Shown here: positions 1-64,000 of the stretch, piece after piece
Position numbering within the stretch: the stretch's first letter is position 1
How the letters are laid out: every line of letters starts with the position of its first letter
NCBI GenBank assembly: GCA_963682055.1
Contig: OY821744.1
Location: 34,448,967-34,512,966, forward strand
DNA length: 64,000 nt
Direction: 5' to 3'
Source: Primula veris
Taxonomy: Eukaryota > Streptophyta > Magnoliopsida > Ericales > Primulaceae
Made by a program: the position numbers and the translations under genes
The notes under the pieces: generated by a model
What the model saw: only the letters and a program-made list of their open reading frames with translations
Databases searched by the model: none
What the model was told of the DNA's origin: nothing

Positions 1-32
1 AAGCAAATTATTTCCATTCCTTTCAAGCTTCA

Positions 33-76
<44 letters not shown>

Positions 77-83
77 ATATATA
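33..83. repeat. (CT)n-(TA)n compound microsatellite
   Basis: A CT run of about 24 bases passes directly into a TA run. It lies about 140-190 bases upstream of the LRR gene start codon. CT-rich tracts are common in plant core promoters and 5' leaders, but no function can be read from this one. Confidence 0.85.
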
Positions 84-158
84 CATATTAAACCATTTCA
101 CGTGTAGCATTTCACCTGTATACCAATACACAGTCACGGAAAAGGAAGAAAAAAACCT

Positions 159-166
159 TATAAAAA
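159..166 (+). promoter_or_regulatory. probable TATA box of the LRR gene
   Basis: The sequence tataaaaa lies about 55 bases before the ATG at 221. An A-rich leader follows. The spacing allows transcription to start near 190 with a very short 5' UTR. This rests on sequence and position only. Confidence 0.5.
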
Positions 167-220
167 CACCCAGGAAAAAAAACAAAAAAAAAACAAATTT
201 ATTTCAAAACCAAAACAAAA

Positions 221-3063
221 ATGAAACTTATAAACTCATTTCTCTTAATAACTCATTTCCATTTCTTGGTTTTACTACAATGCATTTCCCCTACTATAGC
301 AATGCTGGACCCGACCGACTTTTTAGCGCTACAAACGATACGTAAGTCGTTAAATGACTTACCGGGTTCAAACTACTTTGCTACTTGGGACTTCACCGCT
401 GACCCATGCGCTGCGTTTTCTGGAGTGTACTGCGAAGGTGACCGTGTCATTGCTCTTAACCTTGGTGACCCTCGTGCAGCCTCTCCAGGTTTTTTTTTTT
501 TTTTCTAATAGTGAATTTGTTTGCATTAGAATCGTTACGAAAGACTGGTATCTGAATTTAGCTACATGCTCTTAGTACTTTTGAACTTTTTTTAGTGAAT
601 TTGTTTGCATTAGAATCGCTATAAGAAAATGTCAACGTATCGTCCTAAATTGTATTGTCGAAATGCTTGGTAAAAGGATTATAGGTGCATTTAGCAACGA
701 AATAACTACGAAAAATGTTGTTATTCCGCTGATAAATTTAGGTACATGCATTTTAGCAATAAAAAATCAATCGCGGCATTGTTATAGCGACTTTGTTTGC
801 ATTAAAGCAATAAAAAAAAATTGTCAGGATCGATAGAGCTAGTAGCTGATTTTTTTTTTTTTTTTTTACCAACACCACTATGTGGGTATTTTCTGAACAT
901 TTTTTTGTAGTAATGTTTTAATGTTGTGTTTGATGTTGAATTTACTTTTTTGGTGAGACTTCTAAATTCAACTTTTTTTTTTCTCCAGGCCTAAAAGGTA
1001 AGCTCGACCCTGCGATCGGGTCACTTTCTGAGCTTTCTGAACTCACAGTTGTGCCTGGAAGGGTCTTTGGACCCCTTCCGGATTCCCTCTCTAAATTGAA
1101 GAACCTTCGGTTTATTGGCATTTCTAAGAATTTCATGTCTGGGGAGATTCCGGCGAGTTTGGGGAAACTGAGGCGGTTAAGGACCCTTGACCTGAGTTAT
1201 AATCAGTTAAGTTCGTTATCGTTTATGTAAAAAATGTGAAATTATTTTAAGAGGAACTTTTTAATCATAGTTACATAGTTGTCAAACTTGAAGATTTTTT
1301 GTTAAACAAGGGAACTAACTGAAGATTTTTGTGTTCATAGGGATCTAATTGAACATTTTTATGTTAGAGGAGATAAAAAAATTTTAAAAAGAAGAGAATT
1401 TATGATTAAAAAAAAATTGTTTGTTTGTCAAAGATTACATCACCACTTATTTTTCCTTCTTTTTATATACAGTAGTTTATAATGTATATAATATATCAGT
1501 ATCTGTCATGTGCAGAATAGATTCATATTTATGCTAACTCAGTTAATGAGGCTTTGTACAAGTAGTTTTGCTGTTTTTTTGTTGTTGGAAAACATGTAGA
1601 TTAATTTACTTTTTTTATTTCTCTTGTTTCCTTTATCTAATTTTCATAATATTTGTACTTCACTTTAGATTATCATAGCATGTTAAAGTTTTCCGAAATA
1701 AACTCGAATTTGTAATTGGAGCCGCTTTTTAATGGTTTAAATTGTTTTCCTACAGGTTCACAGGAAGTATTCCTCCAACAATCGGGACTTTACCAGAACT
1801 ATCAAACGTAGTTTTATGCCACAATCGTCTATCTGGTTCATTACCACCCGTTCGATCAAGTACATTGACTCGGCTCGACCTCAAGCACAACCTTCTCTCT
1901 GGCAATCTTCCTCCTCATTCGCTTCCGTCGTCGTTGAAATACCTATCTCTATCATGGAACCTGTTCGAAGGGCCTGTGGACCGGTCTTTAACCGGTTTAA
2001 ATCAGTTAAATTATATTGACTTGAGTGTGAACCAGCTCACGGGGAGTATTCCAGAAAGTTTATTTAGCTTTCCTATTACGAGCCTTCAGCTACAACGGAA
2101 CTTATTTTCTGGTTTGGTTGAACCGCTTGATCAGGTTAAAATTCCGCTCGTTGATCTCAGTCACAACAGGTAAATACAAATATAAGATTAAAGTAAAATA
2201 GTTTGTTTTGAGTTTATTCATAAAGTCAGGAATTTATATTCAATATGGATACCTAGTTATTTCCTCTAGTTTGATTACTTTCCATTTAGTTATATTTCTC
2301 TTATATGCTATTGTAAAGAATTGCTAATATTAAAACGTAATACTAGGGGAGACTGAAGGAGTTCTCAAGCAAAAATAAGAATTTATCATTTAAGCTTCAA
2401 TTCAATATTTTCATTATAAGAAAATAACATGATAGTAACAACTGATATACGACTTGTTGCTAAAAATTCCGCAACAGTAAAGCAATAGTTATCAATACTT
2501 AGCAACAATTTATGTTGATATACTGTTACTAAATCGTATAATATCATTCAGACTGTTTTTGTGGTGTTTGCAGGGAAGTATTGAAGCATAAGATTGATTA
2601 GAAAGTATAGAGTTTTTCCTTTCAATTTGATTATAGATTGATTTCAATTTCGGATTGTTAACCTGTTGTGTGCTTATAAGTTATAACTTATAAGTACCAC
2701 TTTAATCTGGTTTTCTTTCTCAGCAACTTATTCTCAATAATTTCCTTATACAATAGGTTATCCGGTACCGTGTCCACAATGTTCTCAACTGTAGAGAATC
2801 TTTACCTCAACAACAATCGGTTCACCGGACAAGTCCCTGGCAGCTTTGTGGAGCGGTTATTAGCCGCTAATATACAAACTCTGTATCTACAACATAACTA
2901 CCTCACAGGGATCGAGATTAATCCTACGGCCGAGATTCCTATGAGCACCTCATTGTGCTTGCAATATAATTGTATGGTGCCACCTCAGCACTCTACGTGT
3001 CCGTTAAAGGGTGGGAAGCAGAAGACCAGGCCGACTTGGCAGTGTCCAGAATGGAAAGGGTAA
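221..3063 (+). CDS. secreted leucine-rich repeat protein, four exons
   Basis: Exons 221-488, 989-1205, 1756-2169 and 2757-3063 join to exactly 402 codons (401 aa plus TAA), all with GT-AG borders. Residues 1-27 are a hydrophobic signal peptide. An N-terminal LRR cap follows, with the DPC...C pair near residues 60-70. About nine plant-type LRRs come next (for example LRTLDLSYNQFTGSIPPTIG), then a Cys-rich C-terminal cap (LCLQYNCMVPP) and a short basic tail. There is no membrane span and no kinase domain, so the product is probably secreted or apoplastic, possibly a co-receptor or decoy. Length and layout match the Arabidopsis At4g03010/At1g03440 LRR family as I remember it. The exon 2 donor was placed at 1206, because only that choice restores NQFTGSIPP across the junction. 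Ligand and function are unknown. Confidence 0.93.
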
Positions 3064-3147
3064 AAGACGGGAATTTCCATGTTTTGTCGATGTTAAAAGA
3101 GGGAAAATAGAAAGGCTATTTTGGTTTATAAGTTATTGTAGTTGGTT

Positions 3148-3153
3148 AATAAA
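3148..3153 (+). other. candidate polyadenylation signal of the LRR gene
   Basis: AATAAA lies 85 bases after the stop codon of the LRR gene in an AT-rich 3' flank. Plant signals are loose, so this is only the best match. Confidence 0.4.
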
Positions 3154-4173
3154 AGGCATATAGTAATTCGTTTACTTGTAATAGCAATGAGTTTGGTGAG
3201 TCATAAAAAGATGTCCATGTGAATTTGTAGATATAACTTTTACAAAAGTTATGTACCAAAAAAACATAGTAGACTTTCAAGTTTACCTTCTTTTTTTTTT
3301 ATTGTTTGTATGTTTGGTTTTTATGTTCTTCTAATCGATTAATTGAAGTGGGATTTGATATTGTTTTCTATGCTCTCCTTTTACTGTGTTTATTTACAAT
3401 TCTAGTTGGGATATAGCATCGAGTGTACAGAAAAGAATATGTTAATTGTTTTTTCTACTACATGTGAGATTTTGACAGATGAAAAAAAGATTATGGAATT
3501 AGACGAAGTATCCGATGTTAAGGACCTTAAGGTAGCTTAAGTCTACAAAGCTAACATGATTATCTCGGATACAATCACACTGATAAACCATCAAATTATG
3601 GCTACAATCACCACAATTTGTGCAATGATCATACTACACAGCAGCAGAATATGCAAGTGTAAATGGCTTGTGTTTGTGAAGATGGTACGGCATACTATTT
3701 CCGATTTGTTCTGTTTAACAAGCTCTCGTTTCAGTAAAATGTTAATTTTTGTCGAATACTAGTTACTCTTCCGTTCACAGGACTGCAAACTTTTTTCCCA
3801 CTGTTCTTTCTGATTCGGATGGTTTTTAATTTGCTTTTCCTCGATAACTTATAAGTTTAAAGAAGTGTAGTACGAAATCTATTCATGCTACCCAAACACA
3901 CCCCCACACTCTTGTGTCTTGGCATTTCTTCTTTACAATATCAATAGAGGTGTGTCAAGATTATAGTATAAACTTGCAACAGTGACAAATAACAACGATG
4001 AAATTATTCGGGTTCGCCGAAAAATCACCTTCAACAAGCTAATTTCCCTTTTTTTCATGATTTCCCAGTTGAAGTAAAGGGTTTACATAATCAGCTTTTT
4101 CTTGATTTTACAAACTCATAACTTTCAAGTTTCAACAAACAGATTTCCCTCTTTTTCGGATTTACAACACACT
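3154..4173. other. 3' flank of LRR gene, no gene seen
   Basis: AT-rich sequence with only short chance ORFs, such as one at 3556-3762 that shows no domain. I see no RNA gene or transposon end here. Confidence 0.6.
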
Positions 4174-4182
4174 ATTTTATTT

Positions 4183-4548
4183 GGGAAAATTATTGTTAAC
4201 TACACCAACCTATTGGTGGTTAAGAATTTTTATACTCACCTTTAAAGATTAACAATTTACATACTCATCTATAAAAAATCTATCAATCAACACATTTTAG
4301 TTGATTTATGTTAACTTTTTAAGAAAAGTTTGGTCACGTGTAATCACGTTACCGCTTCCAATTATGATTTAAAAGTAAAACTAACATTGCATATGACCAA
4401 AAATCGTCTAAAAAGTTAACATAAATCAACTAAAATGTCTTGATTGATAGATTTCTTATAGATGAGTATGTAAATTGTTAATCTTTTAAGATGAGCATGG
4501 AAATTCTTAACCACCAATAGATTGGGTATAGTAAACTATAATTATCCC
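4183..4548. mobile_element. Mutator-type MITE with about 145-bp inverted arms
   Basis: The left arm starts GGGAAAATTATTGTTAACTA and the right end, reverse-complemented, starts GGGATAATTATAGTTTACTA. The arms stay similar for about 145 bases around a short centre. The 9-bp direct repeat ATTTTATTT flanks the element exactly (4174-4182 and 4549-4557), the target-site length typical of Mutator-like elements. There is no coding capacity, so it is non-autonomous. It sits between the tail-to-tail LRR and WD40 genes. Confidence 0.85.
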
Positions 4549-4557
4549 ATTTTATTT

Positions 4558-5902
4558 CTAATATTACTATTAGTGTCCCCTTTATTTAAAGCAGTAGTTA
4601 ACCAACTTTAACTGCTCGGGACCCTCAGAATCAGAAGCTTATTAGTTAATGCACTTAATCACTGAGCATCTTTTTTCAGATAAGTGTCTAAATAAATTGC
4701 ACACACGGCCACCACCAGCCTGTATACCTTAGTAATAAATAGTAGAAAAAAGGCCAAAACAATAACTAAAATGAGGGTTGTTTACCTGCTACGCCGTCAA
4801 GCAAACAAAATAAATGTCTAGTTTTGTTTTGTAACTATAATCTATATATCACCCATTATTGGATTCTGATCATTACAGACATAAACAATATATTTACAAC
4901 TTTCTATTCTCTAACCAGCATGTGAATCTAAATCAAGGGAACGTAAATGGAATTAGTTTTATTTATTTATCAACTCTCAAAGAGGTAGGTAACTAGTATA
5001 ATATACAAAATGTATACAAATTAGGCAACTTGGTATGGATAATGTTTCACTCAACATAGTAAGACTTGGATTATTGTTAATAAGCACAAACATCTCCAGA
5101 GTAAATGATTATTATATGTACATAACTGAATTTTAGAGATATGGAACCATATTTGCAATTCGGTTGATTACACTAAGCTTTTGCACATGGTATATCTACG
5201 TGAACCAGAATAAACGATATGTTTGGCAGCGGTAAAACAATCTGTTTGGTATATCACATTTTCCTGCAAAAAATGAGAAGTCCACAAGATTAAGGATTTG
5301 TTTGACTGAAACCTTTAAGACACATAAATTTTTGCTTCTTCCGGTTTGAAGTTGGTTTTCTGATTTCTGGCCTAAATAAGCTAGAAGCTTGAAGCTGAAT
5401 TCATCCCATACGAACTTTTTTCTCATTCGGAAAATTCTAACTTTTTCGTTAAAAACTGCAACAAGTGGAGTACACAAGTAGCAACAGGGTGTTTTTTCCA
5501 CTTAGATTCCCTACTACTTGAACCATTATTAGTATAAACTTATTCAATTAAACAGTCTCTATTTTAGGTTTAAAAAAGTTGGGTTCATACAGCTTAAAGT
5601 TTCTAGCTTTTTCAGACCAAAATACCAGATAACCTCACCTTAAAGCTGGCTAACCAAAGACAGATAATATCTAGAACAAAAATGTCAAAAATGGCGAACT
5701 TAAAAGCTGCAACCAAATAAGGTCCTAGTATGTAAGGCAGGATAAGCAAATAACAAGAGGGAGGAATCCTGATTTTAAAAGTACCCTTACTAGTTGCAAC
5801 AACTAGTCGAATAGCCTTATCTCGTAAACCTATTTCAACCTTACCAAAAATAGTGCACTACCTTGAAATTGTGATGGACTGGCATGTACATATAGATACG
5901 TA
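4558..5902. other. 3' flank of the WD40 gene
   Basis: AT-rich sequence that probably includes the 3' UTR of the minus-strand WD40 gene. A motif related to AGCTGCAACCAAAYAAGG at about 5705-5725 looks like one end of the MITE family also seen at 6368-6575 and 9255-9456. No further gene is seen. Confidence 0.5.
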
Positions 5903-7757
5903 TTAAGCGTAGCGGTATCTCCTGCGAATGTCCCTCTTGTTGAAAGGTGAGAGAGGCATTTCTCCACTACCGGGAAATTCCCATTTGACAATATCACCTT
6001 CCCAAGATGAGCTGACAAGCATTGGGTAGTGAGGGTGCCAACTACAATCTCTCACCGTTGAAGAATGGTGCTCCAGCCTTGCCACTTGAGCTCCGGTCAC
6101 CTTCAAATTAGTCGATTTCATAAAAACAAATATGAGCAATGTTCACACATCATTCAGAATTGATGAAATTAAGAAATCCATTTCTTTGTATCTGAGTTCT
6201 TTTTAAATTTAGAAACACATGGAAGTGAAAATTAATTGAGAAGTGAAGGGTGCAAAACTTGAAAGCACTTTGCACTCCAGTTACAATTTTTCAGAAACTT
6301 GACTAAACATGCACTACTAGTGGCGAGAGTTGTATACTGCAAGCATTTGAGTTTATTCCTATAAAAGGGCCTTGTTTGGTTGCATCCAAAGGTCAACTTT
6401 GGCTTCTTCAATTTTTTTGCTTAAAAGTTAGACTATATTTGGTTGACCACCTCTAACTCGAATTCTCTTTCTTTTAAGCCTGAAAAACCTAAAAGCTTTA
6501 TTTGGATAAACTCATCTTTTTTCTCAATCCTTCAAATACAGCTTATTGCATTAAAAGCTGCAGCCAAACAAGCCGGATGGAAATTCATTGAGAAGTGGGG
6601 GAAAAACCACATCGGACCCCATTTATAATTTTGAAACCTTGAGTACACTGTACAAATGAACTAAGTAGAATCCAACACTAAACCGAATATGGTTCAAATG
6701 TGTAATACCTTCGTAACAAGGAATAGATATACTATTAATTTGACTGTATGCACCGTAAGTTTGCATGCATTTTGAAACTAATTGGTCAATGGTGGTAGAT
6801 TTGTGCACTAAAATCATGTACTTACCCACACTCTTGATGAAAGAATTTAGGCTTTCACATCAGAAATATGGGATATAGATACAAGTATTCTGACAAGCAG
6901 TGGAAAGAGAATTTATCACTTACCACATCATAAATGTATACACGAGCATCGTGAGATCCTGTGTATATATACTTTTGACCAGTGCTGCATAAAATCATTT
7001 AGGTCATATCAGTAAGTTATAAGTTCAAACATTGAATATAAGTGTTGCATACAAAACATTTAGGTCATATCAGTAAGTTATTTATATGTTCAAACATTGG
7101 GCAGTACTGTCAATATGGTGAAATTACCAATTATGAAATACAATTAAAGTTGTAATAGTTGGTGATGGTATCAATGATGAGATATATCTTCCCTTGAAAC
7201 CTCATAAAAGCTACAACAATACTTCGTATTAACAATATTGAATTACGATTTCCCTTGAAACATCATAAAACAGAACATGGTGAAATAATAATAGGTATTG
7301 CTCCAGAACTGCGGCATCTTGCCACCAAATTTTAATCTTTCGAGTCGCTTTATTTAAGCCAGTTGGTAAACAAAGCTCGCTTGAGCAGGGTTTCAGAGTT
7401 TCAGTAATGGGAAAAAAAGTTGTCCAAGTTTATAAAATAAACATACAGAACTAATGACAAAACATTTGAAATTAAGTTTTACCTAGACAAAGGCGAAAAG
7501 TAACAACGAATAAGTGTGCGTAATACTGAATGGCCTTTGTATGTAGCCACTGATTGATCACACGGATGTTTCAAAATCCTTGCCTGAGGCGGATAGTCCA
7601 TCCATCTGTAATCCCATTCATAATTACGAAATCCCAAATTGTTTTCCCGATTTCTGAAAAAAAAAAATGAAAGATATATGTTACAAGGCATACACACACA
7701 CAACCTTTTGGTCTTTAGATAGCTAACTAGCCAGTTGCTTTGATAGAACAAGTACAG

Positions 7758-7796
<39 letters not shown>

Positions 7797-10700
7797 AGAA
7801 ATAAAAATTGACTTCAGGAATGATAGAAGATTTAAAGTAAGAATTACGAGTGAACCTCTACACGCTCAAGAGTTTAGATCAGATGTAAGTGAAAGAAATT
7901 GGGTTCGGCACATACATATAAAGATCACAGTTGACAGTATTAAAATTTTAAAATCGACCAAGGGGAGAATTAGGTTCTCAATTAGAATTCAAATTTATTA
8001 AATTATAGAAAAAAACACCCGTATCATCTGTCTCTTTTAGTTTATGATGAAATGTAAATAGCAGAATGTCCCAGAATAGTGTGCTTCTAATTATGAAGAA
8101 ACCAGTATATGTAAGCATAAAAGTGATAATGTAAAGTTTGTATCTGTTGAATGGAACACGTAGCGTTCCTTTATTGAGTTACAGCAAAGGTTTTTTCCAA
8201 TCCCTCGTCATGGAGATAAGGTCAAAATTGCATCACATGAAAGATGAAAACAAAGTTACAGCTCCGATGAAATGAGCATTACCGGGAATGACAATTTGAT
8301 GACATCTTCCTTATATCCCAAAGTTTAATCGTCTGATCCTTTCCGTTTGAAATGAAATAACGACCATCTCCACGACTATCAAGAAACGTTATCCCTTCAA
8401 GATGCCCCGTAAGGACACCTGCAGGTTTCCCCCTGGCTTTTAAGCAACGCCTATCCCAAACCTACATGGTAACATAAATTACATTTACATTGTTTCAATT
8501 AAATTTAATGAAATAAAACGGAAAGTAACACTTTTCTAGACCACCTATAGCTACCAATAAAAAGTACACTAGGGCTGTAATTTCAACTGCAAAGCACTAT
8601 TTTAGTATTATTGTTCGATCACAAATCACAATTGTGTACTAAACTCCAATGAGTACACAAAATCAACAAATTCGTACACCAGCATCAAAATTTAAACGTA
8701 AAGCACTTGTGAATATTGATAGGTTGGTGCAACAGTTATTTGATTTTCTGTAGATTGGTATCGAATTTATGAATTTTGATAGGTTGTTGTACAAAATGTT
8801 CGACTTAGTGTAGATATGTGTCTAGATTTTGATATTTAATAGCACTAACTATTAGAAATTAATAGTATGATGTATAAAGTAATATTTTCCTTGAACTTTA
8901 TAATCAAAATCATTTCTTCGTCGCCAAAAAAAAATAAAAAATCATTGTCATGGATTGTTGGACAGTCAAGTAAATACCTTACAGAGATTATCATCACTCC
9001 CAGAAAAAATTAGATGGCCACTTTCATCAGCAAAACAGACGGTATTGACATCAGACTGCATCAACGCAAAAAGTAAAATAAAAAAATGAACAAAGTTATT
9101 ATATATTATATGAATTTTATTAAAAATTAGCTAATGGGCAGAACTTAGCATATTATGATTGATATCCTAATGAAAACTCAGAAAACAGAATCTATTTAAC
9201 AGAAGCACAAGAAGATTAAACTGATAATCATGCAACAGCAATGTATTCACTTAAGGATTGGTTGGTTGCAGATTTTAAGCAAATATGGTGGATTTTTTTT
9301 AGGTTCAGAAAAAGCTAGATTGATCTAGATTATAATTTATGACTTATTTAGGTAAAAACAAGGATGCTCGGCTTTTAAGCTGGCCAACCATATGCAATCT
9401 AGAATAAATAAGAAGGGAGATAATATAAGCTTATAAGCTGCAACCAAACAAGGCCTTAGCAACGTACCGTGTGAGCCAAAATCTTTAAGGAGGTCTTATT
9501 TGCTTCAAGGTCATAAACGTATATTGAGTTTCCACTGCTACCAGCAACAATTTCTCTCCCATCGGTTGAGAATTTCAGAGAGAATATTCCAAACGAATAC
9601 ATACCATCATCCTCGGCAGAAAAATCAAGACCGTCATGGATCTCCTACATTGCACAAGTATATCTATATGAGATGTATGAGAATGAATAAAGAGAAATCA
9701 GCCCGTGCCATGTAGAAAGCGAATGTTCACAATTGTTCAATTTTACTGCCTAGTTACACTATAGCAAGTCACAGTCAATAAGACTGACTCCTTAGACCTT
9801 TCCAAATCTACCTTGAAGAGAAATACATTTCAAGTTATCAAGGAAGCTTACATAGAAGTAAAAAGAATCAGAAATGATCCTCTGAGAAAGGGTTTATAGT
9901 TTTACCCGAATTGTTATTGTCCAATTAAGCAACTTTCTATGTGTGTTGGTATTTGTGTTGCCACTATGTGTACTTGCTGCAAGAATCACAATTTAGATAC
10001 TACTAATCATTTATTTGGTTCTAGTGATGTTGTTAAACAGGTTTGAAGTTATTTCAAGAGAGTATTTGGCTTTAATTTGAGTTTTAATGGTAATTGGAAG
10101 CATTTTGTCACTAATTGGTGTAGTAGCTGTGATAGCACACAAACAGGACTACTAGCCTATATGGTACCTTTCTTCATTTTTTGGGAGACGGCTTAACAAG
10201 AATAATAATAAGTTTGAAAATATACCCATGAGTGCAGATACTATTATTAATAAGGTAATTAAGTGGCTTCGAGAATTAAATCATTTTTTAAAACCCAAGT
10301 TACCTGCAAAAAACTTTCAATGTTTAACTTTAACTTGTCTTAATGTTGGTTTCATTGCGTGTAAAATGAAAAGAGCTAGGCTGGTTAGCTGGAAGTGTCC
10401 CCCGTCAGGAAGGCTTAAACTTAATTTAGATGGCTCTTCTCTTAGTAATGGTGATAGTGGTTGCGGTGGTGTATTAAGAAACTCAAAGGGTCTCATGGTT
10501 TTTGCTTTTGCTTGTCACTTAGGTAATCACTCTAATACCTTTGCTGATTTAATGGCCATAAAAAACGGTTTGCTTATTTGCTATAATTTGGGCCTTACTG
10601 ATATTATGATTAAAACAGACTCAGAATTAATTGTTAATTGGTGGAATAACAAATCATCTCCTGGTACTAAATTTAATTTGTTTTGGGAAGATATTATTAC

Positions 10701-13604
10701 GCTAATGGATTTAGTTTGTTTAAATTTAACTCATGTATTTAGGGAGCAAAACCAAGTTGCAGATGGACTGGCGAAAATGGGTTCTGGAGGGGCTAATTCA
10801 ACTTTTTTCAGAGCAATGGACCTTAATAGCCATATACATGCGGCATACAATCTTGATCAGATAAAAACTCCTTGCTTGAGAGTAAGTTATTTCAATATTT
10901 AAATTTATTGTTTAACCAATGATGGCATGGAGGCTGAGGTTAAGACCCTTGTGGTTTGGTCCCTTTGCAGTCCCCTTATTGTATATGGGTTATCACATTT
11001 ATATGTGTATAAACTAATTTTTTGGTTAAGCTTATGATGTTATGGTGATGAAGCTTCTGTTGCTTTTTTCCTTCTATGATAACACTTTTACAGTGGCTAG
11101 AGAATGAAAATTACTCATACTTCTATGATAGCATCTTTGATGGTTGGAGATGTGTTGAACTATTTTGGGGTTATAATAGTGATATAATGTTTCTTTCCTC
11201 AGATTTGTTGCAGGTTGTCTGGAGATGATGTGGATTTCATCTTTTTGCTTATTTGGAGTTCTCAAGCAAGTGCCAGAGAATACAGTACCTTCTCATGTGT
11301 CAAGCTATATAAGTGTTTCAATTAGTTTATCCGGTAGTTTATAAGCCTAACTTGGGGTTTTTTGTTGTTAATTTTAAAATTCTCTCCTTGTTTCTCTGAG
11401 TTTTTTGTTGTCATAAAACATCAGTTTTTGATCACCTTGATCTGTTTGTGAAGACATAAGGTCAGGGGGTATAAGGAGAAAAGTCGTGTTTTTTGAGCTC
11501 AAATTACTTTTTAAAATGAGGATGTGAAAAGTGATTTTGAACTAACTTATTTTCCCACAAGTTTTTTGTTTTAGGTTTATTGTAACCGCCAAGTTATATT
11601 AGTACATTTACTCTTATCGGATTCGATCTCAATTATTGCTGGCATGGGGGCCCATGTAAAAAGAACGTTTCATGTCTTTAGTAAAATTTCTTTATTTAAA
11701 AAAATAATAATAATAAATAAATAAATTAAGCAACTTTCTACGTCCTAAATATACAAAGATGCTTACACAACAAAACATTCACTTCTTTAGATCTAAACAT
11801 TTCCTGAATATGAGATCAAAAGTGATATTCTTTTTTTATGAACTCTCTAATCAATTTGATTTTTGGGCATTGCTATCCCAGCGAATATAAAAGCTTTACC
11901 AGATTCTATGATTTACAAGGCCTTTGAAGTTTTTCAGCGAATAGCTGGATAATAAATTCAGTCCTGGTATCGAACTAATAGTCTTAACACCATTTCTCTT
12001 TCTTATTGTCTTATTAAAAGTTCTGAGTCCCTAAAGCGAAAAAGTAACATTGAATCATAAATTCCATGAGACCACTAAAGTAGACAATTAAGTGTTACTA
12101 GATCAATTTGCACAGACTAGCATGCGATAAATTATGTTTCTGAAAAAGGAATACTATTAAGCACTATGTTGTAGCATTGAGTACCGTAACATTTGCATGA
12201 GACTCCGTTGTGCCGGATCCAACATCTACAATATGGACAATAGGGGACATGCTGGCATAAGCCTGCAATTAAAACATAACCAGAGAATGAGACTGCTTGA
12301 TATATAGATAAATAATAAATTTACACTGATGTCGAACCAAAGCTATACTTAGTGCAGGTTCCTTTGGTTTCTTCCAAAAAAGGATGGGTAAAAGAACTCA
12401 CCAGATAGCGCTTATCTGGCGAGAGAGAAGTATCAGTGATTGTCCATCTCAAGCTCTTGGCAAGAATGTTCTTTCGGACTTCCCACCCTTTATCCACATC
12501 ATATATCTTAATACTGCTTCCCTGTGTACAATTTACAGAATAAAACACTACCTTTTTTCGATATATGAAGTCAAGGAAAAAACAATGATCTTCTCTATGT
12601 CGTGTGCACAAAATCGTCATTTCAATTTCATCTGTTTCCTTCTCAGCTATACAATATATGAAAATTTGAAGATAAGATTTCAATAGAGCAATGATTTGGT
12701 TAGTTAGTAGTTTTATTTTATACACTGTTTTCTGAAGTTCTCCCCCCATGTCTTTTTATCCACCACTATTAACAAAATAAAAAGCAGGGTTTCCCCACTT
12801 TTATTGTTAAAAAAAATGTAGTTTTATACTCAATGTATCACTAGATATTGATTTTGACGTCCAAAAATTAGCATTTTTTCTCCAAGGTTACACTTGTCGA
12901 CAACTAAGTACACTTGGTGTACAAATTGGATAAATAATCATAGGCTAGAGGTACTATACAGTTAAGACTTAAGACTGATGAAAAAGTCTAATACACTTTT
13001 CTATCATCTTATTTATATTTTGTACACCATTCTATATACTTTTTCCCTATTTTAGTTCCAATTCTTTTATTTTATCTTAGAACCCGGACTATGATTGTTT
13101 TTCTATGTAGTGTACTCAACACCATTTTCTAGAACAACTTACAAACTCAAGTTTTGTAACACGTTAGTATACAGAATTATAATCTCCTCGTGAAGCTTGT
13201 ACCTGAAAACCAGCCACAAAAAGGGAACCATCTGCTGAGAACTGGGACACATAAGCCCGTGAAGACATCTTATCCACAACACGAGGACTATTTACGGGTA
13301 AATATCTACTCAACAAATGGCGACAATCTGCCTTGGAAAACTTCCCTCTTCCTGAGTAATTACCTTCTCGTCCTACCAACATCTTCACTGCCGAAACAGG
13401 AATCTCGCGCTTACCTGGACCAACACGTGTCAGATGCTTATTGGGTGTCGTTTGGAGCTTAGTTACTTGCGCAATTTCATGGTCAACAGGGTTCTTCCGT
13501 TTATTTGGCCAATGAGTTTCAGCAGATTCCGAAGCGGACTTGCTAGTTTCAGATGATTCGTCAGAATTTGTATCTATTCTTAGTCTACTCATGGAATAAC
13601 CCAT
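5903..13604 (-). CDS. LEC14B: LEC14B/DCAF11-like WD40 repeat protein, nine exons
   Basis: Coding exons, in transcript order, are 13604-13203, 12521-12402, 12262-12185, 9644-9468, 9055-8978, 8461-8283, 7653-7483, 6984-6924 and 6100-5903. They join to 487 aa plus TAA, each with an AG acceptor and GT donor. The start MGYSMSRL was chosen over an upstream in-frame ATG at 13640 because it matches the family N-terminus. The protein has a Ser-rich N-terminus (about 1-60) and then WD repeats such as VYIYDV, TIKLWDIRKM and the C-terminal DCSWHPHYPMLVSSSWEGDI. This family resembles DDB1-CUL4 associated factor 11, so a substrate-receptor role in a CUL4 ubiquitin ligase is likely from family knowledge, not shown here. 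A possible 5' UTR acceptor lies at about 13624. The 2.5-kb third intron holds a LINE, and other introns hold a G30 run and MITEs. Confidence 0.93.
6368..6575. mobile_element. MITE with GGCCTTGTTTGGTTGCA ends, in WD40 intron
   Basis: The left end GGCCTTGTTTGGTTGCA is matched at the right end by the inverted TGCAGCCAAACAAGCC. The element is about 208 bases, AT-rich inside, and lies in the last intron of the WD40 gene. Another copy is at 9255-9456. I could not define a target-site duplication. It could be hAT- or Harbinger-derived. Confidence 0.6.
7761..7790. repeat. 30-base poly-G run in WD40 intron
   Basis: Thirty consecutive G bases, read as poly-C in the transcript, lie in the intron between the exons ending at 8283 and starting at 7653. 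They stand out in AT-rich sequence. The exact length may be an assembly or polymerase artefact. Confidence 0.95.
9255..9456. mobile_element. second copy of the TTGTTTGGTTGCA MITE
   Basis: The left end GGATTGGTTGGTTGCA pairs with the inverted right end TGCAACCAAACAAGGCC. It lies in WD40 intron sequence, about 11 bases from the donor of the exon at 9644-9468. It is more diverged than the copy at 6368-6575. Confidence 0.5.
9940..11723 (+). mobile_element. 5'-truncated LINE retrotransposon in WD40 intron 3
   Basis: The insertion is framed by identical 17-bp target-site duplications, AATTAAGCAACTTTCTA, at 9923-9939 and 11724-11740. It ends in an A-rich (TAA)n tail at about 11697-11723, as plant LINEs do. 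The 5' end starts inside a reverse-transcriptase-associated zinc-finger region: around 9945-10060 the frame reads C..C...NHLF-like residues. A frameshift near 10190 separates it from the RNase H frame. About 800 bases of 3' UTR follow. It lies antisense to the host gene, inside an intron. The perfect duplication suggests a fairly recent insertion that was dead on arrival. Confidence 0.88.
10228..10902 (+). pseudogene. LINE-encoded RNase H domain fragment
   Basis: This is a 224-codon open frame inside the LINE. It has the plant RVT_3-type RNase H fold: LNLDGSS (first catalytic Asp), a central KTDSELIVNWW strand (Asp), and VFREQNQVADGLAKMG (last Asp, with the FREQNxxAD signature). The usual second catalytic residue, the Glu of an AEL..I motif, appears as Asp in FADLMAIKNGL. 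The first ATG is not a real start, because the homologous frame continues upstream (RLNKNNNKFENIP) until a frameshift. It is the remnant of the LINE ORF2 C-terminus and not a host gene. Confidence 0.85.
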
Positions 13605-14599
13605 GTTATAAAGGTCTAAGTTGCTTGAAAGAAAGTACATATTAGTTGAGAACCATGGGAGAGGCTTTGTATGGCACGAACATCGAATGTTGTCAAGTTA
13701 TCAAAATGATCAAATTAGTCTGCAAAGAAAATACATAAGATCACAACAAACTTACAGAAGCACTTAACCGCATTGGAATATTGAATAATTTCTCAAAGAA
13801 TGAACCCAGTCCTTATTCATTGGTGTTTAACCTCACATCGAATCTAAAGAATATCTTTGAAACAAGGACTTGGTTAAACAATTGGTTCTGGAAACAGTCA
13901 TTAGATACTTATCTCAGGAATCAACTTGATCTTAGAATCGGTATCATTCTCACAGCAACAAAAAAAAAGGTCTTTCGAAAATGACAAGTAACAAAAGCTG
14001 AAATTATAAAACAAAATCAACAGAATACCGTACCTCTAAATTTGGTACGACTCGGCAACTCCTAATTTATTCTCTATTTATTAAATGAAAAAGAAAATCA
14101 AATCGATAGTTTGGAGTGAACACTAAGATAATCTAAATTCTATGTAAAAAAAAATGAGAGCTGTAACACAAAAGCTTGAATTAACTGGTATATGATCAAT
14201 CATCCGAAAATATTTTATGCCTTGTTATGCTGGATAGTGCTGATACTTGGAGCTGAACCCAACTCATAAGCCTACTTTGATCTTAGCGGTGTATTACAAT
14301 CTCACCTAAAACTTTAATAATCTAAGAATAAACACCACGCTAGTCAGAATCTTCACCACATGAACTTGCGTAATATTTTAATTATGGAAACATAATATAG
14401 ATACTTATCCTACCAATAAACGCAAGTTGAAAAGTGATTTCACTCTTTAAAACCAACAGCTTACCAACTTGTTCGAAATTCATGTATGGAATGCTTTTTC
14501 ATTGTTATAGAAAATAATAACTTGGAAAATCCGACTAAACAGATAATGGAACCTAGATTTTTTTTTTAAATACAGACAGTTATGCTCAACCTGTCTCAC
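13605..14599. other. 5' flank and possible leader intron of WD40 gene
   Basis: AT-rich sequence upstream of the WD40 start. A pyrimidine-rich AG on the minus strand near 13624 could be the acceptor of a 5' UTR intron. The transcription start cannot be placed. Confidence 0.35.
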
Positions 14600-15445
14600 C
14601 TTCTAGATACTCTAAAATGGAAGCCTTTTATCAAAAACGACAATCGATATTATAATAAACAGCCAACAAAGAACAGAATACTGTTTTGACTTTAATAAGC
14701 TCGCTTAGAGGCGAAAAAGCTCGATTCAAATCATGAAAAGACTGAAAAAAGTTTAATTTCCCACTTTTTACTCCGATAAAGCTCAAGCCTTTTCCGCCTG
14801 GACACTCTAAAATGGAAGCATTTATCAAAAAAATTATTGAAATCCAAATTATATAAACACCCAACAAGCAACAGAATACCCTTTGACTTCTCTAAGCCCG
14901 CTTCTAAGCAGAAAAGCTCAGTTCAAATCTTAAATAGACTAAAAAAAACTCGATTTTCCACTTTTTACACTTAAATACTCTAAAATGGAAGCTTTTACAA
15001 AAACCTTAATCGAATTCAAAATTATAATAAACAGACAACAAGCAACAGAATACCCTTTGACTTCTCTAAGCTCGCTTCTAAGCAGAAAAGCTCAGTTCAA
15101 ATCTTAAATAGACTAAAAAAAACTCGATTTTCCACTTTTTACACTTAAATACTCTAAAATGGAAGCTTTTAGAAAAACCTTAATCGAATTTAAAATTATA
15201 ATAAACAGACAACAAGCAACAGAATACCCCTTGACTTCACGAAGCTCACTTCGAAGCGAAAAAGTGCGTTTCAAATTTTGAAAACACCGAAAAAGGCTAG
15301 CTTTTCCACTTTTTAAACCGATAAAGCTGACGTCTTTTTACGTTTTTAACGAACCTCTTACAAAAACGCTTTAGCTTTTCCACTTTTTAAACCGATAAAG
15401 CTGACGTCTTTTTACGTTTTTAACGAACCTCTTACAAAAACGCTT
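14600..15445. repeat. tandem repeats of about 175 bp and 73 bp
   Basis: Four degenerate units begin with ACTCTAAAATGGAAGC near 14608, 14802, 14974 and 15149 (spacing 172-194). A separate 73-base unit with GATAAAGCTGACGTC follows, present twice in near-identical form (about 15298-15371 and 15371-15445). The copies most alike are adjacent, as expected from unequal exchange. The block is noncoding and lies between the divergent WD40 and PPR genes. Confidence 0.8.
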
Positions 15446-15577
15446 TACCTACAATTTTATCTTTTTTTAGAACATTCAAACTAATAGAAAGCATTTCAAT
15501 GAACTGCAAATTTGACAAAGTAAGTGCACAACACGATCATATAAAAAAAACTCCAACATGAATAAAAATCAAGACTG

Positions 15578-16350
15578 AAACACAACAAAGTAGTTAAACT
15601 ATTCGAAAATTAAAAACAACAAATTGACAAAGTGAAAACAACAAGATGATATAAAAACTGCATATTAAAAATAAAAAAATGTAACACAACAAAGTAGCTA
15701 AACTATTGGAAAACTAAAAACACAAAATTGACAAAGTGAAAACAACAAGATGATATAAAAACTGCATATTAAAAATAAAAAAATGTAACACAACAAAGTA
15801 GCTAAACTATTGGAAAACTAAAAACACAAAATTGACAAAGTGAAAAAACAAGATGATATAAAAACTGCATGTTAAAAATAAAAAACTGTAACACAACAAA
15901 GTAGCTAAATTGGAAAACTAAAAATACAAAATTGACAAATTAAGTGAAAACAACAAGATGGTATAAAAACTGCATATTTTTTAAAAAAAAAAAAAAACTG
16001 TAACACAGCAAAGTAGCTAAATTGGAAAACTAAAAACACAAAATTGACAAAGTAAGTGAAAAAAACAAGATGATATAAAAACTGCATATTTTTTAAAAAA
16101 AAACTGCAACACAACAAAGTAGCTAAATTGGAAAACTAAAAATACAAAATTGACAAAGTAAGTGAAAATAACAAGATGATATAAAAACTGCATTTAAAAA
16201 TAAAAAACTGTAACACAACAAAGTAGCTAAATTGGAAAACTAAAAACACAAAATTGACAAAGTAAGTGAAAACAACAAGATGATATAAAAGCTGCATATT
16301 TAAAAAAAAATAAAAAATTAACACAACAAAGTAGCTAAACTAATGGAAAA
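15578..16350. repeat. tandem array, about 105 bp x 8
   Basis: Units starting with AACACAACAAAGTAG recur at about 15580, 15682, 15787, 15891, 16002, 16107, 16210 and 16319. The spacing is near 105 bases, with small indels in A-runs. The long open frames on the minus strand here (Phe- and Tyr-rich) are artefacts of the array. Confidence 0.88.
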
Positions 16351-17600
16351 TTAAAAACAGAGCTTAAAAAGATAGAACCAGCTGATAAAAATAAAAACCC
16401 AAAAGATATTATCACCTATTTGTGATATTGATGATGCATATTAGTAGAATAGAGCATAACATAATCGATAAGAAGAAGATAAATTATATATGATCAGAGT
16501 GTTTTAAGGGCTAAAATGGTCATTATTTCTATTTTTGTAGGTGAAATGGTAATAAATAAAAAGAGTGGACTTTAAATTATTTGGGTTGGTGTGACACGTC
16601 ACCATTGTTATTTATGTTATTTTTGATATTTATTTTTCTATTTATCTCAAACTCATATATAATAATTTTACTTTATTAGTTTTATTAAAAATATATATAT
16701 GATCAAGGTGTGATTTATACTCGGTCTATTTAGTTGGTAGTTATGTAATGTGAGCCATTTTACGGGAGCCATTTGCGTCACCGTAAGCAGCAGCCAAGCA
16801 TATGAAAAAACGTAACGTTTTTTTATTAAAAACTTGATTAGAACTTACTTAATTAGTTATCGTCATTACGTTATTCGAATTGGGTAGTGAAAAACGATAG
16901 TAGAATTTATATAGTTTTTTTTTGTTAATATTTGATTTTACATGGTTGATACCCATTTTAATAAGGGTACTTTAGTAATTTTAAACTATGATTTTACAGG
17001 TTTTGTTAATTTAACACCTTAAATTTGTAAGCGCCATATCTACGATTAATATATATTCACGCATAAAATCCGAAATATTGTTTTACATTAGTTTAATCTA
17101 TGCGGCACGTAATGAATCTCATATGCACACCAGTATAATATTTGTGCTTATTTACATCTCTTCATTCTCTAAAATCCATTTTTTTAAATAAAAAAAAAAC
17201 TCTAAAACCCGAATAGTTATAAAAAAAAGTCCACACCTTTTAATTAAGATACAAAACTAAAAAAATCTAAAAAAAATAGATTTTAACTTCTTTTTTTTCT
17301 AGTTTGATATCTTTATAGTGTAGATTATATATATTTTTTTAAATCTTAAAAACAACTTTTAACCTCTATTTTATATTTTATTATATTTTCCGTATAAATT
17401 ATAAGTTATTTCTTAACCTTAAAAACAGTTTTTAACCTATTTTTTATCGGGTCGAATGACTGAAACTTAAAAAAAATTTGACACAAAACCTACACTTAAA
17501 AAATATTATAAAAACTAAAATGTGATCTATGACTAATTTTCTCGAAAAACGAGTCCTAATTTTCCTCGTTTCCTAAATTTAACGGGTCGGGTCTCACTTG
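16351..17600. other. intergenic, no gene seen
   Basis: AT-rich sequence with many A and T runs upstream of the PPR promoter. No coding signal or transposon end was found. Confidence 0.6.
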
Positions 17601-17603
17601 AAT

Positions 17604-17636
17604 TGGGCCATAAAGCCCATTCCCTATATTGGCCCA
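17604..17636 (+). promoter_or_regulatory. cluster of site II (TGGGCC/GGCCCA) elements
   Basis: TGGGCC at 17604-17609, GCCCAT at 17615-17620 and GGCCCA at 17631-17636 lie 165-200 bases before the PPR start. Site II elements bound by TCP factors are typical of plant genes for ribosomal and organelle proteins, which suits a PPR gene. The later exon-1 copies lack this cluster. Confidence 0.65.
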
Positions 17637-17650
17637 TAAAATTTAACATT

Positions 17651-17678
17651 CTCTTTCTCTTTTCTCTCTCTCTCTCTC
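17651..17678 (+). repeat. CT-rich microsatellite in PPR promoter or leader
   Basis: A run of about 28 pyrimidines, mostly CT, sits between the site II cluster and the telo-box. Such Y-patches are common at plant transcription starts. Confidence 0.6.
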
Positions 17679-17755
17679 GCAGAGATTAATCGTTTAACAC
17701 TAAATAAACAAAAACAAAACCCATTTTCATTATATATAAATTCACCAAAAAAAAC

Positions 17756-17765
17756 AAAACCCTAG
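17756..17765 (+). promoter_or_regulatory. telo-box AAAACCCTAG
   Basis: The AAACCCTA element lies 36 bases before the PPR ATG and close to the site II cluster. This pairing is known from plant translation and organelle-biogenesis genes. The motif is repeated in the downstream exon-1 copies, except the third, where it reads AAATTCCTAG. Confidence 0.6.
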
Positions 17766-17801
17766 AAAAAAAAAAAAAAAAAACCAAAACCAAACAAAAC
17801 A

Positions 17802-20800
17802 ATGAAAAAGAGACTATATACAAGGCTAATGACGATTAGATCCCTCACCGTCCAATCAAACCCCGCCACGTGTCCCTCACCCTCTTTCTCAAACCTCGCC
17901 GGGTTATTCGCCGGCAAATTCGGAGAGAGTCGTTACTGGCAGGACCTCCGTGCTGACGTGGCGGATTTAAGAACCGAGCTAACGGAGAAATCGTCCGAGG
18001 ATAAAAAAGGCGTTGGTAAGGCGTTGGAGGGTAAAGGGGTTAGGTTGTTTATGCGGCATTATAACGGTTCCGCTTTCGTTGAGCTGATGAAGCAGTTGGA
18101 CGGTGATCATCATTTAGCTCTCGAGGTTTGATTATTTTAATATTAAAATGTTTGTTTTTCGTAGTTTTTGATTAGGTTATTTGGTTAATGTGATTGAATG
18201 GATACCTAGAATTTAGCTCTCGAGGTCGCGTATTTTAATTAAAATGTTAATTAGTTATGCCGATTGTTGTTTTGTTTAATTAGTGTCGCGTAGTAGCTCG
18301 GTTTGGACTTTTTACAAACACTTGGTATGCATATTAGGAATTTTTAAACGCTTTCGTCGATTGATGAATTAGTTGCAGGATTCCCACCATTTATCTCTCG
18401 AGGTTTGTTTATTGGCTTTTAAGCTGTTTTATTTGCTTTCTATTATATTAATATATTCACCAAAACAAAACCCTAGAAAAAACCAAATCAACAAACAATG
18501 AAGAACATCGTACACTGGATAATCCCAATCAAACCCCGCCACGTGTCCCTCACCCTCTTTCTCAAACCTCGCCGGGTTATTTGCCGAGAAATGGGGAGAG
18601 AGTCGTTACTGGCAGGAACTCCGTGCTGACGTGGCGGATTTAAGAAACGAGCTAACGGAGAAATCGTCCGAGGATAAAAAAGGCGTTGGTAAGGCGTTGG
18701 AGGGTAAAGGGGTTAGGTTGTTTATGCGGCATTATAACGGTTCCGCTTTCGTTGAGCTGATGAAGCAGTTGGACGGTGATCATCATTTAGCCCTCGAGGT
18801 TTGATTATTTTAATATTAAAATGTTTGTTTTTTGTAGTTTTTGATTAGGTTATTAGGTTAATGTGATTGAATGGATACCTAGAATTTAGCTCTCGAGGTC
18901 GCGTATTTTAATTAAAATGTTAATTAGTTATGCCGATTGTTGTTTTGTTTAATTAGTGTCGCGTAGTAGCTCGGTTTGGACTATTTACAAACACTTGGTA
19001 TGCATATTAGGAATTTTTAAACGCTTTCGTCGATTGATGAATTAGTTGCAGGATTCCCACCATTTATCTCTCGAGGTTTGTTTATTGGCTTTTAAGCTGT
19101 TTTATTTGCTTTCTATTATATTAATATATTCACCAAAACAAAACCCTAGAAAAAACCAAATCAACAAACAATGAAGAACATCGTACACTGGATAATCCCA
19201 ATCAAACCCCGCCACGTGTCCCTCACCCTCTTTCTCAAACCTCGCCGGGTTATTCGCCGGCAAATTCGGAGAGAGTCGTTACTGGCAGGACCTCCGTGCT
19301 GACGTGGCGGATTTAAGAAACGAGCTAACGGAGAAATCGTCCGAGGATAAAAAAGGCGTTGGTAAGGCGTTGGAGGGTAAAGGGGTTAGGTTGTTTATGC
19401 GGCATTATAACGGTTCCGCTTTCGTTGAGCTGATGAAGCAGTTGGACGGTGATCATCATTTAGCCCTCGAGGTTTGATTATTTTAATATTAAAATGTTTG
19501 TTTTTCGTAGTTTTTGATTAGGTTATTTGGTTAATGTGATTGAATGGATACCTAGAATTTAGCTCTCGAGGTCGCGTATTTTAATTAAAATGTTAATTAG
19601 TTATGCCGATTGTTGTTTTGTTTAATTAGTGTCGCGTAGTAGCTCGGTTTGGACTTTTTACAAACACTTGGTATGCATATTAGGAATTTTTAAACGCTTT
19701 CGTCGATTGATGAATTAGTTGCAGGATTCCCACCATTTATCTCTCGAGGTTTGTTTATTGGCTTTTAAGCTGTTTTATTTGCTTTCTATTATATTAATAT
19801 ATTCACCAAAACAAATTCCTAGAAAAAACCAAATCAACAAACAATGAAGAACATCGTACACTGGATAATCCCAATCAAACCCCGCCACGTGTCCCTCACC
19901 CTCTTTCTCAAACCTCGCCTGGTTATTTGCCGAGAAATGGGGAGAGAGTCGTTACTGGCAGGAACTCCGTGCTGACGTGGCGGATTTAAGAACCGAGCTA
20001 ACGGAGAAATCGTCCGAGGATAAAAAAGGCGTTGGTAAGGCGTTGGAGGGTAACGGGGTTAGGTTGTTTATGCGGCATTATAATGGTTCCGCTTTCGTTG
20101 AGCTGATGAAGCAGTTGGACGGTGATCATCATTTAGCCCTCGAGGTTTGATTATTTTAATATTAAAATGTTTGTTTTTCGTAGTTTTTGATTAGGTTATT
20201 TGGTTAATGTGATTGAATGGATACCTAGAATTTAGCTCTCGAGGTCGCGTATTTTAATTAAAATGTTAATTAGTTATGCCGATTGTTGTTTTGTTTAATT
20301 AGTGTCGCGTAGTAGCTCGGTTTGGACTTTTTACAAACACTTGGTATGCATATTAGGAATTTTTAAACGCTTTCGTCGATTGATGAATTAGTTGCAGGAT
20401 TCCCACCATTTATCTCTCGAGGTTTGTTTATTGGCTTTTAAGCTGTTTTATTTGCTTTCTATTATATTAATATATTCACCAAAACAAAACCCTAGAAAAA
20501 ACCAAATCAGCAAACAATGAAGAACATCGTACACTGGATAATCCCAATCAAACCCCGCCACGTGTCCCTCACCCTCTTTCTCAAACCTCGCCTGGTTATT
20601 TGCCGAGAAATGGGGAGAGAGTCGTTACTGGCAGGAACTCCGTGCTGACGTGGCGGATTTAAGAACCGAGCTAACGGAGAAATCGTCCGAGGATAAAAAA
20701 GGCGTTGGTAAGGCGTTGGAGGGTAACGGGGTTAGGTTGTTTATGCGGCATTATAACGGTTCCGCTTTCGTTGAGCTGATGAAGCAGTTGGACGGTGATC

Positions 20801-23800
20801 ATCATTTAGCCCTCGAGGTTTGATTATTTTAATATTAAAATGTTTGTTTTTCGTAGTTTTTGATTAGGTTATTTGGTTAATGTGATTGAATGGATACCTA
20901 GAATTTAGCTCTCGAGGTCGCGTATTTTAATTAAAATGTTAATTAGTTATGCCGATTGTTGTTTTGTTTAATTAGTGTCGCGTAGTAGCTCGGTTTGGAC
21001 TTTTTACAAACACTTGGTATGCATATTACGAATTTTTAAACGCTTTCGTCGATTGATGAATTAGTTGCAGGATTCCCACCATTTATCTCTCGAGGTTTGT
21101 TTATTGGCTTTTAAGCTGTTTTATTTGCTTTCTATTATATTAATATATTCACCAAAACAAAACCCTAGAAAAAACCAAATCAACAAACAATGAAGAACAT
21201 CGTACACTGGATAATCCCAATCAAACCCCGCCACGTGTCCCTCACCCTCTTTCTCAAACCTCGCCTGGTTATTTGCCGAGAAATGGGGAGAGAGTCGTTA
21301 CTGGCAGGAACTCCGTGCTGACGTGGCGGATTTAAGAACCGAGCTAACGGAGAAATCGTCCGAGGATAAAAAAGGCGTTGGTAAGACGTTGGAGGGTAAC
21401 GGGGTTAGGTTTTTTATGCGGCATTATAACGGTTCCGCTTTCGTTGAGCTGATGAAGCAATTAGACGGTGATCATCATTTAGCCCTCGAGGTTTGATTAT
21501 TTTAATATTAAAATGTTTGTTTTCGTAGTTTTTGATTAGGTTATTTGGTTAATGTGATTGAATGGATACCTAGAATTTAGCTCTCGAGGTCGCGTATTTT
21601 AATTAAAATGTTAATTAGTTATGCCGATTGTTGTTTTGTTTAATTAGTGTCGCGTAGTAGCTCGGTTTGGACTTTTTACAAACACTTGGTATGCATATTA
21701 GGAATTTTTAAACGCTTTCGTCGATTGATGAATTAGTTGCAGGATTCCCACCATTTATCTCTCGAGGTTTGTTTATTGGCTTTTAAGCTGTTTTATTTGC
21801 TTTCTATTATATTAATATATTCACCAAAACAAAACCCTAGAAAAAACCAAATCAACAAACAATGAAGAACATCGTACACTGGATAATCCCAATCAAACCC
21901 CGCCACGTGTCCCTCACCCTCTTTCTCAAACCTCGCCTGGTTATTTGCCGAGAAATGGGGAGAGAGTCGTTACTGGCAGGAACTCCGTGCTGACGTGGCG
22001 GATTTAAGAACCGAGCTAACGGAGAAATCGTCCGAGGATAAAAAAGGCGTTGGTAAGGCGTTGGAGGGTAACGGGGTTAGGTTGTTTATGCGGCATTATA
22101 ACGGTTCCGCTTTCGTTGAGCTGATGAAGCAGTTGGACGGTGATCATCATTTAGCCCTCGAGGTTTGATTATTTTAATATTAAAATGTTTGTTTTTCGTA
22201 GTTTTTGATTAGGTTATTAGGTTAATGTGATTGAATGGATACCTAGAATTTAGCTCTCGAGGTCGCGTATTTTAATTAAAATGTTAATTAGTTATGCCGA
22301 TTGTTGTTTTGTTTAATTAGTGTCGCGTAGTAGCTCGGTTTGGACTATTTACAAACACTTGGTATGCATATTAGGAATTTTTAAACGCTTTCGTCGATTG
22401 ATGAATTAGTTGCAGGATTCCCACCATTTATCTCTCGAGGTTTGTTTATTGGCTTTTAAGCTGTTTTATTTGCTTTCTATTATATTAATATATTCACCAA
22501 AACAAAACCCTAGAAAAAACCAAATCAACAAACAATGAAGAACATCGTAGACTGGATAATCCCAATCAAACCCCGCCACGTGTCCCTCACCCTCTTTCTC
22601 AAACCTCGCCTGGTTATTTGCCGAGAAATGGGGAGAGAGTCATTACTGGCAGGAACTCCGTGCTGACGTGGCGGATTTAAGAACCGAGCTAACGGAGAAA
22701 TCGTCCGAGGATAAAAAAGGCGTTAGTAAGACGTTGGAGGGTAACGGGGTTAGGTTTTTTATGCGGCATTATAACGGTTCCGCTTTCGTTGAGCTGATGA
22801 AGCAATTAGACGGTGATCATCATTTAGCCCTCGAGGTTTGATTATTTTAATATTAAAATGTTTGTTTTCGTAGTTTTTGATTTGGTTATTTGGTTAATGT
22901 GATTGAATGGATACCTAGAATTTAGCTCTTGAGGTCGCGTATTTTAATTAAAATGTTAATTAGTATGCCGATTGTTGTTTTGTTTAATTAGTATCACGTA
23001 GTAGCTCGGTTTGGACTTTTTACGAACACTTGATATATATTAGGAATTTTTAAACGCTTTCGTCGATTGATGAAGCAGTTGCAGGATTCCCACCATTTAT
23101 CTCTCGAGGTCGTGTATTTTAGTTACAATATTTATTAGTAATGCTTATTGATGTTTTGTTTAATGTTTTTTTTTTTTGTTGAGAAAATTGTTTTAGTGAT
23201 TGGTTATGCTGATCTCAGCTGATTTATTCGTTTCCTTTTTAAGTTGCATCAGTGTTTCAAAAGTTGTTAGGCGAACTCAAGGCGGAAGGTGCCGAGGTAA
23301 CTTGGCGGAGCCTGAACCGGGGAGAAATGTTTTCTGGGTTTTTTTGGATTCTCGTTCAGTAGGTGCAAATATTAATAAAAAGCTAAATTAAGCATTCATA
23401 CACTATTAATTTTTTAGTATACTATCAAGGATTAAAAAAAACTATCTTAACAATATATGAACAGTCGAACATAAAAATAAAAATAATGATATATTCAAAG
23501 ACAAATGTAAAGTGCAGAATAAGCATTTATGAGTTTTTTTACTAAAAATACTAAATCACCTAATTTGACTGGGTTGACCCATTAGACCCGAGCTTACCCC
23601 ATATCAAAACGCTTAGTATTAATCGCGACGGCAGAAAACTTCTGGGGCCTTGGCGCGACCTAGGCAGATCAAGGCATACTTTTGAAACAGGTGCTTTTTG
23701 TTTGATAGCCCAGGTTAGAAAACGAGTCTTTTTGGCTTTCTGGCATGAAAGGCTAGGAATTGCATTATGGATTAATGCACTTTCTTTACCCAAACTAAAA

Positions 23801-25726
23801 TAGACAATAATCAGAAGATAATTTGCGTGCCTGAATGATGCACTCAGACAAGCCTGAGTTGTGATTTTATATTGGTATTTTACCGCATGTGGAGAGGATA
23901 AACGGTTTTGTGCGCTCATGAGGCACTACAGACTTCCCTTCCTTATTCTCAACCAATTTGTGTACCCATAGGATTTTATTATGATTGGGCATTGTTGTGG
24001 ATTTTATTTTCATCTTCTTTTTATTTTTGCTTATAAATTGTGGGGTACTTGTTTGGCAGCTTAAAAACTAGGAACTTTAATATGGCTTGACCTCGTTTTT
24101 TTTCTCCGACTCAAAGCAACAACCTTAATTGCTTGCTTCAAAGTTGCACCCAAATAAACCATAGATCATTTTTTACCAAGCAATTGTACTAGTGTCCAGA
24201 TTGATTATTTCATAGAGGATATCGAAGTTCATGATTAATCATCGATGTGAAATAATTGGAAGGTTTTGGTCATCTTTTAGAATGCTAGTTGTTCCCAATG
24301 AATGGAGTCAATATTATGGTGATCCTTATTTATACTCACAGCTGAATAAAAATTTAAGGCCAACTTGCAGTCAACTCAAATATAAATAGCATATATGTTG
24401 ACGCCTTGAAGGAACTTAAGAAGGCATGTTCTAGAAACATCACTTTTGAGATGAAGTTTTTGTAATTATTAATTAATGAGTAGCTCATGCTCAAATCAAA
24501 TTTGTTGGTGTCAGCTTATAACGTAATTTGGTTCTGTTTCATTTCTTTGTGTGGTTTATGACTGAACACTAACCTTGTTTGAAAATTTGAAATCCCATCA
24601 GGTTTTCAAATGGAGGCGTAATCAAGCAAATTTAAGCATTCCATTGACATCGGAAGAATATTCGAAAGGTATCACTCTTGCTGGTAGAATGCGAAATGTT
24701 GATTTTGCCCTTGAGCTTTTTACCGAGGCTGCTAACAGAAGAATCAAAACGCCATCTACTTATAACGCCCTCATGGGTGCTTACATGTTTAGTGGTCTAG
24801 CAGATAAATGTCAACAACTTTTTCGAGATTTGAAAAGGGACCCAGAGTGTTGCCCTACGGTTATAACGTACAATATACTAATTTCTGTATTTGGCCGATT
24901 AATGCTGATTAACCACATGGAGGCAACTTATCGTGAGATAGGTGAATTAAATCTGTCTCCCAACGTTAGCACATTTAACAATTTAATTGCTGGGTATGTT
25001 ACCGCTTGGATGTGGGATAGTATGGAGAAAACATACAGAATTTTACAGGCTAGCAATGTTAAGCCAGATATAAGTACCTACTCTCTAATGCTTCGTGGTT
25101 ATGCACATTCTGGTAGTTTGGAAAAGATGGAATCTATGTATCACCAAGTGAAAGATTACATTGATTCAAAAAATATCCCGCTAATTAGAGCTATGATATG
25201 CGCATATTGCAAAAGTTCTGATTCAAATAGGGTAATAAAGATCCAATCTTTATTAAAGATTATTCCGAAGGATCAATATAGGCCATGGCTAACTGTGTTA
25301 TTAATTAGGCTATATGCGCAAGAAGATTTGTTGGATGAGATGGAAAATTTGATAAACGAGGCAATCAAGCATAAGACGTCTGTGTCGTCTATTCATGTGA
25401 TGCGTTCTATTCTTACGGGGTATTTTCGAGGCAATAAAGTGGATAAATTGGCTGATTTTGTAATACGTGCCGAAAACTCGGGATGGAGAATATGCAGGTC
25501 TTTGTATCATTGTAAAATGGTTATGTATGCATGGGAACAACGGATTTTAGAAATGGAGAAAGTACTTGTTGAGATGGAGACTAGAAATTTTAGACGCACA
25601 AAGAAGACTTTATGGATATTATATAAGGCATACGTAACATGTGGGCAAAAATATAAAGTCGAACAGGTGAAAGGGTTAATGTGGAAACATGGATATCAAT
25701 TTCCTTTGGAAGCATATCCTTCGTAG
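17802..25726 (+). CDS. P-class PPR protein, At2g30780 type
   Basis: Exon 1 (17802-18125, 108 codons) joins exon 2 (24602-25726) in phase 0, giving [14 protein letters not shown] and a 482-aa product. The N-terminus is basic and Ser/Thr-rich ([15 protein letters not shown]), suggesting import into mitochondria or plastids. Exon 2 holds about nine degenerate 35-residue PPR motifs, such as [20 protein letters not shown] and [20 protein letters not shown], with no PLS, E, DYW or SMR domain. PPR proteins of this class bind organellar RNA; the target is unknown. Family and length agree with Arabidopsis At2g30780 from memory. The 6.5-kb intron carries seven further copies of exon 1. Only the first copy has an ATG in frame with the donor, so it is taken as the real first exon. 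Confidence 0.9.
18379..18402 (+). other. possible 24-nt micro-exon, repeated in every array unit
   Basis: TTGCAG precedes, and GTTTGT follows, a 24-base segment coding DSHHLSLE, close to the end of exon 1 (DHHLALE). It is phase 0 at both ends, so it could be inserted between exons 1 and 2 without breaking the frame. The same segment occurs once per unit, for example at 19052-19075, and in the last unit at 23085-23108, where GTCGTG follows. No transcript evidence is available. Confidence 0.3.
18498..22835 (+). pseudogene. seven frame-shifted copies of PPR exon 1
   Basis: Each copy begins ATGAAGAACATCGTACACTG (one has GTAGACTG). It is 23 bases shorter than the real exon between the ATG and CAATCAAACCCC, which puts the ATG out of frame; the reading stops after 44 codons at TGC TGA. 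In the true frame a TAA precedes CAATCAAACC, but the rest of the exon stays open and the donor CTCGAG|GTTTGA is kept. A downstream in-frame ATG ([18 protein letters not shown]) could start a truncated product. The shared lesion shows that all seven came from one damaged founder. Confidence 0.85.
23114..24601 (+). other. unique 3' part of PPR intron 1
   Basis: The segment ends at acceptor CATCAG|GTTTTC. A pair of inverted TGTTTCAAAAG motifs (23253-23263 and 23679-23689), with GC-rich neighbours, may bound a 437-base MITE, although no target duplication is visible. A fragment with ACTTGTTTGGCAGCTT at about 24047 and an inverted AAGTTGCACCCAAATAAACC at about 24140 resembles the MITE family in the WD40 introns. 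No coding signal is seen. Confidence 0.4.
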
Positions 25727-27755
25727 CTTAATTATCAAAAATAGAATAAAAATATTTCTAAAGATCTCCTCTGGAATTGAAGAGAAGAAACTTTTAGCGG
25801 AAAGAGTTTTGAGCGAGTACCTAATGCGTTCAAATGGGTTATTACAAGTTCACAACTGCAAGACGAAAAACAGTATCAACCAGCTCATCGGTAAAAAAAA
25901 TTCCTTTTTTTTTTTTTTCTTTTGGAGTTGTTATTTATGTGATAGACATTCTTTGCATGCAGCTTCTACATCTTTTCATACTTGCTCTCAAGTAAATTCA
26001 ACGCAGAAACTGTTTTATTAGATATATTTCCTTCAGTTTTTACCACCTTCATGAGGCAGTGTATAGCGTACTAAAGTATCTTAATCCTTGGTTGGTTACA
26101 TTACAGCTTATGAACTCAGAAATTTGGCTTAGAAAGAGGGACTGGTCTGGTTTCAGCGTTTTACCTGTAGGTTTTTGGTGTCTTTTTCTGAATAAGCTAG
26201 TATTTAGTTGGATGAAGACCGCCTTTACTGGTGTTAATTACAGTTTTGTACATTTAATTTTCTCATTTTGTCGATTTTGTGTACTGATCTTTAAAAAATA
26301 CTAATTAGTAGTTTAGTACACAAACCTTGTACGATGAGTTAAGGCGTATGTACCGAATTTGGTGAAAAATTCTATGTTTGTAAGTTGGTATGCTAAAAAG
26401 TCACGAAAAGATACTTTGTAGTTTGTACACTAAACTATATACTATTCCATTTTTTTGCTTTTATAGTTTATACACAATCGTATCAGGTACTAATTTTGAT
26501 TTTGGTCCTCATGCTATCATCGATATTCTATCTAGTGTACATAAGTGAAAAATTGTTAGATTAGTGTACTAATTAGGATTTCTATTAGGTTGGTGTATAA
26601 AAGCGAAAAAATGAAAAAAGTTAGTTTACAAAACTGTAATTAACCCGTTTTTCCGAACCTTAAAAACTCCCAACTTATTTGCTTAAAGCTGAAACCATCC
26701 CTTAGCCAGATGAAGACCTCAGTCATGCCACATTGTGGTCTATAAATCATGAATAAAACCATTTTATGTGATAGGGATTGTGAATTAGTTGATATTTTCA
26801 CGGTTTGCTAGGCCTATAGCTTCACTTGTTTTCTATATAATCTCTCAATCAAGCTTCTGAAAATCTGATTTTTAGGCTGAAAAATCTAAAAAATCCAGAT
26901 TTTTAAAATCTAGCTTTTCAGTGGATTATCAAAACAGATTTTTAAAATCTGATTTTGGACAAAAATATCTGTTACCAAACATAGCCTAAATGACATTTTT
27001 TTTCTAAATTTTCTATAATAAGTTGGTTAAATTAGCTGTTTGTAATTCTTATGGTGAAGATTTGGCATTAGCTTTTTTTGTTGTTGGTGTATGCAAGTAA
27101 TGTGATCAGGAATTACTATTGGAATATATGTATAATTGACACTCCAAACAAGTTCCATTCCTGGGAGCAAGCCTACCCTGTTGTTTATTTGTTTAATAAT
27201 TAAGAAATCTTATACATAAATTATTCAAAATATTTACATGAAGTCCATTGAAATTGGCGTTGCAATATTTTCTAGATCTGGTATTAAGCTCTCTTTGTGA
27301 TGATGTGCAGTTTTGCCGAACGGAACATGACGGGATGAACTATGTTGGCTACGGTCACAAGGTGTGCTTTCTCTTTTACGTCATAGGAGAATCCAGTTTT
27401 GCATTTGGATTCTCAGTTTTTGAAATGTGAATGAGAAGAACCCACATTTTACGATCGAGATGAAACGGAAACTTGTATAATACAGCTCGACTGTCCTGTA
27501 GACCAGATCACCGGTATTCTGGGTGTAACAAAGGAAGAAACACTCTTAAAGGGGTTAGCCGTTCAGGGCATGCTGAACAAGATATTTTTTTCCCAACATA
27601 TTTACACCCAAGGAAATTCATTTTAGTTAGTACAAGGAAAATGTTACATTTGAGGTTTGAATATTTGAATATTATTGGAAGCCATTGAGTTGTTTATTAT
27701 GGATGGTTCAGATTCGACATGGTTCTTTATTATTTTACTGGAGCTATTATGAAGA
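25727..27755. other. 3' flank of PPR gene
   Basis: AATAAA at 25745 is a possible polyadenylation signal. The block near 26870-26960 is rich in AAATCTGATTTTT and its complement and can fold on itself. Short ORFs at 25689-26021, 26059-26304 and 27248-27430 show no domain and are taken as chance. Confidence 0.45.
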
Positions 27756-27957
27756 GCATTTTTTTAGCTTGTAAAATTTTACTATTTGGTTATTTGTCAC
27801 GTCTATAGCTGATATCGGTTTGGAAATAAGTACCATGTTTTTCACTTTCTTGTAAACTGCATTTTTAACTTGTAAAATTTTACTATTTGATTATTTGTCA
27901 CATCTATAGCTAAATATCGGTTTGGAAATAAGTTCACGATGTTTTTCACTTTCTTGT
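27756..27957. repeat. tandem duplication, about 102 bp x 2
   Basis: Two adjacent copies run from GCATTTTT..CTTGTAAAATTTTACT to TTTTTCACTTTCTTG, with a partial third (ATCGGTTTGGAAATA near 28008). Confidence 0.8.
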
Positions 27958-28787
27958 GCACTGCATTCGAAGATGTTTTCTTGATTCTTTATCACTTCCA
28001 GCTACATCGGTTTGGAAATAGGATAAGATTTATTGTCAAAACTCAAAAGCACGATCCCAGCCACGGAATCAGTTTTTTCTTTTCCTTTTTTTGGATCCAG
28101 CTCGTCACATTAAGGTCCTCTTTTCCCCACCCAACGGCTCACGAAAGATGAATTTATGTCTCGAAATCAAACCTATGTAGGCATTTTTTTTACTAAACCG
28201 GTAGATTGAAAAATGAAGGAGAGTTAGTTTGAGCGTTGCAACCGTTTGCGACGGGACTGCTGAATTTCGGGTACAAATGTACTTTAAACTCTTTGTTATG
28301 GACAACAATTTACGAGGATCTACTAGCTTATTTTTCTGTTTATGTTATTAAGCGACCAATTATTAGGAACCTATGAGAAACAAAGTCACTTGAGAAGCTA
28401 TGCATCTGTTTATTCATATCACATATGAGGTTGGATTTTCCGAGTACAAAAAATCTTTTTTTTACGTTAAAATCGTAATTCGAAAGTATAAACCTTAATT
28501 TAACAAAATGTTTAAAGTTACTGATATTTATCTGGAAAGGTGCACACATAATGAGAACTGGTTGAGTAATACGTTTGAACTATAATAAAGTTATAAAGCT
28601 CGATGGTCACACTATTCATGTTACATTTAGAAAATTCTTTTTCTTATAAATGATGGTTTTTATGGATAGATGAACAGTTGACCATTAAAAAGCTGGATTA
28701 ATGCTTGTAAGTTTTTCTTTTTTTTGAAATAAAATAATAATGGTAAGGTGTTTTTTTTTTTTTTTTTTTTATGTTCTTTGTTCAATG
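27958..28787. other. intergenic, no gene seen
   Basis: AT-rich sequence with a T-run of more than 20 bases at about 28751-28770. Nothing recognisable was found. Confidence 0.5.
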
Positions 28788-30385
28788 TTCTAAAAGGCGC
28801 AAGTCGGAATTTGACCGTCTAACGCAAAATCACTCTAATTCCCGCCTAATCTCATATAATCTGTCAGATTTTTAGCCTTCGATTATCGCCTATGAATCAC
28901 TTAATTTACGTCTAGACTTAAATTTTTAAAACATGTATAAAAATTGACAATTTAACCATGTAGTAACTAATATTCTATTAGGCGCAAGTCGGAATTTGAC
29001 CGTCTAACGCCAAATCATTTTAATTCCCGCATAATCTCATTTACTATGTCAGGTTTTCAGCCTTCGATTATCGTCCATGAATCACCTAATTTACGTCTAT
29101 ACTTTATTTTTAAAACATGTATAAAAATTGACAATTTAACCATGTAGTAACTAATATTCTAGTAGGCGCAAGTCGGAATTTGACCGTCTAACGTCAAATC
29201 ACTCTAATTTCCGCATAATCTCATCTACTATGTCAGGTTTTCAGCCTTCGATTATCGTCCATGAATCACCTAATTTACGTCTATACTTTGTTTTTAAAAC
29301 ATGTATAAATATTGACAATTTAACCATGTAGTAACTAATATTCTAGTAGGCGCAAGTCGTAATTTGACCGTCTAACGCCAAATCACTCTAATTCCCGCCT
29401 AATCTCATCTACTCTGTCAAGTTTTCAGCTTTCAATCATCGTCTATGAATCACCTAATTTACGGCTAGACTTGATTTTTAAAACATGTATAAAAATTGAT
29501 AATTTAACCATATATTAACTAATATTCTAGTAGGCGCAAGTCGTAATTTGACCGTCTAACGCCAAATCACTCTAATTCCCGCCTAATCTCATCTATTCTG
29601 TCAGGTTTTTAGCCTTCGATTATCGTCTATGAATCACCTAATTTACGTCTAGACTTGATTTTTAAAACATGTATAAAAATTGATAATTTAACCATGTAAT
29701 AACTAATATTATAGTAGGCGCAAGTTGTAATTTGACCGTCTAACACCAAATCACTCTAATTCCCGCCTAATCTCATCTACTCTGTCAGGTTTTCAGCCTT
29801 CGATTATCGTCCATGAATCACCTAATTTACGTCTAGACTTGATTTTTAAAACATGTATAAAAATTGACAATCTAACCATGTAGTAACTGTTAGAGTAATT
29901 ATCCCACATCGTCTAGATAATAATCGAGTCTGTGATTTATAAAGAGATATCCATCATTACCATTACGAGGGCTTTTAATGATAAAATAATATGGATTCTA
30001 AAAATAACTAATATTTTAGTAGGCGCAAGTCGGAATTTGACCATCTAACACCAAATCACTCTAATTCCCGCCTAATCTCATCTACTCTGTCAGGTTTTTA
30101 ACCTTCAATTATCGTCTATGAATCACCTAATTTACGTCTAGACTTTATATTTTAAAACATGTATAAAAATTGACAATTTAACCATGTAGTAACTAATATT
30201 CTAGTAGGCGCAAGTCGGAATTTGATCGTCTAACGTCAAATCACTCTAATTTCCGCATAATCTCATCTACTCTGTCAAGTTTTCATCCTTCAATTATCGT
30301 CTATGAATCACCTAATTTACGGCTATACTTTATTTTTAAAACATGTATAAAAATTGATAATTTAACCATATATATATTAACTAAT
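28788..30385. repeat. tandem array, about 184 bp x 8
   Basis: Units containing GGCGCAAGTCG start at 28796, 28981, 29164, 29349, 29533, 29717, 30022 and 30207. The 305-base gap before the seventh is a regular unit plus a 117-base insertion. The first unit begins TTCTAAAAGGCGCAAG, which matches the reverse complement of the GCG...CATTTTAGAACATT ends seen at 38515 and in the 1.15-kb array. The array is therefore probably an expansion of a dispersed MITE-like family. Confidence 0.92.
29888..30004 (+). mobile_element. small LTR-like insertion inside the 184-bp array
   Basis: A 117-base segment interrupts one array unit and is flanked by TAAC on both sides (29884-29887 and 30005-30008). It opens TGTTAGAGTAATTATCCCAC and continues ATCG. 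Many plant LTRs and TRIM elements begin this way, and a TTATAAAG motif follows as in LTR promoters. It lacks a clear CA end, so it may be a solo or truncated TRIM LTR. Confidence 0.55.
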
Positions 30386-30911
30386 ATTATTTAAAGAATG
30401 TAGAATGGCCAAAATGAGCTGTTGGATGGACCTGGGTGGTCAGTGTGAAATTCAACAAAGACACGTCTTTAGAAACATCAACTCAAAATGTCATTCATTG
30501 TTTGCAAACCATACTAAAAACCAGTCCATAGTATGTCCCCTTAAAAGCATAAGAAAGATAACATAGTACGATTTATCTATGACCAATTTTAGTACAATTG
30601 CTAAGAGATATCACATGTCTATATACTTTCACAGACCACTTCTTTTTGTTATCATTTCCATTTAATTGTTTATGATTTATTTAACATACAATCTTTTGAT
30701 CAATGACATACTAAAATAACATTCTATCGAACCAAATAGATGAGATGAGACACAAGGATTATAAACCATGGGTCTCATCACATATCACAATTAATTCACA
30801 ATGAAACAATATAAAAGTTTTGGGTCATTATGTAGTTGTATAATATGGAAATTTAACCTATTCATGAAATATGGAAAACCTCATTTATGGTGGGTGTAAG
30901 TGTCACATAGT
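30386..30911. other. intergenic, no gene seen
   Basis: AT-rich, single-copy looking sequence without an ORF of note. Confidence 0.5.
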
Positions 30912-30921
30912 GAGTCTTCAT

Positions 30922-31072
30922 GAGGCAGCAGAGTATCTGATTCTGAGTCAGGGTTACTCTGCTTCCGTTGACCATTAGATCTGTTATTTTATCAATATAG
31001 TATTAATAAAATACAGATCCAATGGTTGGGAAAGCAGAGTAACCCTGACTCAGAGTCAAGTACTCTGCTTCC
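30922..31072. mobile_element. 151-bp foldback Mutator-type MITE
   Basis: The left half (GCAGAGTATCTGATTCTGAG, GTCAGGGTTACTCTGCTT) is matched by the inverted right half over about 57 bases, with a short AT-rich loop. The 10-bp direct repeat GAGTCTTCAT lies at 30912-30921 and 31073-31082. That length of target duplication fits Mutator-like elements. The RNA would form a long hairpin. Confidence 0.82.
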
Positions 31073-31082
31073 GAGTCTTCAT

Positions 31083-32309
31083 TTCATTTACAAGGTGGTA
31101 TAGATGTGAGAAATACTGTAAATTGTTTACAAGATATGGAGAGAGTGAAATCAAAGAGTTTTTATAGCGGAGAAGAGGACTGAAAATACCTTGGTAGATG
31201 AGTTGGTTTTCATGTCAAGAATAGCGGTGAGTTTCGCCGCATAGTCCTCTCTCTAGGGTGGATTTCGCCGCATAGTCCTCTCTATAGGCTGGGCTTTTTG
31301 TTTGCATCTGTGTTTTGGTTTGCCGCATAGTAGTAGTGGTTTTGTCTAAGTGGAGTACGTCTCATTTTGATATGTGTATATGATTTATAGTCAAGTGTTT
31401 GATCAAATTGTAATGAGCTTACTATGTAATATCTAATATTGGTAAATAAAAATTTTAAACTTTGCAAAAAAAAAAAAGAAATACCATAAATCAATTGAGT
31501 ATATAACCATTTTACGATCAATGCTACTTTCTCTTTTATTTAATCAAATTTAATAAAAAAAATACATTTTTTTTTTAATTTTACATAACATTTTTACGTC
31601 TAACATAAAACATCAGCCTCCCTATAAGTTTTCTTATTTTATTTTCTTTATTCTTCTAACTAAAAATGAAAACACCAATTATAATATTAAAAATTATGGG
31701 GATACTTTTTCTACCTCATTTAATTTGATGTTTTAAAACAGTAAGCTGAATAAAAAGATGATATATAATGATTATTTTTGCTATGTATTTGTCCTACTTA
31801 ATTGTTGGCTTTGATTTGAACCATGTAACAATTGTTAGTCATGGTCATTGTAATTAGGTTTCTCAATTTTTCCACCTGCTATTTTAGACTTCTCTTTTTG
31901 TTTTCTCATTGTAAAGATCTCTGTGGGTTGCACATGGCACAATAACTGTTAAATAGAATTTTTTTTTAAAAAAAAAAAACAAGTTCAATAAGTAACAAAA
32001 AAAAGGCCAGGTACAAATTGGCATATGGGTAAAATACTACTACTATATAATATTTAATGTAATAATGTCAAAGCTATTTGTAGCTTTATGGATACTTGTA
32101 CTTTTGAGTCTTTTGTCACATTTGACTAGCTATAATGGAGTTATACTAAAGTTTCAAACTCTAAGGTGAAAAAAATAATGACTAATATAGTAAAGTAATG
32201 TAGTGAGTCAAATTGGTAAATGCATTATTCTTCAATATTAATTCTAGTCCTATGAATGACTTTATGACATCATAAATCATATTGGTATCTAAAAATCTTA
32301 CCCAAGAAC
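31083..32309. other. intergenic with a 25-31-bp duplication
   Basis: TTTCGCCGCATAGTCCTCTC is present twice, at 31232 and 31263. The rest is AT-rich and shows no gene. Confidence 0.6.
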
Positions 32310-32427
32310 TTTATTCGTTGACGTGACGAATTATGTGCATCAATTAGCTTTGTTTTGATATTAAAAACATATTTTTATTTAAATTACAATTGGTTCGCAT
32401 AATCCGTCATATCAGCGGATAATATTT
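32310..32427. mobile_element. MITE with TTATCCGYTGA ends
   Basis: TTATTCGTTGACGTGACG at the left is the near-inverse of the right end CGTCATATCAGCGGATAA. A related copy at 46915-47029 has the same ends in the same order. Confidence 0.55.
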
Positions 32428-32589
32428 TCGGGTGGCTATAGCAATGTTTTTGGTTTTGTTTGAGCTTGGTTGTTACTGTATGTCTTTTCTAATTTTGCAA
32501 TAAATACTTCAATTTGAAAAAAAACTCATTGAAACGTGTTGTTAAGAATGTACAAACCAAAAAAAAGCTTGTCAAGAATGTCCTTAGGA

Positions 32590-32940
32590 AACAATTTTTT
32601 TAAAAGTTGATCATATAGTTTAAATGTTAAATTTTATAATTAGATTTAAAAAAAATTCATTTCGACAATTTTAATACAAGCACTACAAAAAAATACGTAA
32701 ATACCAACGGGATTAGTGACGGTATTTTTTGTTACGAGTTTATTAGCGACGGTTTTTGTGACGGTTTTGTGACAATTTAGTCAATTTGCGACAGATTTAT
32801 GACAACTTTTTAAATTAACGACATGCTTGTGACATCTTTTGACTCTCACTAAATCAAACATTATTTTGTAGTGAATTTATAAGCCGATTAAAATTATATG
32901 TATTTTCGTAATGAACAATTAAACGAGAGCGGATGTAGGT
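32590..32940. mobile_element. older AT-rich MITE split by a CACTA insertion
   Basis: AAAAGTTGATCATATAGTTT to TTTTAATACAAG (before 32681) and TTATAAGCCGATTAAAATTA onward (after 32873) match, in order, an uninterrupted relative at about 54265-54420. The gap is filled exactly by a CACTA element. Confidence 0.7.
32681..32873 (+). mobile_element. 193-bp non-autonomous CACTA element
   Basis: It starts CACTACAAAAAAATACG and ends ATTATTTTGTAGTG, the inverted termini of the CACTA (En/Spm) superfamily. Inside are many GTGAC, GCGAC and TGTGAC words, like the subterminal transposase sites of this superfamily. The flanks AAG and AAT fit an imperfect 3-bp target duplication. Relatives lie at 33214-33426, 47280-47425 and 48004-48188. 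Confidence 0.78.
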
Positions 32941-33213
32941 CTAACTTAAATTTCTACATAAAATATAAAATGGAATCTCTGCTTAGTAGATTGGACTTTT
33001 TAAGAAATCTAGAAACTTGAATGGTAATTATATACTAAGTAAGTATTGAATATCATAATAAGGGTATTAGTCAAATGGAATAATTATAATTATATTAGCA
33101 CATGGGATGATGAAGCATTATACATTTATTAACTTAAAAAATACTATGGTTTACTTTTAATATTGATATGACCCCTACACTATTTGAATGGGTGACTTTT
33201 TGGGTTGGGTGAC

Positions 33214-33426
33214 CACTAAACAGTCGCTTAAAACTAATATTTGATTTAGTAAGAATCAAAAGCTGTCACAAAACTTTTACTAATTTAAAAATTTGTCACA
33301 AATCTGTCGCAAATTGACTAAACTGTCACAAATCCGTCATAAAAACCGTCGCTAATAAGCTCGTAACAAAAAATACCGTTACTAATCCCGTCACGATTTG
33401 AGTATTTTTTTTTTTTTTTTTTAGTG
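33214..33426 (-). mobile_element. inverted second copy of the CACTA element
   Basis: Read on the minus strand, it runs from CACTAAAAAA through GACGGGATTAGTAACGG and GACGGATTTGTGACAG to TTTAGTG. It repeats the order of the element at 32681-32873. A T-run at about 33406-33422 disturbs its terminus. The pair is inverted, about 340 bases apart, and could form a hairpin. Confidence 0.7.
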
Positions 33427-33683
33427 AGTATGGAGTCCTTTCATATTTGTATGTTTCTATAGTTTTTTGCCGTGAATTTGGAAAATATAAGTAGAAAAAC
33501 TATCACTAGAGCATAATTTTCTTTTTTGTATGAAATTAAAATACTAGAAAGGCATAAACACTTATATTTTCTTCCCAAAGTACTAGTATATATCTGCTTC
33601 ATAATAATAAAATTTCAAAAGAGATTTGTCAAGCATATATAATGGTACTATAATTCAACATTTTCATCAAAATTGTCCAATTT

Positions 33684-33932
33684 TATATCCGTTTCAAAAT
33701 ATAAATCCACTACGAAAAACTCAACTTATTAATAAAACACAATCATTACCTTTTTTTTACACTCTTTTTTCAATTTTACCATCATTCTTAACGATGCATA
33801 TTCTACTATAAGTTATAAAGTATAGAGAAATATGTAATGTTACATAACATTTATTTCTAATTTGGAAAAGTTGACTTATATTATGGAACAACACAAAATA
33901 GTACTATTGGTATTATATTTTGGAACGGATGA
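33684..33932. mobile_element. Stowaway-like MITE
   Basis: ATCCGTTTCAAAATATAAAT at the left and the inverse of TTATATTTTGGAACGGAT at the right resemble the CTCCCTCCGTTCCAAAATA ends of Stowaway (Tc1/mariner) MITEs. A TA target repeat is plausible but not unique in this sequence. Confidence 0.55.
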
Positions 33933-33975
33933 AGTAGTCCACTACAAAACCACGTGCAGAGTTTGACTGACTAAA

Positions 33976-34092
33976 AACTTGTATCAAAATTGCCGAAATG
34001 AAAATTTTCTAAATTTAATAATGTAATTTAACTTTTGAACGGAGTATACGATTAACTTTTGAAATTTTCATTTCGTCAATTTTGATACAGTC
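33976..34092. repeat. 117-bp inverted repeat
   Basis: TTGTATCAAAATTGCCGAAA near the left is mirrored by TTTCGTCAATTTTGATACA at the right. It belongs to the dispersed family also seen at 32590-32680, 54265-54420 and 56637-56730. Confidence 0.55.
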
Positions 34093-36663
34093 TATTAGCC
34101 GATAAAAATTTTCCTAATAGACTATTGTTTTGAAATGGAGGGAATAGTTATTTGCATATCATATTTTCCTACTCATTATTTGATATCTAAATGCTAGTAT
34201 GAAAAGCCAACCTATTTTCACAAATAATTAAATTGCTTATTTTATTTTAGTTTTAGTTTTTTTGTGATAAATTTGTCAATGGTAAATTGCTTGATAACTT
34301 TAGAAAATACATTAAAGAAAAGAATCAAAATGTGGATGTAACAGGCTGCCATGAACAGGCCACCATAAGAGACAAAAATTAAGAAAATTAAATAACCACT
34401 CCCTAAAATATTACAAATTAAGTAAAACAAAATTTTCAATTAATCTGCAATTAAACAAACCAAAATCAACGAAAATGACTCAATCCTGTCGTTTTAGCCA
34501 ACTTGTTCAAATGCTACACCAGCTAATTCTTGAGAAGCAAAAAAAAAATATAATGACAGGACAAACAATTTAAAGAAAGCAAGAAAATTTAATTGAATAA
34601 TCCAAACAGATGTAATATAAAGCAATAGTCTAAGCTATTAAAACCATCAAAAGTCAATAAGAATAATAAGACACCCCCCTTAAATTTTAATATTGATGGA
34701 AATAACCCTGTTTTCATATTATAACACCAACATCCCTAAAATCTCATTTATACTTTCTATTCGAGGTTATTTACTTGTATCGGTCACAATATGTAAGACC
34801 ATCTTTTTGTGATTAAAAAGGCGTTACACTTACTTAACAGGAGTATGCACCTTCATGTTTTATTGTTAACTGCGACATGTTAAATTCTTTTTGTTAGTAG
34901 TCTTATATATTAAGCAGTGTCGGCATTATGAGAAACAAAGGCATTGAGTCGGCTGGTTGAAGGGCTTTTAGATATTATTTTATTCTTTAAAACGATATAT
35001 AAGGTTGGTTTCTTAAAGCTTTTTAAAAAAATTCCAATGCAAATGCTAACAAACAAGCATCCAACACTATTTGAAAGGAATCAGATCCTATCTTGCAAAA
35101 AAAAAAAAAAGAATAAAAAAGAAACTTTAACTTCTCTATTGTTATGTGTGGAAAAATCGCTTCTATAAGTCCAATTTTGGTCAGGTTTTATTGGCATCGG
35201 ATCCTATCTTTCGAGAAAAATATCTCCTTATGTATAAGCTTGGTGATCTTAGTACAAGTATACAAAACTTTAGGGTTTGAAGATGCAATAAACTGAAATC
35301 AATAAAAAAAAAAAAGATGAAATAAACTGAGTCAATAAAAACAAAGAAATTGATGTCATTGTCCAAACTTAGCTGTGTTCTTAACATTTAGGAGGGGGAT
35401 TGAAACACAATCAAAAGCAAATTCAATAAGCTTAAATTAAAAATAAATAAAATGTGTTTCATGTTTGTTACCATCAAATAAGAAAATGGTCCCTTTATCA
35501 TATAAATCCAAAATACCAACCACTAGTGGTATGATGAGTTCCATTTCTTCAAAACAAAGCCAATTCTTCAAAATTTAGATATGCTTTCATAAAGTTCCAA
35601 ACTATCCCATCCACAAGAATCAATCTGACAAAAAATAAATAATCAATATTCATGATATGGACTTCTATCCAATCATTTTATGGTTATTCAAGAATAAAAT
35701 GGACTACTTTTTATTTTAAAAATTTGAGAATGAAAAGAGTTATTGTTGGTCCACAATGCCAAACTAAAAGAGTATGCAACTGAGGTCCCCTGCCAATATT
35801 TTGAGCAGATGACTAAGAAATGCACCCTTTTAATCCAATGAAAATTTGAATACTGGCTCAAAGCTTATGAATTTCAAATTTACTAGTGTAAAATGGAACA
35901 AAAAGTAAGTTAAAATATATGATCGAACCTATCAAGTATCGACAAATAAAGTGAAGAAACCTAGTCAGAATCCAATTTGGTTTGGTTTATACTATTGGAA
36001 TTTTATCTACTTTGTTTTGTAGCATATAGTATTACTTCCAAAGAGAACCCACACTGAACAATTTGTACATGCACATTTGTTTTGCATCAAAATATCTACT
36101 TTTTTTTTTGTGTTAAAAGCATCAAAACTAATATTTAAGATAAAATAAAAAAACATCATTTAAACAAAACTAGGATTAATCTTTCTCTGAACCCAGTTTT
36201 TGAAACCAAACAAATGAAATTTAGTACAATGCGACTCGTCTCGATCTCAACTGCTCAAGTTGAGAAAACATGAACAAGTTCGAACCACGAGGATGTTGCA
36301 TAACAAAGCTAAAAATTACTAAACGAATAAGATCTTTATATATTCATAGTAGAATATACTCCAAACATTACAAGAAGTTCATAGTAGCAACAGCATTTGT
36401 TCCGTTCATTTCCCCTACTAATAATTAGCATTCTATATTCAGAACTCAAATAAAACAGCCACCAAACTTTATCGTCGAACACTACTTAAGCTTCATTTTT
36501 CATCAGCGAACCCAAAAGATACAAAACAACATCAAACACCTACCCGATAAACAAATAACTACACGCCATTACACCCACAAAAACCAAGGGTGGGAGTGAT
36601 ATCGTCCGTCCATTCGTCCACCTCGAGTTACGTATAGTTAAATATTAGAACACAACCCTACTA
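34093..36663. other. intergenic and 3' flank of GID1
   Basis: AT-rich sequence with several poly-A tracts. The part nearest 36663 is likely the GID1 3' UTR, since the gene runs on the minus strand. No other gene is supported. ORFs at 34242-34439, 34944-35168 and 35181-35387 are low-complexity. Confidence 0.5.
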
Positions 36664-39600
36664 TCAACAATCGGAACCCACAAACTTTTTAATCTCCTCC
36701 ATTAAGCAATAAAAATGCTCATTGTTCGGCAAAAAGTAAAACCCAATCGTCGCCTTTATCAAATGAAGTAATTTCACTTCTTGCCCCGAGCTCCTCAACC
36801 CTTCGACATAGGCCAACTGCCAATCTTGCACTAAATCAAGCCCCGCCACAACTACAAGACTTTTTGGAAAATTCAAATCTTTTAGACTTTTTCCTCTTGG
36901 CCCAAATGGGTTACAAGCCGGGTGGTCCCTATTTTCACCCTCAGGCAAATAAGCACGCCAATACCAATCACGGTCTTGTATGGTAACGAAATATTTCCCA
37001 TCCAAACGTATCTCCGATTCCGTTCTCTCACTACCACCAAACATCGGGTGGAGTAATATGTTGCCTAAAACCTCCACCTCTTCTTCTGCGGCTCGGTGAG
37101 CCACGTGGTGGGCTATGTTGCCACCCGAACTGTCCCCTGCTAAATACACATGGGCTTTTAAGTTGTTCATATCCGACCCGCTTTTAAGCCAGGGTCGAGA
37201 GTGGACCCATTTGAGGGCTGTCCAACCATCATCATACGCGCAAGGATATCTACATGGTGAGAAAAATAAAACGTAAGATTCAAAACATGTTGCAAAACTA
37301 GCCACTGGAGCTTTCAATCAAAATCAACAAATAATATATCACAATCCTAACTTGATTCCCTACAAAATTACTGCATTTGGAAAAAAGTAGCATTGCAGAT
37401 AATAAAACGGCGTAACTAATACCAGTGTAAATTGGAATACTCAAAGTTTAAGCAAAAAATGGTATAAAGATTAATAGAAACCATTAGCAAAAGAGAGGCC
37501 AAGGAAAAAAGTTGTCATCCAGCTTGAAAATAACCAGTGTTTCAGGAAAAAGAAAACAAAACAATCAGTTTTCCAAGTCATCATCACACTACTCCATTTT
37601 AAGTAAAAAAATTTGGAACAATTAAGTTTGAGAAAGCTAATGCATCATCAAGCTTAAAGATTTAAACTTTATCTAGGCAAAAATCCAAACCAATTAAGGA
37701 CTTAAAATCTCAAGCAAAAAGGAAAAAACGCCGCAAATAAACAAGTACAGTAATAGTGAATAAGACAAAATGAACCACCAAACAAGCTTAGTAAACCTAC
37801 CGATTCTCTGGAGCACGGCGGTAGTTCACAGAAACAATAACCGCACCACACTGCGTCACGAGGCGGCGACAGAACGTGTCGTAAATAGCACTATTAGCAG
37901 AAGAATGCGCAAAACTACCCCCGTGAAAGAAAATAATGACAGGAACGACCTTCGAGGTGCTGAGAGGCTTTTCGAGATCAACAAGGCCGTACTGCGACTC
38001 GGTCTCAGGAGCAGGACGGTAAATCCTGTTGAGGAGAGAGGTTGCACGGTCGACAACATCAAACGAGTACACTCCGTCGACTGGGACGGTGTTGGCGTTG
38101 ACTTTACGGTCTAGGTACTCTGCCAGGTGACGGTTTAAGGTTCCGTCGGAGTGGCGGAGCATGTTGTAGGCTAGCTTGAAGTTTGAGATTAGGACCCATG
38201 TGTTCAAGGGAACTACTTTCTGTAATGTCAGAGCAATTGGTTAGAAATTTCAAACAATTTTTTTTTACCATTTTGAGTTTAGGAAAAGGTGATTAAAGTA
38301 GCATTTCTCTTTGAGAAAAAAATATTTTCCATCTTGAGTCATACCTAAATGTTTCAATTAAAGGAGTCTATAATCTAAAAATTGAAGCGTTAAGCGGAAC
38401 CAAGCAGCCTAACAGATTAGGCAGGATTAAGCGAAGTATGCGGTGATTAATAGAAATTAGGCAGATTATGCGCTAGGTGACCAATTTCCGCTTAAAACCC
38501 GCCTTATACATTTTAGAACATTGGCAAAAACATAGTAAAAGATAGAATCTATATCACTTGTCTAAGCAAGTCATGGTTTTGCCACTTAAAGGTGAAGTAA
38601 ATCAGGGGAAAGAGGAAAAAAAAAATCAAAAAAGGAAAAAGCTATTAATAAAAGGAATACAAGTAATAACTAGAACCATATTAGAAAAGTAAGTGCATAT
38701 CAAGGATATCAAAATATTGGATACTTAAACTTGGGGAAATTGGGAAAGTTTATTTCTTTGCTAAAGATGAGGGTAAGAACTTAGTGGCATATGGTAATTG
38801 GAAAATAAGATGGAACTTAGAAAAAAAAGTAAAATTAAAAAGGAATATTTACTTGAAAGAACATATCAAATGAACAAGAATCAATTTGTAAGCTAAATTG
38901 GAAAAGCAAGATTTTGATCAAGAGGTGATCTAGTAAAGCAAGCAAAAGCAACTATGGAAAAATAAAATAAAAATAAAATTGCAGCAAAGTAATTAACTTT
39001 GAAAAAATAGGATCTACATGTAAAAAACTACTTTCCATAAAAATAAAAGATGATATAAATAAAATCAAACTCATTTGAAAGGGGATGAAAAATGCAGGGG
39101 AAAGTTCATTCAAAGAAAAGATAAATACTTTTTTTTTCTTCAAAGGGGGTAAAAAACACAAAAGAAAAATACTAGTAATTGAATATATAAAAATATTTGT
39201 TACAAAAATAGTAAAATTACCACTCAACACCTTTAAAGGTCAAGATCAATCTTTTTGTCCCCCTTCTGAAAACTAAAATCTCAAAAATTGATTTCTAAAC
39301 CAAAACTGAATTTAACCCAAACAAAAAGCTGAAAATGACCCAATATCTAAAACAAAAAAGGTAATTTTCAAATAATCTTTAAAAAAAATTAAAAAAAAAT
39401 GAAAAATAACTGAAACCCATTTTCAAGATGATGATCATGAAAGGAAAACATATTTTACTTACAAAAAACCAAAGCTGAAAATGACCCAATATTTAAAACA
39501 AGAGTGGTAATTTTCAAATGATTTTTAAAAAATCCCAAAAAAAAAAAAGAAAAAGAGTTACACCCCTTTTCAAGATGATGATCAAGAAAGAAAAACATAT

Positions 39601-39693
39601 TTTCCTTATTACAAAAAAAAAAGTAGTAAAAAATAAAATAAAATAAAAAAGCACCTTTGATTCATTGACGGTGATTTCTTGTGCCCCAGCCAT
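36664..39693 (-). CDS. GID1: gibberellin receptor GID1
   Basis: Exons 39693-39655 (13 codons), 38219-37801 and 37249-36664 join to 347 aa, all with GT-AG borders. GID1 is the soluble nuclear and cytosolic receptor that binds active gibberellin and then recruits DELLA proteins for SCF-mediated degradation. The N-terminal lid is present (PLNTWVLISNFKLAYN, about 17-32). The hormone-sensitive-lipase fold has HGG at 112-114, GDSSGG with the Ser at 193, and Asp 291. The third catalytic residue, His in true esterases, is Ile 321 in KATIGFY; loss of this His is the family hallmark and separates it from carboxylesterases. First-exon and second-exon borders match GID1 genes as known. The first intron is 1.4 kb. 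Subtype (GID1B or GID1C-like) was not resolved. Confidence 0.95.
38380..38524. mobile_element. MITE-like fragment in GID1 intron 1
   Basis: This segment, rich in GCG words and ending CATTTTAGAACATTGG, resembles the family found in the 184-bp array and the 1.15-kb array. The ends are too diverged to define the element exactly. Confidence 0.4.
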
Positions 39694-39954
39694 GAATATT
39701 GAATGTAAATAAATAATTTGATCTTTAGATAAACCCTATTGGAAAAACATGGTGATCTTGAGAAATAAAATGAAAAAAGGGTAAATATTTTTGTCTTTGG
39801 TTTAAAGAGTTTTTTAGAGTGTTGTGAAACAAAGATGAGACAGTTTTGTAATAGGAGTTGAATTTTAGAGAGACACTATTTTATGACATATATATAGTAA
39901 ATTAGTAATAGTATATATATATAGAGAGATTATTTATATATTTGTATATATAGA

Positions 39955-39957
<3 letters not shown>

Positions 39958-39991
<34 letters not shown>
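39958..39991. repeat. (AT)n microsatellite upstream of GID1
   Basis: An AT run of about 32 bases lies 270 bases upstream of the GID1 start codon, within the probable promoter. Confidence 0.85.
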
Positions 39992-39993
<2 letters not shown>

Positions 39994-40012
39994 AAAATGA
40001 TCCATACATACA

Positions 40013-40176
40013 TACAGAAAAAAAACACATTATCTTTACACATCAATCACAACCCTTCATTTACTAACTTTAATGGTCAAGATTATGTGTTTATTCTTTT
40101 TATTAAATGAATTAATCTTAACCATTAAAAATAAGTAAATAGAGAGTTGTGATTGATGTTTAAAGATAATATGTTT
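40013..40176. mobile_element. foldback MITE upstream of GID1
   Basis: Left arm ACACATTATCTTTACACATC, then AATCACAAC, is mirrored by GTTGTGATTGATG and TTTAAAGATAATATG at the right. The arms are about 65 bases. I could not fix the target duplication. It lies within 500 bases of the GID1 start. Confidence 0.6.
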
Positions 40177-40249
40177 TTTGATGTGTGTATATATCATCTC
40201 CCATATATATTATATATATACAGAGAGAAACTAAAGAGAATACAGAGGG

Positions 40250-43200
40250 CGGCTAAAATAAACTGTTTTCAGTGGGTCCATTTAACCATTTTTGGTATTT
40301 ATAAAAAAATAAAATACATTTTAAAAAAAAAAAAATCATTAAATTGGTAGTTAAAAAACAAATTTACAAATATATATGTATTAAGAGGAAAGTATTCTAA
40401 AAAAAATTATGATATACTGAAATTAGCCGGGCCAGAGCGATAGACGAAGCATGTAAGTAAGTAGGGTTGGTTTCGGTTTGGTTTTTGGCAAAACCGAAAC
40501 CGAAACCGAACAGATATTCCAGTTTATTTTTTTCAGTTTTCGGTCTTTTTATATTTTGTACCGAACCGAAATAGTTTTTTTCGGTGTGATTTCGGTCTTT
40601 CGGTTTTTCTTCGGGTTTTTCGGTTATTTTTCGGTTTTTCCGGTTTTTGGATTTTTTTCGGTCCGGTTTTATTGTAAACCGAAATCGACCCTAAAAAGTT
40701 TCGGTTTTTCAGTTTCGATCTTTTTCGGTTCGGTTCGCTTTTTTCGGGTTTTGGCCCGGTCCTACCTGTAAGCGTAAAAGTTTAGAAGAATATGCATGAT
40801 TAATTAGATTATACGGTGATCGATGAGATTAGACGCTAGACAAATGTGGATAAATGTATTTTTGTCTAACCATCTTGCGTCATTTTAGAACATTGATTAC
40901 AAACTAACAAATGTGTATAAAAACCGAAATATGTTAAATTCTTCTTTAGATAGTAGTTATTAATATGGTCTTATATGTAAAAGAGTTGCTCCATGCAATC
41001 TTATGTGTTTGTAATTGTCGAACTTGATAATGGATGAGCGGTTGTGAGGAGAGAGACAATCACTTTTAAAGATGGCGTAAGAGATTTGTATCATCACCGA
41101 TACGGTGGACAAAATAGTTATCGTAGACACATTCTACAATTGAGAATATTACTTTCAAATCATGATGTACAACATGAGTGGACATAACGACTAATAAAGA
41201 TGTGAAACGCATTAAAAAAACTCCTAAAACAATAACGTCAGTAAAAGACGACGAGAAAGTTATAAGAAAAATAGCATGATGTGGTTAGTGATAGTCAATC
41301 GAATAGAGATGTGAGATTTCAAGAAAAGGGTCATCTTATATCACACTCTTCAGTAATCTCGTGACCTTTAACAGAATCAAACACAACACTTATAGGTTCA
41401 AATCATTTGAAATTCCATCCCCAATCATTTAGCAACCAAACCAGAAGCTTAGAAGTTATGGCACTTCATTTGATGTATATTTATAGTTGTCTTGTAATAA
41501 AAATAATTAACTCACATATCCTTTTTGATCGGTATTAAATCTCATTGATTTATATCAATTACATGGATATTGAACGGGGATCATTCATGTTCCTATTGTA
41601 TTTACTCTGCAACGATTGTTATGGATATGAGGGTTTATCAATCATGTAGAATCCATGATGAAACTGATACAAGTATTAGAAGATTATGAAATATAAACAT
41701 TACTTTCATGAGACTCGGGATTTTTGAGTGTTAAAACTGTTTTGAGTGGGTCCCTTTAACCATTTTGTTATTTATAAAAACTCTTCTTTAGAAAAAACAA
41801 AATCATTAAATTGGTAGTAAAAAACAAATTTACAAATATGTATTAAGAGGAGAGTATTCTAAAATGCGATGATATACTGAAATTAGGCGGGCGTGAGCGA
41901 TGATATAGACGAAGCCTTCAAGCGTAGAAGTTTAAAATAATATGAATGATTAATTAGATTAGACGATGATCGATGAGATTAGACGCTAGACAAATGTGGA
42001 TAAGAGTATTTGCGTCTAACCATCTTGCGCCATTTTAGAACATTGATTACAAACTAACAAATGTGTATAAAAACCGAAACATGTTAGATTCTTCTTTAGA
42101 TAGTAGTTATTAATATGGTCTTATATGTAAAAGAGTTGGTCCATGGAATCTTATGTGTTTGTGATTGTCGAACTTGATAATGGATGAGCGGTTGTAAGCA
42201 GACAGGCAATCACTTTTTAAAGATGACGTAAGAGATTTGTATCATCACCGATACGGTGGACAAATAGTTATCGTAAACACGTTCTACGATTGAGAATATT
42301 ATTTTCAAATCATGATGTACGACGAGAGGGTAAACATAGCGACTAATAAAGATGTGAAACGCATTAAAAAAAACTCCTAAAACAATAACGTCAGTGAAAG
42401 ACGACGAGAAAAATATAAGAAAAAGAGCATGATGTGGTTAGTGATAGGCAATCGAATAGATATGTGGGATTTCAAGAAAATGGCCACCTTATATCACACA
42501 CTTCAGTAATCTCGTGCCCTTTAACATAATCAAACACAACACTTATAGGTTCAAATCATTTGAACTTCTATCCTCAATCATTTAGTTGCGCAACCAAACA
42601 AGAAGCTAATAAGTTATGACACTTCATTTGATGTATATTTATAGTTGTCTTATAATGAAAATAATTAACTCACATATCCTTCTTGATCGGTATTAAATCT
42701 CAATGATTTATATCAATTACATGGATATTGATTGACGATCATTCATGTTCCCATTGTATTTACTCTGCAACGATTGTTATGGATATGAAGGTTTATAAAT
42801 CATGTAGTAATATCCATGATAAAACTGATACAAGTATTCGAAGATTATGAAATATAAACATTACTTTCACGAAACTCGGGATTTTTGAGTGTTAAACTGT
42901 TTTGAGTGGGTCCGTTTAACCATTTTGGTATTTATAAAAAATCTTTTTTAGAAAAAACAAAATCATTAAATTGGTAGTAAAAAACTAAGTTACAAATATG
43001 TATTAAGAGGATAGTATTCTAAAAAGCGATGATATAGACGAAGCCTGCAAGCGTAGAAGTTTAAAATAATATGAATGATTAATTAGATTAGACGGTGATC
43101 GATGAGATTAGACGCTAGACAAATGTGGATAAGAGTATTTGCGTCTAACCATCTTGCGTCATTTTAAAACATTGATTACAAACTAACAAATGTGTATAAA

Positions 43201-45172
43201 AACCGAAATATGTTAGATTCTTCTTTAGATAGTAGTTATTAATATGGTCGTATATGTAAAAGAGTTGGTCCATGCAATCTTATGTGTTTGTGATTGTCGA
43301 ACTTGATAATGGATGAGCGGTTGTGAGCAGACAGACAATCACTTTTTAAAGATGACGTAAGAGATTTTTATCATCACCGATACGGTGGACAAAATAGTTA
43401 TCGTAAACACGTTCTACAATTGAGAATATTACTTTCAAATCATGATGTACGACGAGAGGGTACACATAGCGACTAATAAAAATGTGAAACACAATAAAAA
43501 AAAACTCCTAAAACAATAACGTCAGTGAAAGACAACGAGAAGGATATAAGAAAAAGAGTTTGATTTGGTTAGTGATAGGAGACCGAATAGAGATGTGGGA
43601 TTTCAAGAAAATGACTATCTTATATCCCACACTTCAGTAATCCATGCATTTTAACACAATCAAACACAACACTTATAGGTTCACATCATTTGAACTTCTA
43701 TCCCCAATCATTTAGTAGCGCAACTAAACAATAAGCTAATAAGTTATGACACTTCATTTGATGTATATTTATAGTTGTGTTATAATGAAAATAATTAACT
43801 CACATATCCTTCTTGATCGGTATTAAATCTCAATGATTTATATCAATTACATAGATATTGAATGACGATCATTCATGTTCCCATTGTATTTACTCTGCAA
43901 CTATTGTTATGGATACGAAGGTTTATCAATCATGTAGTAATATCCATGATAAAACTGATACAAGTATTCGAATATTATGAAATATAAACATTAATTTCAC
44001 GAGACTCGAGATTTTTGAGTGTTAAACTGTTTTGAGTGGGTCCCTTTAACCATTTTGGTATTTATAAAAATTCTTTTTTAGAAAAAAATAAAATTATTAA
44101 ATTGGCAGTAAAAAACTAAGTTACAAATATGTATCAAGAGAAGAGTATTCTAAAAAGCGATGATATACTGAAATTAGGCAGGCGTGAGCGATGATATAGA
44201 CGAAGCCTGCAAGCGTAGAACTTTAGAATAATATGCATGATTAATTAGATTAGATGGTGATCGATGCGATTAGACGCTAGACAAATGTGGATAAGAGTAT
44301 TTCTGTCTAACCATCTTGCGTCATTTTAGAACATTGATTACAAATTAACAAATGTGTATAAAAACCGAAATATGTTAAATTCTTCTTTATATAGTAGTTA
44401 TTAATATGGTGTTATATGTAAAAGAGTTGGTCCATGCAATGTTATGTGTTTGTGATTGTCAAACTTGATAATGGATGAGCGGTTGTGAGCAGACAGACAA
44501 TCACTTTTTAAAGATGACGTAAGAGATTTGTATCATCACCGATACGGTGGGAAAAATAATTATCGTAAACACATTCTACAATTGAGAATGTTACTTTCAA
44601 ATCATGATGTACGATGAGAGCGTACACATAACGACCAATGAAGATGTGAAATGCATTAAAAAAAACTCCTAAAAGAATAACGTGAGTGAAAGACGACGAG
44701 AAGACTATAAGAAAAAGAGCATGATGTGGTTAGTGATAGGCAACCGAATAGAGATGTGAGATTTCAAGAAAAAGGTCATCTTATATCCCATACTTCAGTA
44801 ATCCCGTGCATTTTAACACAATCAAACACAACACTTATAGGTTCACATCATTTGAAGTTCTATCACCAATCATTTAGTAGCACAACCAAACAAGAAGCTT
44901 ATAAGTTATGGCACTTCATTTAATGTATATTTATAGTTGTATTACAATGGAAATAATTAACTCACATATCTTTCTTGATCTGTATTAAATCTCAATGATT
45001 TATATCAATTACATGGATATTGAATGAGGATCATTCATGATCTCATTCTATTTACTCTCCAACGATTGTTATGGATATGAAGGTTTATCAATCATGTAGT
45101 AATATTCATGATGGAACTGATACAAGTATTCCGAAAATTATGAAATATAAACATTAATTTCGCGAGACTTGA
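40250..45172. repeat. tandem array, about 1.15 kb x 4
   Basis: Units begin with AAACTGTTTTGAGTGGGTCC or close variants at about 40257, 41730, 42892 and 44027. Spacings are 1473, 1162 and 1135; the first is longer because of a roughly 310-base insertion. Internal landmarks recur in order: GATTAGACGCTAGACAAATG, GATGAGCGGTTGTGAG, ATCACCGATACGGTGGA and GTATTTACTCTGCAACG. Short ORFs are not conserved between units, so the array looks noncoding. Confidence 0.92.
40462..40764. mobile_element. hAT-like element rich in CGGTTT
   Basis: The insertion starts TAGGGTTGG and ends CCGGTCCTA, and is packed with TTTCGGTTT words. It interrupts the first 1.15-kb unit at a site intact in the other units (GAAGCCTGCAAGCG). 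Flanks CATGTAAG (plus an extra TAAG) and CCTGTAAG fit an 8-bp hAT target duplication. Its 97-codon ORF is an artefact of the repeats. Confidence 0.65.
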
Positions 45173-46132
45173 GATTTTTGTCTAAGTGAGAGTTTATGTT
45201 TTCGTATGTAAATTAAAATGTTGTTGTAAATTGTTATCTAGGTGTAGGCACACACGTTTCACTGGTTCTAATCACCATCAAGGCGGGAATTTCATTATTA
45301 CACTCATGGATGCGATCTCTGTTATTGCAACTCTCTCGTAATGATTTGACCTGAATTTTCTAAAGATATAACATTTAGTCAATATTTAAGAAGATAGCTA
45401 TCTTTACGACAATAATCTTCAATTGTAGCGCATCGTGGCAAGTTGTATTGCCACTTTTCTAGTGGTTAATTATATATAAAATAATTTAGATAACAAATTA
45501 AAATTAAAATAAAGGTAAGGGAATATCGTGTGAATTGACATAAAAGAGGGAAATGGATTGAAGTTTGAATATTTTATATGAGAGAGTTAGATAATCTAAA
45601 TCCATAATAGCTATTGAAAATTAAATAAAAACCATTTATGTAGGATAGAAAAAAAAATAAAGGTGCAAGTAGGAGTATGGCATAAAAAACATATGAAATA
45701 GTATTAAGATAGCATGAGGATCGAAAAAAGGATAACGAAAGCGAGAGAGGTGGAAACGACAAAGAATATGGAGAGTGAAAAAATAGGAGGAATCAAATAG
45801 ATTTGGCTGTAAGAATAGCATGTGGACTAATTAACGTCTCGATGTCCCCAACAGACTCCTAACACAATATGATGACCAACGCATCATAGGTTTTCATAAA
45901 TGCGAGACATTGACTTAGAGAAAGAAAAAACATCTCAACCGAATAATTGTCGAGTCGTACTATGTTCATTATTTGATAATTGAAGCATAATACACAACTA
46001 GTGATTTATGTAAGAGTTATGTGATTGCATAAGGTCGTTTCTTAGTCCTTAATAGTACAATGATTACTCCATTTTTTCATCAAAGAAGAACAATAACAAA
46101 AAGATATGATTTTTTCCGTTTTTTATACGGAT
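45173..46132. other. intergenic, no gene seen
   Basis: AT-rich sequence; ORFs here are low-complexity Phe/Leu/Ser strings. Confidence 0.5.
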
Positions 46133-46515
46133 TTTAATTTTCTAGAGTTTATAATGCACTCACATTCTTTAGATTTTCATATAACGGATGAAATTAAAAT
46201 AATACAATGGTCTACATTTATACGTGAGTTTTATAATTTTTTTTTATATAATTTTAATATATAAAATACAAATTATGATTTTATAAATTAAAAACTAATT
46301 TTACAACACAATAAAAACTCAAACAAAAATATAGAACCCTGGTTGAAATTACCCTAAATTTAAGTATTATTTAAAAATAGTAAAAAAAATCAATGATTTT
46401 AATATATTTTATTTTATATATTAAAATTATATAAAAATAAAATTACAAAACTCATGCATAAATTTAGACCATTAAATTGTTTTAATTTCATCCGTTACAT
46501 AAAACTCTAGACTAC
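46133..46515 (+). mobile_element. long-arm inverted repeat element, copy A
   Basis: TAACGGATGAAATTAAAAT and the following 80 bases at the left are mirrored by ATTTTAATTTCATCCGTTA-like sequence at the right, at 46415-46515. A related element lies at 48955-49250, whose left half reads like this element's left arm and whose right half matches this centre inverted. Confidence 0.6.
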
Positions 46516-46914
46516 CGTTTAAGTACTTGGTTAATCCTCAAAATTTTGGTTTAGATGTAAGTAGCAAGGAATACTATAATTAATCAAATCAAATAAGTAT
46601 GTATCACTGGTCAAAAGTTAGTATATGAGAAAAAGAATATAATGTGTAAAATTATTGTTTCTTTCTATCCCATTTTAACCACCACCGTTTGTTTCTTTCT
46701 TGCTTTGCTTTTTTGATAAAATAAAGTTATTTACTTAGTAAACTAAAAGTGGGTACATAGCTAAAGCCAAACTTTGCTTGGGACCAAGTCCATGGGTTCA
46801 CACTTTAGCACATTTTGTCATTATGCTAGTTTATTAAATGCAAACCTTTTAAACATAATTTAGAAATTATTATATCACTCTCCAAATTAAATAAATGAAA
46901 TAATCAGTCAAAAA

Positions 46915-47029
46915 ACTTATCCGTTGATGTGACGGGTTAAGTGTATCAATCATTTTTATTTCGATGTTGAAATCATATTTTCATTTAATTCATAATTGGT
47001 CTACCTAGTGTGTCAAGTCAGCGGATAAG
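46915..47029. mobile_element. second MITE with CTTATCCGYTGA ends
   Basis: ACTTATCCGTTGATGTGACG at the left is mirrored by TGTCAAGTCAGCGGATAAG at the right. The spacing and middle match the element at 32310-32427. Confidence 0.6.
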
Positions 47030-47279
47030 ATTTTTGGGTAAGGTTTTTAGATGGATATAACAGTACTGTCTAAATTATTAGTTTCGTCGTGCCGAACATC
47101 AAAATATCAGGACAATAGCCGATTTTTTTAAAATGAAAATGAATAATTATTATGAAACGATTACATTCAAATATAAGACAATCCAATAACAAAGTTTGGT
47201 CGTTAGTTCTTTCCTATATGAAAATCTCTAGTTAATGCATCAGTATTTGTAAGTTTTATTGAAACTGCAATAATTATGT

Positions 47280-47425
47280 CTAAAAGTGACAGCAATTGCA
47301 ACGAGTTATTCATTGATAAATTTTTGTGATGTTTTTGTATTGCGATGGATTTGTGACTGTTTTTTAAATTTATGACAGTTTTACGACAGACTTTACCGTC
47401 AAAAAATCAACTTCATTTTGTAGTT
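47280..47425 (+). mobile_element. diverged CACTA-family fragment
   Basis: The words AACGAGTTATTCATTGAT, GCGATGGATTTGTGACTG and TTCATTTTGTAGTTT follow the order of the element at 32681-32873, but with many changes and no clear 5' end. Confidence 0.45.
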
Positions 47426-48003
47426 TAAGTTTCAAAATTATTTATAATATTATTAACACAATACTCCTAGAAATTTGATACAAAAGTAACACTTGATTTT
47501 TCACAAACACTAATATACTCCATAATACTGGCACTACTTTAGTACGTAAATTAGTTGATTTTAAATAAGGCCAGTAAATAAATATAGCATAAAATAAAGA
47601 TAGACTAAAATATGAAAAATAAATAATAAAATAGTATAGTAGTAATTAACCATTATAGCAAACAATTTTATAATACCACGCAATGACATAGTCCATGACA
47701 TGTTTTATTATTTTATCATATGTACGAGTTTGTGGATAAAAAATTGTTAAAAGTTAAAAAAAAAAATTAGATTTCTGTAAATAGCAAACATTGATCTATC
47801 CAAAACCGTACCATAACATAAACAGTTACTAAAAAATGAAAGAAAAAATGAAAAAAGTGAAAGGACATAATACAAATATTTTTTTTCTAAAAAAAAATAA
47901 AGTAAAATATTTTACCAGCGTGCATACGACGCCAAGGCACGTGACGACAAAAAATGAACTCTTTTTGCCTAAACACTTGCATTAATATTTACCATAATAC
48001 CAT

Positions 48004-48188
48004 TAAAAAAAATATATCTAAATAGCGACGGGATTAGTGACGGTATTTTTTGTTACGAGCTTATTAGAGACGGTTTTTGTGACGGATTTGTGACAGTTTA
48101 ATTAATTTGCGACAGTGATAATTTTTTAAATTAGTGACAGACTTATGACAGTTTTTGACTCTTATTAAATAAAACATTATTTTGAAGC
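48004..48188 (+). mobile_element. CACTA-family copy with eroded ends
   Basis: GACGGGATTAGTGACGGTAT through GACGGATTTGTGACAG to AAACATTATTTTGAAGCG closely follows the element at 32681-32873. The CACTA termini themselves are lost. Confidence 0.65.
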
Positions 48189-48388
48189 GTAAATGATTAA
48201 ATTGCCATAAAACATGACACGTGTTTTGTCACCTAGCTAAAGCGCGTGACGGCATGTTTTTATCTAGACTTTATCTGAATAAATTAAGAGACTATCTTCT
48301 GCTACAAAAATATAATGATTTTTTTTTTTTTACATTTTTTACTTTAATGTGATATCAAGTACTGTCTTTTTATTGACATTAATTTAAT

Positions 48389-48912
48389 GAGGTTGGATTT
48401 TTATACTACACTTTTTCTGAAAAAACGCACAAACCGTACATTTAATTTACGGTTTACAGAAATTACATGCAAACCGTACATTTAATGTACGGTTTGTATG
48501 TAATTTTTTTTTTTTTTTTTTTTTTTTTTTTGTAATTTCAATTTGTAAAATAGGAAAAAATATATAAAATATGCAAATCGATAATTCACTTAGCTATATA
48601 TAATTGTTTGTTGTTTGTTTATATTAATTATAGAAATTATAATAATTGTTGATATTTGTCCCATTTTTTGCAACTGTTCGGAAAGGAAGCAACTGTTCGG
48701 AAATGAAGCAAGCAACTGTTCGGAAAGGAAGCAAGCAACTGTTCGGAAACGAAGCAAGCAACTGTTCAGAAAGGAAGCAAATGTACGGTTTGCATGTATT
48801 TTTGCAAACCGTACATTAAATGTACGGTTTGCATGTAATTTCTGTAAACCGTAAATTAAATGTACGGTTTGTGCGTTTTTTCAGAAAAAGTGTAGTATAA
48901 AAATCCAACCTC
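48389..48912. mobile_element. young 524-bp Mutator-like MITE with 108-bp identical arms
   Basis: The arms 48389-48496 and 48805-48912 are identical inverted copies that begin GAGGTTGGATTTTTATACTA. They are flanked by the 9-bp direct repeat TAATTTAAT (48380-48388 and 48913-48921). Each arm contains smaller palindromes, AAACCGTACATTTAATGTAC and so on. The centre has a long T-run (about 48507-48530) and a minisatellite. There is no transposase. Perfect arms and target repeats mean a recent insertion. Confidence 0.92.
48671..48780. repeat. about 22-bp minisatellite inside the Mutator-like element
   Basis: CAACTGTTCGGAAAGGAAGC and close variants occur five times, with spacing 19-23. The ORF that crosses it has no independent support. 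Confidence 0.88.
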
Positions 48913-48954
48913 TAATTTAATTTAGCTTTTAATCCCTGCTAACATTAGAGCTAT

Positions 48955-49250
48955 ATATGAATTCAAATTTTTTAGAGTTTATAGTACACTCATATATTTT
49001 AGAATTTAATAACGAATGAAATTAAAATGATCTAATTGTCTAGATTTATGCGTGAATTTTGTAATTTTATTTTTATATAATTTTAATATATAAAATAAGA
49101 TATATTGAAATCATTAATTTTTTTACTATTTTTAAATAATACTTAAATTTAAGTTAGTGTCAACTAGGGTTCTATAATTTTGTGTTGTAAAGTTAGTTTT
49201 TAATTTATAAAATTATAATTTGTATAATATATATTAAAATTATATTAATT
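48955..49250 (-). mobile_element. long-arm inverted repeat element, copy B
   Basis: It shares TTTAGAGTTTATA, AATGAAATTAAAAT and TATAATTTTAATATATAAAA with the element at 46133-46515, and the segment with AGGGTTCTATA is the inverse of the centre there. Ends were not resolved. Confidence 0.5.
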
Positions 49251-51792
49251 TGTCATGTATGTATTTTTTTCAGCCCCGTATGTCTAAAAATCATATTACT
49301 TTTAGTATTTAGAAAATAGAGTTATTATATACACGTGATCTTGTTAGATTGTGTAACAATTAGTCCGGATACTAATAATTCAATCCTATTGCGAATGAAA
49401 TTAAAATCACATTCGGATTACACTAAATCAAATACCAAACGTGCATAATACTACAATGCACGAATTTCGTATTATTTGTAATCCGTAGACTTTATATATC
49501 ACAAAATGTATAGTCGAACATATATTTACATGGTCAATCTGCCTACTAATCTAATCTCGGCCTTCGAACTCCCGATAATAATGTGCATGACACACAAGAT
49601 TATAGATTGACTGATGATATATGCAGACACTGTTTTACATAGACCGATTGTAATCCGTTAAATCAATATATATTAAAAAGATCGATAACTCATAACTCAT
49701 ATAACAATTGTATGCATAAGTCTATATAAAATAAAATAGGATGGGGATAATTATATTGGATTTAGGGTGGGGTGGATTTTGTCATATATATATATAATAC
49801 GGTGCATTTATAACCGGCGCCACTGTACACGTGTCGTGCATACATCTCGTGATACTCTTTTATACGGTGAATTTTGTGCTATAGTATTACAAAAAGTGGG
49901 TCCAAAATAATCACCACGCATTATAATTCGACACGTATCCTATGTTGTGGGTCCTTTTTATAGGTAACCCCAATTGTCATAATGGTCAAATTTTATACGA
50001 TACGTGCCGTATGTGTCCAACCTGACTTTTTTTATTTAATTTTTTTGGAGTAAATAAAATTTGAAAAAAATGATCAAACCTGACTGAAGAGATCTTTATT
50101 CTGGATGTTGTAGAAGGTATAGAAAGTGTGTGTTGTCGATTTCTTATTGGTGTGAAAGAGTAATCACATCATCATAAGAAAATTAATTTTATTTTTTTTA
50201 CTATAGGAGTAATAGTACTACTATGTGCTATTCGTATTTGTTGTTTCTTTTGAGTGTTGGCATACAAATGATGCCACAACTGGTTGGTTACTTGATGTAA
50301 TTTAATATCGTAAATGAACCGAAACGAACATGATTTTTTTTTTTAACGTGTTTATTAACTGAAACACTTATTCATGTTCAGTTTAGAGCAAACATATCAG
50401 TTTTCTTACAATTTTCCTCATATTTAAGGTAATTAACATCACTTTTATATTTTTAGGGTAACAGTTTAACTTTATACATTTTTCAGTTTTTCTATCAAAT
50501 TTATTATTATAACTAAATATTAATTACTATATTTTAATATAATTCTATCAATTTTTTTCAACCCAAATTAATTTATTAGAACAAACACATTAAATAACTT
50601 ACAATTTTTCTCGTATTTAAATTAAAAAGTACACTTTTACAACTTATAATAAAACGTTTTGTTTTATACAAATTATCAATTTTTTTTAATAAATTTTTTT
50701 ATCACAATTATACAACTCATATTTTTGTTATTTTATTAATTTATATATGAAAATTACAAATAAATGAGAGAGAATAAGAGAAAATTAAGAGAGTGAAATT
50801 ATTATTTTAATTATAAGAGAATATATTGATCACTTATATTTGAGAGATATTTGAGTTCATGTATATTTAAGGTAAGAAATAAGAAAACAGATGCGTATAC
50901 AATTTTAGAATAATCTCCTCATATTTAAGGTAAATCGGTGATATAAGTGAACTGATGTGGGTGCTCTTATGTTCATTTAAATACGAACGAACATTTGACA
51001 AACATGAACCGAACATTTGACAAGTCGAACACAAGTTTTTCGTGAACGTCTATTTTCATTAATTCGAAATATTTAATAATTAAAAATAGTTTTTTTTTTT
51101 TAGAATATATTATAATTTTATCATTTAGTATTATAGTGTTTACTATAATAAAGTTGTTTACAAATAAATAAAACGTTAGTTAATTAATTTATTCGATATC
51201 ATAACACATTTTCTTAGTTTTAAATTTATATATTCTAAAAATGTATAAATTATTTTTTACATACATATAATTAATTAGTTTGACAAGTCGAACACTTGAC
51301 AATAAAATCGGTGACTGTATTTATAATATAATGACATAAATTACTTTAATAAGCTTAAAATAATACAAATATATCATTATTAATATTATTGTAGTATAAA
51401 TAAGTTTACTAATTTGTAGTGATATTACATCATTAATAGATTTAGTTTTTTGATTTTATCAAAATTTATATATAGTTACACGAACATAGAGTGTCATTAT
51501 CCGAGAAACGGAGAGTGAGAACGGAATACAATTTGAAAGCGGTATTAACATAAAATTAGGCATAAAAACTCTTAAGCTATGAGACATGAGTAGAAGACTT
51601 GATTTATTCAACATATTTATTAAATTTAATTTTTGCTTTTTACCTTGAATGCAGACGTGTATTATAATTGATTAAGTGACTAAGTTAGCCGTACACACTT
51701 AATAAAACGACTAATTCTTCAATAGGTTACATCAAAATACGTAGAGAATTGGTATAGGTGTATGGTTCATTGCTTCTTCAATATAAGACAAC
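49251..51792. other. AT-rich intergenic, no gene seen
   Basis: Very AT-rich with many short homopolymers. No ORF or transposon border was recognised. Confidence 0.5.
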
Positions 51793-52331
51793 CAGTGACG
51801 GAATTATAATTCAACACGCTATAAAAAATTGAAAAATTTCGAAGTTTAAAACTTTGCTGACGTATCCATTGATCTAAAAATTTAAAACGTTGAATTTTTT
51901 TTTGTTAGTACCAATAATAATTAACGGTATAAAAAACTAAAAAAAAATTATAGCTTAAAACTTAGGTGATTTGTCCATTGATCTAAAAATTTCAAATGAT
52001 ATAGACAAATTGGCTACAAATACGAATTTATTAGTTTAAACTTTGTTGTAATATGATTATGAAACTACACAAAAACATTTATTTATAAAACCTCGTAATA
52101 GTACCTCGTAATAAAACGAAGAGTAAAAAATAGTCACAATATTCGAACAAGCTAGGGACCTTGTACCACAAAAATTTTATGTTAACCATTTGAACTAATT
52201 TAATATTTATTCATTTAGGGGCTATTAATGTATAAAATATTAAATCTTCGAATTTTTCTATATAAAAAAATTTGTTTCTAAATTTTTTAGAGTGAGGGGA
52301 ACATCTCCTTACCATCGTTGTTCCACCCCTG
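51793..52331. mobile_element. possible hAT-like remnant
   Basis: CAGTGACGGAATTATA at the left resembles the inverse of CGTTGTTCCACCCCTG at the right (CAGGGGTGGAACAACG). Inside, a block with CCATTGATCTAAAAATTT is duplicated. Flanking bases do not form a clear 8-bp repeat. Confidence 0.35.
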
Positions 52332-52384
52332 AATATGTAATTGGTTTAGTTAACGCATGTAGTAATCAAGGGGATTCTACCATA

Positions 52385-52600
52385 AAATCCGAAAAAAATA
52401 GAACCGAACCGATAAAAAAATCGAAAAGGATCGAAACCGGAAAAGACTAAAAAAACGAAAAAAACCGAAGCTGGACCAAAAAAACCGGTCTGGTTCGGTC
52501 TAAAAAATAAAAAGAGCGAAACCGAAAAAAACAAACCGAAAAATATGTTCGATTTCGGTTTTAGTTTTGCTAAAAACCGAACAGAATACATCCTATATGT
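52385..52600. mobile_element. CGGTTT-rich repeat, minus orientation
   Basis: Packed with AACCGAAAAA words and ending near ACATCCTA, this looks like the family at 40462-40764 and 57665-57841. ORFs across it are artefacts. Confidence 0.45.
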
Positions 52601-54264
52601 AGCAGTGAGATGTTGAAAAAATGTCCATAATTTGTGCAGTGCACGTAACATGGAAAGTAAAATAAAACAAAATATTAAGCACGCCAAGTGGTTATGCGTT
52701 TGAACCCCTATTTAGTTGTCGTATATGGATGTGTCCTATCATGTGCCACACACACATATTTTTCTAAACCTAATTTATTGTTCTTAATTTTCAACCTCAT
52801 TTACCAACTTTCCCTCTCAACATTTTTGTCCTTTCTATACAATTCATTAATGTGTTTATATTATCTGTGTTTTTTTTAAAGGGTTAGGGATGAGACTTAG
52901 TCGAGTCGAGCCCAGCTATGTTCAAATCTGTTTTTTTATTAATCGTCTTAAAACCTTGTTCAGACTAGACTCGTTAATATTTAGATGAGTTCGAGGCGGA
53001 CTTTTCTAGAATGTATTATCATAAGCACCCTTATCATATTCGAGTTCTAGTGAGGGAATTACTTTTAGTAGCATTCGAAACTTATGATTGTTAATTAGCA
53101 ATCGATAAGATTATGATCGATACAACAAAATTGGTTAAGTACATCGCTTTTGTTACGATTCATTGTTGCATGTAGATTAATTATGGAGGTATATTTTGTG
53201 TAAAACAGGAGTAAAGATATATTGAGCACTTAATTAGAACAAATTGTTACACATTGCATGGGAAAAAAAATCGTTTTGTCTTTAAATTATCTTTGTATCA
53301 TTAAAAATCTATTGCAATCTTCATTTTATGTAAGGCATATCCTGGATATGAGTCTAAAAGTATTGTAAGTGTAACATTAAGTTGATTTCTATTGGAATAA
53401 AACATTAAATTGATTTTTTCTTTAAAACATATATAGTAGTACTTTCAAATATAATTACTTTTATATAACTATTGCATTTCAATTTGTCCTTTCCCTACCA
53501 GCCATCATCATCTATATTGCCTTTTTGTGTTTACTTTTTTCTACCTAATTCATTGTCGATTATCAATAGTTTGAGTAAGCCTTGGGTTACTTTGATGTGC
53601 TATTTTCTTAACCAAACTTCACCCAATTCAATTAAAAAGAAAAATGAATAGTATTATTCGATCTATATATTCTCAACACAGTACACAAGATTTTGGCATC
53701 TTGACATAAACTAATTATGATAAACTCTTTATATGTAATTTAATTTAAGTTGGTTGAATCTTTCCATACAAAGACAAACCGAAACTTACATAACTGTTAA
53801 AATTGCCGATAAATAAAACATAAATTAATTAACATGATGCCAACAAGAGCTAATTATTATCAAATATCTTGTTAGTCAAAAGTACCCAACCGAATTTCAG
53901 GATTTCAGGTTCTTAATTATACTTTAGTTATGAGGTTAAATTAAAAAAAAAATCTCAATTATTCTCTTAGAAAGTTTATGGTACATATTCGGTTTTGTTT
54001 TTCTCTTGATGGGTTGATTATATGTCGCTTGCGTTGGCAGAGAATCAATCACTTGTTTAATATTATCAAAAAGTGATGTACCATATTTAAATTTGAATTC
54101 ATATTTTAAAGGCAAATTTTGTCTATTAATTAAATTTAACACTATTTGGTCAAATAACGAACAAAATTTCAAACACCTCAACTACTCTACTATGTTCTTT
54201 GCCTTTTAATTTTGAATACTAGTCTTGTCTGTAATACTCTAGCGAAATTTTGTACGGTTAATAA
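52601..54264. other. intergenic, no gene seen
   Basis: AT-rich sequence; short ORFs at 52688-52879 and 53936-54181 lack any domain. Confidence 0.5.
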
Positions 54265-54420
54265 CTTGTATTAGAATTGTCGGAATGAAAATTTTTAAAA
54301 GTTGATCATATAGTTTAAATATTAAATTTTATGATTAGATTTTAAAAAAAAATTATTTCAATAACTTTGATACAAGTTATATATAAACCGGTTAAAATTG
54401 CATATAGTTTCGTAGTGAAC
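54265..54420. mobile_element. uninterrupted copy of the MITE split at 32590-32940
   Basis: ACTTGTATTAGAATTGTCGG is mirrored by ACTTTGATACAAGT, around AAAAGTTGATCATATAGTTT. The copy shows the empty site (GATACAAGTTATATATAAAC) that the CACTA element occupies elsewhere. Confidence 0.6.
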
Positions 54421-56193
54421 AATTAAATAAAACGGAGATAATAACAATATTACTTCTTAAAAAAACAATCTTGAACACACATGTTGGTGTCGACTGATGG
54501 AGATAATTATAATCCGCCTAATTAATTCCACGTATTGTAATGCCTTATTGAATTCTTTTAAAAAATAAATTAAAGTTAGTTGATAGGATTATTCACCGCA
54601 TGCACCTACACCTTCCACTGTATTAACTTATAGTTTAACATATATATTTGGTAATTATATAGTGTTGGAGACAAATTAAGGCTTGCAAATTGTATTTTAG
54701 CTTTTCAAATGTACTAATAATAATAAAAACGCCTCCGGAAACATATTACTTGAGACGAAATCGGTTTTCATCATAATCTTAGCTGTTGAAACATTGGAGG
54801 GTAAAATGATTTGAGGCTATTTTCGGAGACACATCACCCGTTGGATGAAAATCAAGGGTCATGATCCACGACTTCAGCTGTTGAAGTTGAATCAAACTTC
54901 GGCAACGATCCGAAAAAAACGAAGCTAAGGAGTTACATAGATTAATTCATTAATTAATGCCTGTAATCAATAATGAATATACAGTACTGGTGCTAAATTT
55001 CATGATCCTATTTCCTAACCTATCAAAAAATAAAATAAAAAATACTACTATAAGAGCCAAGGTTGATCAGTCCTTCCTCAGACATGCCGGACTGCCAGTC
55101 TGACGAGCGTGGTAGCTGAAGAATCGTAAAATCCGACATTTACGCTCAAGTGGAAGTACAAATTCTCGATACCAACTTATTAATCCATGTTTTTGGTAAA
55201 AGCTCGAAAACAACCCCAAACTCCGTCCGTAGGTCCGTAACACATCATTCCGTTGATAAATTCAAAGAACAACCCGAAAGATCGCATCAAGAATACTTTC
55301 AAAAACTCATACGATCGAGTCACATATAGGAAGACAATGTGCCCCCGTTCACACTCAAAATTCTAGCTTAGATTACACCATCTGAATAGTCATCAAGTCA
55401 TGCACGTTTTTTTTTGTTGATAATATAGTCATGCACGTTTTATTTTTTTTTCTGATATGAGATATTTATTTCCATAATATTTTTAAGATGAAATTTTCGT
55501 AGGTTTAAAATTTTTCAAGAGAGTTGAATTTTATGTAACGACTTATTTAGTAATGAAAGGTCATGTAGATGAATTCCACAACTAAGGCTAATAAAACAAA
55601 ACAGTAAGTAATATTTTATTATAATTTGTAATGAAGAATGATGAAATTTTCCATGATAACGATGCTAATGACGATCTACATGACGAAAATAAGATAAGGA
55701 CCATACAATAATACAAAATATGAGATGTGAAAGTTTCTCACGATCCCTTGTGGGGGAGCAAGGAATTATTCAATAAATAGGGAGCAAAATCATATCATAA
55801 TCATAATCATTTTCTTTTCTTTATTATATTTTTATCATATTTTAGTAAAAAAAAAAATGTTTTGAGTGATAATGATGTACCATGTTTGTTTTGAACAGTT
55901 TATAGAGTGGTATGTTACATTGTATATGCTTAACCTCAAAATAAATGCAAGTATTGTCCTCAAACATTAGAAAATATATTGCTAATATATTTTTAAAAAA
56001 ATGATACTTTACATGCCAAAACAGCCTCTTAAATCGTTTTCATATACTTTGCGTATTTAAATGGAAAACTCACGTGAAAATGGAAAAATGTAGGGGAGAT
56101 CGATGGACAAAACTTAGGTCATAGCTCATACTCCACTGGTTTCAAATTATTGGATTTATACGAAACTATGTGCAATTTTGACTGACAGATAAA
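54421..56193. other. unassigned block with less AT-rich sequence at 54720-55400
   Basis: The part from 54720 to 55400 is richer in G and C than its surroundings, and its CG words look unlike the flanking spacer, but stops break all frames. It could be a decayed transposon or gene fragment. I recognise no domain. The remainder is AT-rich. Confidence 0.35.
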
Positions 56194-56617
56194 CAGGGAT
56201 GGACCCAGAGGTGGCTCCCGACAGCGATTTTTTTTATTTTATATGTGTAATTTAAAGTTTTCTAAGATATATAAATTGATGGTCACCCTAATTAAATAAA
56301 ATAGTTGTTGATGTAGTGATAAAATTGGAAGATTAGAAGTTCAAATCATGTTAATTGTTTTTTTTCTAAAAATTTATGTTTTTATCTTGAAATTACCAAA
56401 TTTCGTAAATTACCATTCTATTTTTCCAAACACAGATTACTAAAAAATATATTTTATTGTTTAATACCATTTGTCTTAACTTCATATTTATTTTATGTTA
56501 TGTTAAACATAGAAAAAATTCTTTATTTTTGTATTAAATCTTACTTATTTTATCCTCTATTCAACATATTTTTTACACTACAGCCCATTTCAAAAAATCA
56601 TCCTGGTCCCGCCCCTG
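56194..56617. mobile_element. hAT-like non-autonomous element, 424 bp
   Basis: CAGGGATGGACCCAG at the left pairs with the inverse of CCTGGTCCCGCCCCTG at the right, matching common plant hAT ends (CAGGGGCGGACC). Flanks CAGATAAA and CAAATAAC agree at six of eight bases, as an aged 8-bp target duplication would. Confidence 0.6.
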
Positions 56618-57150
56618 CAAATAACTCATATCTAAGTTGTTGAAATAGAATTTTTTTTAAGTTAATCATATAATTCAAATGTTAAACTATATAAACAAAT
56701 TTTAAAAATTTATATTTTAACAATTTAATCACCATGTATTTACCGATCAAAGTTACGCGTAGATATATAGAAATCCAATATTTTGAAACGGACGAAGCAA
56801 GTCATAAACTTTATTAGGCTCAAACTGAGAGTCTAGTTCTTTAGTGGCCATAATTTTTTTTCTACTTGTTTTGTTTTAATTTGGAGAATTGTTTTACCAA
56901 GTTAGACAAGATACAATACTTGTAATAGATCTTGTATTTGTTTTATTGCTTCCTCCTTAATCTTTATTATCTTTAATAAGTTTTAGCTGCTTCTACTATT
57001 ATTTTTAATTTTGTTAATTCCATAACTAGCATTTCAAAACCATATTGCTAATACATGCCTGAATATAGAGTTAGAGAAATTCTAGTTCAAATGCCTTGGA
57101 ATTTACAATCTTGGGTCTTAGCAATCACAGTCAGAGAATTACATACGAAA

Positions 57151-57330
57151 CCACGGGAGGAGCTAAGTGAGGGTTGGCAGGGGCAGCAGCCCCCACACAC
57201 ACCATATTTTTTTTAAAACGATTTTTTATAGTGTAACGTTCATTTTTTTAACGAAAAATAGCGATTTAGTTTCTCATATTAATTTTTTAAAATCGACCCC
57301 CAATATGTGATCCTGCCTCGGCCACTATAC
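57151..57330. mobile_element. possible hAT-like remnant with GGGGCAGCAGCCCCC
   Basis: ACGGGAGGAGCTAAGTG at the left loosely mirrors CCTGCCTCGGCCACTATAC at the right. The short GC-rich palindrome stands out in AT-rich DNA. The borders are uncertain. Confidence 0.35.
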
Positions 57331-57664
57331 GGAACAATTCGTGATGTGCCCTAATCTATAAAAATATATACTAACACATAAATATAACTAATTAACTGAA
57401 TCTTGAGCATCTTCTCTAATAAACATAATCTGGAATCTTAGCAGATTAAGCCTACTGTTTTCATCATTGTCATGTAGTCGGGATTGTTTAAGGAATTATA
57501 CATAATGAAGTGTAAACAGTGAATTTAAATGGACATTTCTCGATTCAATTCTCTACCCTTATTTTACTTTGTTGTCATAAATTAGAACAGTATACCAGAA
57601 GAGGCTAAATAGTATGTTTTTTTTCTCAATACGTATCATTTTTCTATCATTACTTGTAAACTCT

Positions 57665-57841
57665 AAAATTTGATATAAAAACGAAACCGAACCGAACCAA
57701 CCGAATAGTTTGGTATACTGAAAGTTCGGTATACCGAATTTTTTGGTTCGGTAATAGTATAAAAATTATTAAAACAAACTAGTTTGGTATGGTATCGGTA
57801 TGTAGTCAAAAAGTTCGGTACCGAACCGATGCTACCCCTAG
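57665..57841. mobile_element. CGGTAC/CGGTTT-rich hAT-like end
   Basis: ACCGAACCGA words lead to GATGCTACCCCTAG, the inverse of a TAGGGGTAGC hAT terminus. The other end is not clear. Confidence 0.45.
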
Positions 57842-60800
57842 TAGTGTGTACCTGTGCATAATACCAATGTTTTAAAATGTTAAATCATCGTTGAAGCGTT
57901 TTCAAGAGAGATTTACTTAAGCGTAAACGCCGACGTCAAAAGCGTAAGCTTTACTAGAAAAACGTAAAGACATATATTTTCAATAACTATGAAATACATG
58001 AAAATAATTTGTTCAAAACAATATGAATAACTAATATTAACATATTTTAATCATGGATATGTCTAATATAACTACGGGATATCGAGTTGCTCTTATTTTT
58101 GTACCAATTTATGAGACTATGTATATATTTTTGTGAGAATATATATATTTTTTTTAAATAAATCTCAAACTTTGAGTTTTAAGACGTGTTTTTTAAGTAT
58201 CGACGCGTGAAAGCGCTGTTTTTTTAGCTTTAAGCTAAAGCTGACAGTTGAGTGTGCACGTTCTGAGGCGGGATTTTTACTACACTGCATAATACACAAC
58301 TGAGTGTGCACGAAATCCGCTTGAAATTTGATCTGATTACTCTCCTGTCATACATGATGCTTTTCTTTCTATTCTTCTATCTGCTATATAAGTCACTTTT
58401 TTCGCTTCGTATCCACATTTTTACAGAGTTAATTTCACATTACAACGAAGCAAATGGCTTTTTTTGTGCTTTACATCAGTTTCAATTGTCAAGTAATGAC
58501 TGTCCTTTGTATATACAGAAACAGTTACTTGAAAAAGGTTAATGTTCAATGATTTTACATACTGGCGATTAGCTAAATCAATGAAGAGGATGTCTACTCT
58601 TATGGAAAAATATATATTCACAACCAAGTCAAAAAGAGCAATCTAAGCAAAACCAGACGAAGTTTTATAAAGTTGGATTAGTTTGTCGTACAAGTTGGCG
58701 TACGTGAGAGTGGTTCTATCGTTTTAGTACTAACGGAAAAGTAGAAATTAAGATTGAAAGTAGTCTTGTTTATGTGAATCTGCCAAGTTTGGAGGCCTTG
58801 TAATTGTCTCTTCTTTTGATGTTTGGGCTGTTTTTACATATCTGACAATGTTGTCAACCATTATCTATACTCATAAATGGTAAATAAAATAACTGTTATC
58901 AGACATAAATGAGTGGGACTCTTAAACTATAATTAGGTGTTACTTCTCAAATCGAGTATTGTGCTAGTCATTAGTCAATGACGTTTCAATATTAAAATTT
59001 TAATTAGATCGTGAGTTTATCAAGCTCAAAATTGTTTGATCTGATTGATCATTTCAGTACTTTTTGACCTTTGCTGCAAAAAAATTGGTTTACTTACTAT
59101 CAGCAATGTATACCCGTCTTCATTTATTTTGCATCTGCCAGTTTCTCTTAATTTCCCAAAAGCTTGTTGAAATTTCAACTTATGTAACTTACACGCAAAA
59201 TCTAAGAAGCAACAACTTAAGCGACATTTGAATTCTACAACAATTAATTTCAAATTTTGAAGTCTTTTTGAAGTTTTATTAAAGACTGGGATTCCCAGCA
59301 TTGCTTCAAGCAGGACTCCTTGTTTCTTTTAGTTTACTTGTATAGTTTAGTATTGCTTATGGTAGACTTTCAAATTGCATAGTTTTATGTTGTTATTGTC
59401 AGTTTTCCTGTTCAGAAATTGTTTGATTATGAGTATTTAAGTTAGCTATCTTAAAAAAGTGCTGGGTAAAGAGCCAGATATCGCATTACGGGGTTCTTTT
59501 TTTCGTTATCGGATGTTTGCCTTTTTTTTAAATCACTAAATCATATTTTTCTTTCTCACCCTCTTGGTTAATTGGGTTTCTGAGCCGATATTTCCTTTTG
59601 CTGCTCCCTTTCTCACCCTCGGTTAGAGATTTCCTCGAGTTTAATGTTTCTTGTTCTCACAAAAACTTGTCAAGGTTTGATTTCCAGGTTTACAAAAAAA
59701 GGCAAAAAGTAGAACCCTGCCTTGTGATTTCCATGCTAGGTTGCACCATTCTAGACCAAAATATCCCCAAATTGATTTTTGAAACACCATAAATAGAAGC
59801 GCATCTTAGTGTGAATTCTATTGAATGTACCGAATATAATTAGCCAGCAAAAATCTATGAGGGTAATAGGAGGAAAATGCTATTTACACAATTACACAGA
59901 TTTTATCAACAGGCTGCTAGGTGGTATTGGAAACTCTGAGATAGTGGTAAAAGCAAGATAAGAATGCTTAAAAAATCACAGTTATCTCTAGGAAGATCCT
60001 AATCTTATTTCTTTCTTGTCTTCTCTATGTTTTTCAAGATCATCCTAATATCCCATAGATCCTCTTAAAATGGTTCATTCAAGCAAGTTGCTGTGTTTTT
60101 TATTCATATCACATCTAAAATATTTTAATCCTTCTTTTGACTTTAGGTAGAGTATATTCTGAGTATTTTAATAGTAAAACAATTTAAGCTAGCTTGGATG
60201 GCTCTACATAAACATCACAACTTTATAAACCTTGAGCAAATATTATTATTAAAAATCTTGATTACTTCATAGCTTTTTCGATAGGGCTTGGACAAATTTT
60301 CTATTACATTTGCAACATTTGGTCTTATCATAGAAATAAGACTCCATTAGCTTGGTGGAATGGTGGGTCGTCAAAATTCCCTTGACGTTTAGATTCGGCA
60401 GATATAGCTTTCTACTAAGACGGTTATGGATAGAAAATGGATCGTTCCAGACGTCTATAATAGTATCATCTTCCTTTGACTTATAAAGATTATATATTTC
60501 ATAAACGAAAAGATTTAACCTTACTTGATAAAATAGTAGCTTGGATGACATCATAAAGGCATCACAACTTTTTATACCTTGATGCAGGCTAGAAGCAAGT
60601 ATCAATTTTAAAATCATGATGATTTCAAAACTTTATTGATAGAGATGTGTATAAAATGTACTCTATTTGCAAGGTCTGGGGGTAATCTCGAAGTCTTAAC
60701 TCTTTTCGTGTTTGTGGGTTATAATTTTTTTTAGCAAATCTAAAAGTTCTGGAAAAACAGTGTTCAGCTTCCTCGAAGCCATGTTATGTTTACCTATATC

Positions 60801-62735
60801 TAACTGTGTAGTTTTACTCTCTCTATTTGACCCCTGACTCTAAACGCGTTGGGTTTACCTAATGAAGTCAACTGACTGAAGTTTTCCATGATATTGATTT
60901 CAAAAAGTTACAACAGAATTTGTTTTATCTCCTTATCTTACTTCGAATTTCATTGCAATTTAGAATAATACTCATTGGTTATATTGCTCTTGATTTTGTT
61001 TCCCATCTGAATCATTTTCCTTTGCTATGCTGTGTTGTTAAACTTTTAAAACCTTAACAGAGAAGGGTAATAAATTAACCTATAGATTATGCATTATCCA
61101 GAATCTGTTGACCAAGTTTTGGTTTTGCAGGTAAAACATAGTTTTCGAAATTTGTTGCATCTGCTATTTACATAGAAAGTTCCTCGTAATGTTTGATTTC
61201 CTTTGTCATTATGTAGTAGCCAAACTGTAATGTTTGAAATAACATAGTTGGTCCCGCCTGGCTGCCTAGGTACATAATGTGTAAATAGCCGGTGTACTGA
61301 TGAGTTCTAATAATGCTACTTTTTAAGGACTTTTTCGCAATTGTTTGGATGATCGAGTCTCCTTAATTTTTTAATTATGGTTATCAGCTCGACTTGTACC
61401 ATGAAAAAGTGGTTTGTGCAATCTGTACCTCGAAGAACATAGTATTCGTTGAGACACATGATGAGTCATAATCTGGCTGTTGATTAGACTCTATATTGTT
61501 CTTTTTAAGACTTGGTCAATGATTGAAAGTGCTTAAAACTAGCAGGGAGGTTGGTTGAGTGTTTGGTTAATCAGTTGATTATCCCAAACTTGAGGACAAT
61601 GAAGGGTTCACGTTTTTAGAGACTTCCAACAAGCTTGACAGATATGGAAGAGCTAATTCAATATAAACCAGCTTATTAACTTAACTTAGTCAACTAGAAG
61701 CGAAAAGTTACCATTTAATTTAATTTTACTTGTTCTAAGTCCAATTAGCTGCAAAGGAAAATAGATAATTATTTAAAGAGTTAAATATAGATCATTGAGT
61801 TGATGGAGATGCGGTAGTTTTCTTAAATGGATTGCACCGTTTGATCTGTTATACGATTCGTATCGGGTTTGGTTTAACAACACCACAACATCATCCTTCC
61901 TTTGACTTTGGGAAAGTATGTTTATATATGTTTGAAGTGGTTCAAGGGAGCATGATAAAGCAGTTGTTCAGATGACATTACATATACATCATAACTTTTT
62001 GAACATCCATGAGGTGCGTTGCAGGCTAGAAGTATTTTAGAAATTTGATGATTTCTTAGAGCTTGTTTAATAGCGATTAGTCAAACTATCTGTTCTCTTC
62101 GCAACATTTGGCGTTTTCATTCAAATTTTAAACCTTATCGGGTTGGTGAGTTGTCAAATACTAATTCCATTATGTTTATTTCAGATAGAATATGCCTTTT
62201 CTTACAAAATTTACCGACGAATAGGTATTTGTTCGGTCTGTTTCTGCCTTTTACAATTCAAGCTGATGATGTTATATTTGCTATCACTTTATCCCGAGAT
62301 CTCTTGTAGCGAAATTGAGTTTAAATAGACAGTGTTCATCCCTTAGCTAAAAATGGCTTACTAGATTAGCGTAATAAGAGTTTGTACTTCTTATCCCCTT
62401 GTTAAACTCTTTAGTGTAAACAATAATTAGAGCCTTCATTGCAATCCGGAAGGTTTGACTATTTCACGCATACGCGCTCTCATTTGGTTATTTAGTTGTA
62501 CTTTTCTCAATCAGATTCTAAATGCGATAGCTTAGAATTCCATTGCAGACCCCTATTTTTTTGTTGAAAAAAGGCGGATTATGTCACGAGGAAGTCTACT
62601 GAATGGAGTCGTCAATATTTGCAATGTCAAAAGGTTACACTTTGTTATATCTCATTAGTTTTTCTCAGACTTTAGATGAGATATAGGTATATTCATTAAT
62701 TATAAAGATATTGATGTTGTTTCGTATTTGCTACA
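57842..62735. other. long region without a recognised gene
   Basis: Somewhat less AT-rich than the preceding spacer, it could be intron of a gene continuing to the right. At least three degenerate repeats occur (about 60130-60330, 60465-60690 and 61885-62120), sharing CATCACAACTTT, GCAGGCTAGAAG and GCAACATTTGG. ORFs at 59598-59792, 60267-60617 and 62143-62328 show no domain. Confidence 0.4.
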
Positions 62736-63188
62736 CTCAGTTGTGCAATAAATCTTGAAGTGAACTGTGTTTCAGCTGCCCAAAACCACACAACGAAACT
62801 TCGTCAATATCTTCTGAATTAGCATAATCTAATTGTTATTATTCATCACTGTCAAGGTTCAAAAAGTTATTATGTCATGGATAATGTCATCCTGATTATT
62901 TTATCGAGCAGCTTCAATCATCTCTACATCAATTGGTGGCTAAAAAATGTAGCAAGTACGAAACAACATCAATATCTTTTTGAACCACCAATTGATGTAG
63001 AGATGATTGAAGCTGCTCGATAAAATAATCAGGATGACATTATCCATGACATAATAACTTTTTGAACCTTGACAGTGATGAATAATAACAATTAGATTAT
63101 GCTAATTCAGAAGATATTGACGAAGTTTCGTTGTGTGGTTTTGGGCAGCTGAAACACAGTTCACTTCAAGGTTTATTGCACAACTGAG
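62736..63188. repeat. near-perfect 204-bp inverted duplication
   Basis: Arms 62736-62939 and 62985-63188 are reverse complements with one visible mismatch (AATCTT against AACCTT). A 45-base spacer separates them. The spacer itself contains the near-inverse of 62706-62735 (AGATATTGATGTTGTTTCGT), so the order is A-B-A'-B'. A transcript would fold into a roughly 200-bp hairpin. Confidence 0.93.
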
Positions 63189-63194
63189 AACGGA

Positions 63195-63732
63195 CTTTTA
63201 TCTAATTTTTATTCGGAATGACTCGATAGGGTTCAGGATGTGCAGATTACACTGGTGTAATATCTGAAGTTCTATTGTTGTAACTTCTAAGTACTTTTTT
63301 TTCATAATCTTTTTTAAGCTGGGAAAATCCAATTGCCAGTTTGATGCTTTAATCTATTATGATTGATTGATTGACAAAATAATAATCCAGTTTGATGCTT
63401 CAACTAATTAACTAACAGTATTTTAGGGAAACTGCGTGATGTTCTTCCTGGACGGCTAATCCTAAAAAGGCTATTAAGTGTGAGCAATACAACAAGCAAA
63501 CAAATCCATTACTTGTTGTAATTGCTGACCATATAATTGCCTATCGTTTAGTTTATTGGCTTAATCTAGTCGAGTAAACAGCACTAACTGCAAATCGTAA
63601 CCATAATGATGGTGTGCAAGTGTTGTGCCTGTAGACTGCCTACAGAGGTTCAACCTTCTACTGTAAAAGAAGTGATGCTAATTTATCTTTTATCTAATTT
63701 TTATTCGGAATGACTCGATAGGGTTCAGGATG
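63195..63732. repeat. 46-bp direct repeat pair
   Basis: An identical 46-base word, beginning CTTTTATCTAATTTTTATTC and ending GGGTTCAGGATG, is present at 63195-63240 and 63687-63732. The first copy starts only seven bases after the inverted duplication, suggesting a linked rearrangement. Confidence 0.85.
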
Positions 63733-63881
63733 AACCAATTAAACCATGGATTTGGTTTCGCTGAGTATGCTTGTGTATACTAACTATATTTACGACCAAC
63801 TTGTTCTTTTTAAATATACCTGTTTGTCTTGCTTGATAACACTAATAGTTGCTGACGATAACGGCGTTGTCTTGTTTGCAG

Positions 63882-63925
63882 ATTAAACTAGCTAGAGAAA
63901 GGGACATAATTACTTCCTGGTCAAG
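63882..63925 (+). CDS. possible internal exon at the window edge
   Basis: TTGTTTGCAG precedes, and GTTCTT follows, a 44-base open segment coding IKLARERDIITSWSR. The phrase weakly recalls the segment before ASTIIP in organellar ribosomal protein S19, but this is only a resemblance. The next exon would lie outside the window and no partner exon was found upstream. Confidence 0.3.
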
Positions 63926-64000
63926 GTTCTTTTGGTACTTTCTTCTCTTTGTCTGCATTTTGTGTTCTCGCATTACATAGTACATACACGACATATAATC

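Follow-up and report, generated by a model that had tools for sequence, protein, structure and literature searches.

The window, by which we mean the whole 64,000-nucleotide stretch of Primula veris DNA analyzed here, contains a PPR gene whose first intron harbors head-to-tail copies of the gene's own first exon. The parts of the gene are as follows:

17802..18125, + strand: coding part of the functional exon 1, 108 codons, ending ...LALE, phase 0
18126..24601, + strand: intron 1, 6476 nt, containing the other seven copies
24602..25726, + strand: exon 2, 374 codons plus stop, with PPR repeats

Exon 1 of the first unit and exon 2 form one uninterrupted 482-aa frame, and the predicted protein aligns with plant homologues over most of its length. 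PPR profiles PF13041 (82.8 bits, Pfam cut-off 30), PF01535 (72.8, cut-off 25), PF13812 (53.1, cut-off 25), and PF12854 (32.7, cut-off 23.8) score above their thresholds, whereas PF17177, at 18.7, stays under its cut-off of 27. Identity to proteins of Camellia, Rhododendron griersonianum, and Actinidia is 63-66%, and the protein matches suggest an origin in Ericales. The very best matches are unnamed or called just PPR or hypothetical, and those named At2g30780 or At2g30780-like include proteins of Cornus, Nicotiana, and Corylus (60-62% identity over 94-98%). Sharing the length class and the PPR repeats of these plant proteins, the gene is, judging from its sequence, of the At2g30780 type, an assignment set by named homologues rather than by the Arabidopsis protein itself. 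The seven extra exon-1 copies in intron 1 would set it apart from its homologues, which were compared as proteins; a simple motif search of 120 homologues, those listed out of 510 matches, gave none with the exon-1 motif doubled.

The first 40 residues, with 0 acidic, 6 K/R, and 9 S/T, have a composition only suggestive of organelle import, and further methionines follow at positions 10, 84, and 96 of the protein. A GID1-like gene lies at 36664-38240; by eye, the two genes bear consecutive locus tags in Buddleja, Rhamnella, and Escallonia. Neither exon has a further close copy among the best candidates scored in the 436.5 Mb assembly.

Organization of the array

The array lies between exon 1 and exon 2 of its own gene and, with unit starts set by hand, is divided as follows:

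17728..18440, + strand: unit 1 (713 bp), intact exon 1 preceded by TATA-like stretch and leader and followed by proximal intron
17731..17740, + strand: putative TATA-like stretch at the left edge, which we take to be such a motif; altered in units 2-8
18441..19113, + strand: unit 2 (673 bp), exon copy with a 23-base shortening
19114..19786, + strand: unit 3 (673 bp), mosaic, with unit-1-type sites at 19255-19291
19787..20459, + strand: unit 4 (673 bp)
20460..21132, + strand: unit 5 (673 bp)
21133..21804, + strand: unit 6 (672 bp), four substitutions and one indel in common with unit 8
21805..22477, + strand: unit 7 (673 bp), two intron changes in common with unit 2
22478..23110, + strand: unit 8, last copy, most diverged of units 2-8, terminating at the third junction copy

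TRF reports a period of 673, 7.8 copies, 98% matches, and a score of 10037. The copies are spaced 673 or 672 from start to start, are 95-99% identical to copy 1 over 300 nt, and match exon 1 from position 51 onward with E-values of at most 6e-122 in all seven other copies. TRF and alignment agree on the eight head-to-tail copies of leader, exon 1, and proximal intron described in the initial annotation; the array placed there at 17741..23113 stands as such, but its edges are corrected to ~17728, at the TATA-like stretch, and 23110, where the repeated part ends. Tandem duplication is common in this assembly: of 20 stretches of 10 kb sampled from it, 9 contain short tandem duplications of period at least 60. 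None of the 20 holds an array of at least 1 kb, which makes the PPR array unusually large for this genome.

All seven copies in units 2-8 have the same 23-base shortening after the ATG, as initially annotated, and because of it the frame of the leader ATG is out of the PPR frame in each of them and stops after 43 codons. A further claim of that annotation, that no copy except the first is in frame, holds for the ATG but not for the PPR frame, which past the shortening stays open over 273 nt in 8 of 8 copies without an indel. The sole in-frame start left in copies 2-8 is an internal ATG (Met84), Met10 falling in the missing part. The donor CTCGAG/GTTTGA, described as retained by the seven copies, is present in all eight. 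Fifteen codons of the 273-nt coding part vary among the copies, through 12 replacement and 5 silent changes, so that no strong constraint is visible. In all seven pairs with unit 1, dN is below dS (ratios ~0.3 to 0.7), a comparison that includes unit 1's own selection; when unit 5 is paired with each of units 2-4 and 6-8, dN is above dS in two of the six comparisons, below it in three, and both are zero in one. Leu82 is changed in units 6 and 8; among the 120 homologues listed of 510 matches, this position is L in 104 and F in 6.

Divergence and exchange between units

Among units 2-8, divergence is greatest in unit 8, as expected for an array edge. The leader of unit 1 is ~21-25% diverged from those of the other units (five of the seven copies match it at 79% over 66 columns), although it is A-rich and its alignment uncertain; together with the first codons, it carries 14-16 base differences from the array, far above the rest of the unit. 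The intron parts of units 1, 3, 4, and 6 differ solely by one 1-base indel, and among units 1-7 variable columns number 15 of 273 in the coding part versus 5 of 277 in the intron part. One tract stands out:

17909..17945, + strand: exchange tract shared with unit 3, as it lies in unit 1; alignment columns 181-217

All six sites in columns 126-674 at which units 1 and 3 agree and differ from every other unit fall within these 37 columns, a clustering matched in 1 of 200,000 random placements, with the caveat that the six include two adjacent pairs and are not fully independent. The tract comprises five base changes in three replaced codons and one silent change, and bears out the earlier proposal that the third unit exchanged with the first. 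Other mosaic signs are the changes common to units 2 and 7 and to units 6 and 8; inner units more alike than the edges, along with exchange tracts, form the pattern of concerted evolution. The initial annotation also envisaged a damaged founder amplified later. The damage is indeed common to copies 2-8, but purely recent amplification fits the diverged leader and first codons of copy 1 less well, and the array looks, from these alignments, like an old duplication later homogenized by exchange.

With the majority base taken as the old state, G>A and C>T account for 12 of the 32 substitutions in units 2-8, which prompted a look at methylation-driven decay. That reading was rejected: CpG observed/expected is high, at 1.2-1.4 in the units tested versus 0.9 in the window, so long-term CG methylation is not supported. 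Searches for the source of the 44-nt spacer that precedes each new leader gave nothing above shuffles upstream, after the array, or at the intron start (score reached by 72, 160, and 226 of 300 shuffles, respectively). An Rfam scan of 16000-26500 returned no match, and neither did a comparison of the exon-derived DNA pattern with viral contigs.

Older junction copies and candidate splice sites

The exon-1/intron junction also recurs twice in each unit as older, diverged copies, to which the following features relate:

18349..18402, + strand: exon-1 3' end repeated within the unit-1 intron part, an older copy diverged to 76% over 55 columns
18379..18402, + strand: 24-nt stretch with TTGCAG before and GTTTGT after, a hypothetical phase-0 micro-exon (DSHHLSLE)
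23111..23164, + strand: beginning of the intron past the array, 83% similar to what follows the second junction copy in each unit

The older copy of the exon-1 3' end occurs in all eight units, at 80% in unit 8, and by sequence comparison the exon-1/intron junction is also duplicated in older, smaller steps. The array contains 23 CTCGAG/GT sites; reading through from the unit-1 ATG without other splicing, the first of them gives the full protein, and the other 22 lead to a stop after 109 aa. Cassette inclusion, tried from one acceptor-like TAG in the leader, with AGs inside the copies outside the trial, meets a stop in all seven extra copies. The same 24 nt, between TTGCAG and GT, occur in all eight units, and one inclusion leaves the frame open through exon 2. 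In the 17 bases upstream of their acceptor-like site, the fraction of pyrimidines is 0.41, versus 0.47, counted by eye, at the exon-2 acceptor.

Discussion

We consider it likely that the array is a homogenized duplication scar, probably near-neutral, and that the gene relies on copy 1. Older, smaller duplications of the exon-1/intron junction would have come first, followed by tandem duplication of leader, exon 1, and proximal intron inside intron 1 of this At2g30780-type gene. Copies 2-8 would have lost the start of the PPR frame, and the mosaic copies suggest that unequal crossing-over and gene conversion kept the array uniform and probably altered its length. Transcription from the native promoter and splicing from the first donor would remove the 6.5-kb intron and yield the normal 482-aa protein, leaving copies 2-8 as intronic passengers of little or no function. 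The single intact 482-aa frame, the one donor predicted to be productive, the cassette stops, the absence of visible strong constraint, the mosaics, the divergence of unit 8, the lack of other close exon copies among the candidates scored, and the frequency of tandem duplication in this assembly speak for passengers. Against them stand the size of the array relative to any in the sampled stretches, dN below dS in every unit-1 pair, and, as a weak point given the few changes, a PPR frame open in every copy without indel, which passive decay does not require. The coding part being more variable than the intron part among units 1-7 speaks against simple homogenization.

One alternative, which we regard as unlikely, is that the array is in use, either with decoy donors and 24-nt in-frame stretches setting the amount of full-length protein, which would vary with copy number, or with frame-open copies rewriting exon 1 by gene conversion; the tract common to units 1 and 3 is the kind of change expected of such rewriting. 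The more specific proposal of a splicing regulator, in which competition of the true donor with 22 decoys and eight possible micro-exons lowers or tunes productive splicing, with DSHHLSLE possibly added in frame, draws on the number of donor sites, the frame-open inclusion, and an acceptor pyrimidine fraction hardly under that of exon 2. It seems improbable nonetheless: exons of 24 nt are rare, and GTCGCG after the second junction copy and GTCGTG after the last one in unit 8, unscored but judged against the donor consensus, look like weak donors. Were copies 2-8 instead alternative first exons with core promoters of their own, they would give N-terminally shortened, untargeted isoforms starting at Met84. 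Each copy does have a leader, a TATA-like stretch, a donor, and a PPR frame open up to that donor, but the out-of-frame leader ATG opens a 43-codon ORF upstream of Met84, strong constraint is lacking among the copies, and the largely conserved Leu82 is changed in two of them, which makes this very unlikely.

We give hardly any credence to an expression enhancer, in which the array, seated in the first intron, would multiply motifs that boost transcription (intron-mediated enhancement). The enhancement-related word CGATT occurs 17 times versus 9.8 expected, a count reached by 3 of 200 shuffles, but counts over copies are not independent, and the two occurrences in one unit's intron, reached by 30 of 200 shuffles, are not significant; TTNGATYTG occurs once versus 0.6 expected, and the motif counts thus do not support such enhancement. 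Moreover, the likely start is more than 1 kb upstream of most copies, and a published study (PMC6760150) reports that enhancing introns at such distances had no effect. Just as implausible is an assembly artefact. Units of 673 bp at this level of identity are a classic place for copy-number errors, but the contig is chromosome-sized (35.8 Mb), and the absence of any two identical units speaks against assembly stutter; units 2-8 differ from each other at 4 to 28 of the 675 columns aligned.

The homogenized scar that we favor resembles several known systems in part. In genes of the Dscam type, tandem exon duplication is coupled to mutually exclusive splicing; the head-to-tail exon copies in one gene are similar, but here the first exon is duplicated, and the single inclusion tried breaks the frame in copies 2-8. 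In the UGT1A and clustered protocadherin genes, as in the array, a common downstream exon is preceded by several donor-bearing first exons, whereas here one copy only has its leader ATG in frame, and the copies are near-identical without strong constraint. Homogenized units, mosaic copies, and a diverged edge unit are likewise features of intronic minisatellite-like arrays that unequal exchange keeps uniform, but the unit here is made from the gene's own leader, exon, and donor. In literature on the gene, first-exon tandem arrays, and intronic arrays, covered mostly at the level of titles and abstracts, no comparable case was found.

If neutral, the array would be a clean natural record of a gene that works while its own first exon multiplies in the intron, a record in which duplications of one junction, some older and some younger, can still be seen. 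Since seven of the eight units have three XhoI (CTCGAG) sites and the remaining one has two, the array should be easy to genotype. If copy number alters splicing, or if the copies pass coding changes to exon 1, the array would act as a fast-mutating dial on an RNA-binding gene.

The PPR gene and its locus

The window spans C5:34448967-34512966 in an assembly of 436.5 Mb and 34 contigs; the contig that holds it is 35.8 Mb long and ends about 1.2 Mb away. Its PPR gene has two exons, which together encode 482 aa with a single terminal stop.

Exons of the PPR gene
17802-18125, + strand, exon 1
24602-25726, + strand, exon 2

Four Pfam PPR models exceed their own cut-offs in the protein. Among the 120 matches listed of 510, the closest relatives are unnamed proteins (71-73% identity), followed by those of Camellia (66%), Rhododendron griersonianum (63%) and Actinidia (66%), and the named matches include several At2g30780 or At2g30780-like proteins. 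Scoring the best 88 of 685 first-look candidates in the 436.5 Mb assembly revealed no further copy of exon 2; the next-best matches are other PPR-like frames of at most 33% identity. Likewise, no exon-1 match outside the array was found in the assembly among the best candidates scored, and the off-array matches of a 750-bp DNA query comprise seven stretches of 56-68 bases, all to its A-rich leader. A GID1B-like gibberellin receptor gene (36664-38240, - strand) lies not far from the PPR gene, and in some relatives, judged by eye from locus tags, the two genes also seem to be neighbours; the receptor gene product is 86-89% identical to three unnamed proteins and 81-83% to those of Bertholletia and Cornus.

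Structure and history of the exon-1 array

The initial annotation had reported, inside intron 1, a head-to-tail array of leader, exon 1 and proximal intron in which all but the first copy are damaged. This was right and well described: eight units could be mapped, and the ATG of copies 2-8 opens a 43-codon frame that ends in a stop in all seven.

Units of the array
Start 17728, + strand, unit 1, 713 bp
Start 18441, + strand, unit 2, 673 bp
Start 19114, + strand, unit 3, 673 bp
Start 19787, + strand, unit 4, 673 bp
Start 20460, + strand, unit 5, 673 bp
Start 21133, + strand, unit 6, 672 bp
Start 21805, + strand, unit 7, 673 bp
Start 22478, + strand, unit 8, repeated part stops at 23110

Unit 1 exceeds the standard unit by 40 bp, of which the leader accounts for 17 bp; the other 23 bp follow the ATG and are lost from units 2-8. 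From this shortening to the donor (CTCGAG|GT, the exon-1/intron junction), the PPR frame is open over 273 nt in all eight copies. The unit-1 leader differs from the others at 14 to 16 aligned bases and is 79% identical over 66 columns to five of the seven, figures that depend on an uncertain alignment of A-rich sequence.

No two units are identical, and units 2-8 mutually differ at 4 to 28 of 675 alignment columns. The pattern points to repeated exchange within the tandem array, because units 1 and 3 share a tract, units 6 and 8 have four substitutions and one indel in common and units 2 and 7 two substitutions, units 1, 3, 4 and 6 do not differ from one another by any substitution in their intron parts (unit 6 has a 1-base indel), and the most diverged of units 2-8 is unit 8, at the array edge. 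The exchange between units 1 and 3 proposed initially is borne out by six sites at which these two agree against all others, within 37 columns (17909-17945 / 19255-19291), a clustering matched by only one of 200,000 random placements. The exchange may have run in either direction, and the ancestral state may be read either way, since family residues favor different units: among the 120 homologues listed, codon 38 is D or E in 75, as in units 2 and 4-8; codon 48 is D in 61, as in units 1 and 3; and at codon 40, W is merely the commonest residue (28, with F in 16).

Older layers are visible within the units. In the intron part of each, the final 55 nt of exon 1 recur in diverged form together with the donor (80% identity in unit 8 and 76% in the other seven), as does a second, shorter copy of the junction (85% over 41 columns, values for unit 1), and the intron start following the latter recurs behind unit 8, 83% alike. 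In total, the array holds 23 CTCGAG|GT sites, plus one CTTGAG|GT in unit 8. Judging by these nested copies and the recurring intron start, the 673-bp unit probably multiplied only after two or more duplications of the junction, an order that follows from divergence.

Are the extra copies used?

The initial annotation raised possible effects on splicing, expression or dosage. From the unit-1 ATG, only the first of the 23 donors gives the full protein; read-through into any of the 22 others meets a stop after 109 aa. Extra copies taken as cassettes, from the single leader TAG tried, run into a stop in 7/7 cases. TTNGATYTG, an enhancement motif, shows no enrichment (1 observed, 0.6 expected). All this suits the preferred reading, of an array that is probably a passenger of the gene. 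Against such a reading stand the open PPR frames in all eight copies, the dN/dS ratios below 1 in pairs with unit 1 (dN < dS in 7/7, ratios about 0.3 to 0.7), and a coding part more variable than the intron part in units 1-7 (15/273 versus 5/277 variable columns). Of the coding base changes among copies, 12 are replacements, spread over 10 codons, and 5 are silent; the six pairs of unit 5 with other array copies have dN > dS in two, dN < dS in three and both zero in one. The counts reveal no strong constraint on copies 2-8, small though the numbers are. A 24-nt stretch flanked by TTGCAG and GT, present in 8/8 units, would be a possible in-frame exon adding DSHHLSLE; the pyrimidine fraction at its acceptor-like site is 0.41, only slightly less than the 0.47 counted by eye at the exon-2 acceptor.

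Tandem duplication in the window and the genome

The window contains further tandem arrays with periods of 174, 74, 104, 184/185, 146 and 1162 bp, whose gene content was examined solely as open frames.

Other repeats and frames in the window
10156-10902, 248-aa open frame resembling a retroelement RNase H part, judged by eye from translation
14603-16359, arrays with periods of 174, 74 and 104 bp, between the PPR gene and a WD-repeat-like gene (- strand, named by eye from translation)
28784-30369, tandem repeat of 184/185 bp, some eight copies split between two blocks, CpG ratio high (1.53)
40765-45180, tandem repeat of about 1162 bp, 3.9 copies with 91% matches
32303-33414 and 46909-49248, several repeats dispersed in the window, ~80-270 bp long and 75-97% identical, some direct and some inverted

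The 40765-45180 array contains no open frame of at least 120 aa, and a search with it gave one weak match apart from that array and its left flank. Arrays with periods of at least 60 bp occur in 9 of 20 sampled 10-kb stretches of the assembly (14 arrays; 200 kb, picked non-randomly by round coordinates), none spanning 1 kb, and both 10-kb stretches adjoining the window have arrays of 101 to 167 bp too. Such duplication is therefore common in the genome, and the examples in the window are unusually large.

Judged from its sequence, the exon-1 array is classed as an intragenic tandem duplication under probable concerted evolution, with the gene carried by one intact copy. This is a known kind of arrangement, of which the present array is a further instance.
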